A DNA stretch of 64,000 nucleotides, taken from assembly GCF_014646055.1 (NCBI RefSeq), contig NZ_BMMS01000001.1, positions 62,001 to 126,000 on the forward strand. Direction: 5' to 3'. The translations under genes and the position numbers were made by a program. How positions within the stretch are numbered: position 1 is the stretch's first letter; each line of letters starts with the position of its first letter. Positions 1-64,000 of this stretch are shown here, piece after piece. The notes under the pieces are model-generated. The model was not told the origin of the DNA, did no database searches, and worked only from the letters and a program-made list of their open reading frames with translations. The stretch comes from Wenjunlia tyrosinilytica. Its GTDB lineage: Bacteria; Actinomycetota; Actinomycetes; Streptomycetales; Streptomycetaceae.

Positions 1-749
1 GTGACGCCGGAGACGAACGGCACCCGCGGGTCGCGGAAGGTGACCCGGGACAGCTCCTCGGCGAACTCCTTCTCGATCCCGGCCATCAGACTGCAGTGGA
101 ACGGGGCCCCGACATCGAGCGCGACCGCCTTGGTCGCCCCGCGCCGCTCGGCCTCCTCCCGCACCCGGGCCACCGCCCCGGCCTGCCCCGAGACGACGGC
201 CTGGGCGGGCTCGTTGTCGTTGGCGACCTCGACGACCTGCCCGCACTCCCGCGTGACCTCGGCGCAGATCTCCTCGACCGTGGCGAGGTCGAGGCCGATC
301 ACCGCGGCCATGCTGCCGGGCACGGACTCGTTGACCGCCGACATCAGCTCTCCCCGGCGGCGCACCAGGCGCAGGGCGTCGGTCCAGTCGAGCACGTCCG
401 CGGCGACCAGCGCCGTGTACTCGCCGAGGCTGTGACCGGCGACGACGTCGGGCGCGGCGCCCCGTCCGCGCAGCACCTCCAGCGTCGCCAGGCTGGTGAG
501 GAAGACGGCCGGCTGGGTGACCGCGGTGTCGCGCAGGGCCTCGACGGGTCCCTCCCAGCACAGCGTGGACAGCGGGAGGGAGAGGATCTCATCGGCCGGG
601 CGGTAGTACAGGTCGAGCAGGTCGGGCCGCTCCTGGAGCAGGTGCAGGCCCATGCCCACGCGCTGCGAGCCCTGGCCCGGGAAGAGGAACGCGGTCCTGT
701 CCATCGCGGTCCTGTCCATCGCGGTCCTGTCGATCGCGGTCGTGTCCAT
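1..749 (-). CDS. Malonyl-CoA:ACP acyltransferase (FabD-type), 3' part outside window
   Basis: Loads the extender unit from malonyl-CoA onto the acyl carrier protein for the type II polyketide synthase. Reading leftwards the protein shows FLFPGQGSQ near residue 21 and the nucleophile elbow GHSLGEY near residue 105, both hallmarks of FabD-type acyltransferases. About 250 residues are visible; the C-terminal part runs off the left edge. The start at 749 follows an AGGGGG ribosome site. The first 20 residues are four copies of a five-residue repeat (consensus MDRTA) that other family members do not need, so two later in-frame ATG codons (719, 704) are alternative starts. It lies 27 bases downstream of the MFS exporter gene, probably in the same operon. 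Confidence 0.9.
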   Translation of the reverse strand, partial: MDTTAIDRTAMDRTAMDRTAFLFPGQGSQRVGMGLHLLQERPDLLDLYYRPADEILSLPLSTLCWEGPVEALRDTAVTQPAVFLTSLATLEVLRGRGAAPDVVAGHSLGEYTALVAADVLDWTDALRLVRRRGELMSAVNESVPGSMAAVIGLDLATVEEICAEVTRECGQVVEVANDNEPAQAVVSGQAGAVARVREEAERRGATKAVALDVGAPFHCSLMAGIEKEFAEELSRVTFRDPRVPFVSGV

Positions 750-750
750 C
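691..750. repeat. Four tandem 15-bp repeats at the acyltransferase N-terminus
   Basis: Four consecutive copies of a 15-base unit (gcggtcctgtccatc with one or two changes in copies 3 and 4). Being a multiple of three, the unit adds whole pentapeptides and supplies several in-frame ATG codons. Confidence 0.9.
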
Positions 751-776
751 GCGGAACAGCCCCCTGTGGTGCCGGG

Positions 777-2369
777 TCAGACGGTCGGTCGGTCGAGGTC
801 GTGCGCCGGGCGGAGCGAGGACGGCGACGCGGGTACGTCGATCGCGTCGCCGGCCCCGGCCGCGGGCTTGAGGTCCCGGACGAAGAACAGGACGAGGGCG
901 GCGGCGGCCAGCGTGACGGCGGCGGCGTACCAGGAGCCGTTCTTCATGCCCTCGGTGACGGCGGTCTGCTTCAGCGCGGCCAGGGCGTCGGGCGTGAGGG
1001 TGCCCGCCTTCTTCATCCGCACCGCGGCCTCCGCGGCGGCGTCGGTCTTCGAGCTCATCAGGGCGCCCATGACCGCGATGCCGACGGCGTTGCCGACCTG
1101 GCGGAACATGGTGCCCGCGCTGGCGGCGACGCCGACCTGGTCCTGCGGGCCGGCGGCGACGGTCAGCTCGGAGGAGATGGGCATCACGATGCCCATCGTC
1201 AGACCGGTCAGGAGCATGCCCGGAAGCAGCAGCGTCCAGGAGCCCTTGTCGCCGTCCGGGTCGATCAGGGTGAACAGCGCTATGCCGATCGCCATGAGGA
1301 CGAAGGCCGCCACCAGCGCGTTGCGGGCGCCGACCTTGGCGGCGAGGCGGCCGCCCATGGGAGCGCCCAGCATGAGCATCAACGTCATCGGCAGCAGGCG
1401 CAGGCCGGTGTCCAGGGCGGACATGCCGAGGCCGTTCTGGAGATAGATCGAGACGTAGAACAGCGCGGAGAACATCCCCGCGCCCAGCAGGAATCCGGCC
1501 ATGACGCTGCCGCCGAAGGACGGCCGCCGGAACCAGCTCAGGTCCATGATGGGCGCGCTGGAGCGCGACTCCACGGCCAGGAATGCGCCGAGCAGGACGG
1601 CGGACCCGGCGAACAGGGCGAGCTCACGGCCCGACGTCCAGCCCCAGCCCGCTCCGTTGATGAGGGCGAGGTTGAGGCAGAGCAGGGAGCCGCTGACGGT
1701 CAGCAGGCCGGGCAGGTCGAGCGGCCGGCGGCCCGAGGCGGGGACGGCGGCCCGGTCCCCGTCACCCATGCCCGCCAGGGCTGCGGCGATGACGATGATG
1801 CCGATGGGCAGGTTGACCAGGAAGATCCATTCCCAGCCCGCGTTGTCGACGAGCAGACCGCCGACCAGCGGGCCGAGGGCCGTGGCGAGACCGCCGACCG
1901 CGCCCCACAGCATGATGCCGAGGGTGCGCGTCCTTCCCTCGAACGCCGAGTAGACGATGGCGAGGGTGAGCGGCAGGATCACCGCGCCGCCGACGCCCTG
2001 GACGACACGGCCCGCGTGCACCATCGCGATGTGCGACCACCCGAAGAGGGAGAACTTCCCGGCGGCGCCGCACGCGAGCGAGCCGACGAGGAAGATCGTC
2101 ACACCGATGGTGTAGATGCGGCGCTTGCCGAAGATGTCGCCGAGGCGCCCGGCCGTGACGATGAACACCGCCAGGGCCAGCATGTAGGCGTTGGCCACCC
2201 ACTCGAGGTCGCTGAACGAGGCGTCCAGGTCGGTCCCCATCGTCGGCAGGGCGACGGTGACGACCGTGACGTCGAGCAGGGCGATGAACAGGCCGAGCAG
2301 GGCGGCCAGCATGGTCAGACCGGGTTTCCCGGCCCGGCCCGTGGTGCTCGGCGCGTTGATCGTTGACAT
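777..2369 (-). CDS. MFS drug exporter, DHA2 (14-TM) family
   Basis: Inner-membrane proton-coupled exporter, probably for the cluster product. The 530-residue protein has the DHA2/EmrB-QacA pattern: LLDVTVVTVALP in helix 1, GRLGDIFGKRR after helix 2, GRVVQGVGGA in helix 4 and the helix-5 motif C region GPLVGGLLVD. The ATG at 2369 gives MSTINAP; an in-frame TTG 12 bases upstream sits directly against the AAGGGAG ribosome site and is less likely. It lies between the acyltransferase and an alpha/beta-hydrolase, all on the same strand with small gaps. Substrate is inferred from position only. Confidence 0.88.
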   Translation of the reverse strand: MSTINAPSTTGRAGKPGLTMLAALLGLFIALLDVTVVTVALPTMGTDLDASFSDLEWVANAYMLALAVFIVTAGRLGDIFGKRRIYTIGVTIFLVGSLACGAAGKFSLFGWSHIAMVHAGRVVQGVGGAVILPLTLAIVYSAFEGRTRTLGIMLWGAVGGLATALGPLVGGLLVDNAGWEWIFLVNLPIGIIVIAAALAGMGDGDRAAVPASGRRPLDLPGLLTVSGSLLCLNLALINGAGWGWTSGRELALFAGSAVLLGAFLAVESRSSAPIMDLSWFRRPSFGGSVMAGFLLGAGMFSALFYVSIYLQNGLGMSALDTGLRLLPMTLMLMLGAPMGGRLAAKVGARNALVAAFVLMAIGIALFTLIDPDGDKGSWTLLLPGMLLTGLTMGIVMPISSELTVAAGPQDQVGVAASAGTMFRQVGNAVGIAVMGALMSSKTDAAAEAAVRMKKAGTLTPDALAALKQTAVTEGMKNGSWYAAAVTLAAAALVLFFVRDLKPAAGAGDAIDVPASPSSLRPAHDLDRPTV

Positions 2370-2409
2370 GGGTGGACTCAACTCCCTTGGGTGAGGCTTT
2401 CGGCAGGCG

Positions 2410-3228
2410 TCACGGCGACCGGTGGCCGTCCACGAACGACAGGATCAGTTCCGCCACTTCGCGCGGCTGCTCCATGTGGCAGAAGTGGGTCAGTCGGGGG
2501 TCCAGGTACAGCTCGGCGCACGGCATGTCGGCCTTGAGCGCCTCAGCCCGCTCACCGGCGAGCCCGGCGTCCTGCGGGCTGCCGAGGACGAGCGTGGGGA
2601 CGTCGACGTGGGCCAGGGGGAGCTGGGTCGCCGCGCTGTACTGGTCGAACAGGGCCAGGAAGGCCTGCGGGCCCATCCCGTCGAGCATCTTGCGTGCCAT
2701 CGCCGCGAACACCTCGGGGTCCATCGACTCGGCGCGCTCCCCCAGCCGGGTCCGCAGCCCCGCCGTCATCACCGCCGCGAAGTCCTCCCGGAAGGCGTCG
2801 AACACCTTCCAGTCCGCGGGCATCGACGGCGGCCAGTAGAACGGGGAGAGCAGGACCAGGGCGTCGAACTTGGGCACCGCTCCGGCGGCGAGCCACTGGA
2901 GCACGGAGTTGGCGCCCAGCGAGTGCGCGACCAGCACCGAGACCGGCTCGGGGACGAGGTTGAGGCCGGCCTCGATCCACTGGGCCGCCGTGCCGCGCGT
3001 GCGCCATTTGTAGGTGCCGCCCGTGCGCCAGGGCATGTCCATCGGATAGCTGCGGAACCGCCCCGCCAGGAAGCGGGTCAGCGGTGTCCAGCTCGACCAG
3101 ACGTCCTCGAGGCCGTGGACGAAGGCCAGGGCGGGCAGGTCCGCGAAGCGGTGCACGGCCAGTTCCTCGCCGTACATCGTGGACTCGTTGACCGCGGTCC
3201 ACATGCTGTCGGCCCCGCCCGCGTTCAT
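2410..3228 (-). CDS. Alpha/beta-hydrolase, stand-alone paralogue of the fused hydrolase
   Basis: A 272-residue alpha/beta-hydrolase. Nucleophile elbow AHSLGAN near residue 105, acid in SPQDAG near 220 and catalytic histidine region HFCHMEQ near 250. It shares the pattern VHGxED.W..W near residue 35, PWRTGGTYKWR near 70 and HFCH with the hydrolase domain of the fusion protein at 8269-10047, so the two are paralogues. The ATG overlaps the CLF-A stop by four bases (ATGA), which indicates translational coupling. In this setting it could hydrolyse or transfer the polyene acyl chain, or clear stalled ACPs; which of these cannot be told from sequence. Confidence 0.85.
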   Translation of the reverse strand: MNAGGADSMWTAVNESTMYGEELAVHRFADLPALAFVHGLEDVWSSWTPLTRFLAGRFRSYPMDMPWRTGGTYKWRTRGTAAQWIEAGLNLVPEPVSVLVAHSLGANSVLQWLAAGAVPKFDALVLLSPFYWPPSMPADWKVFDAFREDFAAVMTAGLRTRLGERAESMDPEVFAAMARKMLDGMGPQAFLALFDQYSAATQLPLAHVDVPTLVLGSPQDAGLAGERAEALKADMPCAELYLDPRLTHFCHMEQPREVAELILSFVDGHRSP

Positions 3229-4391
3229 GCCGCGCCGCCGTCCGTGGCCACACGCAGCAGTACCAGGTGGCCCTGCGGTCCCAGGACACCGAACACGGCG
3301 TCGTCCTCGCCCGGCCCGTGCGGCACCGCGGCCGTGCCCGCCGCGACCGCCGTGCCCGCCGCGACCGCCGTGCCGGCCGGGGCCGCGGAGCTCTCGCGGA
3401 CCAGGTGCCGGGCGAGCGCGAGCACGCTCGTGGCGGTGGCCTGCGGAGCGCCGCGGGTCACGGTGACGCCGGCGCCGCACCCGTCGGCCCACCGCCGGGC
3501 GTCCTCCTCGGCGCGCAGCGCCGCGACCTCCGCCTCCCCGACGGGCAGGCACAGGTGCACGGAGGCGGGAGGGACGTCCCCGAGCGAGTCCAGCGCGCTG
3601 ACCAGCGTCCCGCGGGCGAGGCCCGCGTCCGACGCAAGGACCCTGCGGGCCCCGCCGGTCAGCCAGCCGTAGACCCGGGCGCCGCGCTCACGCGCCGCCT
3701 GCGGAGTCTCCAGGTGCAGCAGGCAGGCGCCCGCCGCGTCCACGGACGTTCCGGCGACCGTGTGCAGGGCGGCGGGCGGCCGCCCCTCGATGGCCCCGGC
3801 GAGCACGGCGTCGGCGCGGCCCGCGCGCAGCGACCTGCCGCCCACCAGCAGCGCCTCGTAGCCCGCCGTCAGCAGGTTGGACAGTGTGACGTTGAACGCC
3901 TTCATCCGATGGGCGATGGAGACCTGGCTGGCGGGGACGTTGACCGAGAAGTTGGGGCACTCCACGGCGCTGATCCCGGGAATGCCGTTCTCCAGCAGCG
4001 CCCGGTCGATCCGGTCGACGATCTCGCTGACCGCGAAGTTGGTGCCGATCACCACGCCGGTTCGCTCCGGCGACCGCTCCGGGAGCTCTCCCGCGTCGGC
4101 CAGGGCCAGGCGCACCGCGGCCAGCGCGGCGCGGGTGACCGGGGGCAGGAACTTCCAGCCGCGCTTGCCCAGGTGCTCGGCGGGGTCGAAGTTGTCCAGT
4201 TCGCGGATGCCGGAGCCGGTGTCGCCGCCGCAGGGCAGCGAGGCCTCGGCCAGCTGCGCCACGCCGATGCCGACCCGGCTGACGGGTCCGATGCCGGTGA
4301 TGGCGGCCAGCGGCGCGGCGTCCGCGCCGGAGCCGCCACCCCGGCCCGCGCTCATGTCCGTGTTCGCGTTCACGTCGGTGTTCGCGTTCAT
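3225..4391 (-). CDS. Chain length factor-like ketosynthase partner (CLF-A)
   Basis: KS-beta subunit expected to pair with KS-A. The 388-residue thiolase-fold protein has the ITGIGPVS start and LGKRGWKFL near residue 75, but no active-site Cys: the segment reads VTLSNLLTAG, which puts Leu in the Cys column by eye, and the HGTGT and K..GH motifs are absent. Closely resembles CLF-D at 20317-21426. The N-terminus has a short NANTDxNANTD repeat, and a linker near residue 340 holds tandem AAGTAV units from an 18-base repeat. The start overlaps the KS-A stop as ATGA and the stop overlaps the hydrolase start. No decarboxylative condensation is expected from this subunit alone. Confidence 0.88.
   Translation of the reverse strand: MNANTDVNANTDMSAGRGGGSGADAAPLAAITGIGPVSRVGIGVAQLAEASLPCGGDTGSGIRELDNFDPAEHLGKRGWKFLPPVTRAALAAVRLALADAGELPERSPERTGVVIGTNFAVSEIVDRIDRALLENGIPGISAVECPNFSVNVPASQVSIAHRMKAFNVTLSNLLTAGYEALLVGGRSLRAGRADAVLAGAIEGRPPAALHTVAGTSVDAAGACLLHLETPQAARERGARVYGWLTGGARRVLASDAGLARGTLVSALDSLGDVPPASVHLCLPVGEAEVAALRAEEDARRWADGCGAGVTVTRGAPQATATSVLALARHLVRESSAAPAGTAVAAGTAVAAGTAAVPHGPGEDDAVFGVLGPQGHLVLLRVATDGGAA
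3331..3384. repeat. Three tandem 18-bp repeats in CLF-A
   Basis: Two identical copies and one diverged copy of gccgtgcccgccgcgacc, in frame, encoding an Ala/Gly/Thr/Val-rich linker in the C-terminal third of CLF-A. Confidence 0.9.
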
Positions 4392-5587
4392 GCCCGCACC
4401 TCCGCGGCCGTCCCGGGACCCTGCGCCGCGCCGATCGCGACGGTGATGTTGTTGCCGCCGAACGCGTAGGCGTTGACCAGCAAGGTGGTGCCGCGGGTGC
4501 TCTCGGGGACGTCCCGCACCAGCCGCAGCGAGCACTCCGGGTCGACCCGGTCCAGCGTGCCGACCGGTGGCAGGACGCCGTGCCGGGAGGCCAGCGCCGC
4601 GGTGACGCAGGAGAACGCCCCGGCCGCCCCACCGCTGTGCCCCAGCGCGGACTTGACGGCGGCCACGGGCACGGAGGCCACCATGCCGCCGAGCACCGTG
4701 GCCGTGGTCCTGCTCTCCGTGCTGTCGTTGGCGGGGGTGCCGGTGCCATGGCTGATGACCGCGCCGACGCTGTCCTTGGCCACACCGCCGCGGGTCAGCG
4801 CCTCGTGGGCCGCGCGCACGGCCTGGACCCCCTCCGGGTCGGGAGCCGTCACATGGAAGGCGTCGCAGCTCCAGCCCGCGCCGAGCACCGCCGCGTACGG
4901 GGTGCGCCCGCGGGCGGCCGCGTGCTCCGCGGACTCCAGGACGAGGAAGGCCGCGCCCTCTCCGTACACCGTGCCCGCGCGGTCGCTGTCGAACGGCCGG
5001 CAGTGCACGGGGTCGGCGGCGCCCAGCCTCAAGAAGGCGCCCATGGCGGGGCGGGAGACCGCTTCCGTGCCGCCCACGAGGACCACGTCGGCCTCGCCGT
5101 CGGTGATCATCTCGGCGCCGAGGGCGACGGCGTAGGCGCCCGCCGCGCAGGCCGTGGAGACGGTCGTGGCGGGGCCGCTGAGCCCCAGCTCACGGGCGAG
5201 GACCCCGCTGGTGCCGTACGGGAACCACTGAAGCCCGGTGAGCTTGCGCCGCCCGTCCCGCTCCGCCTCCTGGAGGTCGCTGTCGCCGTTGCCGGTGCCG
5301 ACGCACAGGCCCACGGTCTCCGGCTCGGCGCCCTCGCCCGCGAGGCCGGCGTCGGCGAGCGCGGCACGCGCCGCCTCGACGGCGAACCCGCTGGCCCGGC
5401 CGATCTCCCCGTCGGAGCCCGGGGCGCCGTCGACCACATAGGTCAAGGAGCCGTCCACGGCGGTGCCCGGGTAGTCCAGGGGCCGCACCGGCACCTCGCC
5501 GCGCAGCAGGCCGTTCCAGTAGCTGTCGAGGTCATGGCCGAGCGGGGAGACCACACCGAGCCCGGTGATCACGATCTGCGGTGTCAC
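4388..5587 (-). CDS. Type II ketosynthase alpha subunit (KS-A)
   Basis: Condensing enzyme for decarboxylative Claisen elongation on ACP. The 399-residue protein keeps the full Cys-His-His set: STACAAGA (Cys about 147), HGTGTPAND (His about 280) and KSALGHSGG (Lys about 312, His about 317), plus the glycine-rich FGGNN end. The GTG at 5587 overlaps the upstream hot-dog gene stop as GTGA and is preferred over a GTG 15 bases upstream. Followed by its partner CLF-A with an ATGA overlap, the usual arrangement for a KS/CLF heterodimer. Most similar within the window to KS-D. Confidence 0.93.
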   Translation of the reverse strand: MTPQIVITGLGVVSPLGHDLDSYWNGLLRGEVPVRPLDYPGTAVDGSLTYVVDGAPGSDGEIGRASGFAVEAARAALADAGLAGEGAEPETVGLCVGTGNGDSDLQEAERDGRRKLTGLQWFPYGTSGVLARELGLSGPATTVSTACAAGAYAVALGAEMITDGEADVVLVGGTEAVSRPAMGAFLRLGAADPVHCRPFDSDRAGTVYGEGAAFLVLESAEHAAARGRTPYAAVLGAGWSCDAFHVTAPDPEGVQAVRAAHEALTRGGVAKDSVGAVISHGTGTPANDSTESRTTATVLGGMVASVPVAAVKSALGHSGGAAGAFSCVTAALASRHGVLPPVGTLDRVDPECSLRLVRDVPESTRGTTLLVNAYAFGGNNITVAIGAAQGPGTAAEVRA

Positions 5588-6066
5588 GCCGCGCCCTCCC
5601 ACGAGACGAGTTCGGCCGGTCTCATGACGGCGATCGCGGAGCCGACCTCGGCCACCAGCTCGTCGCCGACGTAGGACTCACCGCTGAGGAAGACGTTGTC
5701 GCCCACGTACTGGTCGACCCGCACCACGTGCCGCAGGGTGTCCCCGGGCATGACCGCGCGGTGCAGGGCGACCTTCCGGGTCGCGGCCAGGATCAGCGCA
5801 CCGCTGCGCTCCCGGCGCTGGGCCCTGATCCGTTCCATCCACAGGATCGCGCCGCCCTGTCCCCACGACTCCATCAGCAGGGACGCCGGGTAGGCGAAGG
5901 CACGGCTGCCCAGGTCCGGGGCGAGCCCGGCGTAGCAGGGCTCGCTGCCGCTGACGGTCTTGGACGTGACGATCCGCTCGTACGGCTCCATCTCCAGGAC
6001 CTTGTCGACGAGCAGGATCGGATGGGCGTGCGGGATCAGGCGGCGGATGGCCGCGTAGTCGTGCAT
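5584..6066 (-). CDS. FabZ-like hot-dog protein lacking the catalytic His (type A, pair 1)
   Basis: A 160-residue hot-dog protein of the FabA/FabZ dehydratase group. IPHAHPILLVDKV at residues 9-21 matches the FabZ helix region and MESWGQ near residue 69 keeps the glutamate. The FabZ segment that normally reads GHFPG has no histidine here (SEPCYAGLAPD follows the expected NEPFF position). In FabZ one site uses His of one subunit and Glu of the other, so this protein should need a His-bearing partner, most likely the product of 6036-6560 just upstream, whose 3' end overlaps this start by 31 bases. Expected role: 3-hydroxyacyl-ACP dehydration to make polyene double bonds. Confidence 0.85.
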   Translation of the reverse strand: MHDYAAIRRLIPHAHPILLVDKVLEMEPYERIVTSKTVSGSEPCYAGLAPDLGSRAFAYPASLLMESWGQGGAILWMERIRAQRRERSGALILAATRKVALHRAVMPGDTLRHVVRVDQYVGDNVFLSGESYVGDELVAEVGSAIAVMRPAELVSWEGAA

Positions 6067-6560
6067 GGGTCCCCCGTTTCGGCGGTGTCGGCCACCAGCC
6101 GGAATTGGATCTTCATTTGGGCCGCTCTGGCGCCGCCGCTGGTGCACAGCGCGGTCACGAGCAGGGTGTCGCCCTCCCCCGGGCGGCACTCGCAGTGGAC
6201 GTCGAGCACGTCACCGGGACGCAGTGCGGTGGTGAAGCGCACCGACTCCAGGACCGCGGGCTCGGGCACGACGCCCTCGCCCCGGACCTGCCGCACGAAG
6301 TGGATCACCGCTTCGTGGACCGACTCGATGAGGAAGACGCCCGGATAGACCGTCATGTCCGGATAGTGGCCCTCGAGGTAGGCGTCGTCGGCGCGGACCG
6401 CCTTGCGGGCGACCACCTCCGTGGACGAGAGCACCGAGGCGGAGTCGACGGGGTTGTGCGGCGCGGCCCGCCGGCGGGGCGGTGGCGCGGCCGTCCCGCC
6501 GGCGGGGTCGGTTCCCGGGGCCGCGAGCGCGGCCCCGGAGGCGCTGGAGGCGCTGGTCAC
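6036..6560 (-). CDS. FabZ-like hot-dog protein with catalytic His (type B, pair 1)
   Basis: A 174-residue hot-dog protein. After a Pro/Ala-rich N-terminal stretch of about 45 residues comes GHYPDMTVYPGV with the dehydratase histidine and FLIESVHEA with the acidic residue. It lacks the FabZ N-terminal LPHR..LLVDR strand that its type A neighbour has, so the two look complementary. The GTG at 6560 overlaps the ketoreductase stop (GTGA). Likely the His-donating half of a heterodimeric dehydratase, by analogy with paired dehydratases of aryl polyene systems. Confidence 0.83.
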   Translation of the reverse strand: MTSASSASGAALAAPGTDPAGGTAAPPPRRRAAPHNPVDSASVLSSTEVVARKAVRADDAYLEGHYPDMTVYPGVFLIESVHEAVIHFVRQVRGEGVVPEPAVLESVRFTTALRPGDVLDVHCECRPGEGDTLLVTALCTSGGARAAQMKIQFRLVADTAETGDPCTTTRPSAA

Positions 6561-7297
6561 AGCGCCACTCCGCCGTCGATCTGGATGACCTCGCCGGTGA
6601 TGTAGGCGGCCTTGTCGGAGACCAGGAAGGACACCAGGTCGGCGACCTCCTCGGCGCCGCCGTACCGCTTGAGCGGGATCGCCTTGAGCGCGGTGGCGCG
6701 GACCTTCTCCGGCAGCGCCTCGGTCATGTCGGTCTCGATGAAGCCTGGAGCGACGACGTTGACGCGGATGCCGTAGGGCGCGACCTCCTTGGCCAGGGCG
6801 GCGCTCATGCCCTGGATACCGGCCTTGGAGGCGGAGTAGTTGGTCTGCGTGGGGTTGCCGTACACACCCGCGATGGAGGACATGTTGACGATCACGCCCT
6901 CCTTGCGCTTCATGAAGCTGAAGGCGACCGTGCGGCAGAAGTTGAACGTTCCGCTGAGGTTGGTGTCGATGACGGCCCGCCAGTCGTCCACCGGCATGAG
7001 GACCATCGGGTTGTCGCGCACGATGCCCGCCGAGTTGACGAGCACGTGCACCGGGCCGAGCTCCTTGGACGCGTGTGCCACGAACTCCTGCACGCTGTCG
7101 TAGTCGGCGACGTCGCACGGGGCGTGGTGGACCTGAGCGCCGTGCTCACGCACGAGCTTCTCGGTCTCGGCGGCCGCGTCGGCGCCGCTGCGGTAGCAGA
7201 AGGCGATGTCGTAGCCGTCCGCGGCGAGCTGCACCGCCACGGCCCGTCCGATTCCTCGCGATCCACCGGTGACGATGGCCAATCGGCGTTCGGTCAC
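6557..7297 (-). CDS. 3-oxoacyl-ACP reductase (FabG-type ketoreductase)
   Basis: NADPH-dependent reduction of 3-ketoacyl-ACP to 3-hydroxyacyl-ACP. The 246-residue SDR shows TGGSRGIG at residues 10-17, VNSAGI near 86, the catalytic Ser of MSSIAG near 138 and YSASKAG (Tyr about 151, Lys about 155), with the FabG-typical end GEVIQIDGG. The GTG start at 7297 has AGGAAGGG eight bases upstream. It is the only ketoreductase visible in the cluster, so it must serve all four ketosynthase sets unless others lie to the left. No enoyl reductase accompanies it, which fits a product that keeps its double bonds. Confidence 0.95.
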   Translation of the reverse strand: MTERRLAIVTGGSRGIGRAVAVQLAADGYDIAFCYRSGADAAAETEKLVREHGAQVHHAPCDVADYDSVQEFVAHASKELGPVHVLVNSAGIVRDNPMVLMPVDDWRAVIDTNLSGTFNFCRTVAFSFMKRKEGVIVNMSSIAGVYGNPTQTNYSASKAGIQGMSAALAKEVAPYGIRVNVVAPGFIETDMTEALPEKVRATALKAIPLKRYGGAEEVADLVSFLVSDKAAYITGEVIQIDGGVAL

Positions 7298-7415
7298 TGC
7301 GGTTGCCCTTCCTGGGTTGCCGTCGCCGTCGGCGCGGCGGCGGTGTCCTGGTGGTGGCCCCGGCCGCGCACGCGGCCGAGGTGGTGGCCGGGCCGCGGTC
7401 GCGACCCGGCCGAGG

Positions 7416-7622
7416 TCAGCCGCAGCCGCCGGCGGTGTCGGCGTCCATGGCGCCGCGCCGCTCCAGGAGCTCGCGCGGGATGTCGGTCAGCGGGTCCTCG
7501 CCCCACTCGACGTCGACCATGGGATAGTCGGCCGGCGTGGTGTGGGCCGCGGTGGTGCGGCTCGGCGGGGTGTGGGCCGACGGGGTGTGTGCCGGCCGGG
7601 TCTCGGTCGTCGCAGCGGTCAT
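7416..7622 (-). CDS. Small Thr/Pro-rich protein ending in GGCG, unknown function
   Basis: I do not recognise this 68-residue protein. The first 30 residues are Thr/Ala/Pro/His-rich with imperfect AHTPS/AHTPP/AHTTP repeats; the C-terminal half is acidic (VDVEWGEDP, IPRELLERRG) and ends AGGCG, the only cysteine. The ATG at 7622 is preceded by GAGGAG six to seven bases upstream; a GTG 15 bases earlier overlaps the isomerase stop. It sits between the isomerase-like gene and the ketoreductase, with 118 bases to the latter. Coding potential rests on the ribosome site, the tight spacing and the structured tail. Carrier, scaffold or substrate roles are all open. Confidence 0.6.
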   Translation of the reverse strand: MTAATTETRPAHTPSAHTPPSRTTAAHTTPADYPMVDVEWGEDPLTDIPRELLERRGAMDADTAGGCG

Positions 7623-7633
7623 CACGGTGCTCC

Positions 7634-8272
7634 TCACGCCTTGCTCGTCGCGGTGGCCAGCGCCTGCTCCAGCGCCGGCAGGAAGTCGTCGAGCCGGTCC
7701 AGGCCCCAGAAGCGGTGCCGGCCGACCTTGAAGTACGGGACGCCGAAGATGTCGTCCTCGTAGATCTGCATCAGGGCGCGCAGACCCTGCTCACGTATGT
7801 GCGCCTCGTCGGGGGCGGCGACCAGGGCGGCGCCGGGCAGTCCCGCGTCGTCGCAGACACGGCGCAGCAGGCCGGGGTCGCAGATGTTCTCGCCCCGCTC
7901 CCAGCGCGCGGCCATCACGGCGGCGTAGTACTCGCTCTGCACGCCGAGTTCCCTCGCCTTGAACCAGGCCAGGTGCGGCAGGTCCCACCACTCGTCGCCC
8001 TTGTCGATGGGCCACTTCATGGCGTAGCCGTGCTTGGCGGCCAGGCGCTTGGTGTCGTTGAGGATGTACAGGTGCTTGGCCTTGCTCATGGCCACGTAGT
8101 GGAACTCGCCGCCCGCGGCCTCCAGGGCGGCCGCGCTGGCGGCGTCCGGCTCGGAGAACGGCACGTACTCGATGAGTTCCTGGGCGTTGGGCAGGCGCTC
8201 CTCGAGCTGCCGGACGGCCATCCAGCTGAACGGGCTGCGCAGGGAGAAGTACAGGCGCGGCGGCTTCCTCAC
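7634..8272 (-). CDS. HCCA isomerase / DsbA-fold oxidoreductase-like protein
   Basis: A 212-residue thioredoxin-fold protein of the 2-hydroxychromene-2-carboxylate isomerase/kappa-GST group. The N-terminus reads LYFSLRSPFSW, with SPFS where DsbA has CxxC; that Ser-for-Cys pattern marks the isomerase branch. C-terminal IFGVPYFKVG contains the conserved cis-proline and GRHRFWGLDRLD follows as in the family. Known relatives catalyse a thiol-assisted cis/trans step on a conjugated side chain, so isomerisation of polyene double bonds is a plausible but unproven role. The start overlaps the upstream fusion gene stop as GTGA. Confidence 0.85.
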   Translation of the reverse strand: MRKPPRLYFSLRSPFSWMAVRQLEERLPNAQELIEYVPFSEPDAASAAALEAAGGEFHYVAMSKAKHLYILNDTKRLAAKHGYAMKWPIDKGDEWWDLPHLAWFKARELGVQSEYYAAVMAARWERGENICDPGLLRRVCDDAGLPGAALVAAPDEAHIREQGLRALMQIYEDDIFGVPYFKVGRHRFWGLDRLDDFLPALEQALATATSKA

Positions 8273-10047
8273 CGGGCACCGCCCAGGAGCGCCGCCTGCA
8301 CATCGGCGTCGAGGACGGCCACGGTGCCGGCCTTCTCACCGCGGCTGATGGCGTAGCCGTGCATGATGGTGCCGGTGGCGGCGCGCTCGAGGCGGTCGCC
8401 GCGGCGCACGTAGCAGTCCATCCGCGCGGTGTACATCGTGTCGCGCAGGATCTCCTCGACCTTGAAGACCGTATGGACGGTCTCCTCCATCCAGATGTCG
8501 GAGAGCACCTGCACCCGGGCGCGGGAGACCACGGGAATCCAGCCGCGCTCCTCCAGCAGCCGGCCGATGGCCAGGTCCTGGGCGTAGAGGTAGCGGTCCA
8601 CGACCTCCTCCAGGGTCCGCACGTAGGCGGAGTGCTGGAGCCGGTCGGAGAAGTGGCAGTAGTAGTAGGGGGCGCGCCAGTCCCACAGCATGGCGCCGGA
8701 GCCCTCGGGCGCCAGGACGTCGGCGGCCTCCTGGCCCTCCTCGATGGTCAGGGTCGCGGCCTGGGAGTTGTCCAGGGCGCCGACCTCGGGGACCACATAG
8801 GGCTCGAGGAACGCCGGGACGGGCTCGGTGCCGGAGCCGTCCTTGACGGCGACGAGCGCCACCCGGACCTTGCCCTTGAGGGCGGTCACGGTCTGGCCGT
8901 CGCGCTCCACGGTGAGGGAGACGGTGAACGGGGCGCCCTGGCCGGGCTTGGCCTTGCCCGACACTACGGTGGCGTACACCTGCTCGTCGACCTCGAGCGC
9001 CACAGGCAGCTGCACCGAGGAGTCCACGATCTCCAGGCCGAGGCCGTAGGTGTGGTACAGCGAGCGGGCTCCGACGCCGCGGTCGCGGAAGTACTGCAGA
9101 ATCGCCTCCTCGACCAGGTACATGAAGTGCTTGAACCCGATCCAGGTGCGGATGTTCGCGCCTTCGTAGCGCGGCATGCCCACATAGCTCGTGGGCTCCC
9201 CGTCGAGCAGCTCGGTCACGGTCGGTTCTCCTTGTGAGTCGTCGGTCGGCCGGGCGGCGCGGGGGTCCCGGAGGAACCCGGCCGCGTCACGGCTCATCTC
9301 GTCGGCCTGCGCCACGTGGCAGAAGTGCCCGTAGTCCGGGCGCAGCCGGACGGTCGCGGCCGGCATCGCCCGGTCCAGCCCGGCGGCGCGCATCGGGGTC
9401 AGTCCCTCGTCGCGCGTCCCGGCGAGCACGAGGGTGGGCACGGTGATCCGGGTCAGGTCCAGATGCCCGGAGGCCGCGAACTCCCGGTAGAAGACCGGGA
9501 ATCCGGCGGGCACCGCCCGTTTGAGGAGCTTGCTCTCCATCAGCGAGCGGATCTCCGGATCCATCCGGGAGGCCTTCTCGCCGAGCGAGAGGTGCAGTCC
9601 GTCCACGAGCACCCGGCGGAACGCGGCCTGCGAACGCAGCCGCAGCGGCTCGGAGAGGGTGAACCCGGCGGGCCGGTAGAACGGGGCGGCCAGCACCACG
9701 GCGGCGATCCCCGGGTCCCGGACGTCCTCCAGCGTGGACAGGTGCTCGAGGATGGCGTTGGCGCCGAAGGAGTGGCCCATCAGGGCGTGCGGCTGCTCGG
9801 GGACCATCTCCAGCGCCCGCCGCAGCCACCGCGCCGGACTTCCGCCCTCGCGCCAGGTGTAGGTGTTGCCGCCGTGCCAGGGCATCTGGAGCGCGTACAC
9901 GGTGTACCCCTCCAGCCGCTCGGCGAGGAGGTTCCAGTTGCGCCAGGAGTCCTCGATGCCGTGCACGGCGACCAGCGCGGGGCCCTCGCCGGGCCCGCGC
10001 CAGACCTCCATGCCGTCGGCGGCGGCCACCTGGGTCCACCCGTTCAT
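8269..10047 (-). CDS. Alpha/beta-hydrolase fused to double hot-dog thioesterase-like region
   Basis: One open frame of 592 codons. Residues 1-265 are an alpha/beta-hydrolase: VHGIEDSW near 29, elbow MGHSFGAN near 97, acid GTRDEG near 214, histidine region YGHFCHVAQ near 243. Residues 277-592 hold two hot-dog halves, the first with WIGFKHFMYLVEEA, the second with YYYCHFSDRLQHSAYV and METTVHTV-like metal-free thioesterase features. At codon 277 a GTG stands eight bases behind a perfect AAGGAG, so the hot-dog part may also be made as its own 316-residue protein. ATGA overlap with the half-KS upstream and GTGA with the isomerase downstream. Probable acyl-ACP release or editing enzyme. Confidence 0.8.
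   Translation of the reverse strand: MNGWTQVAAADGMEVWRGPGEGPALVAVHGIEDSWRNWNLLAERLEGYTVYALQMPWHGGNTYTWREGGSPARWLRRALEMVPEQPHALMGHSFGANAILEHLSTLEDVRDPGIAAVVLAAPFYRPAGFTLSEPLRLRSQAAFRRVLVDGLHLSLGEKASRMDPEIRSLMESKLLKRAVPAGFPVFYREFAASGHLDLTRITVPTLVLAGTRDEGLTPMRAAGLDRAMPAATVRLRPDYGHFCHVAQADEMSRDAAGFLRDPRAARPTDDSQGEPTVTELLDGEPTSYVGMPRYEGANIRTWIGFKHFMYLVEEAILQYFRDRGVGARSLYHTYGLGLEIVDSSVQLPVALEVDEQVYATVVSGKAKPGQGAPFTVSLTVERDGQTVTALKGKVRVALVAVKDGSGTEPVPAFLEPYVVPEVGALDNSQAATLTIEEGQEAADVLAPEGSGAMLWDWRAPYYYCHFSDRLQHSAYVRTLEEVVDRYLYAQDLAIGRLLEERGWIPVVSRARVQVLSDIWMEETVHTVFKVEEILRDTMYTARMDCYVRRGDRLERAATGTIMHGYAISRGEKAGTVAVLDADVQAALLGGAR
9217..9233 (-). promoter_or_regulatory. Internal ribosome site and GTG start inside the fusion gene
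   Basis: On the minus strand AAGGAG (9228-9233) stands eight bases before GTG (9217-9219), in frame with the whole gene and exactly at the domain boundary. No stop codon separates the two domains. Confidence 0.75.
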
Positions 10048-10913
10048 GCCACGGCTCCCGCGGGGGTGCCGGGGACGAGCTCCAGGCTCGCCCAGCCGTC
10101 CTCGCTGTCGCCGCAGCCGACGGTGGCGGGCGCGGCGCCCGGCCCGGCCTCGGCCATCCGGGCGGCGGCGGACGCCAGCCGGACCACTCCGGCGGCGCCG
10201 TACAGCTCACCCGGCTCACGGCCGGTGACGGCCACGGGCTCGCGGTGGCGCGCAACGGGCCCGCACCGCAGCCCGGTCGGCTCGTCCCAGGCACCGGGGA
10301 TCCCGAGCAGGACGACTCCCGCGGCGGCGGCCAGCGGTGGGTGCGCGCCGGGCCGCAGCCCGGCCAGCTTCGTGGCGACCGCGTCGGCGGGCTCGACGCC
10401 CACCACGACCGCCTTGCGGGCCCGCCCTGACAGCAGGAGCACCCGCGCCAGGCGTACGGCGTCCAGTCCGGCGGTGGCGCCGCTGCACACGGTCAGGTTG
10501 GGGCCGGTGAAGCCGTACCGGATGGCGATGGTGCTCGCGATGACGTTGCTGGACGCGTTGGGGGCGTCCATCGGGCTCACCACGGAGCCGTTGCGCTCGC
10601 GCATGTCGGACAGCACGGTGCACACGGTCTCGACATTGCCGAAGTTGGAGGCCACGACAACGGCGGTGCCGGCGGCGCCGGGCAGGGGTTCGGCCGGGCG
10701 CCCCGGGGGCAGGCCCAGCGCGCGGTGGACCGCGCACAGCGCCAGCCGGGTCGCCGGCTCCTTGCCCAGCAGCCCCTTGCGGCCGAGGACCTCCTTGGCC
10801 CGCTCCGGAGGGCAGGCCGGCTGCTCGGGAGAGCCCGGCAGATCGGCGGCGGCCCAGCCGGGGGCGTGCACGGCCCAGCCGTCGAGCGCGAGCAAGTCGG
10901 TGCGCTCAGACAT
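10044..10913 (-). CDS. Half-length ketosynthase/CLF-like protein (CLF-B)
   Basis: A 289-residue protein matching only the N-terminal half of the ketosynthase fold. LGRKGLLGKEPATRLAL near residue 45 parallels the LGKRGWK segment of CLF-A and LGRRGWK of CLF-D, and TVCSGATAGLDAV near 155 occupies the active-site region with Ala in the Cys column by eye. HGTGT and K..GH regions are missing; the C-terminus ends in a short Ala/Gly-rich segment. The stop overlaps the fusion gene (ATGA) and the ATG overlaps the KS-B stop by eight bases, so it is embedded in the operon and not an obvious relic. Probably the structural partner of KS-B. Confidence 0.75.
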   Translation of the reverse strand: MSERTDLLALDGWAVHAPGWAAADLPGSPEQPACPPERAKEVLGRKGLLGKEPATRLALCAVHRALGLPPGRPAEPLPGAAGTAVVVASNFGNVETVCTVLSDMRERNGSVVSPMDAPNASSNVIASTIAIRYGFTGPNLTVCSGATAGLDAVRLARVLLLSGRARKAVVVGVEPADAVATKLAGLRPGAHPPLAAAAGVVLLGIPGAWDEPTGLRCGPVARHREPVAVTGREPGELYGAAGVVRLASAAARMAEAGPGAAPATVGCGDSEDGWASLELVPGTPAGAVA

Positions 10914-12129
10914 CGACAGCCTCCACGATCGTCACCGCGTTCACCCCGCCGAACCCGAACGCGTTCACCTGGGCCACCCGGGGGCGGGCCCGCAGCGGCT
11001 GCCCGTTCACGAGGGCGAGCTTCTCGGCCTCGGGGATGGGCGTGCGCAGGCCGACGACGGGGGGCACCACACCGGAGCGCATCGCCTTGAGCGCCACCAG
11101 GACGCTCATCAGCGCGGCGCCGCCGGAGGTGTGCCCGATGGCGCCCTTGATCCCGGTGACCGGCGGCCCGTCGGGGCCGAACGCCTCCACCAGGGCGGCG
11201 GCCTCGGTGGGGTCGTTGAGCGCGGTGGCCGTGCCGTGGGCGACGACCAGGCCGATCTCCCCCGGCGCGACCCCGGCCCTGCGGTGCGCGTCGCGCATGG
11301 TGGCGACGATGCCCGCGAGGTCGGGCGCGGTCTCGTGGTGGGCGTCGCAGCCCACTCCGACACCGCGGACGAGACCCAGGGCGGGCCGGTTCTTCGCCGT
11401 CCGCTCCGTCCGCTCCACCACGACGGCGACCGCGCCTTCGCCGAGCAGCACTCCGTCGCGGTCCGCGTCGAAGGGCCGCACGGTGTCGGCCGTGGTGGTG
11501 CCCACCCGGCCGATCATGGTGAGCATGGACTCGGTCATCGTGTCGCACCCGGCGGCCACCACCGCGTCGGCCTCGCCCAGCTCCAGCAGGTCGACGGCGA
11601 GCGCGAGGGCGTAGCCGGAGGCGGCACACGCGTTGGCCAGCGTGTGCACCTCCGTGACGTCCGGGGCCACCGAGCGGACCGCCTCGGTGAAGTGGGTCTG
11701 GGCCAGGCGCAGTTCGGCGCCGTCGCCGTGCCACTGCTCCACGGCGCGGTGCTCGCGCAGGCCCGTGCCGACGATCACGGCGACCCGGCGCTCGGCCGGG
11801 TCGACGCCCGCGTCGCGGAGGGCCTCGGCCACGCAGTGGGCCAGCCACCGGCCGGCCGACCGCGGACCCGCCTCGTCGTTCGAGGCCGGGTCCGTGCCGA
11901 GGCCGGTGCCCGTGGAGGCTCTGCCCGTGGAGGCAGGGCCCCCGGAGGCTGTGCCCTTGGAGGCTGCTCCCGCGTCGTCGATGCTGTACGCGTAGTGGAC
12001 ATTGAGCTTGTCCGGGTCACCGGTGCGCAGGGGGGAGACCCCGCTGCGCCCGGCGAGAAGTGCCTCGAAGGTCTCGTCGAGTCCGCCGAGGCAGCTGACC
12101 ATCGAGCTACCCGTGATCGCCACCGGCAC
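10906..12129 (-). CDS. Type II ketosynthase (KS-B)
   Basis: Condensing enzyme of 407 residues with NACAASGYA (Cys about 168), HGTATALND (His about 298, a variant of HGTGT) and KGAIGHTSGG (Lys about 328, His about 333). A loop at residues 55-90 is Gly/Ser/Thr-rich and absent from KS-A and KS-C. Two GTG codons (12129 and 12123) are possible starts, both behind a GGTGGAG ribosome site and inside the end of CLF-C; 12129 is used here. It precedes the half-length CLF-B. Intact catalytic residues suggest an active elongating or initiating ketosynthase with its own substrate range. Confidence 0.9.
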   Translation of the reverse strand: MPVAITGSSMVSCLGGLDETFEALLAGRSGVSPLRTGDPDKLNVHYAYSIDDAGAASKGTASGGPASTGRASTGTGLGTDPASNDEAGPRSAGRWLAHCVAEALRDAGVDPAERRVAVIVGTGLREHRAVEQWHGDGAELRLAQTHFTEAVRSVAPDVTEVHTLANACAASGYALALAVDLLELGEADAVVAAGCDTMTESMLTMIGRVGTTTADTVRPFDADRDGVLLGEGAVAVVVERTERTAKNRPALGLVRGVGVGCDAHHETAPDLAGIVATMRDAHRRAGVAPGEIGLVVAHGTATALNDPTEAAALVEAFGPDGPPVTGIKGAIGHTSGGAALMSVLVALKAMRSGVVPPVVGLRTPIPEAEKLALVNGQPLRARPRVAQVNAFGFGGVNAVTIVEAVDV

Positions 12130-13282
12130 GGCTCCACCCCCTGACCACCGCGGCGCCTGCCGCGCCCTCGGCGGTACGGGCGGTGATGACCGAGATCTCG
12201 CCGTCACGGGCGGGCTCGGTGCGGTGCCGCGCGAGGAGCGCGGCCAGCTGGAAGGCACCCGAGGCGCTGAACGCCTCGCCGGTGGACTCCTTGACCCGCA
12301 GCCGAGGAACGTCGGAGCCGAGCACCGAGGTGACCGCGGCCTCCTCGGCCTCGTCCAGCCGGGTCATCCCGTTGGCCGCGGTGGCGACGGTCGCCACCTG
12401 GTCGGCGGTGACCCCGGCCCGCTCCAGCGCCCGGGTCAGGCAGGTCGCCAGGCCCTGGGAGAAGGCGCCGTCGGGGCCGGGCGGGTCGAAGACCCCGACC
12501 TCGACGCTGAGCACCTCGGCGTCCGGCCGCCGTCCGGCGGCGCGCACCGCGTCGGCGTTCTCGACGACGAAGACCGCCGCGCCCTCACCCGGCGGCAGGC
12601 TGCCGCCCTCGGTGGACTGTCCGTAGTGCACCGCCCACGCGGCCTGCGGGCTGAACTCCTCGATGGAGCCGGCCAGCAGGGCGCTCGCGTAGCCGCAGCC
12701 GATGAGATTGCGGCTGTAGCGCAGGACGTTGAGCATCGCCAGGGGGCCGCCCGCGATGGTCGCGTTGGGGCCCTGGAGGCCGTACCAGATCCCGGCCTGC
12801 CCGGCGGCGCAGTTCATCACCGCGTTGGGGAAGAGCAGCGGGTTGACCAGGTACGGGCGCTCCTGGACGAAGGTGTCGCGGCTGTAGTCGCTGGTGGACT
12901 TGGCGCTGCCCGCCGTGGTGCCCAGCGTGATGCCGATGCGGGCGCGGTTGTCGTCGTCCACCTCGAGGTCGGTGTCGGCGAGCGCCGCCTTGCACGCGAC
13001 CATGCCGAGCGCGGTGCTGCGGTCGAAGAACGAGGTGCCCTTGCGGCCGAGGTGGTCGCGGACCTTGAAGTCCACCAGGGCGTGGGCGTCCTGGCGCGGC
13101 AGCGGCTCCTCGAACATCCCACTGACGTCGGCGGGCCCCGCGCCATGCCCGCCGATCGCGGCAGCCAGGGCCTGCGGCCCGATCCCGGCGCCGGAGAGCA
13201 CTCCGAAGCCGGTGATGGCCAGGGCCGGGGGCCCGGTCGGTGCCGGGACGGACTCGGCGGAGAGCTCCGGGGCGAGCGTCAT
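12107..13282 (-). CDS. Chain length factor-like ketosynthase partner (CLF-C)
   Basis: KS-beta subunit of 391 residues paired with KS-C. ITGFGVLSGAG starts the fold near residue 23, LGRKGTSFFDRST lies near 77, and the active-site stretch reads ATIAGGPLAML, so the Cys is replaced (Pro by eye). No HGTGT; the corresponding region is TAANGMTRLD. It ends VVRGWSRAGG. Start overlaps the KS-C stop as ATGA; its 3' end overlaps KS-B by 23 bases. Sequence differs clearly from CLF-A and CLF-D, so this set probably handles another chain length or stage. Confidence 0.88.
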   Translation of the reverse strand: MTLAPELSAESVPAPTGPPALAITGFGVLSGAGIGPQALAAAIGGHGAGPADVSGMFEEPLPRQDAHALVDFKVRDHLGRKGTSFFDRSTALGMVACKAALADTDLEVDDDNRARIGITLGTTAGSAKSTSDYSRDTFVQERPYLVNPLLFPNAVMNCAAGQAGIWYGLQGPNATIAGGPLAMLNVLRYSRNLIGCGYASALLAGSIEEFSPQAAWAVHYGQSTEGGSLPPGEGAAVFVVENADAVRAAGRRPDAEVLSVEVGVFDPPGPDGAFSQGLATCLTRALERAGVTADQVATVATAANGMTRLDEAEEAAVTSVLGSDVPRLRVKESTGEAFSASGAFQLAALLARHRTEPARDGEISVITARTAEGAAGAAVVRGWSRAGGDHG

Positions 13283-14484
13283 GAGGGCCTCCCCAGGATG
13301 ACGATGGCGTTGTTGCCGCCGAACGCGAAGCCGTTGACCTGGGCGATGCGGACATCGGCGGTGCGCGCCTGGTTGGGTACCGGGTCGATCTTGGGCATGT
13401 CCGGGTCCGGGGTGTTGAAGTTGATGGTGGGCGGCAGGAACGAGCCCGCGATGCCGAGCACCGAGGCGATCGCCCCGAGGCCGCTGGCGGCGCCCATGGT
13501 GTGGCCGAGCATCGACTTGGTGGAGCTGATCGGCGGAGGGTTCTCGCCGAAGACGTCGACCACCGCACTGGCCTCGACGTAGTCGTTGGCCGGGGTCCCG
13601 GTGCCGTGGGCGCAGATGTAGTCGACCTCGGACGCCTTGACGCCCGCGTTGCGGTGCGCGATGCGCATGCACTCGGCGATGCTGTCCCGGTTCGGCGCCA
13701 CCATGTGGTTGGCGTCGCAGTTGAGTCCGTAGCCGAGCACCTCGGCGTGGATACGGGCCCCTCGGGCCCGCGCGGACTCCAGGCTTTCGAGGAACATCGC
13801 CGCGCCGCCCTCGCCCGTGATGATGCCCGAGCGGTCCTTGTCGAACGGCGAGCACGCCTTCTCGGTGAGCGCGCCGAGGCGGTAGAAGCCCGCGTGCGAC
13901 CACCGGCCGACCGAGTCGGCGCCACCGGCGATCATGTAGTCGGCCTCGCCGGTCCTGATCAGGTCGTAGGCGTAGCCGAGGGCGTAGTTGCTCGCGGAGC
14001 AGGCGGTGGACAACGTGACCGCGTCGCCGGTCAGGCGCAGTTCCCGGTTGACCGCCTGCGACAGCCGTGCGCTGGAGACCTGACGCACCAGACCCGCGTC
14101 GAGGCCGTCCAGTCCGGCCGTCAGGCTGTCGCCCGTGAGCCGCTCGAGGACCTGGGACTCCCCACCGGTGGTCCCCATGCTCGATCCGGCCCTCGCCGCG
14201 GCGAGCTCGTCCTCGTCGATCCCGGCATCCGCGACCGCGAGGCGCGCCGCGGATGCCGCGAAGAGGCTGGTACGGCCCCACTCATCGACAGACAGCCGCC
14301 GGACCATGTCCTCAGGCCGGAAATCATGCACTTCGCCGGCCATGTAGTAGGGGAAGCCGGTGGAGTCGAAGCACGCGATCGGGGAGACGCCGTTGACGCC
14401 CTCACGCAGTCCGGCCTCGTAGGCGGACGCTCCGATCCCGATGCTCGACACAGGCCCCAGGCCGGTGATGACTACCCGTCGCAT
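13279..14484 (-). CDS. Type II ketosynthase alpha subunit (KS-C)
   Basis: The most conventional ketosynthase here: 401 residues, MRRVVITGLGPVSSIG start, STACSASNYA (Cys about 162), HGTGTPAND (His about 293), KSMLGHTMGA (Lys about 323, His about 328) and GFAFGGNNA at the end. It follows ACP1 with only four bases between the ACP stop and its ATG, and precedes CLF-C with an ATGA overlap. ACP-KS-CLF is the core layout of type II synthases, so this is the best candidate for the main chain-elongating set of the highly reducing system. Confidence 0.95.
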   Translation of the reverse strand: MRRVVITGLGPVSSIGIGASAYEAGLREGVNGVSPIACFDSTGFPYYMAGEVHDFRPEDMVRRLSVDEWGRTSLFAASAARLAVADAGIDEDELAAARAGSSMGTTGGESQVLERLTGDSLTAGLDGLDAGLVRQVSSARLSQAVNRELRLTGDAVTLSTACSASNYALGYAYDLIRTGEADYMIAGGADSVGRWSHAGFYRLGALTEKACSPFDKDRSGIITGEGGAAMFLESLESARARGARIHAEVLGYGLNCDANHMVAPNRDSIAECMRIAHRNAGVKASEVDYICAHGTGTPANDYVEASAVVDVFGENPPPISSTKSMLGHTMGAASGLGAIASVLGIAGSFLPPTINFNTPDPDMPKIDPVPNQARTADVRIAQVNGFAFGGNNAIVILGRPS

Positions 14485-14488
14485 CGGT

Positions 14489-14752
14489 TCAGCCCAGCCA
14501 GCCGGCGTGCTGCGCCAGGATGTTGTACACCTCGGTCAGGTTGACCATCTTGGGGAGCTCCGACTGCGGGATCTCGACCTTGTACTTCTTCTCGAGGCGG
14601 GCGAGGATCTCGATCGCGCGCAGGGAGTCGGCCTCGTGCTCCTCGACAAAGTGGCTGGTCTCGGTGATCTCCTCGGGCTCGAGCTCGAGGACCTCCGCGA
14701 CAATCTCGCGGATCTCGTCCAGCTGCTCCTGCTTGTTGATGGCGGTCGTCAT
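14489..14752 (-). CDS. Acyl carrier protein (ACP1)
   Basis: An 87-residue acyl carrier protein. EEHEADSLRAIEIL carries the phosphopantetheine serine (about 43) in the DSL motif, within the expected four-helix length. ATG 14752 is used; GGAAGG lies about 11 bases upstream. The phosphopantetheine arm is probably added by the Sfp-type enzyme encoded at 23290-24072. It is the first gene of the transcript that runs to KS-C, KS-B and beyond, and 288 bases of non-coding DNA with likely control sites precede it. Confidence 0.95.
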   Translation of the reverse strand: MTTAINKQEQLDEIREIVAEVLELEPEEITETSHFVEEHEADSLRAIEILARLEKKYKVEIPQSELPKMVNLTEVYNILAQHAGWLG

Positions 14753-14904
14753 ATCCGCAAACACCTTCCATTGGTATTCCCTGACGGACTCGCAGTTCGA
14801 TTCCGCTGCCATTGACATTAGGCAGGGGCGGGCAGCGGATCCAGCGGGGATGGGCGTTCGCAATAAAGCCGCTCCGGGTGCGCCCCCAACTCCCCGGGAA
14901 CACG

Positions 14905-14974
14905 AAGGCGCCCCGCAATCCCGACCCTCGGCCCCTTTTGTGAGGACCGTCACACGGAATTAACGGGGCGCCTT
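14905..14974. repeat. 11-bp inverted repeat flanking the Crp-like site
   Basis: Arms aaggcgccccg (14905-14915) and cggggcgcctt (14964-14974) are perfectly complementary with 48 bases between them, and the Crp-like palindrome lies inside. Could be a two-part operator or a long-loop hairpin in the leader RNA. Confidence 0.55.
14939..14954. promoter_or_regulatory. Crp-like palindrome upstream of ACP1
   Basis: TGTGAGGACCGTCACA is a perfect match to TGTGA-N6-TCACA, the classical cAMP-receptor-protein consensus and consistent with the GTG-N6-CAC pattern of Streptomyces Crp. It lies about 190 bases before the ACP1 start in the only sizeable gap of the central operon. Function inferred from the match only. 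Confidence 0.5.
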
Positions 14975-15018
14975 TGTTATTTGTCATTCAACCGGGGAGA
15001 ACATGCTCGCTCCGCACG

Positions 15019-15034
15019 CCGGCGCGTACGCCGG
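15019..15034 (-). terminator. Short GC hairpin after the fused dehydratase gene
   Basis: ccggcg-cgta-cgccgg forms a six-base-pair stem with a tetraloop seven bases past the 15041 stop. No T tract follows, as is common for actinobacterial terminators; weak by itself. Confidence 0.4.
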
Positions 15035-15040
15035 GGCGGT

Positions 15041-16090
15041 TCACGGTGCCGCCTGCACGGCGGACCGGGGGCGGTTGACGGCGATGAGCGAGCCGACGAC
15101 GGCGACGCACCGCGTTCCCGCCCAGATCTCCCCGGACATGAACGCGTTGCCGGAGACCAGTTGCTCCAGGCGTACGACGTGCCGAAGCGCCTCTCCCGGC
15201 CCCACGCCTCCGGCGAACCGGCAGTCGCGGATCGCGGCGAGCATCAGCACCCCGTCGGGCACTTCGACCCCGGCGCCGACCAGCCACAGCAGCGCGGCGC
15301 TCTGCCCGAACGACTCGAAGGCGAGCGATCGGGGGTAGGCGTACCGCGCCGTCGGCAGGCCCTCCGGCATCTCCTGGTAGCACGGCTCGCTGCCGGTGAC
15401 CGCCTTGACCGCCGAGATCCCCCGGCCGGGCTCGACCGAGACCACCCGGTCCACCAGCAGCATCGGATGGCGGACCGGCAGGAGTTCGCGGATACGGGCG
15501 TGGTCGATCACCGGTTCACCGTCGGCGGGACCGGGCGGCGCGGTGGGCGGGGCGAGGGACTCCAGTCCGCGCGGCACGCCCACCAGCACCTTCAACGTGG
15601 CCACGGCGGTGCCGTCCTGGCGGGTGCACCGGGCGTTGACCGCCCAGCGCTCCCCCTCCGGCTGCGGCTCCAGCCCGGCGTCGATGGTGATCTCCTCACC
15701 GCCGAGCATCGGGGCGAGCAGCCGGGCGGAGCGCACCTCCAGCAGCTCGGGAGGGTCGGCGAGGCCGAACGCCTGGGCCACCGCCTGCCGTACGCCTTCC
15801 AGGAGGAACACGGCGGGCAGCATGGTCAGGCCGGGGAAGTGGCCGGCCATGTACGGGTCCTCGGCGGTGACCAGCTTGGCGGCGCGCAGCCGCAGGCCGC
15901 CGTCGAGGGTGAGGAGTTCGACGCGGTCCACCGCCCGCAGCGGCGCGGCGAACGAGCGTTGGCGCGGGGCGATCGATGCTGTCCCCACCGCGACCGCCCC
16001 CTTCGCGACCGCCCCCTTCGCGACCGCCCCTTTGGCGTCGGCACCCTTCGCGGCGGCGCCCACTGCCACGGAGGCGGCGGCCGCGCTCAC
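15041..16090 (-). CDS. Fused double hot-dog dehydratase (type B domain then type A domain)
   Basis: A 349-residue protein joining both dehydratase types found separately elsewhere. Residues 1-40 are a Gly/Ala/Val/Lys repeat. The type B domain has GHFPGLTMLPAVF near residue 82 and LLEGVRQA, keeping the histidine. The type A domain from about 190 has LLPVRHPMLLVDRV, then GSEPCYQEMPEG without histidine, and FESFGQSAALLW with the glutamate. Fusion order equals the gene order of pair 1 (6560 to 5584), which supports the view that A and B types act together as a dehydratase. Start overlaps the preceding type A gene as GTGA. Confidence 0.85.
   Translation of the reverse strand: MSAAAASVAVGAAAKGADAKGAVAKGAVAKGAVAVGTASIAPRQRSFAAPLRAVDRVELLTLDGGLRLRAAKLVTAEDPYMAGHFPGLTMLPAVFLLEGVRQAVAQAFGLADPPELLEVRSARLLAPMLGGEEITIDAGLEPQPEGERWAVNARCTRQDGTAVATLKVLVGVPRGLESLAPPTAPPGPADGEPVIDHARIRELLPVRHPMLLVDRVVSVEPGRGISAVKAVTGSEPCYQEMPEGLPTARYAYPRSLAFESFGQSAALLWLVGAGVEVPDGVLMLAAIRDCRFAGGVGPGEALRHVVRLEQLVSGNAFMSGEIWAGTRCVAVVGSLIAVNRPRSAVQAAP
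15991..16050. repeat. Tandem 15-bp repeats at the fused dehydratase N-terminus
   Basis: Two exact copies of cgaccgcccccttcg followed by two decayed copies; in frame they encode repeated Ala-Val-Ala-Lys-Gly-type pentapeptides before the first hot-dog domain. Confidence 0.85.
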
Positions 16091-16665
16091 ACCGGGACCT
16101 TGACGCCGGGCGCCTCGGCGCCGCTGTCCTGCTCCCGCGCCGGGGGCATGAGGACCGAGCTGGGGCGCAGCGCGGTCATCACGCTCTCCACGACGAGCAC
16201 CTGCCGGCCGTCCGCCGTGGTGGTCGTGCCCTCGAAGAACCAGGTGCCCTCCAGCGCGCGGCTGATCCGCACCTCGTGCCGCAGCAGGTCACCGGGCAGT
16301 ACCGGCCCGTGCACCTGGATGCCCGAGATCCCGCCGAACAGGGCCACCTGGTCGGCCACGACCTCACGGGGCTGGTCCCAGGCGGCGAGCAGGGCGGCGC
16401 TCTGGCACCACGACTCGACCAGCAGGGCCGTCGGATACGCGTACCCGGAGTCCGGGGTGTCGTCGGGCAGTTGCTGGTACCACGGCTCGTTGCAGGTCAC
16501 GGCCTTGAGGCAGACGATCCGGTCCCCCGGCTCCACTTCGAGCACCCGGTCCACCAGGAGCATCGGGAAGCGGTGGGGGATGAGCGCCTTGAGGCTCGCC
16601 ACTCCGGTCACTCCGGTCGGACCGGTCACACCGTTCGCGTGCTCGAGAACGCGTCCGACGCTCAT
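16087..16665 (-). CDS. FabZ-like hot-dog protein lacking the catalytic His (type A, pair 3)
   Basis: A 192-residue hot-dog protein. LIPHRFPMLLVDRV near residue 30 is a clear FabZ strand; NEPWYQQLPDD follows where NEPFFQGHFPG is expected, so the histidine is missing, while VESWCQSAAL keeps the glutamate. C-terminal tail is Ala/Pro-rich. ATG 16665 overlaps the preceding DsrE-like gene stop (ATGA), better than an in-frame GTG nine bases upstream. Its likely His-bearing partner in the same transcript is the type B protein at 18354-18731. Confidence 0.82.
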   Translation of the reverse strand: MSVGRVLEHANGVTGPTGVTGVASLKALIPHRFPMLLVDRVLEVEPGDRIVCLKAVTCNEPWYQQLPDDTPDSGYAYPTALLVESWCQSAALLAAWDQPREVVADQVALFGGISGIQVHGPVLPGDLLRHEVRISRALEGTWFFEGTTTTADGRQVLVVESVMTALRPSSVLMPPAREQDSGAEAPGVKVPV

Positions 16666-17054
16666 ACGAACCACACTCCGTCGTACTCGGGCCAGCGGGC
16701 GGCCAGCTCATTGGTGTCCAGGACTTCCACACCCGGCACGACGTCGTCCGGTCCGAAGCCCAGCGCCCGAAGGTCCGGCTCGTCGACCATGACAGGAACG
16801 CCCTCGGTGATCAGCTGCCGCACCGAGGTGCGGTAGTCCGGCAGGGTGTCCATGCGCACGGGCCCGAACTCCACGACGGGCTGGTAGATGTCCTCGTCCA
16901 CCGCGAGGGTGACGGCCGCTCCCCGCAGGGCCAGCGCCACCGCGCCCAACTGGGCCCGGAAGTCGAGGATGCCGTAGAGGGCGTCGAAGAACTGCACCTC
17001 GACGGCGCCCCGGTAGGCCCGGTCGATCACCCCGAGCACGCGGTATTCGGACAT
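16662..17054 (-). CDS. DsrE/TusC-like protein 3
   Basis: A 130-residue protein that fits the DsrE/F-like fold: a start strand YRVLGVIDRAY, then FFDALYGILDFRAQLG and VTLAVDEDIYQPV, matching the alternating strand-helix-strand pattern of TusC/DsrF subunits. It has no cysteine, as expected for a structural subunit of a TusBCD-type complex. It is translationally coupled: its ATG shares one base with the stop of the next DsrE-like gene (TGATG) and its stop overlaps the hot-dog gene (ATGA). Assignment rests on fold pattern, size and context, so it is tentative. Confidence 0.6.
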   Translation of the reverse strand: MSEYRVLGVIDRAYRGAVEVQFFDALYGILDFRAQLGAVALALRGAAVTLAVDEDIYQPVVEFGPVRMDTLPDYRTSVRQLITEGVPVMVDEPDLRALGFGPDDVVPGVEVLDTNELAARWPEYDGVWFV

Positions 17055-17467
17055 CAGGCACCCCCGATGAAGACGGTCTTGTCGGCGCCCTCGATCGTGG
17101 AGACGAAGCGCATGGGCGAGCGGAAGCGCACCTCGTTGATGTGGCTGGTCGCACCGCGTTCGGCGCTGCACGCCGTGCAGGCGATCCACGCGAAGGTGCC
17201 GGGGTTGGCCGCCAGCATGTCGCGCACGACGCGCGAACTGGAGGGGTAGACGCCCTCCGGGTCGCGGGTGTTGATGAGCTTGGTGTCGCCGTGCGTCGTC
17301 TGCGTCAGCATGTTGGCGTAGCCGCAGGCCCACAGCCGCACCGTCCTCCCCTGGTCCAGCACGGACTGGGCCAGCCGCAGGGCCGAGGTGATGACGTCGT
17401 TCGAGTGCGGGGCCGCGGTCACCACGAGCAGGAGGTCCCAGCGGCGCTGGGTGATGGTCCCGGCCAT
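17054..17467 (-). CDS. DsrE/TusD-like protein 2 with conserved cysteines
   Basis: A 137-residue DsrE-family protein. DLLLVVTAAPHSNDVITSALRL opens the fold in two steps, VRLWACGYA follows, and FAWIACTACSAERGA (Cys about 97 and 100) matches the C..C..RG active loop of DsrE/TusD sulfurtransferases, which carry a persulfide on that cysteine. It shares TGATG junctions with both DsrE-like neighbours, so the three are probably made in equal amounts as a hetero-oligomer. No TusA, TusE or rhodanese gene is visible nearby. Why a polyketide cluster needs a sulfur relay is unknown. Confidence 0.72.
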   Translation of the reverse strand: MAGTITQRRWDLLLVVTAAPHSNDVITSALRLAQSVLDQGRTVRLWACGYANMLTQTTHGDTKLINTRDPEGVYPSSSRVVRDMLAANPGTFAWIACTACSAERGATSHINEVRFRSPMRFVSTIEGADKTVFIGGA

Positions 17468-17826
17468 CAGTGCCACACCGCCCGGCAGCTCTCGGACATC
17501 AGCAGCTCGGCCGCCCTGTCCATGCCCACCACGGTCACATGCGGGGAGAGCGAACGGGCGGCGAGCGCGCGCTGCGCCGCCGAGAAGTCGTCCACCCACA
17601 CCTCGGCGCCCGCCTTGGCCAGGCGCTCCAACTGGGGCACACCGGGCGCGGCGGCGAAGACGCCGTCCTGCACCAGGAACACCCGGACCTCGTGGCCCGC
17701 CTCGGCGAGCACCCGGGCGTCGTCCAGGAACCGGCCGGCGTTCGGCCCGGCCCAGGTCCCCTGGCTTTCGATCAGCAGATATCGTGACGGATCGTCCACA
17801 GGCCGTCCATCCCCCTCAACGGTCAT
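17467..17826 (-). CDS. DsrE-like protein 1
   Basis: A 119-residue protein with the DsrE layout: YLLIESQGTWAG start strand, then ARVLAEAGHEVRVFLVQDGV, the typical DsrE strand-helix-strand with the VFLxxDGV signature, and VWVDDFSAAQRA. A single cysteine lies near the C-terminus (SESCRAVWH). Length equals TusC/TusD-sized subunits. The ATG overlaps the SRPBCC stop (ATGA) and the stop shares a base with the next DsrE-like start (TGATG). Part of a three-gene set that mirrors tusDCB/dsrEFH in number and size. Confidence 0.7.
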   Translation of the reverse strand: MTVEGDGRPVDDPSRYLLIESQGTWAGPNAGRFLDDARVLAEAGHEVRVFLVQDGVFAAAPGVPQLERLAKAGAEVWVDDFSAAQRALAARSLSPHVTVVGMDRAAELLMSESCRAVWH

Positions 17827-18344
17827 GGCAGCGCGGCCGCATCGCGTTCGGCCAGCGCCTTCAGGGTCAGCAGTTGTTTGCGCATCATGAGGGTGTCGCC
17901 GAACGCGAGCAGTCCTGCCCGGATCCGCGCCGCGCCCTTCGGGGTGGCCGCATTGAGCCGGACCACCAGTCGGCTGGCCCCGGGCTCGCGCGGGACGACC
18001 CGGTAGGTGACCGCCATCTCGCCGTAGGCCTTGGCGGCCGCGGGATAGGTCACTCCGGTCAGATGCCGGTCGGTCTCGAAGTCGACGAGTTCGAACGCGA
18101 GGAAGCGCTGTCCGAGGGCCAGATGGTCGGCGCCCGGGGTGAGCGTGGGGCTGCTGCGGTGCTGCCGCCCGTAGGTGTAGGCCGCGGTTCTGATCTGGCA
18201 CAGCCAGCGGAAGGTCAGCGGGACCGGCGCGTCGACGTCGACGGCCCGGTGGAAGCTGACGAAGGGCCGCGGCGGATGGTCGTCGCACGGGTAACCCGCC
18301 GCGCACTCCTGCTCGGTGGCGCCCCATGACCTCGTGTCGAACAT
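17823..18344 (-). CDS. SRPBCC/START-like protein
   Basis: A 173-residue protein with features of the SRPBCC ligand-binding fold: an opening strand FVSFHRAVDVDAP, VPLTFRWLCQIRTAAYTYG, and a C-terminal helix around residues 140-165. Related proteins include aromatases/cyclases of type II synthases as well as unrelated binding proteins, but no cyclase-specific motif is visible. AGGGGGA precedes the ATG by five bases and the gap to the dehydratase upstream is nine bases. It may bind or cyclise the polyene intermediate; that is inferred from context. Confidence 0.6.
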   Translation of the reverse strand: MFDTRSWGATEQECAAGYPCDDHPPRPFVSFHRAVDVDAPVPLTFRWLCQIRTAAYTYGRQHRSSPTLTPGADHLALGQRFLAFELVDFETDRHLTGVTYPAAAKAYGEMAVTYRVVPREPGASRLVVRLNAATPKGAARIRAGLLAFGDTLMMRKQLLTLKALAERDAAALP

Positions 18345-18353
18345 CGGGTCCCC

Positions 18354-18731
18354 CTAGGCCGGGTCCCGGTACCGCAGGCGCAGGGTCGCGGTGCGGTCCC
18401 GGTCGGTACGGCAGCGTGCGCGCACGTCCCGCACGCCGTTGGCGTGGGTGATCACGCAGTCGACGGCGAGGACGTCGCCCGGGAAGACCGGCGTGTAGAA
18501 CCGCACCGAGCGGATCTCCTCGAGCTCCGGCCGCACCCCGTCCTGCTCGTCGGCGTGCCGCAGCACCGCCTGGTGCACGGCGTCCAGCGTGAACACCCCG
18601 GGCAGGAGCGGGAACGCCGGGTAGTGCCCGGTGAAGACGGGAGCGGCCGGGTCCACCGGGATCCGCATCTCGACACCGGCGTCGTCCAGGCGCAGCACCT
18701 GGGCGCCCGGCAGCAACGTTACCGCGCTCAT
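18354..18731 (-). CDS. FabZ-like hot-dog protein with catalytic His (type B, pair 3)
   Basis: A 125-residue single hot-dog protein. FTGHYPAFPLLPGVF near residue 33 carries the dehydratase histidine; TLDAVHQA follows with Asp where the other two type B proteins have Glu. Like the other type B proteins it lacks the N-terminal LLVDR strand. The ATG overlaps the ACP2 stop (ATGA). Likely partner: the His-less type A protein at 16087-16665, four genes downstream. Confidence 0.82.
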   Translation of the reverse strand: MSAVTLLPGAQVLRLDDAGVEMRIPVDPAAPVFTGHYPAFPLLPGVFTLDAVHQAVLRHADEQDGVRPELEEIRSVRFYTPVFPGDVLAVDCVITHANGVRDVRARCRTDRDRTATLRLRYRDPA

Positions 18732-18982
18732 CCAGCGGCCAGCTTCCGCGCCAGCAGGTCCTGCACATCCGGGAGGCGGCGGATCTGCACGATCTCCGCC
18801 TCCTCGATCTTCACCTGGTAGCGGCGCTCGAGGGTGACCGCCAATTCCAGGGCGACCAGCGAATCGACATCGAGGTCCTCGATGAACAGCGCGTCGTCGG
18901 TGAGCGATTCGGGATTGACGTCGAGCGCGTCGGCGACCAGTTCCCGCAATTCTTCCTTGCTCAAAGCGGCTTCCGTGGTCAT
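18728..18982 (-). CDS. Acyl carrier protein (ACP2)
   Basis: An 84-residue acyl carrier protein with EDLDVDSLVALEL; the phosphopantetheine serine is at about 41. AAGGAG lies six bases before the ATG at 18982. It differs from ACP1 around the serine (DLDVDSLV versus EHEADSLR), so the two may serve different ketosynthase sets. It begins the transcript with the dehydratases and DsrE-like genes and lies behind a strong hairpin. Confidence 0.95.
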   Translation of the reverse strand: MTTEAALSKEELRELVADALDVNPESLTDDALFIEDLDVDSLVALELAVTLERRYQVKIEEAEIVQIRRLPDVQDLLARKLAAG

Positions 18983-19033
18983 CGCATCTCCTTTTCGGGT
19001 ACGAGCAGCAAACCAGAGTCGAACGAGAGGCAA

Positions 19034-19068
19034 CGGGGCCGCCGGACACCCTCGACACGGCGGCCCCG
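19034..19068 (-). terminator. GC-rich hairpin between the KS-D operon and ACP2
   Basis: Perfect 11-bp stem (cggggccgccg / cggcggccccg) with a 13-base loop, in the 169-base gap after the recombinase-like gene. Probable factor-assisted or I-shaped terminator separating two transcripts. Confidence 0.65.
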
Positions 19069-19151
19069 CATGATTCAGACGCTACGTGAGTGCCCGTTTC
19101 CCCGGGGCATTCGGATGGGTGTTGGGAAATCCCCGGAACCTGCCGGAGACG

Positions 19152-20300
19152 TCACAGGGCGAGCACACCGCGGATGACGAGTTCCGCGGGACCGAGCACC
19201 GCCTTCACCCGCAGCATGCGATTGCTGTCCGAGTAGGTCAGCCGGAGCCCCAGCGCCTGGAACGCGCTTGCCTGTGCCTGCCCCTCGGCCTCGCGCAGCA
19301 CCCTCAGATGACGCGCGGTCGCCGCGACCGTCGCCTCGTGGTAGGCGCCGGTGCGCGCCGCGGTGACCAGCTGCATGAGGCGGCGCGGCGAGCACGAGGT
19401 GCGCAGCCACGAGGTGAGCGGTCCGAGGACCGCCTGCTCGCGCAGATAGACATTGCGGGGGTGGTCGATCCGGTTGGCGCTGGCGTACTCGGCGGGGAAA
19501 CGGCAGCGGTAGTAGGGCTCCCCGTTGTTCCAGGTGCCCTGCATCAGCCGGTTGCAGCGGGCGCAGCGCACGAGTCCGCGCAGGATGTAGGGCCGTCCCG
19601 CCGGGGCCTCGCCGGCGGCGGGCCGGGTGCGGCGGCGGTCGAACATCAGCTGGACCCGGTCGAAGACCTCGGGCGCCACGATCGGCGGGGACACCAGTGC
19701 CGTGCCGCCCGGCTCACCGCTCGAGGTGCGCCCGGCGTAGCGGCTGTTGACGAGGATCGCCCGCACCGCGCTCTTGGACCAGGCGACCGTGCGGCGCTCG
19801 GGATCGCGACCGACGGCTCCGGGGCTGGGGATGCCGTCGGCCGTCAGGCCCTCGGCTATGCCCTGGAGCCCGTTGTCCGCCAGGTATTCGTCGAAGATGC
19901 GCACCACGATGTGGGCGGTGCGCTCGTCCGGAACGAGCGCCTGCCGCTGCGTGCCGTCAACGCTGACGGTGGCGACCCGGCAGCCGTAGGGCGGCCGGCC
20001 GCGCAGCCCCGACGCCCGGGCGGGCGCCAGGGGCATGAGGGCGTCGGGCAGCGGGGCGGTGTCGCGGAGCGGGGCGGTGGGCGGCTGGGCGGTGGGCGGC
20101 TGGATGTCCTCCAGTGGGACGGCGAACGGCTGGCCGTCCAGCACCGAAGGGGGCTGGTGATGATGCCTGCGCACAAGGGCGCTGACCCGGGCGTCGGCGA
20201 CACCGCCACCCTGGCAGGTGGCGCGGCCGCGGCCCACGCGTGGGCCGAGTGTGTCTGTGTGCTTGGCGATGTGCATTCTCGTGATCCCCCGTGTTGTCAC
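19152..20300 (-). CDS. Serine-recombinase-like protein without catalytic domain
   Basis: A 382-residue protein with the C-terminal parts of large serine recombinases: the recombinase domain from about residue 100 (GRPPYGCRV, VVRIFDEYLADNGLQGIAEGL, AVRAILVNSRYAG) and a zinc-ribbon (CARCNRLM near 250 with YYRCR). The N-terminal resolvase domain that carries the catalytic serine is missing; instead there are about 95 low-complexity residues with PPTAQPPTAP. Large serine integrases usually have 450-600 residues. GTG 20300 is used; ATG 20276 behind GGGGGA is an alternative. It follows CLF-D by 16 bases. It may be a relic or a DNA-binding protein reused as a regulator. Confidence 0.75.
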   Translation of the reverse strand: MTTRGITRMHIAKHTDTLGPRVGRGRATCQGGGVADARVSALVRRHHHQPPSVLDGQPFAVPLEDIQPPTAQPPTAPLRDTAPLPDALMPLAPARASGLRGRPPYGCRVATVSVDGTQRQALVPDERTAHIVVRIFDEYLADNGLQGIAEGLTADGIPSPGAVGRDPERRTVAWSKSAVRAILVNSRYAGRTSSGEPGGTALVSPPIVAPEVFDRVQLMFDRRRTRPAAGEAPAGRPYILRGLVRCARCNRLMQGTWNNGEPYYRCRFPAEYASANRIDHPRNVYLREQAVLGPLTSWLRTSCSPRRLMQLVTAARTGAYHEATVAATARHLRVLREAEGQAQASAFQALGLRLTYSDSNRMLRVKAVLGPAELVIRGVLAL

Positions 20301-20316
20301 TCATGAACGTGCCTCG

Positions 20317-21426
20317 CTACGAGCCTCGAACGGTCACCGCGGCGAGATGCCCGTCGTCGGAAACCGCGACGACGAGCCCCGGGCCGGGATCGTTCAGCAG
20401 CCCGGCCAGTTGCAGCAGGCCGGAGACGGCGCCGAAGCGCGCGTCGGCCCCGGCCGACGCCGTGTCCTTCAGCGCCGGTCCCCGTGCCGAGAAGGCCTCC
20501 CGGACGGCCTCGTCCACCGAGGCGGTGGAGTCCGGGCCGCAGAAGGCGTATCTCAGAACCTGCTCGCCGGCTCCGAGTCCGGCCACCTTCTCGGCGGCGG
20601 CCCTCAGTGACTCGGGCCGCCAGGCACCGGCGGGGTCGCGGGTGATGAACCGTGACGTTCCACCCGTCACCTCCCCCGGCGCCGGATCGGCATCGCGGTC
20701 GCCGCGCTCCAGCAGGAGCGCCGCCGCCCCGCCCAGGGTGTCCGACCCCGGTGCGGTGTCCTCGGTGGCCGTGGCGAGCACCCGGTCGGCCCGCCCCCGG
20801 CGCAGTGCGTTCAGCGCGAAGAGCACGGCGTCCAGACCGGCCACGACCGGGTTGGTCAGCGTGACGGAGAACGCCCGGCACTGCATGGAGATGGCCAGTT
20901 GGCTGGCCGGCATATTGACGGAGAAGCCGGGCAGCTCGGCCGGGCTGAGCCCCGAGGAGCCCTCCTCGCGGATGGTGCGGTCCAAGCGGGCGTGCATGGC
21001 CGCGATGGAGTGGTGGGTGCCGGTGCAGACGCCGAAGCGCGCGGCGTCGTGGCCGTGCGGCGGCTTGTCGCCGTGGCGGGTGCCCGCGGCCTCGTTGGCC
21101 GCGGCCAGGAGATAGCGGGTGGCCGGGGTCAGGTACTTCCAGCCGCGTCGGCCGAGGTACGGCACCGGGTCGAACCAGTCCGGGCCGCCCGTCCCTGTCG
21201 TGTCCGTGCCCGTCCTGCCCGACCCTGTCCCACCCGGTCCTGTCCCACCCGGCCCTGTCCTGTCCTTCCCCCTTCCCTCCGACCCCGTCCCGCCTGTCCC
21301 CGTCCCGCCCGTCCCTGTCCCGCCCGGCCGTTGCGTCCCCGCCGCCGTCGCCGCGGGGCCGGTGAGGTCGGCCGGGCCGCGGACTCCCGGGGCGACCAGG
21401 CCGATGCCTGTCACGGAGATGTTCAC
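20317..21426 (-). CDS. Chain length factor-like ketosynthase partner (CLF-D)
   Basis: KS-beta subunit of 369 residues. MNISVTGIGLVAPG start, LGRRGWKYLTPATRY near residue 90, and FSVTLTNPVVAGLDAV in the active-site region, where the Cys column holds Val by eye. Residues 30-85 are an insertion of Gly/Thr-rich repeats (GTGTGGTG type) encoded by tandem repeats. Paralogue of CLF-A, sharing NFSVN/GFSVN and VTLxN segments. Starts with GTG overlapping the KS-D stop (GTGA). Confidence 0.87.
   Translation of the reverse strand: MNISVTGIGLVAPGVRGPADLTGPAATAAGTQRPGGTGTGGTGTGGTGSEGRGKDRTGPGGTGPGGTGSGRTGTDTTGTGGPDWFDPVPYLGRRGWKYLTPATRYLLAAANEAAGTRHGDKPPHGHDAARFGVCTGTHHSIAAMHARLDRTIREEGSSGLSPAELPGFSVNMPASQLAISMQCRAFSVTLTNPVVAGLDAVLFALNALRRGRADRVLATATEDTAPGSDTLGGAAALLLERGDRDADPAPGEVTGGTSRFITRDPAGAWRPESLRAAAEKVAGLGAGEQVLRYAFCGPDSTASVDEAVREAFSARGPALKDTASAGADARFGAVSGLLQLAGLLNDPGPGLVVAVSDDGHLAAVTVRGS
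21190..21335. repeat. C-rich tandem repeat block inside CLF-D
   Basis: Many copies of short units such as ctgtcccacccggtc and ccgtcccgcc in direct orientation, encoding the Gly/Thr-rich insertion near the CLF-D N-terminus. Strong C/G strand skew. Confidence 0.8.
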
Positions 21427-22577
21427 GACGGCGCTCCCAGCACGAGGGCGGCGTTGTTGCCGCCGAATCCGGTGGCGCTGACCAGCACCCGCGGCTCGGT
21501 GAGCGGCACCGGGCCGTCCACCGGGACCTCGAGCGGGCAGCCGGGGTCGAGTGCGGACACATGCGCGTTCGGCGGCACCGTGCGGTGACGCAGCATCAGC
21601 GCCGCGGCGACGCAGCCGAACACTCCTGCCGCTCCCGCCGTATGGCCGATGACGGCCTTGATGCCGAAGGCGGGGGTACGGTCCACCCGCTCCCCCAGGG
21701 CCGCCGCGATCACATCGCTCTCCACCACGTCGTTGACCGCGATGCCCGCGCGGTGCAGCACCAGGGCTCCGGGCGGGCCGGACGCCTCGGCCAGCGCCCC
21801 GGCGACCGCGCGGCCCAGTTGCTCCCCGCTCGGTTCGGGTGCCGTCGGGTGGTGGCCGTCGCAGCTCCAGCCGTAGCCCTCGAGGACGGCGTAGGGCGTG
21901 GCACCCCGGCGGCGGGCGTGCTCGGCGGACTCCAGGACCACGGCTGCGGCGCCGTCACCGGTCACCATGCCCTGCCGGTCGGCGTCGAAGGGGCGGCACA
22001 GCGTGCGGTCCAGCAGTCCGAAGCGGTCGAGGGAGGCGAGCGCCACCCGCGAATAGCTGTCGGTGCCGCAGGCGACCACCACGTCGGCCTGCCCGGTGGC
22101 GATCAGCTCCGCGGCCCAGCTGACCGCGTAGACACCGGCGGAACAGGCGGTGCTCAGGCTCTGGTTGGGCCCGCCGAGGCCGTATGCGCCGGCCACGGCG
22201 GAGGCCACCTGGAAGGAGGCGGTCCCCGTGGCGGCGGGGGCGGCCCCCGCTTCGGCCAGGTCGATGTCGCCCAGCGTGGTGCCGACGGCCAGACCGGCGT
22301 CGGCGAGGTCGTCGCGGCCCAGCCCGGCGTCGGCCAGGGCCTCGCCGACCGCGTGCCCGGCCATGCCGCTGGCCCGTCCGTACAGGCGTCCGGCGCGCTC
22401 GGAGCGCTCCTGGGCGGGGCCCCGGACCCGGTACACCGAGGGGCGCTCGTCCAGGCCGCAGTCCTCGGGCGCCGGGGTCGGCGTGCCGTCGGCCCGCAGG
22501 AGTCCCTCCCACAGCGACTCCACCGAGTCGCCCAGGCAGCTCACGGCACCGAGGCCGGTGATCACGACCGGTGGCAT
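21423..22577 (-). CDS. Type II ketosynthase (KS-D) with altered HGTGT motif
   Basis: Condensing enzyme of 384 residues. STACSAGVYA (Cys about 145) and KAVIGHTAGA (Lys about 307, His about 312) are intact, but the first histidine motif reads LHRAGIAVND instead of HGTGTPAND; the histidine (about 275) remains. ATG 22577 lies behind AGGGGGC. Paired with CLF-D by a GTGA overlap. The set resembles KS-A/CLF-A, which points to duplication followed by specialisation, for example for chain start. Confidence 0.9.
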   Translation of the reverse strand: MPPVVITGLGAVSCLGDSVESLWEGLLRADGTPTPAPEDCGLDERPSVYRVRGPAQERSERAGRLYGRASGMAGHAVGEALADAGLGRDDLADAGLAVGTTLGDIDLAEAGAAPAATGTASFQVASAVAGAYGLGGPNQSLSTACSAGVYAVSWAAELIATGQADVVVACGTDSYSRVALASLDRFGLLDRTLCRPFDADRQGMVTGDGAAAVVLESAEHARRRGATPYAVLEGYGWSCDGHHPTAPEPSGEQLGRAVAGALAEASGPPGALVLHRAGIAVNDVVESDVIAAALGERVDRTPAFGIKAVIGHTAGAAGVFGCVAAALMLRHRTVPPNAHVSALDPGCPLEVPVDGPVPLTEPRVLVSATGFGGNNAALVLGAPS

Positions 22578-23289
22578 GCCGCCCCCTGGTGCGTCCCGCT
22601 CCCCTGCTGTGCCCGGCTTTCCTGCCGTGTCCGGATCCCCGGGGACACCCGGGGCGCCCGGGAATTGTCGTCCCGGATTTTCCGGTGGTTCATTTTGTGG
22701 CGCATCCCAAGCAGCCCGTTTCCCCCGTGCGAACATGACTGACCCGAAGAAGCCGGACGGGGGCACGTGATTCCCTCGTACGAAACGTTCTTCTCTCGGT
22801 TCCGCTGCGATTTCCGTGCGTACCACCCCCTGGCGGGCGGCACGACGACAACACGATGACCATCGGGATCGACCCGAAATGCCTCGCGGGCGAATGCGGG
22901 ACTCCCCGCTTCAGCGCCGCTTAAGGCAAGTTCAAGTTATGTCCGCAACCCCTGTGCACGCAACGCGGAGACCACTAGTGGACAGGCGCGGCCCCCTCTC
23001 GGCCCCCGCCCACGCCCGATCTGTCATCTTGCTGCCTTCCATCAGGGGAACCCCGCACGGTTCCTATGACGTGAACCACACATCTGTGCTGGTCCGGCGG
23101 TGCACGTCGCACCCGCCGCCCCGAGCCGAGCCGCACCTCGGCGCTTCGGCGCCCCGCCGCACGGGGCCGGGAAGGAGTGAAGCCGTGGCCCCGTCGGCGC
23201 CGCGGCCCCGCCGAGGCCACGGTCCCGCCTGCGCCGCGGCTCACGGCCGGACGGGCAACAGGTGCCGCGGATACGGGAGTCGGAGCTTG
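22578..23289. other. 712-bp non-coding stretch before KS-D
   Basis: No convincing gene on either strand. It should hold the KS-D operon promoter (minus strand) and the end of the LuxR-PPTase transcript. An AT-rich island around 22920-22945 with the direct repeat ACTTGA-ACTTGC (minus strand) is the most likely control region; I see no clear -35/-10 pair. Confidence 0.5.
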
Positions 23290-24072
23290 CTATGCCCGAC
23301 CGGGCAGTTGGGCCCCCAGGTCCAGGAGGCGCGGTCGCAGCGGCTCCATGGCAGGCATCGGGCCGCCGTCCCCGGAGGCGAGCGCGACGGCGGCCACATG
23401 CCCCCGAGGGGCCGCGACGTCGAGCAGGGTCCAGCCCTCGGGCGTGGCTGACGGCCGGTCGTCGGGGAACGCGGGCCCCAGACCCACGTGGACACTGCCG
23501 ACACCCGCCGCGATCCCGGCTCCGGTGCCCTTCAGATAAGCCTCCTTGCGCACCCAGCAGTTGAGCAGGGCCGCCGGGCGCCGCCCCGCCGGCAGGGCGG
23601 CCACGGCGTCGCGCTCGTCCGGGTGCAGATACGACGCCAGGTCGAAGCGCGAGTGCCGGGCGGAGGGCGACTCGATGTCCGCCCCCACGGGGGTCCCCGC
23701 CAGCGCGTACAGCACACAGTCCCCCGAGTGCGACATGGAGAAGTGCGGCCCCGGCCCACCGTCCACCGCGGGGCGGCCGTGCGGCCCGTCGCACATCGGG
23801 CACGGCTCGCGGCGGTAGCGGATCCGCTCGGGGGGCACCGCGAGGCGGGCGCCGAGCAGAAGGCGCAGACCGACGTGGGCGACGAGGTAACGCGCCCGGC
23901 CCTTCTCGTGCTTGGTGGCCGCCAGCCGCCGGGACTCCTCCTCGTCGAGGATCCCGGTGTACTCGCAGGCGGCCTCGGTGGACGCCTCGACCCTCACCAG
24001 CCAGGTCTCGACCGCGCTCCCGTCCGGTGAACGGCCTTGCGCAGCAAGGGACGTGCTCTGCGCCGCGGTCAT
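23290..24072 (-). CDS. Sfp-type 4'-phosphopantetheinyl transferase
   Basis: Transfers phosphopantetheine from CoA to the serine of carrier proteins, here probably ACP1 and ACP2. The 260-residue protein has SMSHSGD near residue 112, the Mg-binding VGADIES (Asp about 132, Glu about 134) and WVRKEAYLKGTG (Lys 176, Glu 177, Lys 181). A CPMC pair near 91 precedes the fold core. ATG 24072 overlaps the LuxR gene stop (ATGA), so regulator and activating enzyme are co-expressed. A dedicated PPTase at the edge of a type II cluster is common. Confidence 0.93.
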   Translation of the reverse strand: MTAAQSTSLAAQGRSPDGSAVETWLVRVEASTEAACEYTGILDEEESRRLAATKHEKGRARYLVAHVGLRLLLGARLAVPPERIRYRREPCPMCDGPHGRPAVDGGPGPHFSMSHSGDCVLYALAGTPVGADIESPSARHSRFDLASYLHPDERDAVAALPAGRRPAALLNCWVRKEAYLKGTGAGIAAGVGSVHVGLGPAFPDDRPSATPEGWTLLDVAAPRGHVAAVALASGDGGPMPAMEPLRPRLLDLGAQLPGRA

Positions 24073-24938
24073 TCGGACCCCCGTCGGTCGGTGCGGCCGT
24101 CGACCGGCAGCAGGCCCAGTTCCGAGGCGTAGACCCCGGCCTGGAAACGTGAGTTGGCGCCCAGCGCGCGCATGATCTCCGCGACATGCCGGCGGTAGGT
24201 GCGCACGGAGACGCCGAGTTCGCGCGCGGCGGCCTCGTCGGTGTAGCCCTCCCGCAGACATCTCAGGATCTCCTGGGACAGCTCCTGCCGGATCCTGTCC
24301 ACGACCAGCGGGGCCGCGCGCCTCCAGGCGCTGGCGAAAAGGGCGTTGAGCGCCTTGACCACCGCGGGGGCGCGTACGAGCGTGGCATGGGAGCCACTGC
24401 CCTGGTCGGGGTCGGGGTCGGACTGGGTCAGGGCGATCTGCTTGTCGATCAGGACGGCGCCGTGCAGGAGGGCGTCGGTGAAGCGCACATCGATGTTCGG
24501 CCGCATCCCCGTGCACTCGGCCACCTTGTGGCGGTTGGCGAACTCCCGGGAGCACAGCACCTGCACCCGCACGGCGGCGGCGCCGGGGCTGGTTTCGGAG
24601 AGGGACCGCAGAGCCCTGCACAGCATGTCGACGGAGGCGCCGTCGGGCGGCAGCACCACCTTGACCGACCGCTTGGCCTCGCCGAGCAGCGTATGAAGGG
24701 TCTGAGCGGCGGCTTCGGTGTCGGCGGTCGTCTCCAGGAGGGACTGCGCGCCGGAAGGGGGCTCCCATCGTCTGGCGACCACCGATTCAATGAGTGCCCG
24801 CATTTCGAGAAGGGCTTTACCGACCTCGTCATCGGGATTAATGTATACATCCGATGAGCTCACCGCGGAATCCCCAGCCTCGGTGGTGACCGGACGATCG
24901 ACCGGATCACGATGCTGCACGGAATCAGAATTCGACAT
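24069..24938 (-). CDS. LuxR-type transcriptional regulator with TrmB/PLD-like sensor region
   Basis: A 289-residue regulator. Residues 80-210 (KRSVKVVLPPDG, VRVQVLCSREF, GAVLIDKQIAL) look like the TrmB C-terminal/phospholipase-D-like sensor fold; residues 225-280 form a LuxR-type helix-turn-helix (EGYTDEAAARELGVSVRTYR, then HVAEIMRALGA). No receiver phosphorylation site is seen. GGGGGGA precedes the ATG by four bases. First gene of the minus-strand cluster and therefore the probable pathway activator; a promoter lies about 250 bases upstream. Confidence 0.85.
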   Translation of the reverse strand: MSNSDSVQHRDPVDRPVTTEAGDSAVSSSDVYINPDDEVGKALLEMRALIESVVARRWEPPSGAQSLLETTADTEAAAQTLHTLLGEAKRSVKVVLPPDGASVDMLCRALRSLSETSPGAAAVRVQVLCSREFANRHKVAECTGMRPNIDVRFTDALLHGAVLIDKQIALTQSDPDPDQGSGSHATLVRAPAVVKALNALFASAWRRAAPLVVDRIRQELSQEILRCLREGYTDEAAARELGVSVRTYRRHVAEIMRALGANSRFQAGVYASELGLLPVDGRTDRRGSE

Positions 24939-25453
24939 GCGTCCCCCCGATGGCTCCGCGGATCCACGGCGCCATTGTCCCCGTCGGGGCTTCCCCTTTT
25001 GATGCACGAGTGTGATCGGGCCGACCCGGAGGGCGCGTGAACCTATGGCCGTGAGCTGCGCATACCCCTAATCGCCGCACCGGACGGACCGTTGACCCCG
25101 CCACCGACCCGGACAGGGAAAGTTCGGACATACCCCCGCGTATCACACCAGAACGCTCCCGCACAACCACCCCGTTTTGTTTATCGGACGCTACAGCGGG
25201 GCGACTTTAACGTCAACGCAGAGAATAGATGAATTCCGAACCACGGATACCAGGTAAAGCATGGGTCAACAACTCGTTTCCCGGGAACCGGGAACATGGC
25301 CCACCCATCTAGTTCCGCCGGCGCATCGGGCAGCCTCCCGGGCGTGTCGGCGAAGCGGGCCCCGGCGGTCGCCCGGTCCCCCTCCGAGGGATTTGCGTCA
25401 CACTGACGTGAAGTCGCCCGGCGGGGTGCCACCACCTCGCATACGCTGACCCT
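24939..25453. other. 515-bp divergent intergenic region at the cluster border
   Basis: Separates the cluster regulator (minus) from nadE (plus). It contains the minus-strand promoter at 25188-25216 and AT-rich DNA around 25170-25240. Just before the nadE GTG, TACGCT sits about seven bases upstream, which would allow a leaderless transcript. No gene is supported here. Confidence 0.6.
25188..25216 (-). promoter_or_regulatory. Promoter for the LuxR-PPTase transcript
   Basis: On the minus strand TTGACG (25211-25216) and TAGCGT (25188-25193) are separated by exactly 17 bases, a good vegetative-type pair. The start would be near 25181, giving a leader of about 240 bases. Confidence 0.65.
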
Positions 25454-27205
25454 GTGCCTCAACTACGTCTCGCTCTGAACCAGATCGACAGCACCGTCGG
25501 CGACCTCGCGAACAACAGCGAGGCGATCGTCCGGTGGACCCGCCACGCCGTCGAAGGCGGCGCCCACCTGGTGGCCTTCCCCGAGATGGCGCTGACCGGG
25601 TACCCGGTGGAGGACCTCGCGCTGCGCCCGTCGTTCGTGCGTGCCTCGCGGGCCGCGCTGGAAGCCCTCGCCGAGCGGCTGGCCGACGAGGGCATGGGCG
25701 AGGTGCCCGTGGTCGTCGGCTATCTGGACCGCAGCGAGAAGGCCAAGCCGCGCTACGGCCAGCCCGCCGGTGCCCCGCTCGACGCCGGAGCCGTGCTCCA
25801 CAAGGGCAAGGTGGTGCTGCGCTTCGCCAAGCACCACCTGCCGAACTACGGCGTCTTCGACGAGTACCGCTACTTCATGCCGGGAGACACGCTCCCCGTC
25901 ATCCGGGTGCACGGCGTCGATGTGGCACTGGCCATCTGCGAGGACCTGTGGCAGGACGGCGGCCGGGTCCCGGCCACCCGCACCGCGGGCGCCGGACTGC
26001 TGGTGTCCATCAACGCCAGCCCGTACGAGCTGAACAAGGACGACACCCGGCTGGAGCTGGTGCGAAGGCGCGCCCGGGAGGCGGGCTGCACCCTCGCGTA
26101 CGGGGCCATGATCGGCGGCCAGGACGAGCTGGTGTACGACGGTGACTCGATCGTCGTCGACGCCCAGGGCGAGGTCCTGGCGAGGGCGCCCCAGTTCGAG
26201 GAGGGCTGCGTCCTGGTCGACCTGGACCTGCCCGCGGCCGGCCCCGCCCCGCGCGGCACCGCCGACGACGGCCTGGAGATCGAGCATGTGATCCTCTCCG
26301 GCGAGCCGCTGGCGCCCTACGCCAGCGAGGTGCCGGGCGGCGAGGCGGAGCGGCTCGGCGACGACGAGGAGGTCTACTCGGCCCTCGTCATCGGGCTGCG
26401 CGCCTACGTCTGCAAGAACGGCTTCAAGTCGGTGCTCATCGGCCTGTCCGGCGGTATCGACTCCTCCCTCGTCGCCGCCGTCGCGTGCGACGCGCTGGGC
26501 GCGGAGAACGTCTACGGCGTCTCGATGCCGTCCGCGTACTCCTCCGAGCACTCCAAGAGCGACGCCGCCGAACTGGCCCGCCGCACCGGGCTGAACTTCC
26601 GGACCGTGCCCATCGCCCCGATGGTCGACGCGTACCAGCGGGTGCTGGGGCTGACCGGGCTCGCCGAGGAGAACCTCCAGGCGCGGGTGCGCGGCACCAC
26701 GCTGATGGGCATCTCCAACCAGGAGGGGCATCTCGTCCTCGCCCCCGGCAACAAGTCGGAGCTGGCCTGCGGCTACTCGACCCTCTACGGCGACGCGGTC
26801 GGCGCGTTCGGCCCCATCAAGGACGTGCCGAAGACGCAGGTCTTCCAGCTCTCCAGGTGGCGCAACGCGGCCGCGGACGAGCGGGGCGAGACCCCGCCGA
26901 TCCCGGAGAACTCCATCAGCAAGCCGCCGAGCGCGGAACTGCGCCCCGGACAGCTCGACACCGACTCGCTGCCCGACTACGAGGTGCTCGACGACATCCT
27001 GGACGACTACGTCGAGCAGGACCGCGGCCGCGACGAGATCATCGCCGAGGGCTTCGACCCCGATCTCGTGGACCGCATCCTCACCATGGTGGACGCCGCC
27101 GAGTACAAGCGGCGGCAGTACCCGCCGGGCACGAAGATCTCGCTCAAGGCGTTCGGCCGGGACCGCCGCCTGCCGATCACGAACCGCTGGCGCGAGGGGA
27201 AGTGA
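25454..27205 (+). CDS. nadE: Glutamine-dependent NAD+ synthetase
   Basis: Cytosolic last step of NAD+ synthesis: ATP-dependent amidation of nicotinate adenine dinucleotide using glutamine. The 583-residue protein has an N-terminal nitrilase-type glutaminase (FPEMALTGYP near residue 42 with the Glu, KHHLPNYGVFDEY near 120 with the Lys, AICEDLWQDG with the Cys near 157) and a C-terminal synthetase with the PP-loop GLSGGIDSSLVA near 330 and NKSELACGYSTLYGD. GTG start directly behind a TACGCT hexamer. First gene outside the cluster. Confidence 0.97.
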   Translation: MPQLRLALNQIDSTVGDLANNSEAIVRWTRHAVEGGAHLVAFPEMALTGYPVEDLALRPSFVRASRAALEALAERLADEGMGEVPVVVGYLDRSEKAKPRYGQPAGAPLDAGAVLHKGKVVLRFAKHHLPNYGVFDEYRYFMPGDTLPVIRVHGVDVALAICEDLWQDGGRVPATRTAGAGLLVSINASPYELNKDDTRLELVRRRAREAGCTLAYGAMIGGQDELVYDGDSIVVDAQGEVLARAPQFEEGCVLVDLDLPAAGPAPRGTADDGLEIEHVILSGEPLAPYASEVPGGEAERLGDDEEVYSALVIGLRAYVCKNGFKSVLIGLSGGIDSSLVAAVACDALGAENVYGVSMPSAYSSEHSKSDAAELARRTGLNFRTVPIAPMVDAYQRVLGLTGLAEENLQARVRGTTLMGISNQEGHLVLAPGNKSELACGYSTLYGDAVGAFGPIKDVPKTQVFQLSRWRNAAADERGETPPIPENSISKPPSAELRPGQLDTDSLPDYEVLDDILDDYVEQDRGRDEIIAEGFDPDLVDRILTMVDAAEYKRRQYPPGTKISLKAFGRDRRLPITNRWREGK

Positions 27206-27331
27206 CCCGGTCGATCAGCCCCGCCGTGACCGCGACCGCGACCGCGACCGTGACCGTCGGGCCCCGAGGAGGCGAGGCGGCGAGGCGGCGAGGCGCTTGG
27301 GCGGCGAGCATCCTGGGCGGCGAGCATCGCC

Positions 27332-28381
27332 CTACGGCCGCACGTTCAGGTCCGCTGCCACTGGGCGGTGGTCGCTTCCTGTGTCCGGGAGGACCCAGGA
27401 CCTGGCCGGGGTGACGCCGCGGACCAGGATGTGGTCGATCCTGGCCATCGGGAAGCCGGACGGCCAGGAGAAGCCGAAGCCGTCTCCCGCCGCGCCCTGG
27501 GCCGAGCGCAGGCCCGAGGTGATGGGGGCCAGACTGCGGTCGTTGGCGGTGCCGTTGAGGTCGCCCATCAGCACCACCCGCTGGAGCGGATCCGCCGAGA
27601 TCTGGCGGCCCAGCTGCCGCGTCGTGCGGTTGCGCTGGTCCGAGGTGAAGCCGGAGGAGTCCACCCGCACCGACGCCAGATGCGCGACGTAGAACGCCAC
27701 CGGCCCCTGGGGGGTGTCCACCTGCGCGCGCAGCGCCCGCGTCCAGCCGAGTCCGACGTCGACCGACTTCTGCTCCGTCACCGGGTAGCGGCTCCACAGG
27801 CCCACCGTGCCGCGGTCCACGTGGTACTTGTACTTAGCCGCCAGCGCCTTCGTGTACACCGGCTTGGCCTGCTCGGTCAGTTCCTCGAGCGCCACCACGT
27901 CCGCCCCCGCCGCGACGACGTCACGGGCGGTGAGCGAGGGATCCGCGTTGGCCGCGTCCACATTGTGGGTCAGCACCCGCAGATTGTGCGGCCCGCCGCT
28001 CTTGCCCGGCATCACCAGCCCGCCGAAGAGGTTCCCCCACACCAGCAGGGGCAGCACCAGCCCCGCGAGCGCCGTCGCCGACCGGCGCAGAGTCGCGCAC
28101 ACCAGCAGGACCGGCACCGCCAGCCCGAACCACGGCAGGAAGGTGTCCACCAGACTGCCCAGGTTCCCCAACGAGTTGGGGACCTGGTCGTGGAAGAACA
28201 TCAGAAGACCGACCAGCAGCCCCATGACGGCGAGGATCCAGCCGCGCCGCCACGTGCCGTCGCGCCAGCCACGGCCACCGTCGCCCGGCAGGCGTCGCAG
28301 CCCCCACCGGTGCCCCCGCGTCGCGGAGCGGCCGAGCCCCGCGCCGTCGGGGTGCGTACCGGTCGTGCGTGTCTGCGCCAT
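27332..28381 (-). CDS. Membrane-anchored endonuclease/exonuclease/phosphatase family protein
   Basis: A 349-residue protein: about 45 basic residues, three predicted membrane helices (WILAVMGLLVGLLMFF, FGLAVPVLLVC, LVLPLLVWGNLFGGLV) and an extracytoplasmic EEP domain with RVLTHNVD, ALEELTEQ, GDLNGTANDRS and the closing IDHILV with SDHRPV catalytic histidine. Substrate unknown; the family includes phosphodiesterases and nucleases. ATG 28381 follows AGGGGACGG; an ATG 33 bases upstream has no ribosome site. Convergent with nadE. Confidence 0.85.
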   Translation of the reverse strand: MAQTRTTGTHPDGAGLGRSATRGHRWGLRRLPGDGGRGWRDGTWRRGWILAVMGLLVGLLMFFHDQVPNSLGNLGSLVDTFLPWFGLAVPVLLVCATLRRSATALAGLVLPLLVWGNLFGGLVMPGKSGGPHNLRVLTHNVDAANADPSLTARDVVAAGADVVALEELTEQAKPVYTKALAAKYKYHVDRGTVGLWSRYPVTEQKSVDVGLGWTRALRAQVDTPQGPVAFYVAHLASVRVDSSGFTSDQRNRTTRQLGRQISADPLQRVVLMGDLNGTANDRSLAPITSGLRSAQGAAGDGFGFSWPSGFPMARIDHILVRGVTPARSWVLPDTGSDHRPVAADLNVRP

Positions 28382-28513
28382 AGAAATCCGTCCCCTGCCG
28401 CCTTGCCTGAACATTCCAATACTCGTCCGGACGCTTGGACGGTACCCGAGGTTCCGGGTAGGACGGACGTTGGCGATCCAGGACAGAACGGTCGCTCAAC
28501 GGTCACATCGCGG

Positions 28514-29173
28514 TCACTTTTTCCGGACGCCGTCCAGTACAGCATCCACGATGCGCTCAGGGAGATCCTCGGGGAGAGCCGCCCACTGATGCAGTACGGT
28601 GCGCATCAGCATGGGACCGGCGAACAGGTCGCCGAGAAGCTCGAGATCGATGTCGTCGCGCAGCTCACCGCTGTCGATGCCGCGCACCAGCACCTGCCGC
28701 AGCGCCTCCCGGCGGGGCGCTATGAATCTGTCGTGGTACTGCTGCGAAAGATCGGGGTGGCACATGACCTCGCTGGTGACCAGCCGCAGGAGCTCCGACT
28801 CCCTTTTGGAGACACCGCGTTGGCGGACGAACTCGATGAGCCGGACCAGGTCGTCGCGCACCGACCCGGAACCGGTCTCGGGCAGGGGGTCGTTGTCCAG
28901 GGTGGCGAGGGCGTCGAGCAGGAGTGCCTCCTTGCCCGGCCAGCGGCGGTAGATGGTGGCCTTGCCCACACCCGCGGCCTTGGCGATGCCCTCGACGGTC
29001 AGCGAGGAGAGGGTGCCGCCCCCCTCCAGCAGGCGCAGCACCCCTTCGAGGATGGCCTGCTCGACGGCTTCGCTGCGCGGGCGGCCCCGGGGACGGCCGC
29101 GGGGCTCCGCCCCGGCCGGCTCGCTGTTCCACCCCGTCGGCGTGTCCCGCACCGTCACCGTCCCGCCTTTCAT
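28514..29173 (-). CDS. TetR-family repressor
   Basis: A 219-residue TetR regulator. AT-hook-like [11 protein letters not shown] at residues 25-35 precedes the helix-turn-helix ([21 protein letters not shown] at residues 58-78, given here in overlapping parts as [11 protein letters not shown] and [10 protein letters not shown]). The ligand domain includes [12 protein letters not shown] and a C-terminal helix set typical of TetR_C. It overlaps the MFS gene stop by ATGA, so it is transcribed with the exporter and probably represses its own operon through the palindrome at 30808-30826. Confidence 0.9.
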
Positions 29174-30783
29174 CGCGCCTTGACCGCCTGGGAATTCTCC
29201 CCCGCGGACGAAGGCCCACCCTCCCCCTTCCCCTGCGGGGTCCCGGCGGGCAGGAAGACGAAGGCGATGGCCGCGCCGATGAACGCCACCGCCGCCGAGC
29301 CGAGCGCCGTGACGTGCATGGCGTGCACGAAGGAGTGGTTGGCGGAGTCGATCAGCGGCCGGCCCGCGGGGCCCAGCTTCCTGGCGATGCCGAGGGTCGC
29401 CTCGATGGACTCCCCGGCGGCGTGCCGGGCGCCCGCGGGCAGCGAGGAGGCCGGAACGGCCGCCAGTTGGCTGTTGATCCCGTCCCGGTAGGTGGTGGAC
29501 AGCACGGAGCCCAGCACCGCGACACCCAGCGAGCCGCCGACCTGGCGGAAGGTGTTGTTGACCGCGGAGCCCGAACCCGCCTTCTCGCGCGGCAGCGTGG
29601 ACATGATCGAGACCGTCGCCGGGGGCATGACGTGGGCCATGGCCGTGCCCTGGAGGAAGAACAGCACGCACAGCACCCAGATCGGACTGTGCTCGGTGAG
29701 GAGTTCGAAGCCGAGGAAGGTCAGCCCGATCAGGGCCATTCCGCCGGCGCAGACCGCCCGCACGCCGAACCGGTCGACCACCAGCCGCGCCCGCGAGGAG
29801 AAGATCAGCTGCGCCACGGCCAGCGGGAGCAGCAGGCAGCCCGACTGGAGGGCGGAGTAGCCGCGCACGCTCTGGGTGTAGAAGACGATGAAGAAGGTCA
29901 CACCCATCAGCGCGAAGAAGACCAGGCCTATCGAGACGACGGCCGCGGAGAAGCGCGGGTCGCGGAAGTAGCGCACATCGAGCGCGGGGTGGCTGCTGCG
30001 CCGCTCGTGCAGGACGAAGAGGACGAGGACGGCGAGTCCGCCCCCTATCGTCACCAGGACCTGCGGGGCGACGAAGTCGGCGAGCTGGCCGCCCTTGATG
30101 ATCCCGTAGATCAGCAGGACGAGGCCGACCACGGAGAGCAGGACGCCCAGCGGGTCCAGTCTGCCGGGCCTGGGGTCCTTGGAGTCCGGGACGATGAGCA
30201 CCATCGCTATGACGGCGAAGACCACGATCGGCACATTGATCAGGAAGACCGAGCCCCACCAGAAGTGCTCGAGCAGCGCTCCGCCGGTGATCGGGCCCAC
30301 CGCGATCGCCAGGCCCACCGCTCCGGACCAGATGCCGATCGCCCTCGGCTGCTCCTCGCGCTCGAAGACGTTCATGATGATGGCGAGTGTGGCAGGCATC
30401 ACGAAGGCGCCGCCGAGGCCCATCACGGCCCGGAACGCGATGAGCTGGCCCGAGGAGTCGGCGAGGGCGGAGAGCAGGGAGCCGGCGCCGAAGACCACCA
30501 TGCCGAACAGCAGGGTCTTCTTGCGGCCGAGCCGGTCGCCGAGCAGTCCCGCCGTGAAGAGCAGGCCCGCGAAGACCAGGGTGTAGGCGTTGATGGCCCA
30601 CTCCAGACGGCTCTGGCTGGCTCCGAGGCCGGTGGGAGCGGGTGTGGCGATGGTCTTCATGGCCACATTGAGGATCGAGTTGTCCAGGACGACGACGAGC
30701 AGGCTGAACAGCAGCACGGTCAGGATCGCCCAGCGGCGGCGATGGACGACCTCGGGGACTCGGCGGGCGGTGGATGTCTCCAT
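29170..30783 (-). CDS. MFS multidrug exporter, DHA2 family
   Basis: A 537-residue, 14-helix exporter. [10 protein letters not shown] in helix 1, [11 protein letters not shown] after helix 2, [13 protein letters not shown] in helix 4 and [13 protein letters not shown] in helix 5 are DHA2 signatures; [17 protein letters not shown] is the usual C-terminal signature. The ATG at 30783 has GGAGG only one base away; an in-frame GTG nine bases upstream is the alternative. Co-transcribed with the TetR gene. Substrate unknown. Confidence 0.9.
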
Positions 30784-30807
30784 GCCTCCCACGCTAGTGA
30801 GCGATTA

Positions 30808-30826
30808 ACGAAACGGATCGTCTCGT
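30808..30826. promoter_or_regulatory. Candidate TetR operator
   Basis: ACGAAACG-GAT-CGTCTCGT, arms of eight bases agreeing at seven positions, 25 bases upstream of the MFS gene start. Size and place fit a TetR-family operator overlapping the efflux promoter. Confidence 0.65.
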
Positions 30827-30938
30827 ATCGTAAAGGTTCGGCAAAGCGCCCCTTTGCGCCCGGGCGGGCGCATGTCAGCATGGAGGTGATCCGGGGACGC
30901 CGTGAGGGCGCCTCGAGACGACGAGTAGGAGCACTGCG

Positions 30939-31805
30939 ATGACGTACGTCCAGGCTGCCCCAAAACCCGCCGACAGCAGCAAGGCGCTGTACGGGGGGAC
31001 CGGCACCCGACGCATCACCGTCCGCGACATCGCCGCCGCCAAGAAGCGGGGCGAGAAGTGGCCCATGCTCACCGCGTACGACTCCATGACCGCCTCCGTG
31101 CTCGACGAGGCCGGGATCCCGGTCCTGCTCGTCGGCGACTCGGCGGGCAACTGCCACCTCGGCTACGACACCACCGTCCCCGTCACCATGGACGAGCTGG
31201 TCATGCTCTCCTCGGCGGTCGTGCGGGGCACCAGCCGCGCCCTGATCGTCAGCGACCTGCCGTTCGGCTCGTACCAGGAGGGACCGGTGCAGGCCCTGCG
31301 CAACGCCGGCCGGTTCCTGAAGGAGGCCGGTTCCGGTGCCGTCAAGCTCGAGGGCGGCGCCAGGGTGCTGCCGCAGGTCGAGACGCTGGTCCAGGCCGGC
31401 ATCCCGGTCATGGCCCACCTGGGCCTGACCCCGCAGTCTGTGCACGCGTTCGGCGGCTACCCGGTGCAGGGCCGCGGCAACGAGGCCTCGCACAAGCTGC
31501 TGCGCGACGCCAAGGCCATGCAGGACGCGGGCGCCTTCGCCGTCGTGCTGGAACTGGTCCCGGCCGAGCTCGCCGCCGAGGTCACGGCCTCGCTCGACAT
31601 CCCCACCGTCGGCATCGGCGCCGGTCCCGACTGCGACGCGCAGGTGCTGGTGTGGACCGACATGGCCGGGATGAACTCCGGCCGCACCCCGCGCTTCGTC
31701 AAGCAGTACGCCGACCTGCGCGGGGTCCTGTCCGGCGCGGCCAAGGCATTCGCCGAGGACGTCGTCGGCGGGGCCTACCCGGCCGAGGAGCACAGCTTCC
31801 ACTGA
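30939..31805 (+). CDS. panB: 3-methyl-2-oxobutanoate hydroxymethyltransferase
   Basis: First committed step of pantothenate synthesis: transfers a hydroxymethyl group from methylene-tetrahydrofolate to 2-oxoisovalerate in the cytosol. The 288-residue barrel has MLTAYDSMTA near residue 47, LVGDSAGNCHLGYD near 65 with the Mg-binding Asp, VKLEGG near 132, MAHLGLTPQS near 154 and LELVPAELA with the catalytic Glu near 198. GTAGGAG precedes the ATG by seven bases. A strong terminator follows. Confidence 0.97.
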   Translation: MTYVQAAPKPADSSKALYGGTGTRRITVRDIAAAKKRGEKWPMLTAYDSMTASVLDEAGIPVLLVGDSAGNCHLGYDTTVPVTMDELVMLSSAVVRGTSRALIVSDLPFGSYQEGPVQALRNAGRFLKEAGSGAVKLEGGARVLPQVETLVQAGIPVMAHLGLTPQSVHAFGGYPVQGRGNEASHKLLRDAKAMQDAGAFAVVLELVPAELAAEVTASLDIPTVGIGAGPDCDAQVLVWTDMAGMNSGRTPRFVKQYADLRGVLSGAAKAFAEDVVGGAYPAEEHSFH

Positions 31806-31887
31806 TCGCGTTGCGGTGACCGCGCTCCACTGATCGCGACTCACCCGAACGGCGGAGTGTGAACCGCCGAGGTTTGGAACGGCCGAG

Positions 31888-31918
31888 CGGCGCCCGGGAC
31901 CATCCCGGGCGCCGTTTT
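31888..31918 (+). terminator. Intrinsic terminator after panB
   Basis: Perfect 11-bp stem cggcgcccggg/cccgggcgccg with a five-base loop, followed directly by TTTT. Confidence 0.9.
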
Positions 31919-32048
31919 CCCTTCCCTGCCCTCCCCCGTGCGGGTCCTCGCGTTCGAGCGGTGTCGGCGCGCTCTCGGCGGTCTGTCGGCGGTCTGTCAG
32001 CGCCCGGCCCGCGCTGTCGGTGGCCTGTCAGCGCGGGGGAGCACGCTG

Positions 32049-33089
32049 ATGGCCATGAACCGAATCGCTGACACGACGAACGCCGTCGAGGTCCACGGGG
32101 TGGTCAAGCACTACGGCGAGACCAAGGCCCTGGACGGGGTGGACCTGGCCGTGCCGCAGGGCACCGTCATGGGGGTGCTGGGGCCCAATGGGGCGGGGAA
32201 GACCACGCTGGTCCGGGTGCTGTCCACACTGATCAGGCCCGACGCGGGCAGCGCCTTCGTCGCCGGGTACGACGTCCTGCGCCAGCCCCGGCAGTTGCGC
32301 CGCGTCATCGGCCTCACCGGGCAGTACGCCTCCGTGGACGAGGCCCTGTCCGGCCGCGAGAACCTCTACATGATCGGCCGCCTGCTGGACCTCTCCCGCA
32401 GGGCCGCCCGCCTTCGCGCCGACGAGCTGCTGGAGCGCTTCTCCCTCACCGAGGCCGCCGGCCGCGCCGCCAAGGGCTACTCGGGCGGTATGCGGCGCCG
32501 CCTGGACCTGGCCGCGAGCATGATCGGCGCCCCCAGGGTGCTCTACCTCGACGAGCCCACCACGGGTCTGGACCCCCGCACGCGCAACGAGGTGTGGGAC
32601 GAGGTACAGCGCATGGTCGGCGACGGCACCACCGTCCTGCTGACCACCCAGTACATGGAGGAGGCCGAGAACCTCGCCGAGTCCGTGACCGTCATCGACC
32701 GCGGCCGCGTCATCGCGGGCGGCAGCATCGCCGAGCTCAAGGCCAAGGTGGGCGGCCGCACCCTGCATGTTCGCCCCGTCGTGGTCGCCGAACTGCCCTC
32801 GATGGCACAGGCCCTGGACGAGTACGGGGTGCACGGCGCCACCGCGGACCAGGCGGCGGGACTGCTGAGTGTGCCGATCGCCGACGACGGCCAACTGACC
32901 TCCGTCGTCCGCGCGTTGGGCGCCGGTGGCTTCGGCATCGCCCACATGGACACCCATCTGCCCAGCCTGGACGAGGTGTTCCTGGCGGTCACCGGCCAGA
33001 GGGCCGGGGGAACCGATCCGACCGATCCGACCGACCCAGCCGACCCGACCGACCCGGCCGGCACCAAGATCGAGGAGTTCGCGGCATGA
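32049..33089 (+). CDS. DrrA-type ABC transporter ATP-binding protein
   Basis: ATPase subunit of 346 residues for a two-gene exporter. Walker A GPNGAGKTT near residue 46, signature YSGGMRRRLDLA near 143, Walker B VLYLDEPTTGLDP near 165 and the H-loop replaced by Gln (TTQYMEE), all typical of the daunorubicin-resistance DrrA group. C-terminal accessory domain ends in a (DPT/DPA) repeat encoded by nine-base units at about 33011-33059. ATG 32049 lies behind GGGGGAG. Its stop overlaps the permease start (ATGA). Confidence 0.93.
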   Translation: MAMNRIADTTNAVEVHGVVKHYGETKALDGVDLAVPQGTVMGVLGPNGAGKTTLVRVLSTLIRPDAGSAFVAGYDVLRQPRQLRRVIGLTGQYASVDEALSGRENLYMIGRLLDLSRRAARLRADELLERFSLTEAAGRAAKGYSGGMRRRLDLAASMIGAPRVLYLDEPTTGLDPRTRNEVWDEVQRMVGDGTTVLLTTQYMEEAENLAESVTVIDRGRVIAGGSIAELKAKVGGRTLHVRPVVVAELPSMAQALDEYGVHGATADQAAGLLSVPIADDGQLTSVVRALGAGGFGIAHMDTHLPSLDEVFLAVTGQRAGGTDPTDPTDPADPTDPAGTKIEEFAA

Positions 33090-33904
33090 GCGCCATCACC
33101 CTGAGTCCGGTGGAGCGGCCGGACGACGCCGAGGGCCGCATCGGCCTTCGGGCCAACCTTCGGCACATCGGCGCGCTGGCCCGGCGCAACCTGATGCAGA
33201 TCAAGGCCGACCCGGAGTCGATGTTCGACGCCCTGCTGATGCCGATCATCTTCACCCTGCTGTTCGTCTACGTCTTCGGCGGCGCGGTCTCGGGCAGCCA
33301 GCACGAGTACATCCAGTACATGATCCCCGGCCTGATGGCGATGATGGGGATGAACATCGCCATGTCGGTCGGCTCGGGCATCAACTCCGACTTCAAGACC
33401 GGGGTGATGGACCGCTTCCGCACCATGCCGATCGCCCGTTCCTCGGTGCTCGTCGCCAAGGTCGTCGTGGAGATGGGCCGCATGATGGTGGCCACGACGA
33501 TCCTGCTGGCCATGGCCTTCGTCCTCGGCCTGGACGTCAGGACCACACCGCTCCACCTGCTGGCGGCGGTCGCCCTCGCCCTGGCCTTCGGCGCGTCCCT
33601 GGTGTGGACCTCCATGTTGCTGGGGCTCGCGGTCAACAGCCCCCAGGCCGTGCAGGGAATCGGGATGCTCGTGCTCATGCCACTGCAGTTCGGCAGCTCC
33701 ATCTTCGCCCCGACCAGCACCATGCCGGGCTGGCTGGAGTCGTTCACCAAGATCAACCCCCTGTCCAATCTGGCGGACGCCTGCCGGAACCTGGTCAACG
33801 GCGGCCCGGTGGCCCACTCGGTGTGGATCACCCTGGCCTGGTCCATCGGCATCACCGCGGTCACCGCACCGCTCGCCGTGATGCGGTTCCGCAAGAAGAC
33901 ATGA
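33086..33904 (+). CDS. DrrB-type ABC-2 transporter permease
   Basis: A 272-residue ABC-2 membrane protein with six predicted helices: around residues 50-70 (MPIIFTLLFVYVFGG), 80-100, 125-150, 155-180, 190-205 and 245-262. The motif PLSNLADACRNLVNG near 222 is typical of the DrrB group. Partner of the ATPase at 32049-33089 by ATGA overlap. Efflux of a hydrophobic compound is likely; the substrate is not readable. Confidence 0.92.
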   Translation: MSAITLSPVERPDDAEGRIGLRANLRHIGALARRNLMQIKADPESMFDALLMPIIFTLLFVYVFGGAVSGSQHEYIQYMIPGLMAMMGMNIAMSVGSGINSDFKTGVMDRFRTMPIARSSVLVAKVVVEMGRMMVATTILLAMAFVLGLDVRTTPLHLLAAVALALAFGASLVWTSMLLGLAVNSPQAVQGIGMLVLMPLQFGSSIFAPTSTMPGWLESFTKINPLSNLADACRNLVNGGPVAHSVWITLAWSIGITAVTAPLAVMRFRKKT

Positions 33905-33997
33905 CCCGCAAGAAGAGATGACCCTCGGGAAGACATGGGCCTGGGGAAGACATGAGCCCTAGGACGTGCCCCCCGAGAAGACCCGACCAGCGTCCCG

Positions 33998-36900
33998 TCA
34001 GGGGGCATGCACCAGGGCGGCGGCCTCCGTGGCGGTGAGGCTGCCGCCCTTGGCGTACTCGGCCTCGAACTCCTCCCCGCCCAGTACGGCGCGCAGCCGC
34101 TGCTCGGCCGCGCCCAGTTCCTCCGCCTCGAACGGGGCCATCCGGTGGTGCAGAACGTCGTAGGCACCCAGCATGCGCGCGGCCCGCCGGGCGCTGCCGA
34201 GCTCGCCCGCCCCTCCCCCTTCGGCGACCATCGAGAGCACACAGACCGCGCTCGGGATCGTCATCAGGAGCAACTGCTGGGCGATCAGCGCCACCAGCGG
34301 GTGCCGCCCCACGGCATCGACACACTCTCGAACGAGCCGCAGTCCCTTGAGCGGGTCTCCGGCCCTGGCCTCGATCCACCCCAGCGCGCCCATGAACATC
34401 GCGCCGGTCGGAAAGCGCTGGTTCTCCTCCGAGCAGACCCGGCCCTCGAGCAGGTCCCGCGCCTGGTCGAACTCGCCTCGGCGGCCCAGTTGCACGGCCA
34501 GCACCAGTCGGCCGTAGAAAACCGCACCGTGGTCCCCCGGTCCGGCGTCCTCGGCCTGCTCGATCCCCTCGCGCAGGAACCGCTCTCCCTCCTCGGCCCG
34601 TCCGGCCCCCACGAGGGTGTCGCCGAGCTGCACCTTGAGCATGGGCAGTTCGGCGTGGGCGCCGATCGTGGTGGCCAGCTCCAGCGCCTGGTGGTACCGG
34701 TCGGCCGCCAGGGCGTAGTCACCGAGCCATCGGGACGCCTCCGCCTGTCCGGCCAGCGCCTCCGCCATCCCCCACTGGTCCCCGAGGCGGCGGAAGAGGC
34801 CGAGGCTCTCCTCGGCGTCGCGCGAGACCCGGTCCAGGCCCCGCGGCCGCTCGTTGAGCATCCTGGAGCGCAGATGGAGGGCGAGGGCCAGCTCCCACTC
34901 CCGGCCCGCCGAGCGGCACCCCTCGACCAGCTCGTCCATCAGCCGCGGCAGCCGGTCCAGGCATCCGGCGAGGAAGACGGCGAAGATCCGCATGATGCCG
35001 GGCAGCCTGCACGACTGGGGAAAGTGCGGCGGGTAGGCGTCCAGGATGGCCTGTCCCCGTGCGGAGTCCGCCTCGTCGGGGATGGCGCCCAGCTCCGCCA
35101 CATGGCTGGCCAGTTGGAACAGCCGCACGCCGCGCCGGGCGTCCAGCAGGACGTCCGGCGACAACGGCGGCTCGCCGTCGAGCGGGGACACCGGAATCGG
35201 CTCCACCGGCTCCCTCGGATCCGCATAGGGGTCGGGACCGAGGGCCGCCGCGGCGCCGAACCAGTACCGGCCCTCGGCCCGGTAGTCGCGCAGGCTCCAG
35301 AACCAGCTCATGGCCAGCGTCAGGACCAGCGCCTCGTGCTCGTCGCCCGCCTCCACCGCCCGGCGCAGCGCGGCACGGATGTTGTCGTGCTCGCCCTCCA
35401 GCCGCTCCAGCCAGACCAGTTGCTCCGGACCGCGCAGCCTCGGGTCGGCGGTGCGGGCGAACTCACGGAAGTGGCGCAGATGGCGGCCCGCCGTGAGCCC
35501 TCGCGGGTCCGACTCCCGCAGCCGCTCCGCCGCGTACTCGTGAATGGTCTCGAGCATGCGGTAGCGCGCCTCGGGGCCGGGCATGTCGGCCACCACGAGC
35601 GACTTGTCCACGAGCGAGGCGAGCACGTCCGCCACGTCCTCGGCGGCGAGCGGGGCTCCCTGGCAGACATGTTCGGCCGCCTCCAGGGTCCAGCCGCCCG
35701 TGAACACCGAGAGCCGCTCCAGCAGCGCCCGTTCGCTGCCTCCGAGCAGATCCCAGCTCCAATCGACGACGGCGCGCAGGGTCTGCTGCCGGGGCAGGAC
35801 GGTCCTGCTGCCCGCGGTGAGCAGACGGAACCGGTTGTCGAGCCGGTCGGCTATCTGACGAGGAGTCAGGCCGCGTAGCCGGGCCGCCGCCAGCTCGATG
35901 GCCAGCGGCAGTCCGTCGAGGCGGTGGCAGATCTCGGCGCAGGCGCCGGGGTCGTCGGCGATGTCGAAACCGGGGCGCGCCGCGCCGCCGCGCTCGGCGA
36001 GCAGGCGCAGGGCGGTGGGGTCGGGCAGCGGGGCGAGCGGGCGCACCAGTTCGCCGGGCACACCGAGGGGTTCTCGGCTGGTGGCGAGGACGGCGACGCC
36101 GGGGCAGGTGGTCAGCAGCATCTCGGCGAGGTCGGCGGCTGCCTGGACCAGATGCTCGCAGTTGTCCAGGACGACCAGCATGCGGCGGGAGGCGCAGTGC
36201 TCGGCGAGGCGCCGCGCGGGGTCGTCGCTCGGCCCGTCGGCCGTGAGAGCCTCCACGGGGGCGCTGTGCAGCACGGTCTCGCGGCCGCCGACGGCGTTGA
36301 GCACCGCGCCGGGAACGTCCTGGGAGACGTCGAGCGGGGCCAGCTCGGCCAGCCATACGCCGTCCGGCCACTGCCCGGCCACCAGCGCGGCGGCCTCCTG
36401 GGACAGCCGGGTCTTGCCCGACCCGCCGGGCCCGGTGAGGGTGACCAGCCGCGCGGACGCCAGATCCTGCCGCAGCCCGCTCAGCTCGCTCTCGCGGCCG
36501 ACGAAACTGGTCAGCCGTGCCCTCAGATTCCCGGGCCTCGGATTCCCGGTCGTGGGATTGCCCGCCGTGGGATGGTCGGGCCTCCACTTCCCGGTCGTGG
36601 GGTTCCCCGTCACCGGACTGCCGGTCCGTGGATGCCCGGCGGAGGCGGGGGCAGCCGTGCCGTCGCCCGGCGGCTCCTGAGCGGCCAGCAGTTCGCGGTG
36701 CAGGGCCCTCAACTGCGGCCCGGGGTCGGCGCCGAGGCGTTCCGCCAGCTCACCGCGGACCCGTTCGAACGCCTCCAGCGCGTCCGCGGTACGGCCGCTC
36801 AGGTGCAGGGCGCGGATCAGCAGAGCGCGCAGCGGCTCGTGGAGCGGGTGGTCATGGACGAGCTCCTCCAGCTCGGGAAGGACCTCCGCGGCCCGGCCGA

Positions 36901-37441
36901 GGGCGAGATCGGCGGTGATGCGCTGCCGCAGCGCCTCCAGCCGCAGGGCGTCGCAGCGTGCCGCGGCCGCCGCCCGGTCCGGCAGGTCGGCCAGCGCGGC
37001 CCCGCGCCACAGGCCGAGCGCCTCACGCAGAACGGCGGCGGCGTCCTCGGTGTCTCCCACGGCGAGTGCCCTCGACCCGGCGGCGGACAGTTCCTCGAAC
37101 CGGCCGAGGTCCACTTCCGCGGGAGCGGCGTTCAGCCAGTAACCGCGCCCGTCCGAGCCCACCGCGTCATGGCCGAGCGCCCTGCGCAGCCTGGCGACCA
37201 GCGCCTGGAGCGCGCCCATGGTGTCCTGGGGGGCGCCCCGCGAGGCCGTGCCCGACGCGGCGGTGTCCCGCGGGGCGGCGTCTCCCCACACCTGCCCGAT
37301 CAGGATCTCGACCGGCACTGGCCGGCCCGGGCGCAGCGCCAGCGCGGCCAGCAGCGCCCGCAGCCGCGCCCCGCCGAGCGGCACGGCGCTCCCGTCGTCG
37401 CGGTGGACCTGAGTGACCCCGAGAATCCCGTAGCGCAGCAC
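33998..37441 (-). CDS. AfsR/SARP-like regulator with NB-ARC and TPR domains
   Basis: A 1147-residue regulator: OmpR-like DNA-binding plus BTAD domain at residues 1-260 (RYGILGVTQV start, GALQALVARLRRALG, PLHEPLRALLIRAL), a Pro/Gly/Thr repeat linker at 265-310 (GNPTTGN units), an STAND/NB-ARC ATPase with Walker A TGPGGSGKT near 330, VVLDNCEHL near 420 and ATSREPLGVPGE near 450, then TPR-like helices to the end (LELATTIGAHAEL, QLGRRGEFDQARDLL). Such proteins activate antibiotic or stress genes in Streptomyces. GTG 37441 is chosen because the family starts at this strand; no good ribosome site is visible. Divergent from the M50 peptidase gene 92 bases away. Confidence 0.88.
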   Translation of the reverse strand: MLRYGILGVTQVHRDDGSAVPLGGARLRALLAALALRPGRPVPVEILIGQVWGDAAPRDTAASGTASRGAPQDTMGALQALVARLRRALGHDAVGSDGRGYWLNAAPAEVDLGRFEELSAAGSRALAVGDTEDAAAVLREALGLWRGAALADLPDRAAAAARCDALRLEALRQRITADLALGRAAEVLPELEELVHDHPLHEPLRALLIRALHLSGRTADALEAFERVRGELAERLGADPGPQLRALHRELLAAQEPPGDGTAAPASAGHPRTGSPVTGNPTTGKWRPDHPTAGNPTTGNPRPGNLRARLTSFVGRESELSGLRQDLASARLVTLTGPGGSGKTRLSQEAAALVAGQWPDGVWLAELAPLDVSQDVPGAVLNAVGGRETVLHSAPVEALTADGPSDDPARRLAEHCASRRMLVVLDNCEHLVQAAADLAEMLLTTCPGVAVLATSREPLGVPGELVRPLAPLPDPTALRLLAERGGAARPGFDIADDPGACAEICHRLDGLPLAIELAAARLRGLTPRQIADRLDNRFRLLTAGSRTVLPRQQTLRAVVDWSWDLLGGSERALLERLSVFTGGWTLEAAEHVCQGAPLAAEDVADVLASLVDKSLVVADMPGPEARYRMLETIHEYAAERLRESDPRGLTAGRHLRHFREFARTADPRLRGPEQLVWLERLEGEHDNIRAALRRAVEAGDEHEALVLTLAMSWFWSLRDYRAEGRYWFGAAAALGPDPYADPREPVEPIPVSPLDGEPPLSPDVLLDARRGVRLFQLASHVAELGAIPDEADSARGQAILDAYPPHFPQSCRLPGIMRIFAVFLAGCLDRLPRLMDELVEGCRSAGREWELALALHLRSRMLNERPRGLDRVSRDAEESLGLFRRLGDQWGMAEALAGQAEASRWLGDYALAADRYHQALELATTIGAHAELPMLKVQLGDTLVGAGRAEEGERFLREGIEQAEDAGPGDHGAVFYGRLVLAVQLGRRGEFDQARDLLEGRVCSEENQRFPTGAMFMGALGWIEARAGDPLKGLRLVRECVDAVGRHPLVALIAQQLLLMTIPSAVCVLSMVAEGGGAGELGSARRAARMLGAYDVLHHRMAPFEAEELGAAEQRLRAVLGGEEFEAEYAKGGSLTATEAAALVHAP

Positions 37442-37533
37442 CTGCCCATTGTGATCGACCCGGCGTTGTCGTTTCGCCCATGGGAAGGCGATGATGCAAG
37501 CCGTTCCGGCCACCGATCAGGGAGCTGCCAGCA

Positions 37534-38331
37534 ATGACCACCGTCCACCCGATGCGCCCGAGTCGCTCGGACCGGCGGGTCAGCCCCGTCTTCCTCGGGA
37601 TCGTGGCCGTGATGCTCGTCTCCGGGTGGGCGGTGTGGACGGGCTTCGCCGACAACCGGCGTTTCGCGGTGTTCCTGTTCGTCGTGTCCACGTGGATCGT
37701 CTCGCTGTGCCTGCACGAGTACGCGCACGCCCGCACGGCGCTGCACGGCGGGGACATCTCGATCGGCGCCAAGGGCTATCTGACGCTGAACCCCCTCAAG
37801 TACACCCATGCCCTGCTGAGCATCGTGCTTCCGGTGGTCTTTGTGATCATGGGCGGTATCGGGCTGCCCGGCGGCGCGGTGTTCATCGAGCGCCACCGCA
37901 TCCGGGGACGGTGGCGGCACAGCCTGATCTCGGCGGCCGGGCCGCTGACGAACGTGGTGTTCGCGGTGGTGCTGATGCTGCCGTTCCTCTTCCCCGGCAT
38001 GCTGCCCGACAGCACCCCGGGAGAGTTCCTGGCGGCGCTGGCCTTCCTGGCGCTGCTCCAGGTCACGGCGTCGATCCTGAACCTGCTGCCCGTGCCCGGA
38101 CTCGACGGCTACGGCGTGATCGAGCCCTGGCTTTCACGCAACGTCCGCCGCCAGGTGGAGCCGTTCGCGCCGTTCGGCCTGATCGCCGTCTTCGGGCTCC
38201 TGTGGATCCCGGAGGTCAATATCGCCTTCTTCGACTTCATCGACGCGATCCTGCGGGCGTTCGGTGTGCCGGAGAACCTGGCCGACTTCGGCTACCGCCT
38301 GTTCCGCTTCTGGGACAACGCAGCGCTGTAG
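37534..38331 (+). CDS. M50-type (site-2-protease-like) membrane metallopeptidase
   Basis: A 265-residue membrane protein with LHEYAHA near residue 60 (HExxH zinc site in a helix) and NLLPVPGLDGYG near 190 supplying the third ligand Asp, both marks of the M50 family. Helices at about 20-40, 45-65, 95-115, 140-160, 175-195 and 215-235. GGGAG lies eight bases before the ATG. Its stop codon lies inside the first unit of a seven-unit repeat array. Role unknown; relatives cut membrane-anchored regulators. Confidence 0.88.
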   Translation: MTTVHPMRPSRSDRRVSPVFLGIVAVMLVSGWAVWTGFADNRRFAVFLFVVSTWIVSLCLHEYAHARTALHGGDISIGAKGYLTLNPLKYTHALLSIVLPVVFVIMGGIGLPGGAVFIERHRIRGRWRHSLISAAGPLTNVVFAVVLMLPFLFPGMLPDSTPGEFLAALAFLALLQVTASILNLLPVPGLDGYGVIEPWLSRNVRRQVEPFAPFGLIAVFGLLWIPEVNIAFFDFIDAILRAFGVPENLADFGYRLFRFWDNAAL

Positions 38332-38500
38332 CGCGCGTGAAAAAATACAGCGCTGTAGCGCGCGTGAAAAAATACAGCGCTGTAGCGCGCGTGAAAAAAT
38401 ACAGCGCTGTAGCTCGTGAAAAAACCAGCGCTGTAGCGCGCGCCAAAAACCCTGCGCTGTAGCGCCCGCCCAAACGCAGCGCTGTGGCGCGCCGAAACGG
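38321..38500. repeat. Seven-unit palindromic direct repeat array
   Basis: Units begin at 38321, 38348, 38375, 38402, 38426, 38452 and 38477; the first four are exactly 27 bases apart, the last three 24-26 and decayed. Each holds cagcgctg, units 2-4 extend to the perfect palindrome TACAGCGCTGTA, followed by gcgcgcgtg and an A6 run. The first unit includes the stop codon of the M50 gene. Confidence 0.95.
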
Positions 38501-38522
38501 GGCGTCGCAACGGCGTGCCGAA

Positions 38523-38542
38523 GCGGGGGCACGCGCCCCCGC
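38523..38542. terminator. Bidirectional hairpin between convergent genes
   Basis: gcgggggc-acgc-gcccccgc, an eight-base-pair stem with a tetraloop between the M50 gene (plus) and the small membrane protein gene (minus). Confidence 0.75.
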
Positions 38543-38568
38543 TTACCAGGACGGACCAGCCGACCCCG

Positions 38569-38748
38569 TCACACCCTGCGGGCCAGGCGCGCCCTCTTGA
38601 TGTAGTACCAGGCCATATTGCTGGTCACGCCCGCGAGCAGCACCCAGACGATGCCCAGCCAGCTCCCCTGGGCGAACGCCACCACGGCGGCCGCTACGGA
38701 GAGCAGGCAGGCGACAACGGCGAACACGGCGATTCCGAGGCGGGGCAT
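38569..38748 (-). CDS. Small two-helix membrane protein
   Basis: A 59-residue protein, MPRLGIAVFAVVACLL at the start and WLGIVWVLLAGVT in the middle, giving two membrane helices and a basic tail (KRARLARRV). AGGAG lies nine bases before the ATG. Function unknown; similar small membrane proteins are common in Streptomyces. Confidence 0.65.
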   Translation of the reverse strand: MPRLGIAVFAVVACLLSVAAAVVAFAQGSWLGIVWVLLAGVTSNMAWYYIKRARLARRV

Positions 38749-38826
38749 GGGTGGGGGCTCCTGTGCTTGTGCTGCGGTTGTGCGAGGTCGACCCGGCCAT
38801 TGTCGCTCATGCCCCGCCGCACCCGG

Positions 38827-39516
38827 TCAGACGTCGGTGACCCGAAGCCCGGCGTGCGCCTTGTAGCGGCGGTTGGTCGAGATCAGGTTGGCCACGAGCG
38901 CCTCGACCTGGTGGGCGTTGCGCAGCCGCCCGGCGTAGACGCCTCGCATACCGGGGATACGGCCGGCCAGCGCCTGCACGGCGTCGGTGGCGGCGCGCTC
39001 CTCGCCGAGCACCAGGACATCGGTGTCGACCTGCTCGACCCCCGGGTCCTGGAGCAGCACCGCGGACAGGTGGTGGAAGGCCGCGGTGACCCGGGACTCG
39101 GGCAGCAGGAGAGCCGCCTGCTCGGCGGCGCTGCCCTCCTCCGGCTTGAGGGCGTAGGCGCCCTTCTTGTCGAAGCCGAGCGGGTTGACGCAGTCGACGA
39201 CGATCTTGCCCACGAGCTCGGGGCGCAGCGTCTCCAGCAGCGCCTTGTGCCCGTCCCACGGCACCGCGATGATCACGATGTCGCTCTCCCGGGCGCACCG
39301 CGCGTTGTCCGCGCCGCGCACACCGTGGCCGAGTTCCGCCGCGGCGTTCGCCGCCCTGTCGGCGCTGCGGGAGCCGATGACGACCTGCTGTCCGGCCTCG
39401 GCGAGGCGGTAGGCCAGGCCGCGGCCCTGGTCGCCGGTGCCACCGAGGACACCCACCACCAGGCCGGAGACGTCGGGCAGGTCGTAGGGGGAGGAGGGCT
39501 TGGTCGCATCTGTCAT
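38827..39516 (-). CDS. npdG: F420-dependent NADP+ oxidoreductase
   Basis: Moves hydride between coenzyme F420 and NADP. The 229-residue Rossmann protein has VGVLGGTGDQGRGLA near residue 22, IGSRS near 47 (NADP phosphate binding), IIAVPWDGH near 86, VDCVNPLGF near 109 and SRVTAAFHHLSA near 145, as in the Fno/NpdG family. C-terminal region NAHQVEALVANLI is also typical. Located 50 bases after a sugar permease gene; the functional link is unclear. Confidence 0.93.
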   Translation of the reverse strand: MTDATKPSSPYDLPDVSGLVVGVLGGTGDQGRGLAYRLAEAGQQVVIGSRSADRAANAAAELGHGVRGADNARCARESDIVIIAVPWDGHKALLETLRPELVGKIVVDCVNPLGFDKKGAYALKPEEGSAAEQAALLLPESRVTAAFHHLSAVLLQDPGVEQVDTDVLVLGEERAATDAVQALAGRIPGMRGVYAGRLRNAHQVEALVANLISTNRRYKAHAGLRVTDV

Positions 39517-39566
39517 GCGGTGATCCTGCCAGAGCGGTGTCCGGGAGCCGTGTCCGGGAGCGGTGC

Positions 39567-40511
39567 TCAGGCCTTCAGGCTCCCCTCGGTCAGCCCGGTG
39601 CGCCAGTACCTCTGGAGGGCGGCCATCAGGACCATCAGCGGCAGTACGGACAGGAACGCCCCGCCGACCGTGTATTGGTAGAGCTGCGGCTGCCGGTCGG
39701 CGTAGCCCTGCCAGGAGGTCAGCCCCAGGGTGATCGGGTACAGGTCGGAGTCGGAGAGCATCACCAGGGGCAGGAAGAAGTTGTTCCAGATGTGCACGAA
39801 CTGGAAGAGGAAGACGGTCACCAGTGCCGGGGTCATGATCCTCAGGCCCAGGGTCCGGAAGATGGTCAGCTCCCCGGCCCCGTCGATCCTGGCCGCCTCC
39901 AGCAGGGTGTCCGGCACCGAGGCCGCCGCGTAGATCCGGCACAGGTAGACCCCGAAGGGGCTGACCATGCTCGGCACGAGCACCGCCCAGTAGGTGTTGG
40001 CCAGGCCGATCCTGCTGAAGAGCAGGTACAGCGGCAGGGCGAGCGCGGTACTGGGGATGAGCACTCCGGCCAGGACGACATTGAAGACGCCCTCGCGACC
40101 GGGGAAGCGGAATTTCGCCAGGCCGTAGCCCGCCGCCGCGGCCAGCAGGGTCGCGGCGGCGGCGCCCACCCCGGCGTAGAGCGCGCTGTTGAGGAACCAG
40201 CGCACATAGATGGCGTGGTCGTAGGTGATCACGTCGTGCAGCCGCTCGATCGGCCGCGGGTCGGAGAACCACAGGCCGAAGGTGCCGAAGAGGCCGCTGC
40301 TGCTCTTGGTCATCGACACGGTCAGCCAGTACACCGGCACCAGGAAGTAGATCGCGGCGACGGCGAGCACCGAGCAGGTCAGGACGCGGTGCCGCAGGGG
40401 TACCTCGGCCGGGCGCGGGCGGCGGGGCGCCCGGCGGGGATCGCCGCGGGGGTCGCGGCGGGTCGTGGCCCCGGTGGTGAAGCGGTCGCGTACCCGTACC
40501 AGGCCCGTCAT
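39567..40511 (-). CDS. Sugar ABC transporter permease 2 (MalG/CUT1 type)
   Basis: A 314-residue inner-membrane permease, six helices, with the EAA loop EAARIDGAGELTIFRTLGL near residue 190-210 (in two parts EAARIDGAG and FRTLGLRIMTP) that contacts the ATPase. The long Arg/Pro-rich N-terminus of about 45 residues is unusual. ATG 40511 overlaps the permease 1 stop (ATGA). No ATPase gene is adjacent, so a shared MsiK-type ATPase probably energises it, as in other Streptomyces CUT1 systems. Confidence 0.92.
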   Translation of the reverse strand: MTGLVRVRDRFTTGATTRRDPRGDPRRAPRRPRPAEVPLRHRVLTCSVLAVAAIYFLVPVYWLTVSMTKSSSGLFGTFGLWFSDPRPIERLHDVITYDHAIYVRWFLNSALYAGVGAAAATLLAAAAGYGLAKFRFPGREGVFNVVLAGVLIPSTALALPLYLLFSRIGLANTYWAVLVPSMVSPFGVYLCRIYAAASVPDTLLEAARIDGAGELTIFRTLGLRIMTPALVTVFLFQFVHIWNNFFLPLVMLSDSDLYPITLGLTSWQGYADRQPQLYQYTVGGAFLSVLPLMVLMAALQRYWRTGLTEGSLKA

Positions 40512-41407
40512 CGCTCGTCCCCCTTGCCCGTCCTGCCCACCAGGCGCAGGAAGCCGAACGACAGCACGCACGCGACCACGGCGAGCAGGACCGCCATGGC
40601 GGCGGCGAGGTGGTAGTTGTTCGCGGCGAACGCCTCGTTGTAGGCGAGGAGGTTCGGGGTGTACGCGGCATCGATGTTCGACGTCAGCGAGCGCAGGACC
40701 AGGGGCTCGGAGAAGAGCTGGAGGGTCCCGATGATGCTGAAGACGGTGGTCAGCACCAGCGCGGGCCGGATCAGCGGGAGCTTGATCCGCCAGGCCACCT
40801 GCCAGGCACTGGCGCCGTCGATGACGGCCGCCTCGTACAGCTCGCCCGGAACGGATGTGAGCTGGGCGATCAGCACCAGCATGTTGTAGCCGGTGAACTC
40901 CCAGGTGGCGATGTTCGCGATCGACCACAGGACGGTGCCGTTGGAGAGGAAGTCCACGTCCCAGCCGACCCGGTGCAGGGTGTCGACGACGGGGCTGATC
41001 CCGGGCACGTAGAGGAATCCCCACAGGATGGAGGCGACCACGCCCGGCACCCCGTACGGCAGGAAGTACGCCGTGCGGAAGAACGGCACCCAGCGGGCCG
41101 ACGCGCTCTCCAGCAGGAGGGCGAGCACCGTCGCCCCGACGATCATCACCGGCACCTGCACGGCGCCGAAGAGCAGCACCCGGCCGAAGCCCTGGAGGAA
41201 CCGGCCGTCCTGCAGGGCGTGCGTGTAGTTGCCCAGCCCCGCGAAGACCTCCCGTTCGCGCCCGAACCCCAGCGGCCCGGACCGCTGCGACTTCAGCAGG
41301 CTCTGGTAGAGCGCGTAGCCGATGGGGGCGATGAAGCACGCGGTGAACAGGACGCAGAACGGCAGCAGGAACACGGCGGCCGAACGGGCGGGGCGGGCCC
41401 GGCTCAC
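40508..41407 (-). CDS. Sugar ABC transporter permease 1 (MalF/CUT1 type)
   Basis: A 299-residue permease with six helices and the EAA loop EAAVIDGASAWQVAWRI near residue 195. GTG 41407 overlaps the binding-protein stop (GTGA). Forms a heterodimer with permease 2. Context with a sialidase and a NanA-like lyase suggests uptake of sialic acid or a related sugar acid. Confidence 0.92.
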   Translation of the reverse strand: MSRARPARSAAVFLLPFCVLFTACFIAPIGYALYQSLLKSQRSGPLGFGREREVFAGLGNYTHALQDGRFLQGFGRVLLFGAVQVPVMIVGATVLALLLESASARWVPFFRTAYFLPYGVPGVVASILWGFLYVPGISPVVDTLHRVGWDVDFLSNGTVLWSIANIATWEFTGYNMLVLIAQLTSVPGELYEAAVIDGASAWQVAWRIKLPLIRPALVLTTVFSIIGTLQLFSEPLVLRSLTSNIDAAYTPNLLAYNEAFAANNYHLAAAMAVLLAVVACVLSFGFLRLVGRTGKGDER

Positions 41408-42735
41408 GTGCGGGTCTCCACCTTGAGGCCCTTGGCCTTCAGGTCGTCCACGGTCCGCCGCTGCACCCGGGCGAGGGCGTCGGCGAAGGATCCCTTGCCG
41501 TTTATGGCCGCGGTGAGCTCGTCGCCGAGGTGCTGGAAGGTGGCGTCCATCATCGGGCCCCAGCGCCAGGAGGTGTTGACGCCCTGCTCGGTCCCGGCGA
41601 AGACGCTGTTGTACTTCTGGCCGCCGAAGAAGTCGTCGGGCCTGTCCAGGGCGGGGTTGGCCGAACCGGCCCTCGCGGCGGGCCAGCCCACACCGGCCTT
41701 GGGCAGCAGGGCCACGCTCTCGGGCGCGCTGTTGAGCCAGACGGCGAACGCCAGAGCGTCCTTGGGGTACTTGGTGCCGGACATCAGCGCCGTGGTCGAG
41801 CCGCCCCAGTTGGCGGAGGCCTTGCCGCCCTTGTCCCACTGCGGCATGGGCGCGACCCGCCACTTGCCCGCGGTGCCGGGGGCGTTGCCGGAGAGCAGGG
41901 CGTTGCCCCACTGGGCGCCGACCCAGGTGACGATCCGGCCGGACTGGAGGTCGGAGTACCAGGCGTTCTGCCGGTCGGGCTCTGTCTTGACGAGCTTCCC
42001 GCGGACCAGGCCCTCCCAGAAGTCGCAGACCCGGCGGGTCTCCTGGCCGGTCATGTCCACGATCCAGGTGTCGCCCTTGGTGTCGAACCAGTGGGCACCC
42101 GCCTGCCAGGCCAGCCCGGTGAACCACCCTCCGGCCATCGGCGGGAACGTGGCGATCCAGGCGCCCTTGGCCCGCACCTTCGTGGCCGCCCGCTCGTACT
42201 CGGCCCAGGTCGCCGGCGGCTCGATGCCCCACTTGTCGAACAGGTCGGAGCGGTAGAACATGCCCATCGGCCCGGAGTCCTGGGGGATGGCGAAGACACC
42301 GTCGCCGAAGACGCTCTGCTGCCACTGCCAGCCGACGAACTTGTCCTTGTGCTCGCCCGCCCCGTACTTCGACAGGTCCACCAGCCCCTGGTCGAGCAGG
42401 AAGCTCGGCACCATCTGGTACTCGATCTGGGCCAGGTCGGGCGCGTTCTTCGCCTTGAGGGCGGCGTGCATCTTGGCGTACTGGGCGCCGTTGGTCGGGG
42501 AGACCTTCTCCACCTTCACCTGGACGTCCGGGTTCTGCTTGTTCCAAAGCGCGACGCAGGCGTCGATGCCGGGGACCCAGGTCCAGAACGTCAGGGTGAT
42601 CTTCTCGCCCTTCCTGCGGCTGCCCGCCGAGCCCTCACCGCCGCCGCTGTCCGACGAGCATCCGGCGAGGGCGGCGGCCAGCCCGGCGGCCGCGGTGGAG
42701 CCGAGCAGGGTGCGACGGGGCATACCGCCGGTCAT
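41404..42735 (-). CDS. Extracellular sugar-binding lipoprotein
   Basis: Solute-binding protein of 443 residues, SBP family 1. Signal with RRTLLGS and lipobox ALAGC near residue 25, then a Ser/Gly linker; TLTFWTWVPG opens the mature domain and QYAKMHAALKAKNAPDLAQ fits the CUT1 sugar-binding pattern. AAGGAG lies five bases before the ATG. Ten bases downstream of the sialidase stop. Confidence 0.92.
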   Translation of the reverse strand: MTGGMPRRTLLGSTAAAGLAAALAGCSSDSGGGEGSAGSRRKGEKITLTFWTWVPGIDACVALWNKQNPDVQVKVEKVSPTNGAQYAKMHAALKAKNAPDLAQIEYQMVPSFLLDQGLVDLSKYGAGEHKDKFVGWQWQQSVFGDGVFAIPQDSGPMGMFYRSDLFDKWGIEPPATWAEYERAATKVRAKGAWIATFPPMAGGWFTGLAWQAGAHWFDTKGDTWIVDMTGQETRRVCDFWEGLVRGKLVKTEPDRQNAWYSDLQSGRIVTWVGAQWGNALLSGNAPGTAGKWRVAPMPQWDKGGKASANWGGSTTALMSGTKYPKDALAFAVWLNSAPESVALLPKAGVGWPAARAGSANPALDRPDDFFGGQKYNSVFAGTEQGVNTSWRWGPMMDATFQHLGDELTAAINGKGSFADALARVQRRTVDDLKAKGLKVETRT

Positions 42736-42745
42736 GGCTGCTCCT

Positions 42746-43852
42746 TCAGAACATCAGGTCGTAGACGGGGATACGGCGGAACGTGATGGTGGAGTACGCG
42801 CTGAAGTCACCGGTCTCGAAGAGGAGGCCGACCGTCCCGGCGTCGACGCGGACGAGGTCGGAGTAGGCGGCGGGCAGCCCGGAGACGGTGTGCACGGGGG
42901 TCCAGGTGACCCCCCCGTCACGGCTGGCGCGCACGGTCATCAGCGCGCGGGAGGCGGGGTCGGCGGGCCCGGAGTACAGCAGCAGGTCGGGGCGGGCGAG
43001 CTGGAGGACGCTCGCCTCGACGATCGGGCCGACCACACCGGCGTTGGGGCGGAAGGGCAGGTCGAGGGAGTCACCGCCGTCCGAGGAGTAGGCGTCGGCG
43101 CGGTTGCCGGGCGACGGGGAGTCATTGCGCGTGCTGAAGTAGATCCGGCCGTCGGGCAGTTCGGCGGCGGTGGTCTCGTTGACGTTGATGTAGCCGTCGG
43201 TGTTGTCGTCGATGTACCCGATGCGCCAGGTCTCGCCGCCGTCGTCGCTGAGCAGGTCGTGACCGCCGTTGTACTTGGCCTCCGTCCCGTTGTCGGTGCC
43301 GGCCGGCGGTATGGAGTGGTTGGCGGGCACGACGATCCGGCCCGCGTGCGGACCGTGCTGGAGCTCGATCGCGTGGCCCGGAGTGGTGGCGTACCAGCGC
43401 CAGTCCGGCTTCTTGGTGTCCTGGGTGATCTCCCGGGGGTCGGACCACGCCAGTCCGCCGTCGTCGCTGTGCTGGACGAACACCCGGCGGCCGTCCTCGG
43501 CGGTGACCAGGCCCCGGCGGATGCGGTCCTCGGTGGCCGCGGCGGCGTTGTGCACCTGGACCAGCAGGATCCGGCCGCTGCCGAGCAGGACCGGGGCGGG
43601 GTTGCCCGCGAGGTCGTGGCCATTGGTCGACACCGGTGTCAAGGGCCCCCAGGTGCGGCCGCCGTCCGTGGAGCGCTTCAGGACGATGTCGATGTCCCCG
43701 AAGTCGTCGGCGCCGTCGCGTCGGCCCTCGGCGAACGCCAGCACCGTCCCGCCCCTGGTGGCCAGGACGGCCGGGATACGGAAGCTCGCGTAGCCCTCGG
43801 TTCCGGCGCGAAAGGGCACCGAGGTCTCGTACCGGGCGGATTCGAGGGACAT
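42746..43852 (-). CDS. Sialidase (exo-alpha-sialidase, GH33-like), no signal peptide
   Basis: Releases terminal sialic acids. The 368-residue beta-propeller has the FRIP motif (SFRIPAV near residue 23) and four Asp boxes: STDGGRTWG, SDDGGLAWS, SDDGGETWR and SRDGGVTWT; a fifth, SSDGGDSLD, is decayed. Catalytic Glu/Tyr candidates are VEASVLQL near 275 and AAYSDLV near 325. No signal peptide or Tat motif is visible, so it is probably intracellular and acts on imported oligosaccharide. AGGAGG lies six bases before the ATG. First gene of the transporter operon, behind a candidate operator. Confidence 0.9.
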   Translation of the reverse strand: MSLESARYETSVPFRAGTEGYASFRIPAVLATRGGTVLAFAEGRRDGADDFGDIDIVLKRSTDGGRTWGPLTPVSTNGHDLAGNPAPVLLGSGRILLVQVHNAAAATEDRIRRGLVTAEDGRRVFVQHSDDGGLAWSDPREITQDTKKPDWRWYATTPGHAIELQHGPHAGRIVVPANHSIPPAGTDNGTEAKYNGGHDLLSDDGGETWRIGYIDDNTDGYINVNETTAAELPDGRIYFSTRNDSPSPGNRADAYSSDGGDSLDLPFRPNAGVVGPIVEASVLQLARPDLLLYSGPADPASRALMTVRASRDGGVTWTPVHTVSGLPAAYSDLVRVDAGTVGLLFETGDFSAYSTITFRRIPVYDLMF

Positions 43853-43903
43853 CGGGGCCTCCTGCGCGCGCCGGACCGCCGGCGCACCGACGCGCCGGAG
43901 GTA

Positions 43904-43925
43904 GGACGTAGGACGTCCTGCGTCC
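43904..43925. promoter_or_regulatory. FadR/NanR-type operator before the sialidase operon
   Basis: Arms GGACGTAGGAC and GTCCTGCGTCC meet without spacer and agree at ten of eleven positions; the core TAGGACGTCCTG is at 43909-43920, 52-73 bases before the sialidase start. It resembles the element at 45556-45567. Confidence 0.7.
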
Positions 43926-44045
43926 GACTTTGGACAGTAAGCACCCCGAACAGGAGCGTCAAGAGAACCGGACGGGAAGCCACCAGTTGGCCGAGCCGCC
44001 GTCAACTCGCTCCGCTCTCCGGGTGGTTGCGGCAGTATGTGCCGA

Positions 44046-44708
44046 ATGGACACGGCTCGCGTCACCCACTTGCGCGAAATCCTCACCGGAACGGGGTGGC
44101 TGGAGAGCGCCGCGGCCTTCGCGGGATCGCTGCGCACGTCGGTCGCGCGCCCGCCCCGGCCGCGTGGTGGCCTGCTCCTGCTCGGGTCCGAGGACTACGA
44201 GCCGTGGCACCTCGCCGCCCATCTCGACGACGAGGCGGTCTGGTCCGGGCTTGCGGGGCTCGCGCCGACACTCGTGCGCTGCCGGGTGCCCGACGGGGCG
44301 CCCGAGCACCTGTCGTTCGGGCTGACCCGGCTCGAGGCGGCGGGGCGGGGCGAGACCGTGCTGGTCGTGACCCCCGACCCGATGGGCCCGGAGCTGCTGG
44401 AACGGGTCCACGGCGCACGGCGCACGGGGGCCACCGTGCTCGCGGTGGAGGCCGGGGACCCGGAACTGCGCGCGCTGGCGCACGACGCGCTCACCGTGCC
44501 CGCCGCACCCGGACCCGACCCCGGACCGCTGCTGGGGCCCTCCTGGGGGCCCGGCGGGGCACTGCCCTTCGACGTCATGCAGCATCTGGTCAGCGCCGCC
44601 GCCGGGGAACGGGGGCCGTCCTCGGCGGCCGGTCGGCGCGCCCGGCTGCTCGACCGCCTGCACCGGCTCGCCGAACAGCTCGTCACCCCGCCGCCGACGC
44701 GGTGGTGA
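44046..44708 (+). CDS. Conserved hypothetical protein, SIS/Rossmann-like
   Basis: A 220-residue protein I cannot name. GGLLLLGSEDYEPWHL near residue 40, ETVLVVTPDPMG near 105 and GATVLAVEAGD near 130 give alternating strands reminiscent of sugar-isomerase (SIS) domains, with ALAHDALTVP fitting the SIS end. It lies between the sialidase operon and its probable FadR-type regulator, so a sugar-phosphate role is possible. ATG 44046 is used; an ATG nine bases upstream is possible and neither has a clear ribosome site. Confidence 0.6.
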   Translation: MDTARVTHLREILTGTGWLESAAAFAGSLRTSVARPPRPRGGLLLLGSEDYEPWHLAAHLDDEAVWSGLAGLAPTLVRCRVPDGAPEHLSFGLTRLEAAGRGETVLVVTPDPMGPELLERVHGARRTGATVLAVEAGDPELRALAHDALTVPAAPGPDPGPLLGPSWGPGGALPFDVMQHLVSAAAGERGPSSAAGRRARLLDRLHRLAEQLVTPPPTRW

Positions 44709-44745
44709 GCGGGCCGGTCGGAACCGAGCGGCGTGGGCTCGCGGC

Positions 44746-45447
44746 TCAGTGGTGCGAGCGGGCGGCCGTCGCCAGCCGCCTGCGGATGTCGTCGAAGTGC
44801 CTGCGCACCGCGTCCTCGGCCCCGGCCGCGTCCCCCGACCGCACCGCGTCGAGGATCTCGTGGTGCTGGCGCCAGGTCACCCTCGGGTCCTGGTGGCGCT
44901 CCGCCAGGTCCGTGCGCACCCGGTGGAAGGCGTCCCAGAAGGCGTCGAGCAGCTCGCTGAGCAGGTCGTTGCCGAGCGCCCGGTACAGCGCCAGATGGAA
45001 GGCGCGGTCGGTCTCGGCGTGCACGTCCTCCTTCTCGGCCTCCGCCCGCATCCGGTCCACCAGGCCGGCCAGCAGGGCCAGGTCCTCCTCCGGGATACGG
45101 CCCACCACCCGGGCGACCAGCCCGGTCTCCACCGCCTCGCGCAGCTCCAGCAGTTCCAGCAGGCTGTCCCGGCCCTGGTAGTGGCCGACGACGGTACGGA
45201 AGCTCAGCCCCTCCACCAGGGGGGCCAGGGACATCGGTCCCACATAGGTGCCGAAGCCGTGCCGGATCTCCACGATGCCCATGGCCTGGAGCGCCTTGAG
45301 GGCCTCACGGACGGAGTTGCGGCTCACGCCCAGCAGCGCCATCAGGTCCGTCTCGGTGGGCAGGGCCGCGCCGGGGGCCAGGCGCCGGTCGAGGATGAGT
45401 CTCTTTATGCGCTCCTGGATGCCATCCGACATCTTCCGTCCCGGCAT
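44746..45447 (-). CDS. GntR/FadR-subfamily transcriptional regulator
   Basis: A 233-residue repressor with an N-terminal winged helix (ALPTETDLMALLGVSRNSVR, then EALKALQAMGIVEIRHG) and an all-helical FCD ligand domain (LREAVETGLVA, FHLALYRALGN, HHEILDAVRSGD) whose metal-binding Asp/His positions are present. It probably controls both the sialidase-transporter operon and the divergent lyase gene through the TAGGACGTCCTA-like sites. ATG 45447 lies behind GGGGTAGG; ATG 45432 is an alternative. Confidence 0.9.
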   Translation of the reverse strand: MPGRKMSDGIQERIKRLILDRRLAPGAALPTETDLMALLGVSRNSVREALKALQAMGIVEIRHGFGTYVGPMSLAPLVEGLSFRTVVGHYQGRDSLLELLELREAVETGLVARVVGRIPEEDLALLAGLVDRMRAEAEKEDVHAETDRAFHLALYRALGNDLLSELLDAFWDAFHRVRTDLAERHQDPRVTWRQHHEILDAVRSGDAAGAEDAVRRHFDDIRRRLATAARSHH

Positions 45448-45555
45448 GCGCCTACCCCTAGTCTCGCGGTGTTCACCTACGCGACATGCGACACCAGCCG
45501 TGGCGCCTTGACATGACACTCGCGCTGGCCACATTCTGCCCCACAGGTAAGGACA

Positions 45556-45567
45556 TACGACGTCCTA
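45556..45567. promoter_or_regulatory. FadR/NanR-type operator before the lyase gene
   Basis: TACGACGTCCTA, one mismatch from the palindrome TAGGACGTCCTA and sharing GGACrTAsGACGTCCT with the sialidase site. It ends 22 bases before the lyase start, in the gap shared with the regulator gene. Confidence 0.7.
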
Positions 45568-45589
45568 CCTATCGAACTGGGAGGCGTGA

Positions 45590-46525
45590 ATGCCACTTCC
45601 CGCCCCGCTGCGCGGTGTGGTGCCCCCGCTGTGCACGCCGTTGGCCGCTTCCGGTGATGTCGACGCCGGTTCGCTGGCGGCCTCGGTGGAGCGCATGGTC
45701 GCCGCCGGGGTGCACGGGGTGTTCGCCCTCGGCTCCAGCGGGGAGGCGGCCTACCTCACCGACGGGCAGCGTGCCATCGTCCTGGAGACCGTGGTGACGG
45801 CCGCGCGGGGACGGGTGCCGGTGCTCGCCGGAGTCATCGACACCACCACGGCGCGCGTGCTCGACCATGCCCGGGTGGCGGTGGAGGCGGGCGCCGACGC
45901 CCTGGTCGCCACGGCTCCCTTCTACACGCGCACCCATCCGGTGGAGGTCGCCGACCACTTCCGGCGGATCCGGGCGGGGGCGCGGCTTCCCTTGTTCGCC
46001 TACGACATCCCCTCGGCCGTGCACACCAAGCTCCCCCGCGCCACCGTGCTCGAACTCGCCGCCGACGGCACCCTGGCCGGCCTCAAGGACAGCAGCGGCG
46101 AGGACGGCTCGCTGCGGCGGCTGCTGGTGAGTCTGAGGGAACGCGGCCTCGACGCGTCGTTCAGCGTTCTGACCGGCTCCGAACTCACCGTGGACGGCGC
46201 GCTCCTGGCCGGGGCGCACGGGGTCGTGCCGGGCCTGGGCAATGTCGACCCGGCCGGTTATGTCCGGCTCTACGAGGCGGCCACGGCCGGACGGTGGAGC
46301 ACCGCCGCGCGCGAGCAGGACCGGCTGGCAGCGCTGTTCTCCATGACGGACGCGGGCGATGAGGCGGCGATGGGCCGCAGTTCCTCCGCGCTCGGGGCGT
46401 TCAAGGCCGCCCTGCACCTGCTCGGGGTCATCGACTGCCCGGCCACGGCCGCCCCGCAGGTGGCGCTGGACGACACCGCCGTGCGGACCGTCAAGGAATC
46501 ACTGGTGGCCGCCGGCCTGCTCTGA
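45590..46525 (+). CDS. DapA-family aldolase/lyase, probable N-acetylneuraminate lyase
   Basis: A 311-residue TIM-barrel of the dihydrodipicolinate synthase/N-acetylneuraminate lyase family. GSSGEAAYL near residue 48 (substrate carboxylate site), FAYDIPSAV near 142 (Tyr), GLKDSSGED near 166 with the Schiff-base Lys, and VPGLGNVDP near 213. The YDIP and GSSGE forms differ from true DapA (YNVP, GTTGE). Together with sialidase and transporter, cleavage of sialic acid to ManNAc and pyruvate is the best guess; other 2-keto acids are possible. GGGAGG is six bases before the ATG. Confidence 0.85.
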   Translation: MPLPAPLRGVVPPLCTPLAASGDVDAGSLAASVERMVAAGVHGVFALGSSGEAAYLTDGQRAIVLETVVTAARGRVPVLAGVIDTTTARVLDHARVAVEAGADALVATAPFYTRTHPVEVADHFRRIRAGARLPLFAYDIPSAVHTKLPRATVLELAADGTLAGLKDSSGEDGSLRRLLVSLRERGLDASFSVLTGSELTVDGALLAGAHGVVPGLGNVDPAGYVRLYEAATAGRWSTAAREQDRLAALFSMTDAGDEAAMGRSSSALGAFKAALHLLGVIDCPATAAPQVALDDTAVRTVKESLVAAGLL

Positions 46526-46653
46526 GGCACCCGGCCGCACGCCCCGCCGTGAAGGGGAGGGCGGCGCGGCCCCCGCCGTCCGGCGCTCGGGCCCGAACGG
46601 CTGCCGAACGGGCGGCTGCCGCACAGACCCGGGCACGGCGGGGGCCGCGGACG

Positions 46654-46881
46654 TCACTTCTCCTCCTGCTCGTCCTCGGAGTCGTGCCAGCGCGGGTCGG
46701 TCTCCCACTCCAGGTTCCGCTCGGCCGCCGTCTCCATCGCGTGCTCCGCCTCGGCTCTGGTCGCGTACGGCCCGAACCGGTTCTTCGCCGGGCAGTCGGG
46801 GCCCTCCTCCACCTTGTGGTGCTTCAGGCAGTAGAACCACTCACCGGCCTTGCCCCTTGTACGCCTCATGCCCAACGCCAT
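46654..46881 (-). CDS. Small conserved hypothetical protein
   Basis: A 75-residue protein with WFYCLKHHKVEEGPDCPAKN (two Cys and two His, a possible metal site), then RFGPYATRAEAEHAMETA and an acidic tail (DEQEEK). The FGPYATRAEAE stretch matches small Streptomyces proteins of the SPOR-like or DUF type. GGAG lies directly upstream of ATG 46881. Function unknown; divergent from map with 62 bases between the starts. Confidence 0.75.
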   Translation of the reverse strand: MALGMRRTRGKAGEWFYCLKHHKVEEGPDCPAKNRFGPYATRAEAEHAMETAAERNLEWETDPRWHDSEDEQEEK

Positions 46882-46943
46882 CTCTCCGCCTCCCGATCCG
46901 GCCCGATCCGGGGTGCCCCGAGCACCGCGGATAGACTCCGGCC

Positions 46944-47792
46944 ATGTCTGTTCTGGTTCCCGGCAAGCTGTCGCCGACACGCTCCGTGCCCTCCGGCATT
47001 CCGCGCCCGGAGTACGTGGGCAAGGACGCGCCCACCCCGTACACCGGTCCGGAGGTGCAGACACCGGAGACCGTCGAGAAGATGCGTATCGCCTCCCGCA
47101 TCGCCGCTCGGGCGATGGAGGCGGCGGCCGGGCACATCGCCCCCGGGGTGACCACCGACGAGCTGGACCGGATCGCTCACGAGTACATGTGCGACCACGG
47201 CGCCTACCCCTCCGACCTGGGGTACCGGGGCTTCCCCAAGTCGATCTGCACCTCGCTGAACGAGGTCATCTGCCACGGCATCCCGGACTCCACGGTCCTC
47301 CAGGACGGCGACATCGTGAACCTTGACGTCACCGCGTTCATCCACGGAGTCCACGGCGACACCAACGCCACCTACCCGTGCGGCGACGTGGACGAGGAGT
47401 CCAAGCTGCTGGTGGAGCGGACGCGCGAGTCGCTGAACCGTGCGATCAGGGCCGTCCGCCCGGGGCGGCAGATCAATGTGATCGGACGGGTCATCGAGTC
47501 GTACGCCAAGCGGTTCGGCTACGGCGTGGTGCGCGACTTCACCGGGCACGGGATCAACACCTCGTTCCACTCCGGTCTGATCATCCCGCACTACGACGAC
47601 CCGCGCGCGACCACGGTGATCAAGCCCGGAATGACCTTCACCATCGAGCCGATGCTGACGCTGGGCACCTACGACTACGACATCTGGGACGACGGCTGGA
47701 CCGTGGTGACGAAGGACCGCAGGCGCACCGCGCAGTTCGAGCACACGCTCGTGGTCACGGAGACCGGGGCGGAGATCCTCACTCTTCCGTAG
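46944..47792 (+). CDS. map: Methionine aminopeptidase type I
   Basis: Removes N-terminal methionine from new proteins in the cytosol. The 282-residue enzyme has the metal ligands in VNLDVTAF and GDTNATY (two Asp), FTGHGI (His), TIEPM (Glu) and FEHTLVV (Glu), plus CHGIPD. A 40-residue Pro-rich N-terminal extension ([16 protein letters not shown]) marks the actinobacterial type Ic form. No ribosome site is visible before the ATG. Confidence 0.96.
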
Positions 47793-47905
47793 CCTCGCAC
47801 CCGCCTCATCACGTCGGCGAGGCCATGACCTGGCGCTTTACCTTTCCTTGACCGTCCCGTTGTCGGATACTTACACCCCGCCGGAGAAAGTCAGGTAAGC
47901 CTCGG

Positions 47906-47924
47906 TTAAGTTAGGGCAGCCTTA
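47906..47924. promoter_or_regulatory. Iron box (DmdR1/IdeR-type) before efeO
   Basis: TTAAGTTAGGGCAGCCTTA matches the 19-base actinobacterial iron box (TTAGGTTAGGCTCACCTAA) at 13 positions, 43 bases before the efeO start. Iron-loaded DmdR1 would repress the iron-uptake operon. Confidence 0.7.
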
Positions 47925-47967
47925 TGATGCTCGACGCCGCCCGCCGCTGAGAACCATGGAGTCCCGC

Positions 47968-49113
47968 ATGCCCGCAGTCCGACGCCGCCCCGCCGCCGTT
48001 GGGGCCACCTCACTGTCGATCGCTCTTGCGGCGCTGGCTCTCGCGGGATGCGCGGACAAGGCCGAGGACGACGCCAAGGGCGCGGTCGAGGTGACCGCCA
48101 CGGACTCCAAGTGCGAGGTCTCCAAGAAGGAGTTCGCCGCCGGACACGTCAGCTTCGCCGTCCACAACAAGGGCTCGAAGGTGACCGAGGTCTACGTCTA
48201 CGGCGCCGGCGACCGGATCGTCACCGAGCGCGAGAACATCGGCCCCGGCACCCGCGCCACTATCAACGCCGAGGTCAAGGCCGGGGACTACGAGATAGCC
48301 TGCAAGCCCGGTATGAAGGGCGACGGCATCCGCCAGAAGGTCAGCGTGACCGGCAAGGGCGCGCCCAAGAAGACCGACCCCCGCCTGAACAAGGCCGTCG
48401 CCGACTACCGCACTTACACGCAGTCGCAGGCCGACGAGACCATTCCGGTCACCCAGCGCTTCGCCGACGCCGTCAAGGCGGGCGATGTGAACAAGGCCCG
48501 GTCCCTCTACGCCCTCTCGCGCATCGGCTGGGAGCGCACCGAGCCCGTGGCCGAGAGCTTCGGCGACATCGACCCCAAGGTCGACGTGCGCGAGGACGGC
48601 CTGGAGAAGGGCCAGGACTGGACCGGCTGGCACCGGCTCGAGAAGTCCCTGTGGCAGGCGAAGAAGATCTCCGCCGACGACAAGAAGCTCGCCGACACCC
48701 TCATGACGGACCTGAAGGACTGGCAGAAGCGGGTCGGCAAGGCCGAGATCACCCCCACCAGCATGGCCAACGGCGCCAAGGAGCTCCTCGACGAGGTCGC
48801 CACCGGCAAGGTCACCGGTGAGGAGGAGCGCTACAGCCACACCGACCTCGTCGACTTCAACGCCAACGTCGAGGGCGCGAAGAAGGCATACGAGCTCCTC
48901 GAGCCCGTCGCCTCGGAGAACAACAAGGCGCTGACCGCCACCCTCGACCGCGAGTTCGCGGACATCGAGAAGGAACTCGCCAAGTACCGCAAGGGCGACG
49001 CCTACGTCTCGTACGACACCGTCGGCAAGGACAAGCGCAAGGAGCTGTCCGACGCGGTCAACGCCCTGGCCGAGCCGCTCTCCAAGCTCGCCGCCGCGGT
49101 CGTCGTCAAGTAA
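47968..49113 (+). CDS. efeO: Iron uptake lipoprotein EfeO
   Basis: Extracytoplasmic component of the EfeUOB ferrous iron system, 381 residues. Signal with lipobox ALAGC near residue 29, a cupredoxin-like domain at about 35-135 (CEVSKKEFAAGHVSF, ACKPGMKGDG) and a peptidase-M75/imelysin domain with WHRLEKSLW near 218 (HxxE metal site). ATG 47968 lies six bases behind GGAG; an ATG 12 bases upstream is possible. First gene of efeO-efeB-efeU. Confidence 0.92.
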   Translation: MPAVRRRPAAVGATSLSIALAALALAGCADKAEDDAKGAVEVTATDSKCEVSKKEFAAGHVSFAVHNKGSKVTEVYVYGAGDRIVTERENIGPGTRATINAEVKAGDYEIACKPGMKGDGIRQKVSVTGKGAPKKTDPRLNKAVADYRTYTQSQADETIPVTQRFADAVKAGDVNKARSLYALSRIGWERTEPVAESFGDIDPKVDVREDGLEKGQDWTGWHRLEKSLWQAKKISADDKKLADTLMTDLKDWQKRVGKAEITPTSMANGAKELLDEVATGKVTGEEERYSHTDLVDFNANVEGAKKAYELLEPVASENNKALTATLDREFADIEKELAKYRKGDAYVSYDTVGKDKRKELSDAVNALAEPLSKLAAAVVVK

Positions 49114-49177
49114 CGCCGGATCCCGGCACCATCCCGGCGCGCCCGCGCCACCAGCACGGACAGGAAGGGACACCGCC

Positions 49178-50488
49178 ATGAGCGACACGGCCGACACCGA
49201 GCAGCGGGGCGAGGCCCCGGTGGACGAGGCCGACGGCGCACCCCGGCGCAGGGTCAGCCGCCGCTCCCTGCTCGGCTGGACCGGCGCGGGCGTGGCCCTG
49301 GGCGCGGGAGCGGTCGGCGGCGGGGTAGCCGTCGCCTCCCTCCCCGAGCAGAGGAGTCAGCCGTCGTCCGGGGGCGAGATCGCCTTCTACGGGCCGCACC
49401 AGGCCGGTATCTCCACCCCGGTCCAGGACCGGCTGCACTTCGCCGCCTTCGACGTGACGACGGACAGCCGTGACGAGCTCATCGGTGTCCTCAAGGAGTG
49501 GACGGCCGCTGCCGCGGCGATGACCGCGGGCCGGGACGTCGGCGAGGGGGCGGTCGGCGGCCTCGCCGAGGCCCCGCCGGACGACACCGGTGAGGCGCTG
49601 GGACTGCCTCCGTCCCGGCTGACGCTCACGATCGGCTTCGGGCCGACGCTGTTCGAGAAGGACGGCAAGGACCGCTTCGGGCTGGCCAAGCGCCGCCCGG
49701 AGGCACTGGTCGAGCTTCCCGCCTTCCCCGGCGACAAGCTCGACCCGGCGCGCAGCGGCGGCGACATCTGCGTCCAGGCGTGCGCGGACGACCCCCAGGT
49801 CGCGGTGCACGCCATCCGCAACCTCGCCCGCATCGGCTTCGGCAAGGTCGCGGTGCGCTGGTCGCAGCTGGGCTTCGGCAAGACCTCCTCCACCACGCCG
49901 GACGCCCAGACCCCGCGCAACCTCATGGGGTTCAAGGACGGCACCCACAATGTCGCCGGCACCGACACCGCCGCCCTGGACAAGCATGTGTGGGCCGCGC
50001 CCGGTGACGGGCAGGACTGGATGACGGGCGGCTCCTACCTGGTCGCCCGCCGCATCCGGATGCACATCGAGACCTGGGACCGCACCCCGCTCAAGGAGCA
50101 GGAGGACATCTTCGGGCGGGACAAGGGCGAGGGCGCCCCGGTCGGCAAGCGCAAGGAGCGGGACGAGCCGAATCTCAAGGCGATGCTGCCCACGGCGCAT
50201 GTCCGCCTGGCCCACCCGGACAGCAACGGCGGCGCCATGATCCTTCGGCGCGGCTACTCGTTCACCGACGGCACGGACGGCCTCGGCCGCCTGGAGGCGG
50301 GACTGTTCTTCCTGGCCTACCAGCGCGACGTCCGCAAGGGCTTCGTCCCGGTCCAGAAGCGGCTGGCGGCCAACGACGCCCTGAACGAGTACATCCAGCA
50401 CGTCGGCTCGGCGGTCTTCGCCTGCCCGCCGGGCGTCCGCAAGAGCGGCGAATGGTGGGGGCAGGCCCTCTTCGGCGACAAGCGTTAG
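49178..50488 (+). CDS. efeB: Dye-decolorising heme peroxidase EfeB (Tat-exported)
   Basis: Heme peroxidase of the iron-uptake system, 436 residues. Tat signal RRSLLGW near residue 28 followed by a Gly/Ala/Val-rich segment. DyP hallmarks GFKDGTHN near 248 with the distal Asp, then HVWAAPGDGQDW and the proximal-His region near IRMHIETWDR. AGGAAGG precedes the ATG. Transported folded with heme and thought to oxidise ferrous iron or release it from heme outside the membrane. Confidence 0.94.
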   Translation: MSDTADTEQRGEAPVDEADGAPRRRVSRRSLLGWTGAGVALGAGAVGGGVAVASLPEQRSQPSSGGEIAFYGPHQAGISTPVQDRLHFAAFDVTTDSRDELIGVLKEWTAAAAAMTAGRDVGEGAVGGLAEAPPDDTGEALGLPPSRLTLTIGFGPTLFEKDGKDRFGLAKRRPEALVELPAFPGDKLDPARSGGDICVQACADDPQVAVHAIRNLARIGFGKVAVRWSQLGFGKTSSTTPDAQTPRNLMGFKDGTHNVAGTDTAALDKHVWAAPGDGQDWMTGGSYLVARRIRMHIETWDRTPLKEQEDIFGRDKGEGAPVGKRKERDEPNLKAMLPTAHVRLAHPDSNGGAMILRRGYSFTDGTDGLGRLEAGLFFLAYQRDVRKGFVPVQKRLAANDALNEYIQHVGSAVFACPPGVRKSGEWWGQALFGDKR

Positions 50489-50496
50489 GAGACGCC

Positions 50497-51345
50497 GTGT
50501 TCGGCAACTACCTGATCGGCCTGCGCGAGGGCCTCGAGGCCAGCCTCGTCGTGTGCATCCTCGTGGCCTACCTGGTCAAGAGCGGAAACCGCGCCAAGCT
50601 GCTCCCGATCTGGATCGGTGTCGGCACCGCGGTCACCCTGAGCCTTGCCTTCGGCGCGATCCTGCAGTTCGGTTCGCAAGCGCTGACGTTCAAGGCCCAG
50701 GAGATGCTCGGCGGCTCGCTGTCGATCCTGTCGGTGGGCCTGGTCACCTGGATGGTCTTCTGGATGCGGCGCACCGCCCGGCATCTCAGGGCGGAGCTCC
50801 AGGACAGGCTGGACGCCGCGCTCGCGATGGGCACCGGCGCGCTGATGGCGACCGCGTTCCTGGCCGTGGGCCGAGAGGGCCTGGAGACCTCGCTGTTCAT
50901 CTGGACGGCGGTGCAGGCCACGGACGACGGGGTGCGGCCGGTGGTCGGGGCCGCGCTCGGCCTGCTGACGGCGGTCCTCCTCGGCTGGCTGTTCTACCGG
51001 GGCGCGCTGAGGATCAACCTGGCGAAGTTCTTCACCTGGACCGGCGCCATGCTGGTCGTGGTCGCCGCGGGTGTGCTCGCCTACGGTGTGCACGACCTCC
51101 AGGAGGCCGGGGTCCTGCCGGGCCTGAACAGCAAGTTGTTCGACATCAGCGGCACCGTCCCGAAGGACAGCTGGTACGGGACGCTTCTGAAGGGCGTGTT
51201 CAACTTCCAGCCCGACCCGACGGTCGCTCAGGTCGTCGTGTGGGTGCTGTACGTGACGCCGGTCCTGCTGTTCTTCCTGCGTCCCTCGCGCCCGGCCAAG
51301 GCTTCCGCCCAGACCGCCGACCGCCGGGTGACCGCGGCCAAGTAG
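50497..51345 (+). CDS. efeU: Ferrous/ferric iron permease EfeU (FTR1 family)
   Basis: Inner-membrane iron channel, 282 residues, seven predicted helices. Two REGLE motifs, LREGLEASLV near residue 9 and GREGLETSLF near 128, are the FTR1 iron-binding glutamates. GTG 50497 lies six bases behind AGGAG and eight bases after the efeB stop. The operon order O-B-U differs from E. coli U-O-B but is usual in actinobacteria. Confidence 0.95.
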   Translation: MFGNYLIGLREGLEASLVVCILVAYLVKSGNRAKLLPIWIGVGTAVTLSLAFGAILQFGSQALTFKAQEMLGGSLSILSVGLVTWMVFWMRRTARHLRAELQDRLDAALAMGTGALMATAFLAVGREGLETSLFIWTAVQATDDGVRPVVGAALGLLTAVLLGWLFYRGALRINLAKFFTWTGAMLVVVAAGVLAYGVHDLQEAGVLPGLNSKLFDISGTVPKDSWYGTLLKGVFNFQPDPTVAQVVVWVLYVTPVLLFFLRPSRPAKASAQTADRRVTAAK

Positions 51346-51346
51346 G

Positions 51347-52330
51347 GTGCTGCGGGTGCGATCGACATCCCCTTCACGGCTCCTGGTGGCGCTGGCGGTG
51401 TCGGCGGCCCTGACGGCGGCCGGCGGGTGCGTCACCGTGCACGGCGAGACCGCAATGGTGCCCTCCGTCGGCAAGGACGACGCGGCGCGGGTCCTGGCCT
51501 CCTTCACGGCCAGGACCAACCGCGCCAACCAGAAGCTCGACCTCGAGTTGAACAAGCGGAACGAGACCGGGGTGCTCGGCGCCATCGACGAGGCCACCTT
51601 GAAGGTCAAACGTGCCTCGCACCCCCAGGGCGACCCCGGTTACCGGCCGTTGGAGCTGTCCGGCGCGCGCTTCCTCATACCCGAGCAGCGCGGCTGGCCG
51701 AAGTGGTTCGTCGCCGACACCGCGAACAACCGGGACACCAACCGGTGGCTGATCTCATTCGTCCGAGCCGGGGCCGGGCAGCCGTGGAAGGCCACCTACC
51801 TGCTGGTGCTCGATCCGAAGGAGATGCCGAGGCTGAGGATCGGCAAGGACGGCTACGCCCGCGCGGTCCCGCCGAAGGACCCGGGTCTGGCCGTGTCCCC
51901 CGCCGACCTCGGCGCGGCCTTCGCCGGCTATCTGCGGACCGGCGGCCCCCGGGGGCGGTTCGCCGACGGCGCCCACACCTCGCGGCTGCGCAGAGAGCGC
52001 GACCGGACGGCGAAGACCCCGAAGTACGTGACGCAGTACGTGGACCAGCCGGTGTCCGGTCGGGAGTACCCGCCGATCGCGCTGCGCACGGCGGACGGTG
52101 GCGCCCTGGTGCTGTTCACCTCGCAGCACAGCTGGAAGGTCACCGCCGCCCGGGGCACCCGCCTTCCGGCGTCCGGCTCCTACACCAAGGTCCTGATGAC
52201 CGGTGCGCCGAAGCGGTCGGTGACCCGGGTGGGCATGGCCGAGCAGGCGGCGGTCGTGCCGAGGGCCGGAGCGGGTGAGGTGGAGATAGTGAACCGCATC
52301 ATCGGCATCGTTTCGGCGCACGGGGAATAG
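51347..52330 (+). CDS. Secreted lipoprotein of unknown function
   Basis: A 327-residue protein with a signal peptide and lipobox TAAGGC near residue 27. The mature part has WLISFVRAGAGQPWKATYLLV-type strands near 130-150 and TQYVDQPVSG near 235, a pattern seen in uncharacterised actinobacterial lipoproteins. It starts one base after the efeU stop (GTG), so it is cotranscribed with the iron operon, but no iron motif is seen. A T-rich terminator follows. Confidence 0.8.
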   Translation: MLRVRSTSPSRLLVALAVSAALTAAGGCVTVHGETAMVPSVGKDDAARVLASFTARTNRANQKLDLELNKRNETGVLGAIDEATLKVKRASHPQGDPGYRPLELSGARFLIPEQRGWPKWFVADTANNRDTNRWLISFVRAGAGQPWKATYLLVLDPKEMPRLRIGKDGYARAVPPKDPGLAVSPADLGAAFAGYLRTGGPRGRFADGAHTSRLRRERDRTAKTPKYVTQYVDQPVSGREYPPIALRTADGGALVLFTSQHSWKVTAARGTRLPASGSYTKVLMTGAPKRSVTRVGMAEQAAVVPRAGAGEVEIVNRIIGIVSAHGE

Positions 52331-52352
52331 CGCCGCGCGGGGGCGCTTTTTT
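52329..52352 (+). terminator. Intrinsic terminator after the efe operon
   Basis: agcgcc/ggcgct stem with a seven-base loop followed by TTTTT; it begins within the stop codon region of the lipoprotein gene. Confidence 0.8.
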
Positions 52353-52439
52353 GGGGACCTTCGCCCATGAACGGCCGCGAAGGGCCGCCAGGAAGCCACT
52401 CATTGCCGCGGCGAATTCATCCGATTTCCCTGACCGGGA

Positions 52440-52733
52440 TCAGGCGAAACCCTCGTCGGCCCCGGCCGGCAGGGGAACACAGGGGGCGGGCTCGTTCCCC
52501 AGCCCCCATGCGCCGGCGCGGCCCGCGATCACCACATAGGCGAGAAGGACCAGGAAGGCGGCCGTCATCACTATGGCGGCGGTACGGAAGGAGCGGCGCT
52601 CCTCGTCGTCCGGCCGGTTCGCCCCCACGGTGATGTGCAGGACGGGCCCGGTCGCACCGCTGACGGTGACGGCGGTACCGGGCGAGCCGTTCAACCGCTG
52701 CTTGGGAGTGGCGAACGAGTCCGTGTCGGTCAT
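52440..52733 (-). CDS. Small single-helix membrane protein
   Basis: A 97-residue protein: a polar N-terminus (about 50 residues including RPDDEERRSF), one helix (TAAIVMTAAFLVLLAYVVIAG) written here as TAAIVMTAAFLV and LLAYVVIAG, and a 25-residue tail with one Cys. Function unknown. It reads away from the chitinase-like gene across a 377-base gap. Confidence 0.7.
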   Translation of the reverse strand: MTDTDSFATPKQRLNGSPGTAVTVSGATGPVLHITVGANRPDDEERRSFRTAAIVMTAAFLVLLAYVVIAGRAGAWGLGNEPAPCVPLPAGADEGFA

Positions 52734-53110
52734 GGGTCTCCGTAGAGTCGTACGTGCCGCGGCGGGCAGGACGCCGTTGCCCATCAGCGAGAACCAACAC
52801 CCGGCGTCCTGCCCTGGCACCACCACACCAGCGGCTTCGCCGCTTGGCAAGCCATGAAAGCGAATTACCCCAGACTTTTCGGTACCCGCATGAATTATTT
52901 CGGTACCGACACCATGTCATTTCGGTGCGGCCGTACGGACCTTCGCCGACTATCGTGCCCAGGAATGCATGCCTGTTAACGGCTCCTCAGAATTTCCTTA
53001 GCCAATCCTTAAGAACGGCCGCGGTCTCTTCCACGGGCTCTACCGTGCTGGGGCACCAGTCGCTCACGAGCCATCACTTCGCTGATGGAGGAGACGAGGT
53101 AATTCTCCGT
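52734..53110. other. 377-bp divergent control region before the GH18 gene
   Basis: Contains three direct repeats of TTTCGGTR at 52877, 52898 and 52920, and AT-rich DNA near 52980-53020 with CCTTAG and CCTTAA hexamers that may belong to the GH18 promoter. No gene is supported. Confidence 0.6.
52877..52928. promoter_or_regulatory. Three helically phased direct repeats
   Basis: TTTCGGTAC, TTTCGGTAC and TTTCGGTGC start 21 and 22 bases apart, two helical turns, so they lie on the same DNA face. Candidate activator sites between the small membrane protein gene and the GH18 gene. Confidence 0.6.
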
Positions 53111-54163
53111 ATGAGCAATCACCGTCGTACCGTCAATCGCAGGGCCATCGCCGCCATCGGTGTCCTGGTCGGCGGCGCCCTCGCAGCGGGCGCGGCCGGG
53201 ATCCTCCCGGGTGTGGCACTGGCCCATCCCCCTTCTGCGCACAAGGCCTCCGTACCCAAGGCGGGCGCTCAGCGCGCCACCTTCGCGCCGTACGTCGACG
53301 CCTCGCTCAGCCCTCCTTTCGACCTGCCGTCGGAGTCGAAGGCCTCCAGGGTCAAGGAGTACACCCTGGGATTCGTCAACCGCGGCAGCGGCTGCGTCCC
53401 GCAGTGGTCCGGCACGTCCAGCCTCGACAACCCCGTGGCGGCGAAGATCGGCGCCCTGCGCAAGGCCGGGGGTGATGTGCGGGTGTCCTTCGGCGGCGCC
53501 GCGGGAGCGGAGCTGGCCACCGTGTGCTCCAACCCCACGAAGCTGGCCGCCGCCTACGCCAAGGTCGTGGACCGCTACAAGCTCACCAAGCTGGACTTCG
53601 ACATCGAGGGCTTCGCCCTGCACATGCCCGATGTCACCACTCGCCGCTCGCAGGCGCTGGCCAAGCTCCAGAAGGACCACCCCGGTCTCGACATCACCTT
53701 CACCCTGCCCGTTCTGCCCAACGGCCTGACCCCGGACGGCGTCAAGCTGCTCGCGGACGCCAAGGGCAACGGTGTCCGGGTCTCCGGCGTCAACATCATG
53801 GCGATGGACTACGGGCCCTCGTTCAAGGGCGACATGGGCGATCTGGCGATCAAGGCCGCCACCGCCACCCAGGGCCAGCTCAAGAGCACGCTGCGGCTGT
53901 CCGACGCGGCGGCGTGGAAGGCGCTCGTGGTCACCCCGATGATCGGCGTCAACGACGTCCAGGGCGAGACCTTCACGCTCCAGGACGCCCGGCAGTTGGT
54001 CACCTTCGCCAAGTCCAAGCATCTGCGGGGGCTTTCCATGTGGTCCACCACGCGGGACAAGCAGTGCCCGGGAGGCACCAAGGACCAGGCCGACCCCACG
54101 TGCAGCGGCATCGTCCAGAAGCCGCTGGCCTTCACGAAGGTTTTCGCCTCCTACCGGGGCTAG
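53111..54163 (+). CDS. Secreted GH18 chitinase-like protein
   Basis: A 350-residue secreted protein. RRAIAAIGVLVGG to VALAHP is a signal peptide cut near residue 40. The GH18 catalytic motif appears as KLDFDIEG near residue 163 with the Glu in place, VRVSFGG near 124 and IMAMDYG near 235 are the flanking barrel strands, and GLSMWSTTRD near 315 the last one. It is shorter than many chitinases and has no separate chitin-binding domain. GAGG precedes the ATG. Confidence 0.9.
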   Translation: MSNHRRTVNRRAIAAIGVLVGGALAAGAAGILPGVALAHPPSAHKASVPKAGAQRATFAPYVDASLSPPFDLPSESKASRVKEYTLGFVNRGSGCVPQWSGTSSLDNPVAAKIGALRKAGGDVRVSFGGAAGAELATVCSNPTKLAAAYAKVVDRYKLTKLDFDIEGFALHMPDVTTRRSQALAKLQKDHPGLDITFTLPVLPNGLTPDGVKLLADAKGNGVRVSGVNIMAMDYGPSFKGDMGDLAIKAATATQGQLKSTLRLSDAAAWKALVVTPMIGVNDVQGETFTLQDARQLVTFAKSKHLRGLSMWSTTRDKQCPGGTKDQADPTCSGIVQKPLAFTKVFASYRG

Positions 54164-54253
54164 AGCACGGCGGACACCGTCCGCACCGTCGATCACCACC
54201 TGGGCTGAAGCACGCCCCCACCCACAGTCATACAAGATGATTGGAAGTCTGCA

Positions 54254-55774
54254 ATGCCTGGAACAAGAGCGGCGCACAAGGACAAGACGGACAAGCACAA
54301 GCGCAAGCACCGCGTCCTGTTCGCCGCGATCGCCGCAACGGCCGGTCTCGCGGCCGGCGCGGTGGGCATCAGTACCGCGATGGGAGCCATCGCGCCCACG
54401 TCCCATACATCGCACACCTCGTCGTCGCGGCACTCCTCGACCGACCCCGACCCGGCCTCGAAACCGCTGCACAGGACGGCTCCCGCTCCACTGGCCTCGA
54501 CGCCCCACAGTGACAAGAACCGGGGCATGGTCTACGACGGCCTGATCACCGCGCCGAAGGGCGACCGGTGCGTCGGTGCCTTCCGCGTCGTCGACTCCCC
54601 GCTGTGCACCCATGGACCGGACGCCCCGCCCAAGGGCGTGGACATCCACAAGGACACTCCTCCGGCGGTGAAGGCCGACCCGGGAGCGCTGTCGCAGGAC
54701 GGACTGCCCACGGTCGATGTCAGCCGGGGCGGCACGAGGGCCGCGGGCTCCACCCCGGTCTCCGCCCCCGGCTCCACGGCGGCACCTTCGGCGGTGGCCT
54801 GCGACGGGGACGGCAAGCAGGGCAACCGGGTCCAGGTGCTGTATCTCCACGCACCCGGCCAGGACCGCTTCGCCCAGTACCTGCCCTCGTTCAGGAAGTG
54901 GGCGGCGGACGCCGACCTCATTTACAGCGAGAGCGCCAAGGAGACCGGAGGCACCCGCCACATACGGTTCGTCACCGAGCCCGGCTGCAAGGTCTCGGTG
55001 CTGAACGTCGAGATATCCGCCGACGCGCTGCGCGACTTCGGCGCGAGCAACCAGGCCCTGGGCGCCAAGGGCTTCAACCGCCACGACCGCAAGTACATGG
55101 TCTACGCGGACTCCCAGGTGTACTGCGGGATAGGCACCCTCAATGGGGACGAACGGCCGGGAGCCGACAATCAGAGCAACTTCGGTCCCTCGTACGGCCG
55201 CTCCGACTCCGGCTGCTGGAACGGCTCCGTCTCCGCTCACGAGCTCGGGCACAACCTCGGTGCGGTGAACAACAGTGCCCCGCACACCAGCAAGGGCGGC
55301 CACTGCGTGGACGAGTGGGACATCATGTGCTACTCGGACTCCCCGAACCACCCCCAGATGCAGATCCTCTGCCCCGAGCGCGGCCACGACCAGCGCCTGG
55401 ACTGCAACCACGACGACTACTACAACACCAGCCCCAAGCCGGGCAGTTACCTGACCACGCACTGGAACGTGGCCAACAACAAGTTCCTCATCGCGGGCAA
55501 GGGCCAGCCGGCCGACCCGAAGACCGGCCCCAAGGCCAAGGCATCCCGCATCACCACGAACGCCGCCCTGCTGAAGTGGCAGCCGGTCGACTCCGCGCGG
55601 AGTTACGACGTGCGGCTCAACGGGCGGAGCATCGGGAAGTTCACCTCGACCGCCGTGCTGGTCAAGGGCCTGAAGCCCGATACGAGCTACAAGGTCACCA
55701 TCGTCGTGCGCGACAGCGGCGGCCACGCCTCCAAGCCCGGCCCCGCCACCACCTTCCGCACCAAGAAGTCCTGA
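54254..55774 (+). CDS. Secreted zinc metalloprotease (metzincin-like) with fibronectin III domain
   Basis: A 506-residue protein. A basic start and helix (VLFAAIAATAGLAAGAVG) direct export; a Ser/Thr/Pro-rich propeptide region follows. The zinc site AHELGHNLGAVNN near residue 333 has HExxHxxG with Asn where metzincins have the third His; SAPH follows four residues later. WDIMCYSD near 360 is the Met-turn. Residues 415-506 form a fibronectin III domain (ALLKWQPVDSARSYDV). Several Cys pairs indicate disulfides. It follows the GH18 gene by 90 bases. Confidence 0.88.
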   Translation: MPGTRAAHKDKTDKHKRKHRVLFAAIAATAGLAAGAVGISTAMGAIAPTSHTSHTSSSRHSSTDPDPASKPLHRTAPAPLASTPHSDKNRGMVYDGLITAPKGDRCVGAFRVVDSPLCTHGPDAPPKGVDIHKDTPPAVKADPGALSQDGLPTVDVSRGGTRAAGSTPVSAPGSTAAPSAVACDGDGKQGNRVQVLYLHAPGQDRFAQYLPSFRKWAADADLIYSESAKETGGTRHIRFVTEPGCKVSVLNVEISADALRDFGASNQALGAKGFNRHDRKYMVYADSQVYCGIGTLNGDERPGADNQSNFGPSYGRSDSGCWNGSVSAHELGHNLGAVNNSAPHTSKGGHCVDEWDIMCYSDSPNHPQMQILCPERGHDQRLDCNHDDYYNTSPKPGSYLTTHWNVANNKFLIAGKGQPADPKTGPKAKASRITTNAALLKWQPVDSARSYDVRLNGRSIGKFTSTAVLVKGLKPDTSYKVTIVVRDSGGHASKPGPATTFRTKKS

Positions 55775-55780
55775 TGAGCC

Positions 55781-55809
55781 ACGACCCGGTCCCACCCCGG
55801 CCGGGTCGT
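55781..55809 (+). terminator. First hairpin after the metalloprotease gene
   Basis: acgacccgg and ccgggtcgt form a nine-base-pair stem with an 11-base loop, seven bases after the stop codon. Confidence 0.75.
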
Positions 55810-55848
55810 CTCCGGTGGCCCCGGCACACCCCTTAGGCGGGGCCACCA

Positions 55849-55896
55849 CCCCGGCGGTACGCGAGTCAGGCTCAACGCCGACCCGTACCGCCGGGG
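55849..55896 (+). terminator. Second hairpin after the metalloprotease gene
   Basis: ccccggcggtacg and cgtaccgccgggg form a perfect 13-bp stem with a 22-base loop, followed by ccttt. Confidence 0.75.
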
Positions 55897-55970
55897 CCTT
55901 TCCCCTCCCCCGTTCCCTTCCCTCCCCCCGTTCCGCTCTTCCCCGTTCCGCTCTTCCGCGAGGAGTCGCC

Positions 55971-56579
55971 ATGCGTGTCCACCCCGCCTCCGTCCCAGTG
56001 ACGGCACTGATGTCCGCGGTCGCCCTCCTGGGAGCGGTGGCACCGGCCGCCGCCCACGGCGGCACCATCGAGTTCCGGGTACACGGCCACGACGGGGACG
56101 GCGGCCATGTAAGAGCCGTCGCCACCTACGCGGACGACCAGGACCCGGTGACGGAGAAGGTCTCGGGGACACTGAGCGCGGTCTCCTCCGACGGGCGCAC
56201 GGCGGGGCCCTGGCGTCTGGTGGCCGTCCCCAGGAGCCCGGGGACGTACACCACCCGCGAGGAGCTGCCCAAGGGCGAGTGGCGGGTGACCGTGGAGAGC
56301 GGCTTTCCCGAAATCGGCTCCGGCAAGGGCAAGGTGAGGATCACCTCCGCGGCGGCGCCGGCCGACGGGAAGAAGGAGCCCGACGCCGCGCGATCACCTG
56401 CCGACGGCGGGACGGACACGGCGGACACCCGGGAGGAGAAGGCGCATCCGTCCGACCGGGCGAGCGGCGAGGCCGCATCGGCCGGAGGCAATCAGTGGAT
56501 CGGCCTGGCGGCGGGCATCGGAGGCGCCGTGGGCGCGCTGCTGGGCTGGCGCTGGCGCAGAAACCGCCGCGGGCGCTAG
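55971..56579 (+). CDS. Secreted, C-terminally anchored protein of unknown function
   Basis: A 202-residue protein with a signal peptide (ALMSAVALLGAVAPAAAHG), a mature domain of about 90 residues starting GTIEFRVHGHDGDGG, a charged linker and a C-terminal helix (WIGLAAGIGGAVGALLGW) followed by RWRRNRRGR. This CopC/YcnI-like layout suggests a cell-wall or metal-related role; no metal motif beyond the His-rich HGHDGDGGH is seen. GAGGAG precedes the ATG. Confidence 0.78.
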   Translation: MRVHPASVPVTALMSAVALLGAVAPAAAHGGTIEFRVHGHDGDGGHVRAVATYADDQDPVTEKVSGTLSAVSSDGRTAGPWRLVAVPRSPGTYTTREELPKGEWRVTVESGFPEIGSGKGKVRITSAAAPADGKKEPDAARSPADGGTDTADTREEKAHPSDRASGEAASAGGNQWIGLAAGIGGAVGALLGWRWRRNRRGR

Positions 56580-56644
56580 CCGCGCGGGCCGGGCCGCGGC
56601 ACCCCGCCGCTCCCACCCCGGCACTCGCCCCGCCCGGACCGCGC

Positions 56645-57367
56645 CTACCGCCCCAGCAGCCGCTCGCGCTCGTTGTCCCGCTCGCGCTCGAGCCGCTCCG
56701 CGTGCTCGGCCGCGGTGGCGCAGGTGTCGGTGAGGATCTCCAGCAGCGGGAGCGGGTCGGGCAGCGGGTGTTCGGGCCCGCGCAGCCAGCTCACCGTGCC
56801 CCCGGCCGGGTGCCGGGACGGCGGCAGCAGCACATAGCTCCCCCGGCAGTGCCAGCGCAGCCCCGGATGCTCCTCCAGCGTCTCCGGGTGGCAGTCCAGC
56901 TCGCACGGCCACCACTCGTCCTCGTCGGCAGGGGTGCCCCGGGTGGCGGTGAAGAACAGATAGCGGTCCGGGCCGCACAGGGCCACGGGACCGGCGTCGA
57001 GCCCCCGCTCCTCGAGCCTGCGCAGCGCGGCGGCACCGGCCTCGGCGGGGACGTCGAGCACGTCGTGGGAAGTGCCGGTGGCGGTGATGAAGTTGGCCTG
57101 GGGCTGGGTGCGCAGCCAGCGCCGTACCTGGTCCGGGTCGGTGGTGGCCTGGGTCTGCCAGGCGAACGAGACCGGGTGCATGCCCGGGGTGGGACAGCCG
57201 ACACGGTCACAGGAACAGCCGAATCCCGAGGGATGCGCCGCCGGGGCCACGGGGAAGGATGAAGCGGCGGCTCGCAGGAGCAGGTCCTCGCGGCTCGCCG
57301 CGTCGTCACCGCCGTCCGTCCGCGGCCGACGCCGCAACCACTCGGACATCCTGCTCCTGCGCTCCAT
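56645..57367 (-). CDS. Bifunctional DNA primase/polymerase-like protein
   Basis: A 240-residue protein with features of the primase-polymerase N-terminal family: FPVAPAAHPSGFGCSC near residue 40 with CDRVGCPTPGMHP (a Cys/His cluster), TATGTSHDVLDVPAEAG near 95 where the first acidic residues sit, YLFFTATRGTP and HCRGSYVLLPPSRHPAGG near 175. Homologues without a helicase domain are common in Streptomyces; their role is unknown. GAGAGGGG precedes the ATG. Confidence 0.82.
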   Translation of the reverse strand: MERRSRMSEWLRRRPRTDGGDDAASREDLLLRAAASSFPVAPAAHPSGFGCSCDRVGCPTPGMHPVSFAWQTQATTDPDQVRRWLRTQPQANFITATGTSHDVLDVPAEAGAAALRRLEERGLDAGPVALCGPDRYLFFTATRGTPADEDEWWPCELDCHPETLEEHPGLRWHCRGSYVLLPPSRHPAGGTVSWLRGPEHPLPDPLPLLEILTDTCATAAEHAERLERERDNERERLLGR

Positions 57368-57637
57368 CGAGCCCCTCTCCTGGCACGCGCCGTGGTCCAG
57401 TCCACAGTACGGAGCCGCGGCAGCGTACGAGAGGGAAACCACGGATGGTTTCCCCATCCTCCTCCTCCCGGCCACGGCTGTCACAACGGGGGTGCCGCCG
57501 ACGCGCCGCTCCGGGCTTTCGCCGCCTCCCCCTCGATTGCCCCGGACCGGTGTGGAGGACGCCGTGGCGGGGCACACATGAGGGGAGAACTTGCCGACCC
57601 CTTGTCGGCAAGCTGCCCCGGCGCACCGGAGGTACCC

Positions 57638-58291
57638 ATGGAGCCCACCCCGTTCTCCACGGCCATCCGTACCGCCTCGCAGGGCAGCCATGCCGCGACC
57701 AACCACTCCCCGTTCATGAGCCATCTGCTCGACGGGCGCCTCGGGCTCGACGCCTTCACCCGGATGACCGAGCAGCTGTGGTTCGTGTACGAGGCGCTGG
57801 AGGGCAGTGCGCAGCGGCTGGAGGACGATCCGGTGGCGGGCCCCTTCCTGAAACCGGAGCTCATGCGCGCCGCGGAGCTCGCCAAGGATCTGGCCCATCT
57901 GTCGGGCCCCGGATGGCGGCGCCGACTGGAGCCGCTGCCCGTCACCGCGGTCTACGCCGCGCGCATCCGCGAGGTCGCGGAGGAATGGCCCGCGGGGTAT
58001 GTCGCCCACCACTACACCCGCTATCTGGGTGACCTCTCCGGCGGGCAGATCATCCGTTCGATCGCCGAGCGCCGCTGGGGCCTGGACCACCGGGGCGACG
58101 GTGTGCGGTTCTACGTCTTCACGTCGATACCGAACCCGGCCGAGTTCAAGCGGGAGTACCGCGCCCTGCTGGACGGGCTGCCCGTGGACGAAGTGGAGAA
58201 GCAACGGGTGATCGAGGAGTGCCGCCGGGCGTTCGGCTTCAACCGCGGCATCCTGGAGGCGCTGGACGGGCAGTTCCCGCTCAGCGCGTGA
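57638..58291 (+). CDS. Heme oxygenase
   Basis: Opens heme to biliverdin, CO and iron in the cytosol. The 217-residue all-helical protein has the proximal-His region SQGSHAATNHSPFM near residue 17 and the family signature RYLGDLSGGQII near 128, with the distal glycine helix. FYVFTSIPNP follows. GGAGG is six bases before the ATG. Fits with the nearby iron-uptake operon, but I see no iron box in front of it. Confidence 0.95.
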   Translation: MEPTPFSTAIRTASQGSHAATNHSPFMSHLLDGRLGLDAFTRMTEQLWFVYEALEGSAQRLEDDPVAGPFLKPELMRAAELAKDLAHLSGPGWRRRLEPLPVTAVYAARIREVAEEWPAGYVAHHYTRYLGDLSGGQIIRSIAERRWGLDHRGDGVRFYVFTSIPNPAEFKREYRALLDGLPVDEVEKQRVIEECRRAFGFNRGILEALDGQFPLSA

Positions 58292-58309
58292 ACGAGGCGC
58301 TGGAGCACA

Positions 58310-58519
58310 ATGGACCGCATGGGCTCCCAGGAATCCTCTTCCGCGCCTCGGTGCTGCGGCGACGACCCCACCGAGGCCGACACCCCGGCCGAGGGCTCAC
58401 CCTCGGCGGCGGTGAAGGCTTGCGTCTGCGACCTGTGCGGCGAACCGACCGAGGACGGCGCCACCCTGTGTCCGGTCTGCCACTGGCAGCAGGCCCAGCG
58501 CTCCCAGTGCTCCGGCTGA
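58310..58519 (+). CDS. Small zinc-ribbon protein
   Basis: A 69-residue protein whose second half has CDLCGEP and CPVCHW, two CxxC knuckles spaced for a zinc ribbon, after an Ala/Glu/Pro-rich N-terminus with an extra CC pair. It starts 18 bases after the heme oxygenase stop, so the two may be cotranscribed. GGAG lies four bases before ATG 58310; ATG 58319 is possible. Function unknown. Confidence 0.65.
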   Translation: MDRMGSQESSSAPRCCGDDPTEADTPAEGSPSAAVKACVCDLCGEPTEDGATLCPVCHWQQAQRSQCSG

Positions 58520-58558
58520 CCGGAGCATTGGGCTGGACCCGAGCACGGGGCTGGACCG

Positions 58559-58577
58559 GCCGGTGCGCCCGCACCGG

Positions 58578-58578
<1 letters not shown>
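58559..58578. terminator. Bidirectional hairpin between the zinc-ribbon gene and asd
   Basis: gccggtgc-gccc-gcaccggc, an eight-base-pair stem with a tetraloop at the junction of two converging genes; it touches the asd stop codon. Confidence 0.7.
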
Positions 58579-59918
<1,340 letters not shown>

Positions 59919-62900
59919 TCAGGAGAGCAGCTCGAACTCCGCGAGGGAGGCCGGGCCGCCGGTCAGTTCCAGGCGGTAGTGGGTGTAGCGCCCGGGGTGG
60001 CCGATCCCGAAGACACGGGTCTGCTGGTTCCAGGAGAAGGACTGGTCGGACCGGGTGTCCAGCACCTTCCACTTCTCACCGTCGTCCGAGCCCTTGAGCA
60101 CCCAGCCCGACGGGGCCTTCGAGGCGTCCATGGAGGTGAGGGTGTACATGCGGGGTCGGGACTTGCCGTCCAGCTTCACCTGCGCCCACTCCACGGAGGT
60201 GGCCGTGGCCGAGGTGTTGTCCACCAGGGCCTTGGCGTCGCCCGCGCTGGAGGTGGTCTCGGTGTCCGCCGTGGTGACGTCGGCGAGCGGTGAGGGGACC
60301 TCGTCGCCCTTGGTGATCGAGGTGGGAGCGGAGTCCCGGCCGGTGCCCCAGTGGGAGGGCCGCGGTCCCATGGCGAACTCCAGCGTTCCGCCCCTGGCCA
60401 GCAGCGCGTGCGGCAGGGCCGTGGAGTTCCAGCGCCTGCCGTTGACCTCGAGCCCCTGGACGTAGACGTTGGACGCGCTGTTGCGCGCAGCCCTGACCAC
60501 CAGGTCCCGGCCGTTCTCCAGGTGCACGGTGGCCTTCCTGAACAGCGGCGAGCCGACGGCGTACTCGGGGCTGCCCATCACCAGCGGGTAGAAGCCGAGG
60601 GAGCTGAAGACGTACCACGCGGACATCTCGCCGTTGTCCTCGTCGCCCGCGTAGCCCTGGCCGATCTCGCTGCCCGCGTACAGGCGGGAGACGGCCTCCC
60701 GCACCAGCGCCTGCGTCTTCGAGGGCTGCCCGGCCGCGTCGTACATGTAGGGGATGTGGTGGGAGGGCTGGTTGCTGTGCCCGTACATCCCCATCCGCAC
60801 ATCGCGGGCCTCGGTCATCTCGTGGATGATGCCGCCGTAGGAGCCGGCGAAGTCCGGGGACGCGGTCTCGGGCGTGGAGAAGAAGGTGTCGAGCTTCTTG
60901 GCGAGCTTGTCCTTGCCGCCGTAGAGGTTGGCCAGGCCCCGGCCGTCCTGGGGCGCGGTGAACGCCATGTTCCAGCCGTTGGTCTCGGTGTAGTCGTAGC
61001 CCCACACCCGCGGGTCGTACTTGTCGGCCGGCAGGCGCCATTTGCCGGAGGCGTCCTTGCCCTGGAAGAAGCCGATCGACGGGTCGTAGAGGTTGACGTA
61101 GTTGCGGGCCCGGCCGAGGAAGTAGTCCCCTTCCTCCTTGTACTGCCGCTTGCCGGTGCGCTGGTACAGCTTCTTCGCCATCTGCGCGATGCCGAAGTCG
61201 TTGAGGTAGCCCTCCAGCGCCCAGGACATGCCCTCGCGGGTGCCGGTGCCGGTGTAGCCGAGGAAGACCGAGGTCTCCATGCCCTTGCGGCCGACGCCGG
61301 AGTTGGGCGGGGCGACGGTGGCGTTCTTCAGCGCCGCGCGGTACGCCGCCTCCGCGTCGAAGTCGACGCCCTTGAGGTAGGAGTCGGCGAAGGCCACGTC
61401 GGAGCTGGTGCCGGTCATGAGGTCGGCGTAGCCGGGTGAGGACCAGCGGGACATCCAGCCGCCGTCCTTGAACTGCTGGACGAATCCGTCGACCATCTCA
61501 CCGGCCCGCTTCGGGGTGAGGAAGGAGTAGGCGGGCCAGGTGGTGCGGTAGGTGTCCCAGAAGCCGTTGTTGACATAGACCTTGCCGTCGACGATCTTCG
61601 CGCCCGTACGGGTGGGGGTGTTCTCGCCGGTGGGGGCGGAGAACGGGCTGGCGTACCGGATGCCCTCGTCCGTCTTCTCGAAACCGGAGTTGGGGTAGAG
61701 GTAGAGGCGGTAGAGGTTGGAGTACAGGGTGGTCAGCTGGTCGCGGGTCGCCCCCTCGACCTCGATCCTGCCGAGGATGCCGTCCCAGGCGTCGCGGGCG
61801 CGGGCCTCGACCGAGGAGAACGACGCCGACTGCGGGATCTCCTGCTCGAGGTTGGCCTTGGCCTGGTCGGTGCCGATGAGGGAGGTCGCGATCCTCAGGT
61901 GAACGGTGCGGTCGGCGCCGGTCCTGAAGCGGAAGAAGCCGGTGACGTTGTCTCCCCCGCCGCCCTTGAGCTTGCCGCTGTCGGTCACCGGCGCGTCGAA
62001 GACGCCGTGGACGAACAGGCGCGTGGCCCCGGTGGACAGGCCGCTTTTCACATCGGAGTAGCCGGTGAACGTGCCGTGCTCGGCGTCGAGGGTCAGGCCG
62101 CCCTTGTCGTTGACGTTGTCGAAGATGACGCTCGCGTCGTCGCCGGGGAAGGTGAACCGCATCATGGCGGCATGGTCGGCGGGGGCGATCTCCGTCCTGA
62201 GCCCGTTCTCGAAGGTCACCCCGTAGTAGTGGGGCTTGGCCGTCTCGTTCTCGTGGCGGAACGGCAGGGCGCGGGCCTTGCGTGAGGCGTCGGGGGTGCC
62301 GGCGGCGGAGGAGGGCATGACCTGGAAGGTCTGCCGGTCGCCCATCCACGGGCTGGGCTCATGGCTGGCGGTGAACGCCTGGAGGGTCGGCAGGTTCTTG
62401 TCGTTGTTGGCCCGTGCGTAGTCGTAGAGCCAGCTGGTGGAGGCCGAGTTGGTCATCGGGCTCCAGAAGTTGAAGCCGTTCGGGACCGCCGTGGCCGGGA
62501 AGTTGTTGCCCCTGGAGAAGTTGCCGGTGGAGTTGGTGCCGCGGACAGTGGAGGCGTAGTCGGACAGGTGCGCCGACGGCTTCTCCTGCGGCGCCGGTCC
62601 GATGTCGATGTCGTCCACCCAGCCGCGGAATTTCGCCGGGCCCTTGGGCGCGTCGTAGGCGACCAGGACCCGGTCGACGGTCCGGCCCGCGGCGACGGCG
62701 CCGATCGCCGACTCCTTGTGGTTCCACTGGTTCACGTAGAGCGTCTTGGAGGCGCCCTGCCCCTGTGGTGACAGGCGTGCGCCCTGCTGGTCGACCGCGC
62801 GCAGATCACTGAGGTACGTGCCGTCGGTGAAGGCGAGGTCGAGCGAGGTGTACGTCGCCGGGTACTTCAGGTCCGTCTCGGGCATCTGAGGGAAGATCAT

Positions 62901-63767
62901 GTAGGACAGCCGCGTGCGCGCGGTGACCTTCACATCCACGTCGAAGACCTTGTTGTACGAGTAGGCGCGGCCGTCGGGCTTGTGGGTGCCCGCGTACTGC
63001 AGCGCGTGAAGACCCGTGAAGCCCGCGTTGGACTTCGCCGTGGGCGAGCCGGACGGGCCGCGGTGGACGAAGCTGCGCATGTCGGAGGGGGCGGGCGGCG
63101 CGGTGTTGCCGTCGGAGAACTGCACCTCGGCGAGTTGCAGGATGCCGTCCCCGGCGTTGCGGGTGATCTCCAGCCGGTAGTGCTGGTAGGCGGTGGAGTT
63201 GTCGAAGGAGTACTCCTTCGTCTGGAACCGCTCCTCGAAGCTCTGGCCCTCGCGGGTGTCGAGCGTCGTCCAGTCCTTGCCGTCCTTGGAGCCCTGGAGC
63301 TTCCAGTCCCTGGGGTCCCGCCCTGGTTCGTCGTTGGCGGAGGACAGGGCGTACCGGACGACGGCGACGGGGTCCTCGAGGTCGAACTCGACCCAGCCGG
63401 TGTTCTCGAAGACCAGCCATTTGGAGGAGACCTCGCCGTCGACGAGGTTCTCCTTCACCTCGCCCGACGCCTCGTACTCGCCGTTGGCCCTGACGTCGGT
63501 GACCTTGTCGGTGACATTGCCGGGGATACCCGTGGTGACCGTGCCGTCTATGCCCGACGCCCTCTTGGCGCCCGCCGCGTCGGTCTCGACGGTGTTGCGC
63601 CATGCGGGCTGCGGGTCGCCGGGCTCGAACGAGGAGGAGAACCGCCCCGCTGCCGGAGCGGGCTCGTGGGGAGCGGCGGCAGCGGCCCCCTGTGCGGTCG
63701 CGACCAGCACAACGGCCGCCACGAGGGCGGCCGCTCGTCCGTGTCCGCGCCTTCGTCTGCGCTGCAT
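59919..63767 (-). CDS. Secreted GH92 alpha-mannosidase with two discoidin-like modules
   Basis: A 1282-residue exoglycosidase. Signal peptide RRRRGHGRAAALVAAVVLVA to the cut near residue 32; an F5/8-type discoidin module at about 85-210 (WVEFDLEDPVAVVRYAL, HYRLEITRN); a jelly-roll and GH92 catalytic core at about 390-1110 with YNSNFWDTYRT-like NNGFWDTYRTTWP near 745, GYAGDEDNGEMSAWY near 1030 carrying the catalytic Glu; and a second discoidin module at the C-terminus (WAQVKLDGKSRPRMYTL). GH92 enzymes are calcium-dependent inverting alpha-mannosidases acting on mannans and N-glycans. AGGAGAGG precedes the ATG. Confidence 0.93.
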   Translation of the reverse strand: MQRRRRRGHGRAAALVAAVVLVATAQGAAAAAPHEPAPAAGRFSSSFEPGDPQPAWRNTVETDAAGAKRASGIDGTVTTGIPGNVTDKVTDVRANGEYEASGEVKENLVDGEVSSKWLVFENTGWVEFDLEDPVAVVRYALSSANDEPGRDPRDWKLQGSKDGKDWTTLDTREGQSFEERFQTKEYSFDNSTAYQHYRLEITRNAGDGILQLAEVQFSDGNTAPPAPSDMRSFVHRGPSGSPTAKSNAGFTGLHALQYAGTHKPDGRAYSYNKVFDVDVKVTARTRLSYMIFPQMPETDLKYPATYTSLDLAFTDGTYLSDLRAVDQQGARLSPQGQGASKTLYVNQWNHKESAIGAVAAGRTVDRVLVAYDAPKGPAKFRGWVDDIDIGPAPQEKPSAHLSDYASTVRGTNSTGNFSRGNNFPATAVPNGFNFWSPMTNSASTSWLYDYARANNDKNLPTLQAFTASHEPSPWMGDRQTFQVMPSSAAGTPDASRKARALPFRHENETAKPHYYGVTFENGLRTEIAPADHAAMMRFTFPGDDASVIFDNVNDKGGLTLDAEHGTFTGYSDVKSGLSTGATRLFVHGVFDAPVTDSGKLKGGGGDNVTGFFRFRTGADRTVHLRIATSLIGTDQAKANLEQEIPQSASFSSVEARARDAWDGILGRIEVEGATRDQLTTLYSNLYRLYLYPNSGFEKTDEGIRYASPFSAPTGENTPTRTGAKIVDGKVYVNNGFWDTYRTTWPAYSFLTPKRAGEMVDGFVQQFKDGGWMSRWSSPGYADLMTGTSSDVAFADSYLKGVDFDAEAAYRAALKNATVAPPNSGVGRKGMETSVFLGYTGTGTREGMSWALEGYLNDFGIAQMAKKLYQRTGKRQYKEEGDYFLGRARNYVNLYDPSIGFFQGKDASGKWRLPADKYDPRVWGYDYTETNGWNMAFTAPQDGRGLANLYGGKDKLAKKLDTFFSTPETASPDFAGSYGGIIHEMTEARDVRMGMYGHSNQPSHHIPYMYDAAGQPSKTQALVREAVSRLYAGSEIGQGYAGDEDNGEMSAWYVFSSLGFYPLVMGSPEYAVGSPLFRKATVHLENGRDLVVRAARNSASNVYVQGLEVNGRRWNSTALPHALLARGGTLEFAMGPRPSHWGTGRDSAPTSITKGDEVPSPLADVTTADTETTSSAGDAKALVDNTSATATSVEWAQVKLDGKSRPRMYTLTSMDASKAPSGWVLKGSDDGEKWKVLDTRSDQSFSWNQQTRVFGIGHPGRYTHYRLELTGGPASLAEFELLS

Positions 63768-63836
63768 TCCGAGCCTCTCCTGTTCGTGGGGTACGGGAGT
63801 TGCTGTGCTGAAGGTGGCTTGCCGGACGGTGATCGC

Positions 63837-63848
63837 GACAACGTTGTC
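63837..63848. promoter_or_regulatory. LacI-type operator before the GH92 gene
   Basis: GACAACGTTGTC is a perfect 12-bp palindrome with the central CG typical of LacI-family operators, about 70 bases upstream of the mannosidase start. The regulator itself is not in the window. Confidence 0.7.
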
Positions 63849-64000
63849 AGCCCAAATCCGAGAACGGCAGGGCCAGTGCGCGAAAACAAGTACGACCCAG
63901 CGGGGCTGGTGGTGTCAAGGGGGCTGCTGGCTCGGCGTCACATACCATCCGTGCGGCTCCGGTTGCGGCTGCCCCGTGGCACGCCACGCCGGCGGCACGG

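Follow-up and report, generated by a model that had tools for sequence, protein, structure and literature searches.

A trio of DsrE-superfamily proteins in a Wenjunlia tyrosinilytica polyketide cluster, a probable cyclase complex of the Kcn17-Kcn18-Kcn19 type

The window analyzed here, a 64,000-nucleotide stretch of Wenjunlia tyrosinilytica contig NZ_BMMS01000001.1 (positions 62,001 to 126,000), carries three consecutive small genes on the minus strand inside a type II PKS operon. They encode subunit A (P0001, 119 amino acids, 17467-17826), subunit B (P0002, 137 amino acids, 17054-17467) and subunit C (P0003, 130 amino acids, 16662-17054). All three reading frames are open, and A/B and B/C are joined by 1-nt overlaps of the form TGATG. 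The gene upstream of A (17823-18344) shares 4 nt (ATGA) with it, and a FabZ-like reading frame (16087-16674) overlaps C on its 3' side; because of this run of overlaps the set looks translationally coupled. A sequence-only reading of the same DNA had described three consecutive genes of 119, 137 and 130 residues with TGATG overlaps, with neither TusA, TusE nor rhodanese nearby and no enzyme for sulfur insertion. The coordinates and sizes of the reading frames agree with that description, and the genes around the trio encode dehydratases, ketosynthases, CLFs, ACPs and a KR.

The surrounding cluster extends from about -2.1 kb, to the left of the window, where gene functions were read by eye from the sequence, as far as 25 kb. 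Its genes are for several KS/CLF pairs, dehydratases, a KR, an isomerase, two ACPs, a hydrolase/hot-dog fusion and the trio, along with an acyl-CoA carboxylase subunit, a malonyl transferase, a phosphopantetheinyl transferase, an MFS pump and a LuxR-type regulator. The core HR type II PKS (KS/CLF pairs, dehydratases, KR, isomerase, fusion and ACP1) occupies 4388-14770 on the minus strand and has the gene content of the kcn cluster. Within it, also on the minus strand, lie the KR (6557-7297), a DsbA-family polyene isomerase (7634-8272; PF01323, 8.1e-17), a fusion of an alpha/beta hydrolase with a hot-dog thioesterase-like protein (8269-10047) and ACP1 (14489-14770). The fusion is represented by two separate genes in kcn (Kcn8 and Kcn9 by position) and in most other trio clusters. 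A double FabA-like dehydratase is encoded at 15041-16090 (minus strand; PF07977 in two stretches, 4.7e-15), and the minus-strand FabZ-like dehydratase lies directly 3' of C (FabA-like domain 4.6e-13, fabZ 4.9e-24). A 15-nt repeat within the double dehydratase gene (15983-16042) encodes AKGAV repeats and is similar to a 15-nt tandem repeat at 21159-21364, within a CLF gene, which encodes a Gly-Thr-rich stretch near the N-terminus.

On the other side of the trio, the minus-strand gene coupled to A encodes a 173-amino-acid protein (P0004), SRPBCC-like only by eye, that matched nothing in Pfam or NCBIfam. Among 80 genomes searched, its strong relatives were found only in trio-positive genomes, where they are encoded upstream of A or downstream of the isomerase, and P0004 is likely to be an accessory to the trio. 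The ACP gene nearest the trio, ACP2, follows at 18728-18985 (minus strand; PP-binding, 7e-12). At 19152-20300, also on the minus strand within the PKS cluster, is a gene for a serine-recombinase-like protein with Recombinase and zinc-ribbon domains, in which no Resolvase catalytic domain was found; since homologues lie upstream of PKS genes in genomes G302, G127, G191 and G292, it is a conserved cluster gene. The KS/CLF pair found with the trio block (20317-22580, minus strand; ketoacyl-synt domains) is the same one that adjoins the trio in WS9326A-type loci. The window cluster contains no NRPS and no evident oxidoreductase or dehydrogenase besides the KR. A free acid product is expected because the cluster lacks an NRPS, and the cluster is best read as a youssoufene-like, NRPS-free cinnamoyl-lipid cluster, the probable product being a free youssoufene-like acid.

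The three proteins are members of the DsrE superfamily, A by its Pfam match and B and C by predicted structure. Subunit A exceeds the cut-off of PF02635 (DsrE) at 3.2e-7, and B (0.041) and C (0.18) individually fall below it. PF02635 was matched by 10 of 50 relatives of B (best 3.3e-6) and by two of 43 relatives of C (best 1.5e-4), and no other Pfam family was matched in either set. Profiles built from relatives gave marginal top matches in the PDB, to YchN for B, to MTH1491 and ST0148 for C, and to DsrH and TusB for A. Searching PDB sequences with B alone gave no match, and the B and C profiles matched the individual TusD and TusC chains of E. coli weakly; structures were used instead. Single-chain AlphaFold2 models were obtained with a pLDDT of 90.0 for B and 85.5 for C. 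The best PDB matches of the two models were YchN, DsrEFH, TusBCD and other DsrE proteins; B matched YchN and DsrE at 6e-6, and C matched YchN, ST0148, MTH1491 and DsrEFH chains. The A and C profiles are homologous to each other (E 4e-8), and the segment LVQDGV of A aligns with TusB. Thus A is a DsrH/TusB-like subunit, B is DsrE/TusD-like, and C is a further DsrE-fold subunit without a cysteine; together they are likely to form a hetero-oligomer. The earlier proposal of three DsrE-fold proteins is upheld by the PF02635 match of A, the PF02635 matches of relatives and the predicted structures of B and C. By HMM search the same proposal stands for A against DsrE, B and C taken alone being sub-threshold, and the cut-offs of the TusB, TusC and TusD families exceed every score: A reaches 26.8 bits (4.3e-6) against TIGR03011 (TusB/DsrH), whose curated cut-off is 49.2, B reaches 11.7 bits against the NCBIfam TusD model (cut-off 89.25), and C has no Tus match in NCBIfam.

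In the middle subunit, all 87 distinct relatives examined carry the motif C97-x-x-C100-x-x-x-R-G (P0002 numbering), which bears out the persulfide-type C..C..RG loop noticed in the sequence-only reading, and Trp46, Cys48, Gly49, Lys63, Pro75, Trp94, Arg104 and Gly105 are kept equally strictly; His109 is nearly always kept. Cys97 aligns with Cys78, the established catalytic cysteine of E. coli TusD. Cys100 is an addition relative to TusD, and YchN has it too. In C, two Arg-Gly motifs are kept (R15-G16 and R44-G45), and in A, Asp36, Asp79 and a C-terminal Val-Trp-His.

Strong matches to B occur in 35 of the 396 Streptomycetaceae genomes searched and at 68 named loci of actinobacteria, which are mostly from Streptomyces but include Actinoplanes, Saccharothrix, Streptosporangium, Actinokineospora, Lentzea and others. 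A, B and C occur together and in fixed order at every locus with the three genes in range, 33 of 33 in the Streptomycetaceae set and 67 of 67 among the named loci, so the pattern is not due to chance. A-B-C is an intact unit in approximately 100 loci, almost always adjoining a KS/CLF type II PKS: KS/CLF genes are present in 46 of 46 long named loci, 25 of which have NRPS genes within 10 kb. In 45 of the 68 loci an ACP gene lies no more than 2.5 kb from B, several of the loci being cut by contig ends. The DsbA-family polyene isomerase co-occurs strongly with the trio, being found in 34 of 35 trio genomes versus 45 of 361 genomes without it (Fisher p 5e-26, a rough measure, the genomes being related). 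Clusters with the isomerase but no trio are nevertheless common, being present in 45 genomes; hence some members of the cluster class do without the trio.

One of the trio genomes, G139, encodes a glycosyltransferase identical at 396 of 396 residues to Kcn28 (PDB 6J31), and so contains the gene cluster for kitacinnamycin. If the ACP is set as Kcn4, the gene count of G139 runs through KS-family proteins (5-7), the hydrolase (8), the hot-dog protein (9), a KS-like protein (10), an ACP (11), DHs (12-13), the KR (14), the isomerase (15), a UbiB-like gene (16), C (17), B (18), A (19) and a 189-amino-acid protein (20) to the NRPSs, which start at 21; with the glycosyltransferase set as 28, further counting brings a second isomerase to 33. 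In the published numbering (PMC6510318), the KR is kcn14, the NRPSs are Kcn21-23, the P450 is Kcn27, the glycosyltransferase is Kcn28, and the PKS genes are kcn4-15 and kcn33. The Kcn28 identity and the gene count agree with these numbers and indicate that the G139 trio is Kcn17-Kcn18-Kcn19, a match made through gene order and numbering, not accession. The window trio comprises three contiguous genes homologous over their length to the G139 copies of kcn17 (C, 39% identity), kcn18 (B, 42%) and kcn19 (A, 39%). According to the passage of PMC9321520 that cites Shi et al. (JACS 2022), Kcn17-Kcn18-Kcn19 and YssX catalyze 6pi-electrocyclic ring closure, which in kcn yields the cinnamoyl benzene ring of kitacinnamycin, and the epoxinnamide cluster has a homologue of neither cyclase.

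Four isomerase-containing relatives of the window PKS (G302, G127, G191 and G292; L138-L145) lack the trio genome-wide. The core gene order of G302 is that of the window cluster, with KS proteins up to 94% and the isomerase 80% identical, and the whole block of KSe/CLFe pair, ACP2, 173-amino-acid gene and trio is absent. The core order ACP, KS, CLF, KS, CLF, hydrolase, isomerase, KR, DH, KS, CLF appears to fit the description of the youssoufene type (PMC9381841), and the gene order suggests that G302 is ysf-like. YssX was sought among genes common to the trio-less clusters; those that recurred were mostly a regulator, a recombinase-like protein, a 189-amino-acid protein and peptide-cluster genes, and YssX was not found among them. 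P0004 was also considered as the alternative cyclase YssX and rejected, its strong relatives being confined to trio-positive genomes.

We consider it very probable that the window trio is a Kcn17-Kcn18-Kcn19-type cyclase complex that acts on an ACP-bound polyene in benzene ring formation. That the window trio would share the activity of the kcn trio is suggested by homology at only 39-42% identity, and the kcn activity itself is taken from the single citing sentence in PMC9321520. In the proposed mechanism, the surrounding type II PKS would supply a conjugated polyene on its ACP as the substrate of the DsrE-fold hetero-oligomer. The DsbA-family isomerase would first set a Z double bond, and the complex would then bind the hexatriene part of the chain and catalyze 6pi-electrocyclic closure to a cyclohexadiene, which would become the ortho-substituted benzene ring of the cinnamoyl-lipid product. 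The active site would lie in subunit B, with Cys97/Cys100, Trp46, Cys48, Lys63, Trp94, Arg104 and His109 as candidate residues. Aromatization could be spontaneous, could depend on an enzyme encoded elsewhere, or could involve the CxxC pair. A bolder and rather unlikely extension is that the complex is a redox-coupled cyclase, in which thiol/disulfide chemistry of Cys97/Cys100, with Cys48, would both close the triene and oxidize the cyclohexadiene to benzene. If true, it would put the persulfide-carrier fold to a new use and account for the lack of an evident dehydrogenase in the cluster.

Other explanations can be offered for the same genes. The trio could be a thiol-redox enzyme in which Cys97/Cys100 oxidize the cyclohexadiene, or add reversibly to the polyene and change its double-bond geometry, with cyclization being partly spontaneous. 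The invariance of the CxxC pair and Cys48 among the distinct relatives and the lack of an oxidoreductase besides the KR are consistent with such a role, and an FAD oxidoreductase does lie beside some trios, although in only eight of 68 loci. However, aromatization could proceed spontaneously in air or by an enzyme encoded elsewhere, and the CxxC is not special to the pathway because YchN has one too. We regard this explanation as improbable in its own right, but it can be compatible with the cyclase function. The redox or thiol role in polyene formation mentioned in the sequence-only reading may still hold. Alternatively, the trio could serve assembly without catalysis, docking ACP2 and the second KS/CLF so that a ring-bearing intermediate can be extended. 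This would account for the inclusion of ACP2 and a KS/CLF pair in the trio block, and for the absence of that block from G302 despite the highly similar core PKS; the strictly kept polar and cysteine residues suggest instead a catalytic or binding pocket, and we find an assembly role very hard to credit.

The sulfur carrier envisaged in the sequence-only reading is hardly credible at all. A true TusBCD/DsrEFH-like relay, passing persulfide sulfur to the product or to a tRNA or enzyme, is favored by the DsrE fold of all three subunits and by the persulfide cysteine position in B. However, TusE/DsrC (PF04358) gave no match in the source genome (completeness 99.95%), with the E. coli control positive; its one TusA domain is on another contig and its only other DsrE-domain match is on contig 9. 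In the cluster itself, neither TusA, TusE nor rhodanese was found, nor any gene for sulfur insertion; the scores lie below the curated Tus/Dsr cut-offs, and the gene order (H-like, E-like, third subunit) differs from the D-C-B (E-F-H) order of tusDCB and dsrEFH. Sulfur relay was rejected for the absence of TusE and sulfur enzymes and the sub-threshold family scores. The passage in PMC9321520, in crediting the kcn homologues with ring closure, also argues against the thiol-redox, assembly and relay explanations alike.

The sequence-only reading had further regarded a sulfur carrier or a redox/thiol role in polyene formation as something not established for pathways of this type. As far as the trio itself is concerned, this has to be revised: it is homologous to Kcn17-Kcn18-Kcn19, the ring-closing proteins of the PMC9321520 passage, and is found in WS9326A-type clusters as well. 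The function of this kind of trio, ring closure, had thus already been assigned, and what is added here is the assignment of the DsrE fold and the equivalence of the TusD cysteine. A search of the open-access literature found no paper joining the DsrE family to cinnamoyl biosynthesis, and a 2026 protein-interaction paper showed no connection to sulfur or DsrE. The trio links a sulfur-carrier fold to polyketide ring formation, and the fold together with the TusD-type cysteine provides a lead to the mechanism. The window cluster and G302, a near-relative without the trio, form a natural pair for finding what the trio contributes.

The Kcn17-Kcn18-Kcn19-type complex proposed for the window can be set beside several known systems. 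Like E. coli TusBCD and Allochromatium vinosum DsrEFH, the trio has three DsrE-fold subunits and a catalytic-type cysteine in the TusD/DsrE-type subunit; it differs in the lack of a TusE/DsrC partner, in gene order, in scores below the curated cut-offs, in the extra Cys100 and in its polyketide context. The youssoufene (ysf)-type PKS, as represented by G302, shares with the window several KS/CLF pairs, the isomerase, KR, DH and MFS, but youssoufene ring closure is credited to YssX in the passage of PMC9321520. In the WS9326A-type clusters, A-B-C is accompanied by ACP2 and the KS/CLF block as in the window, but there NRPS genes are present. Streptomyces griseus BIG105 (L038), described as carrying a WS9326A-like cluster, carries the trio, and its B and that of the S. 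calvus cluster (L042, assigned by similarity) are 65-66% identical to the window B. The kcn cluster of Kitasatospora sp. CGMCC 16924 has the same contiguous DsrE-fold trio within an HR type II PKS cluster with the same partners and a polyene isomerase, and the same invariant CxxC...RG in the middle subunit. In contrast to the window, where the trio lies inside the PKS operon with a 173-amino-acid partner gene and without an NRPS, the kcn trio is on the opposite strand, between the UbiB-like gene and the NRPSs.
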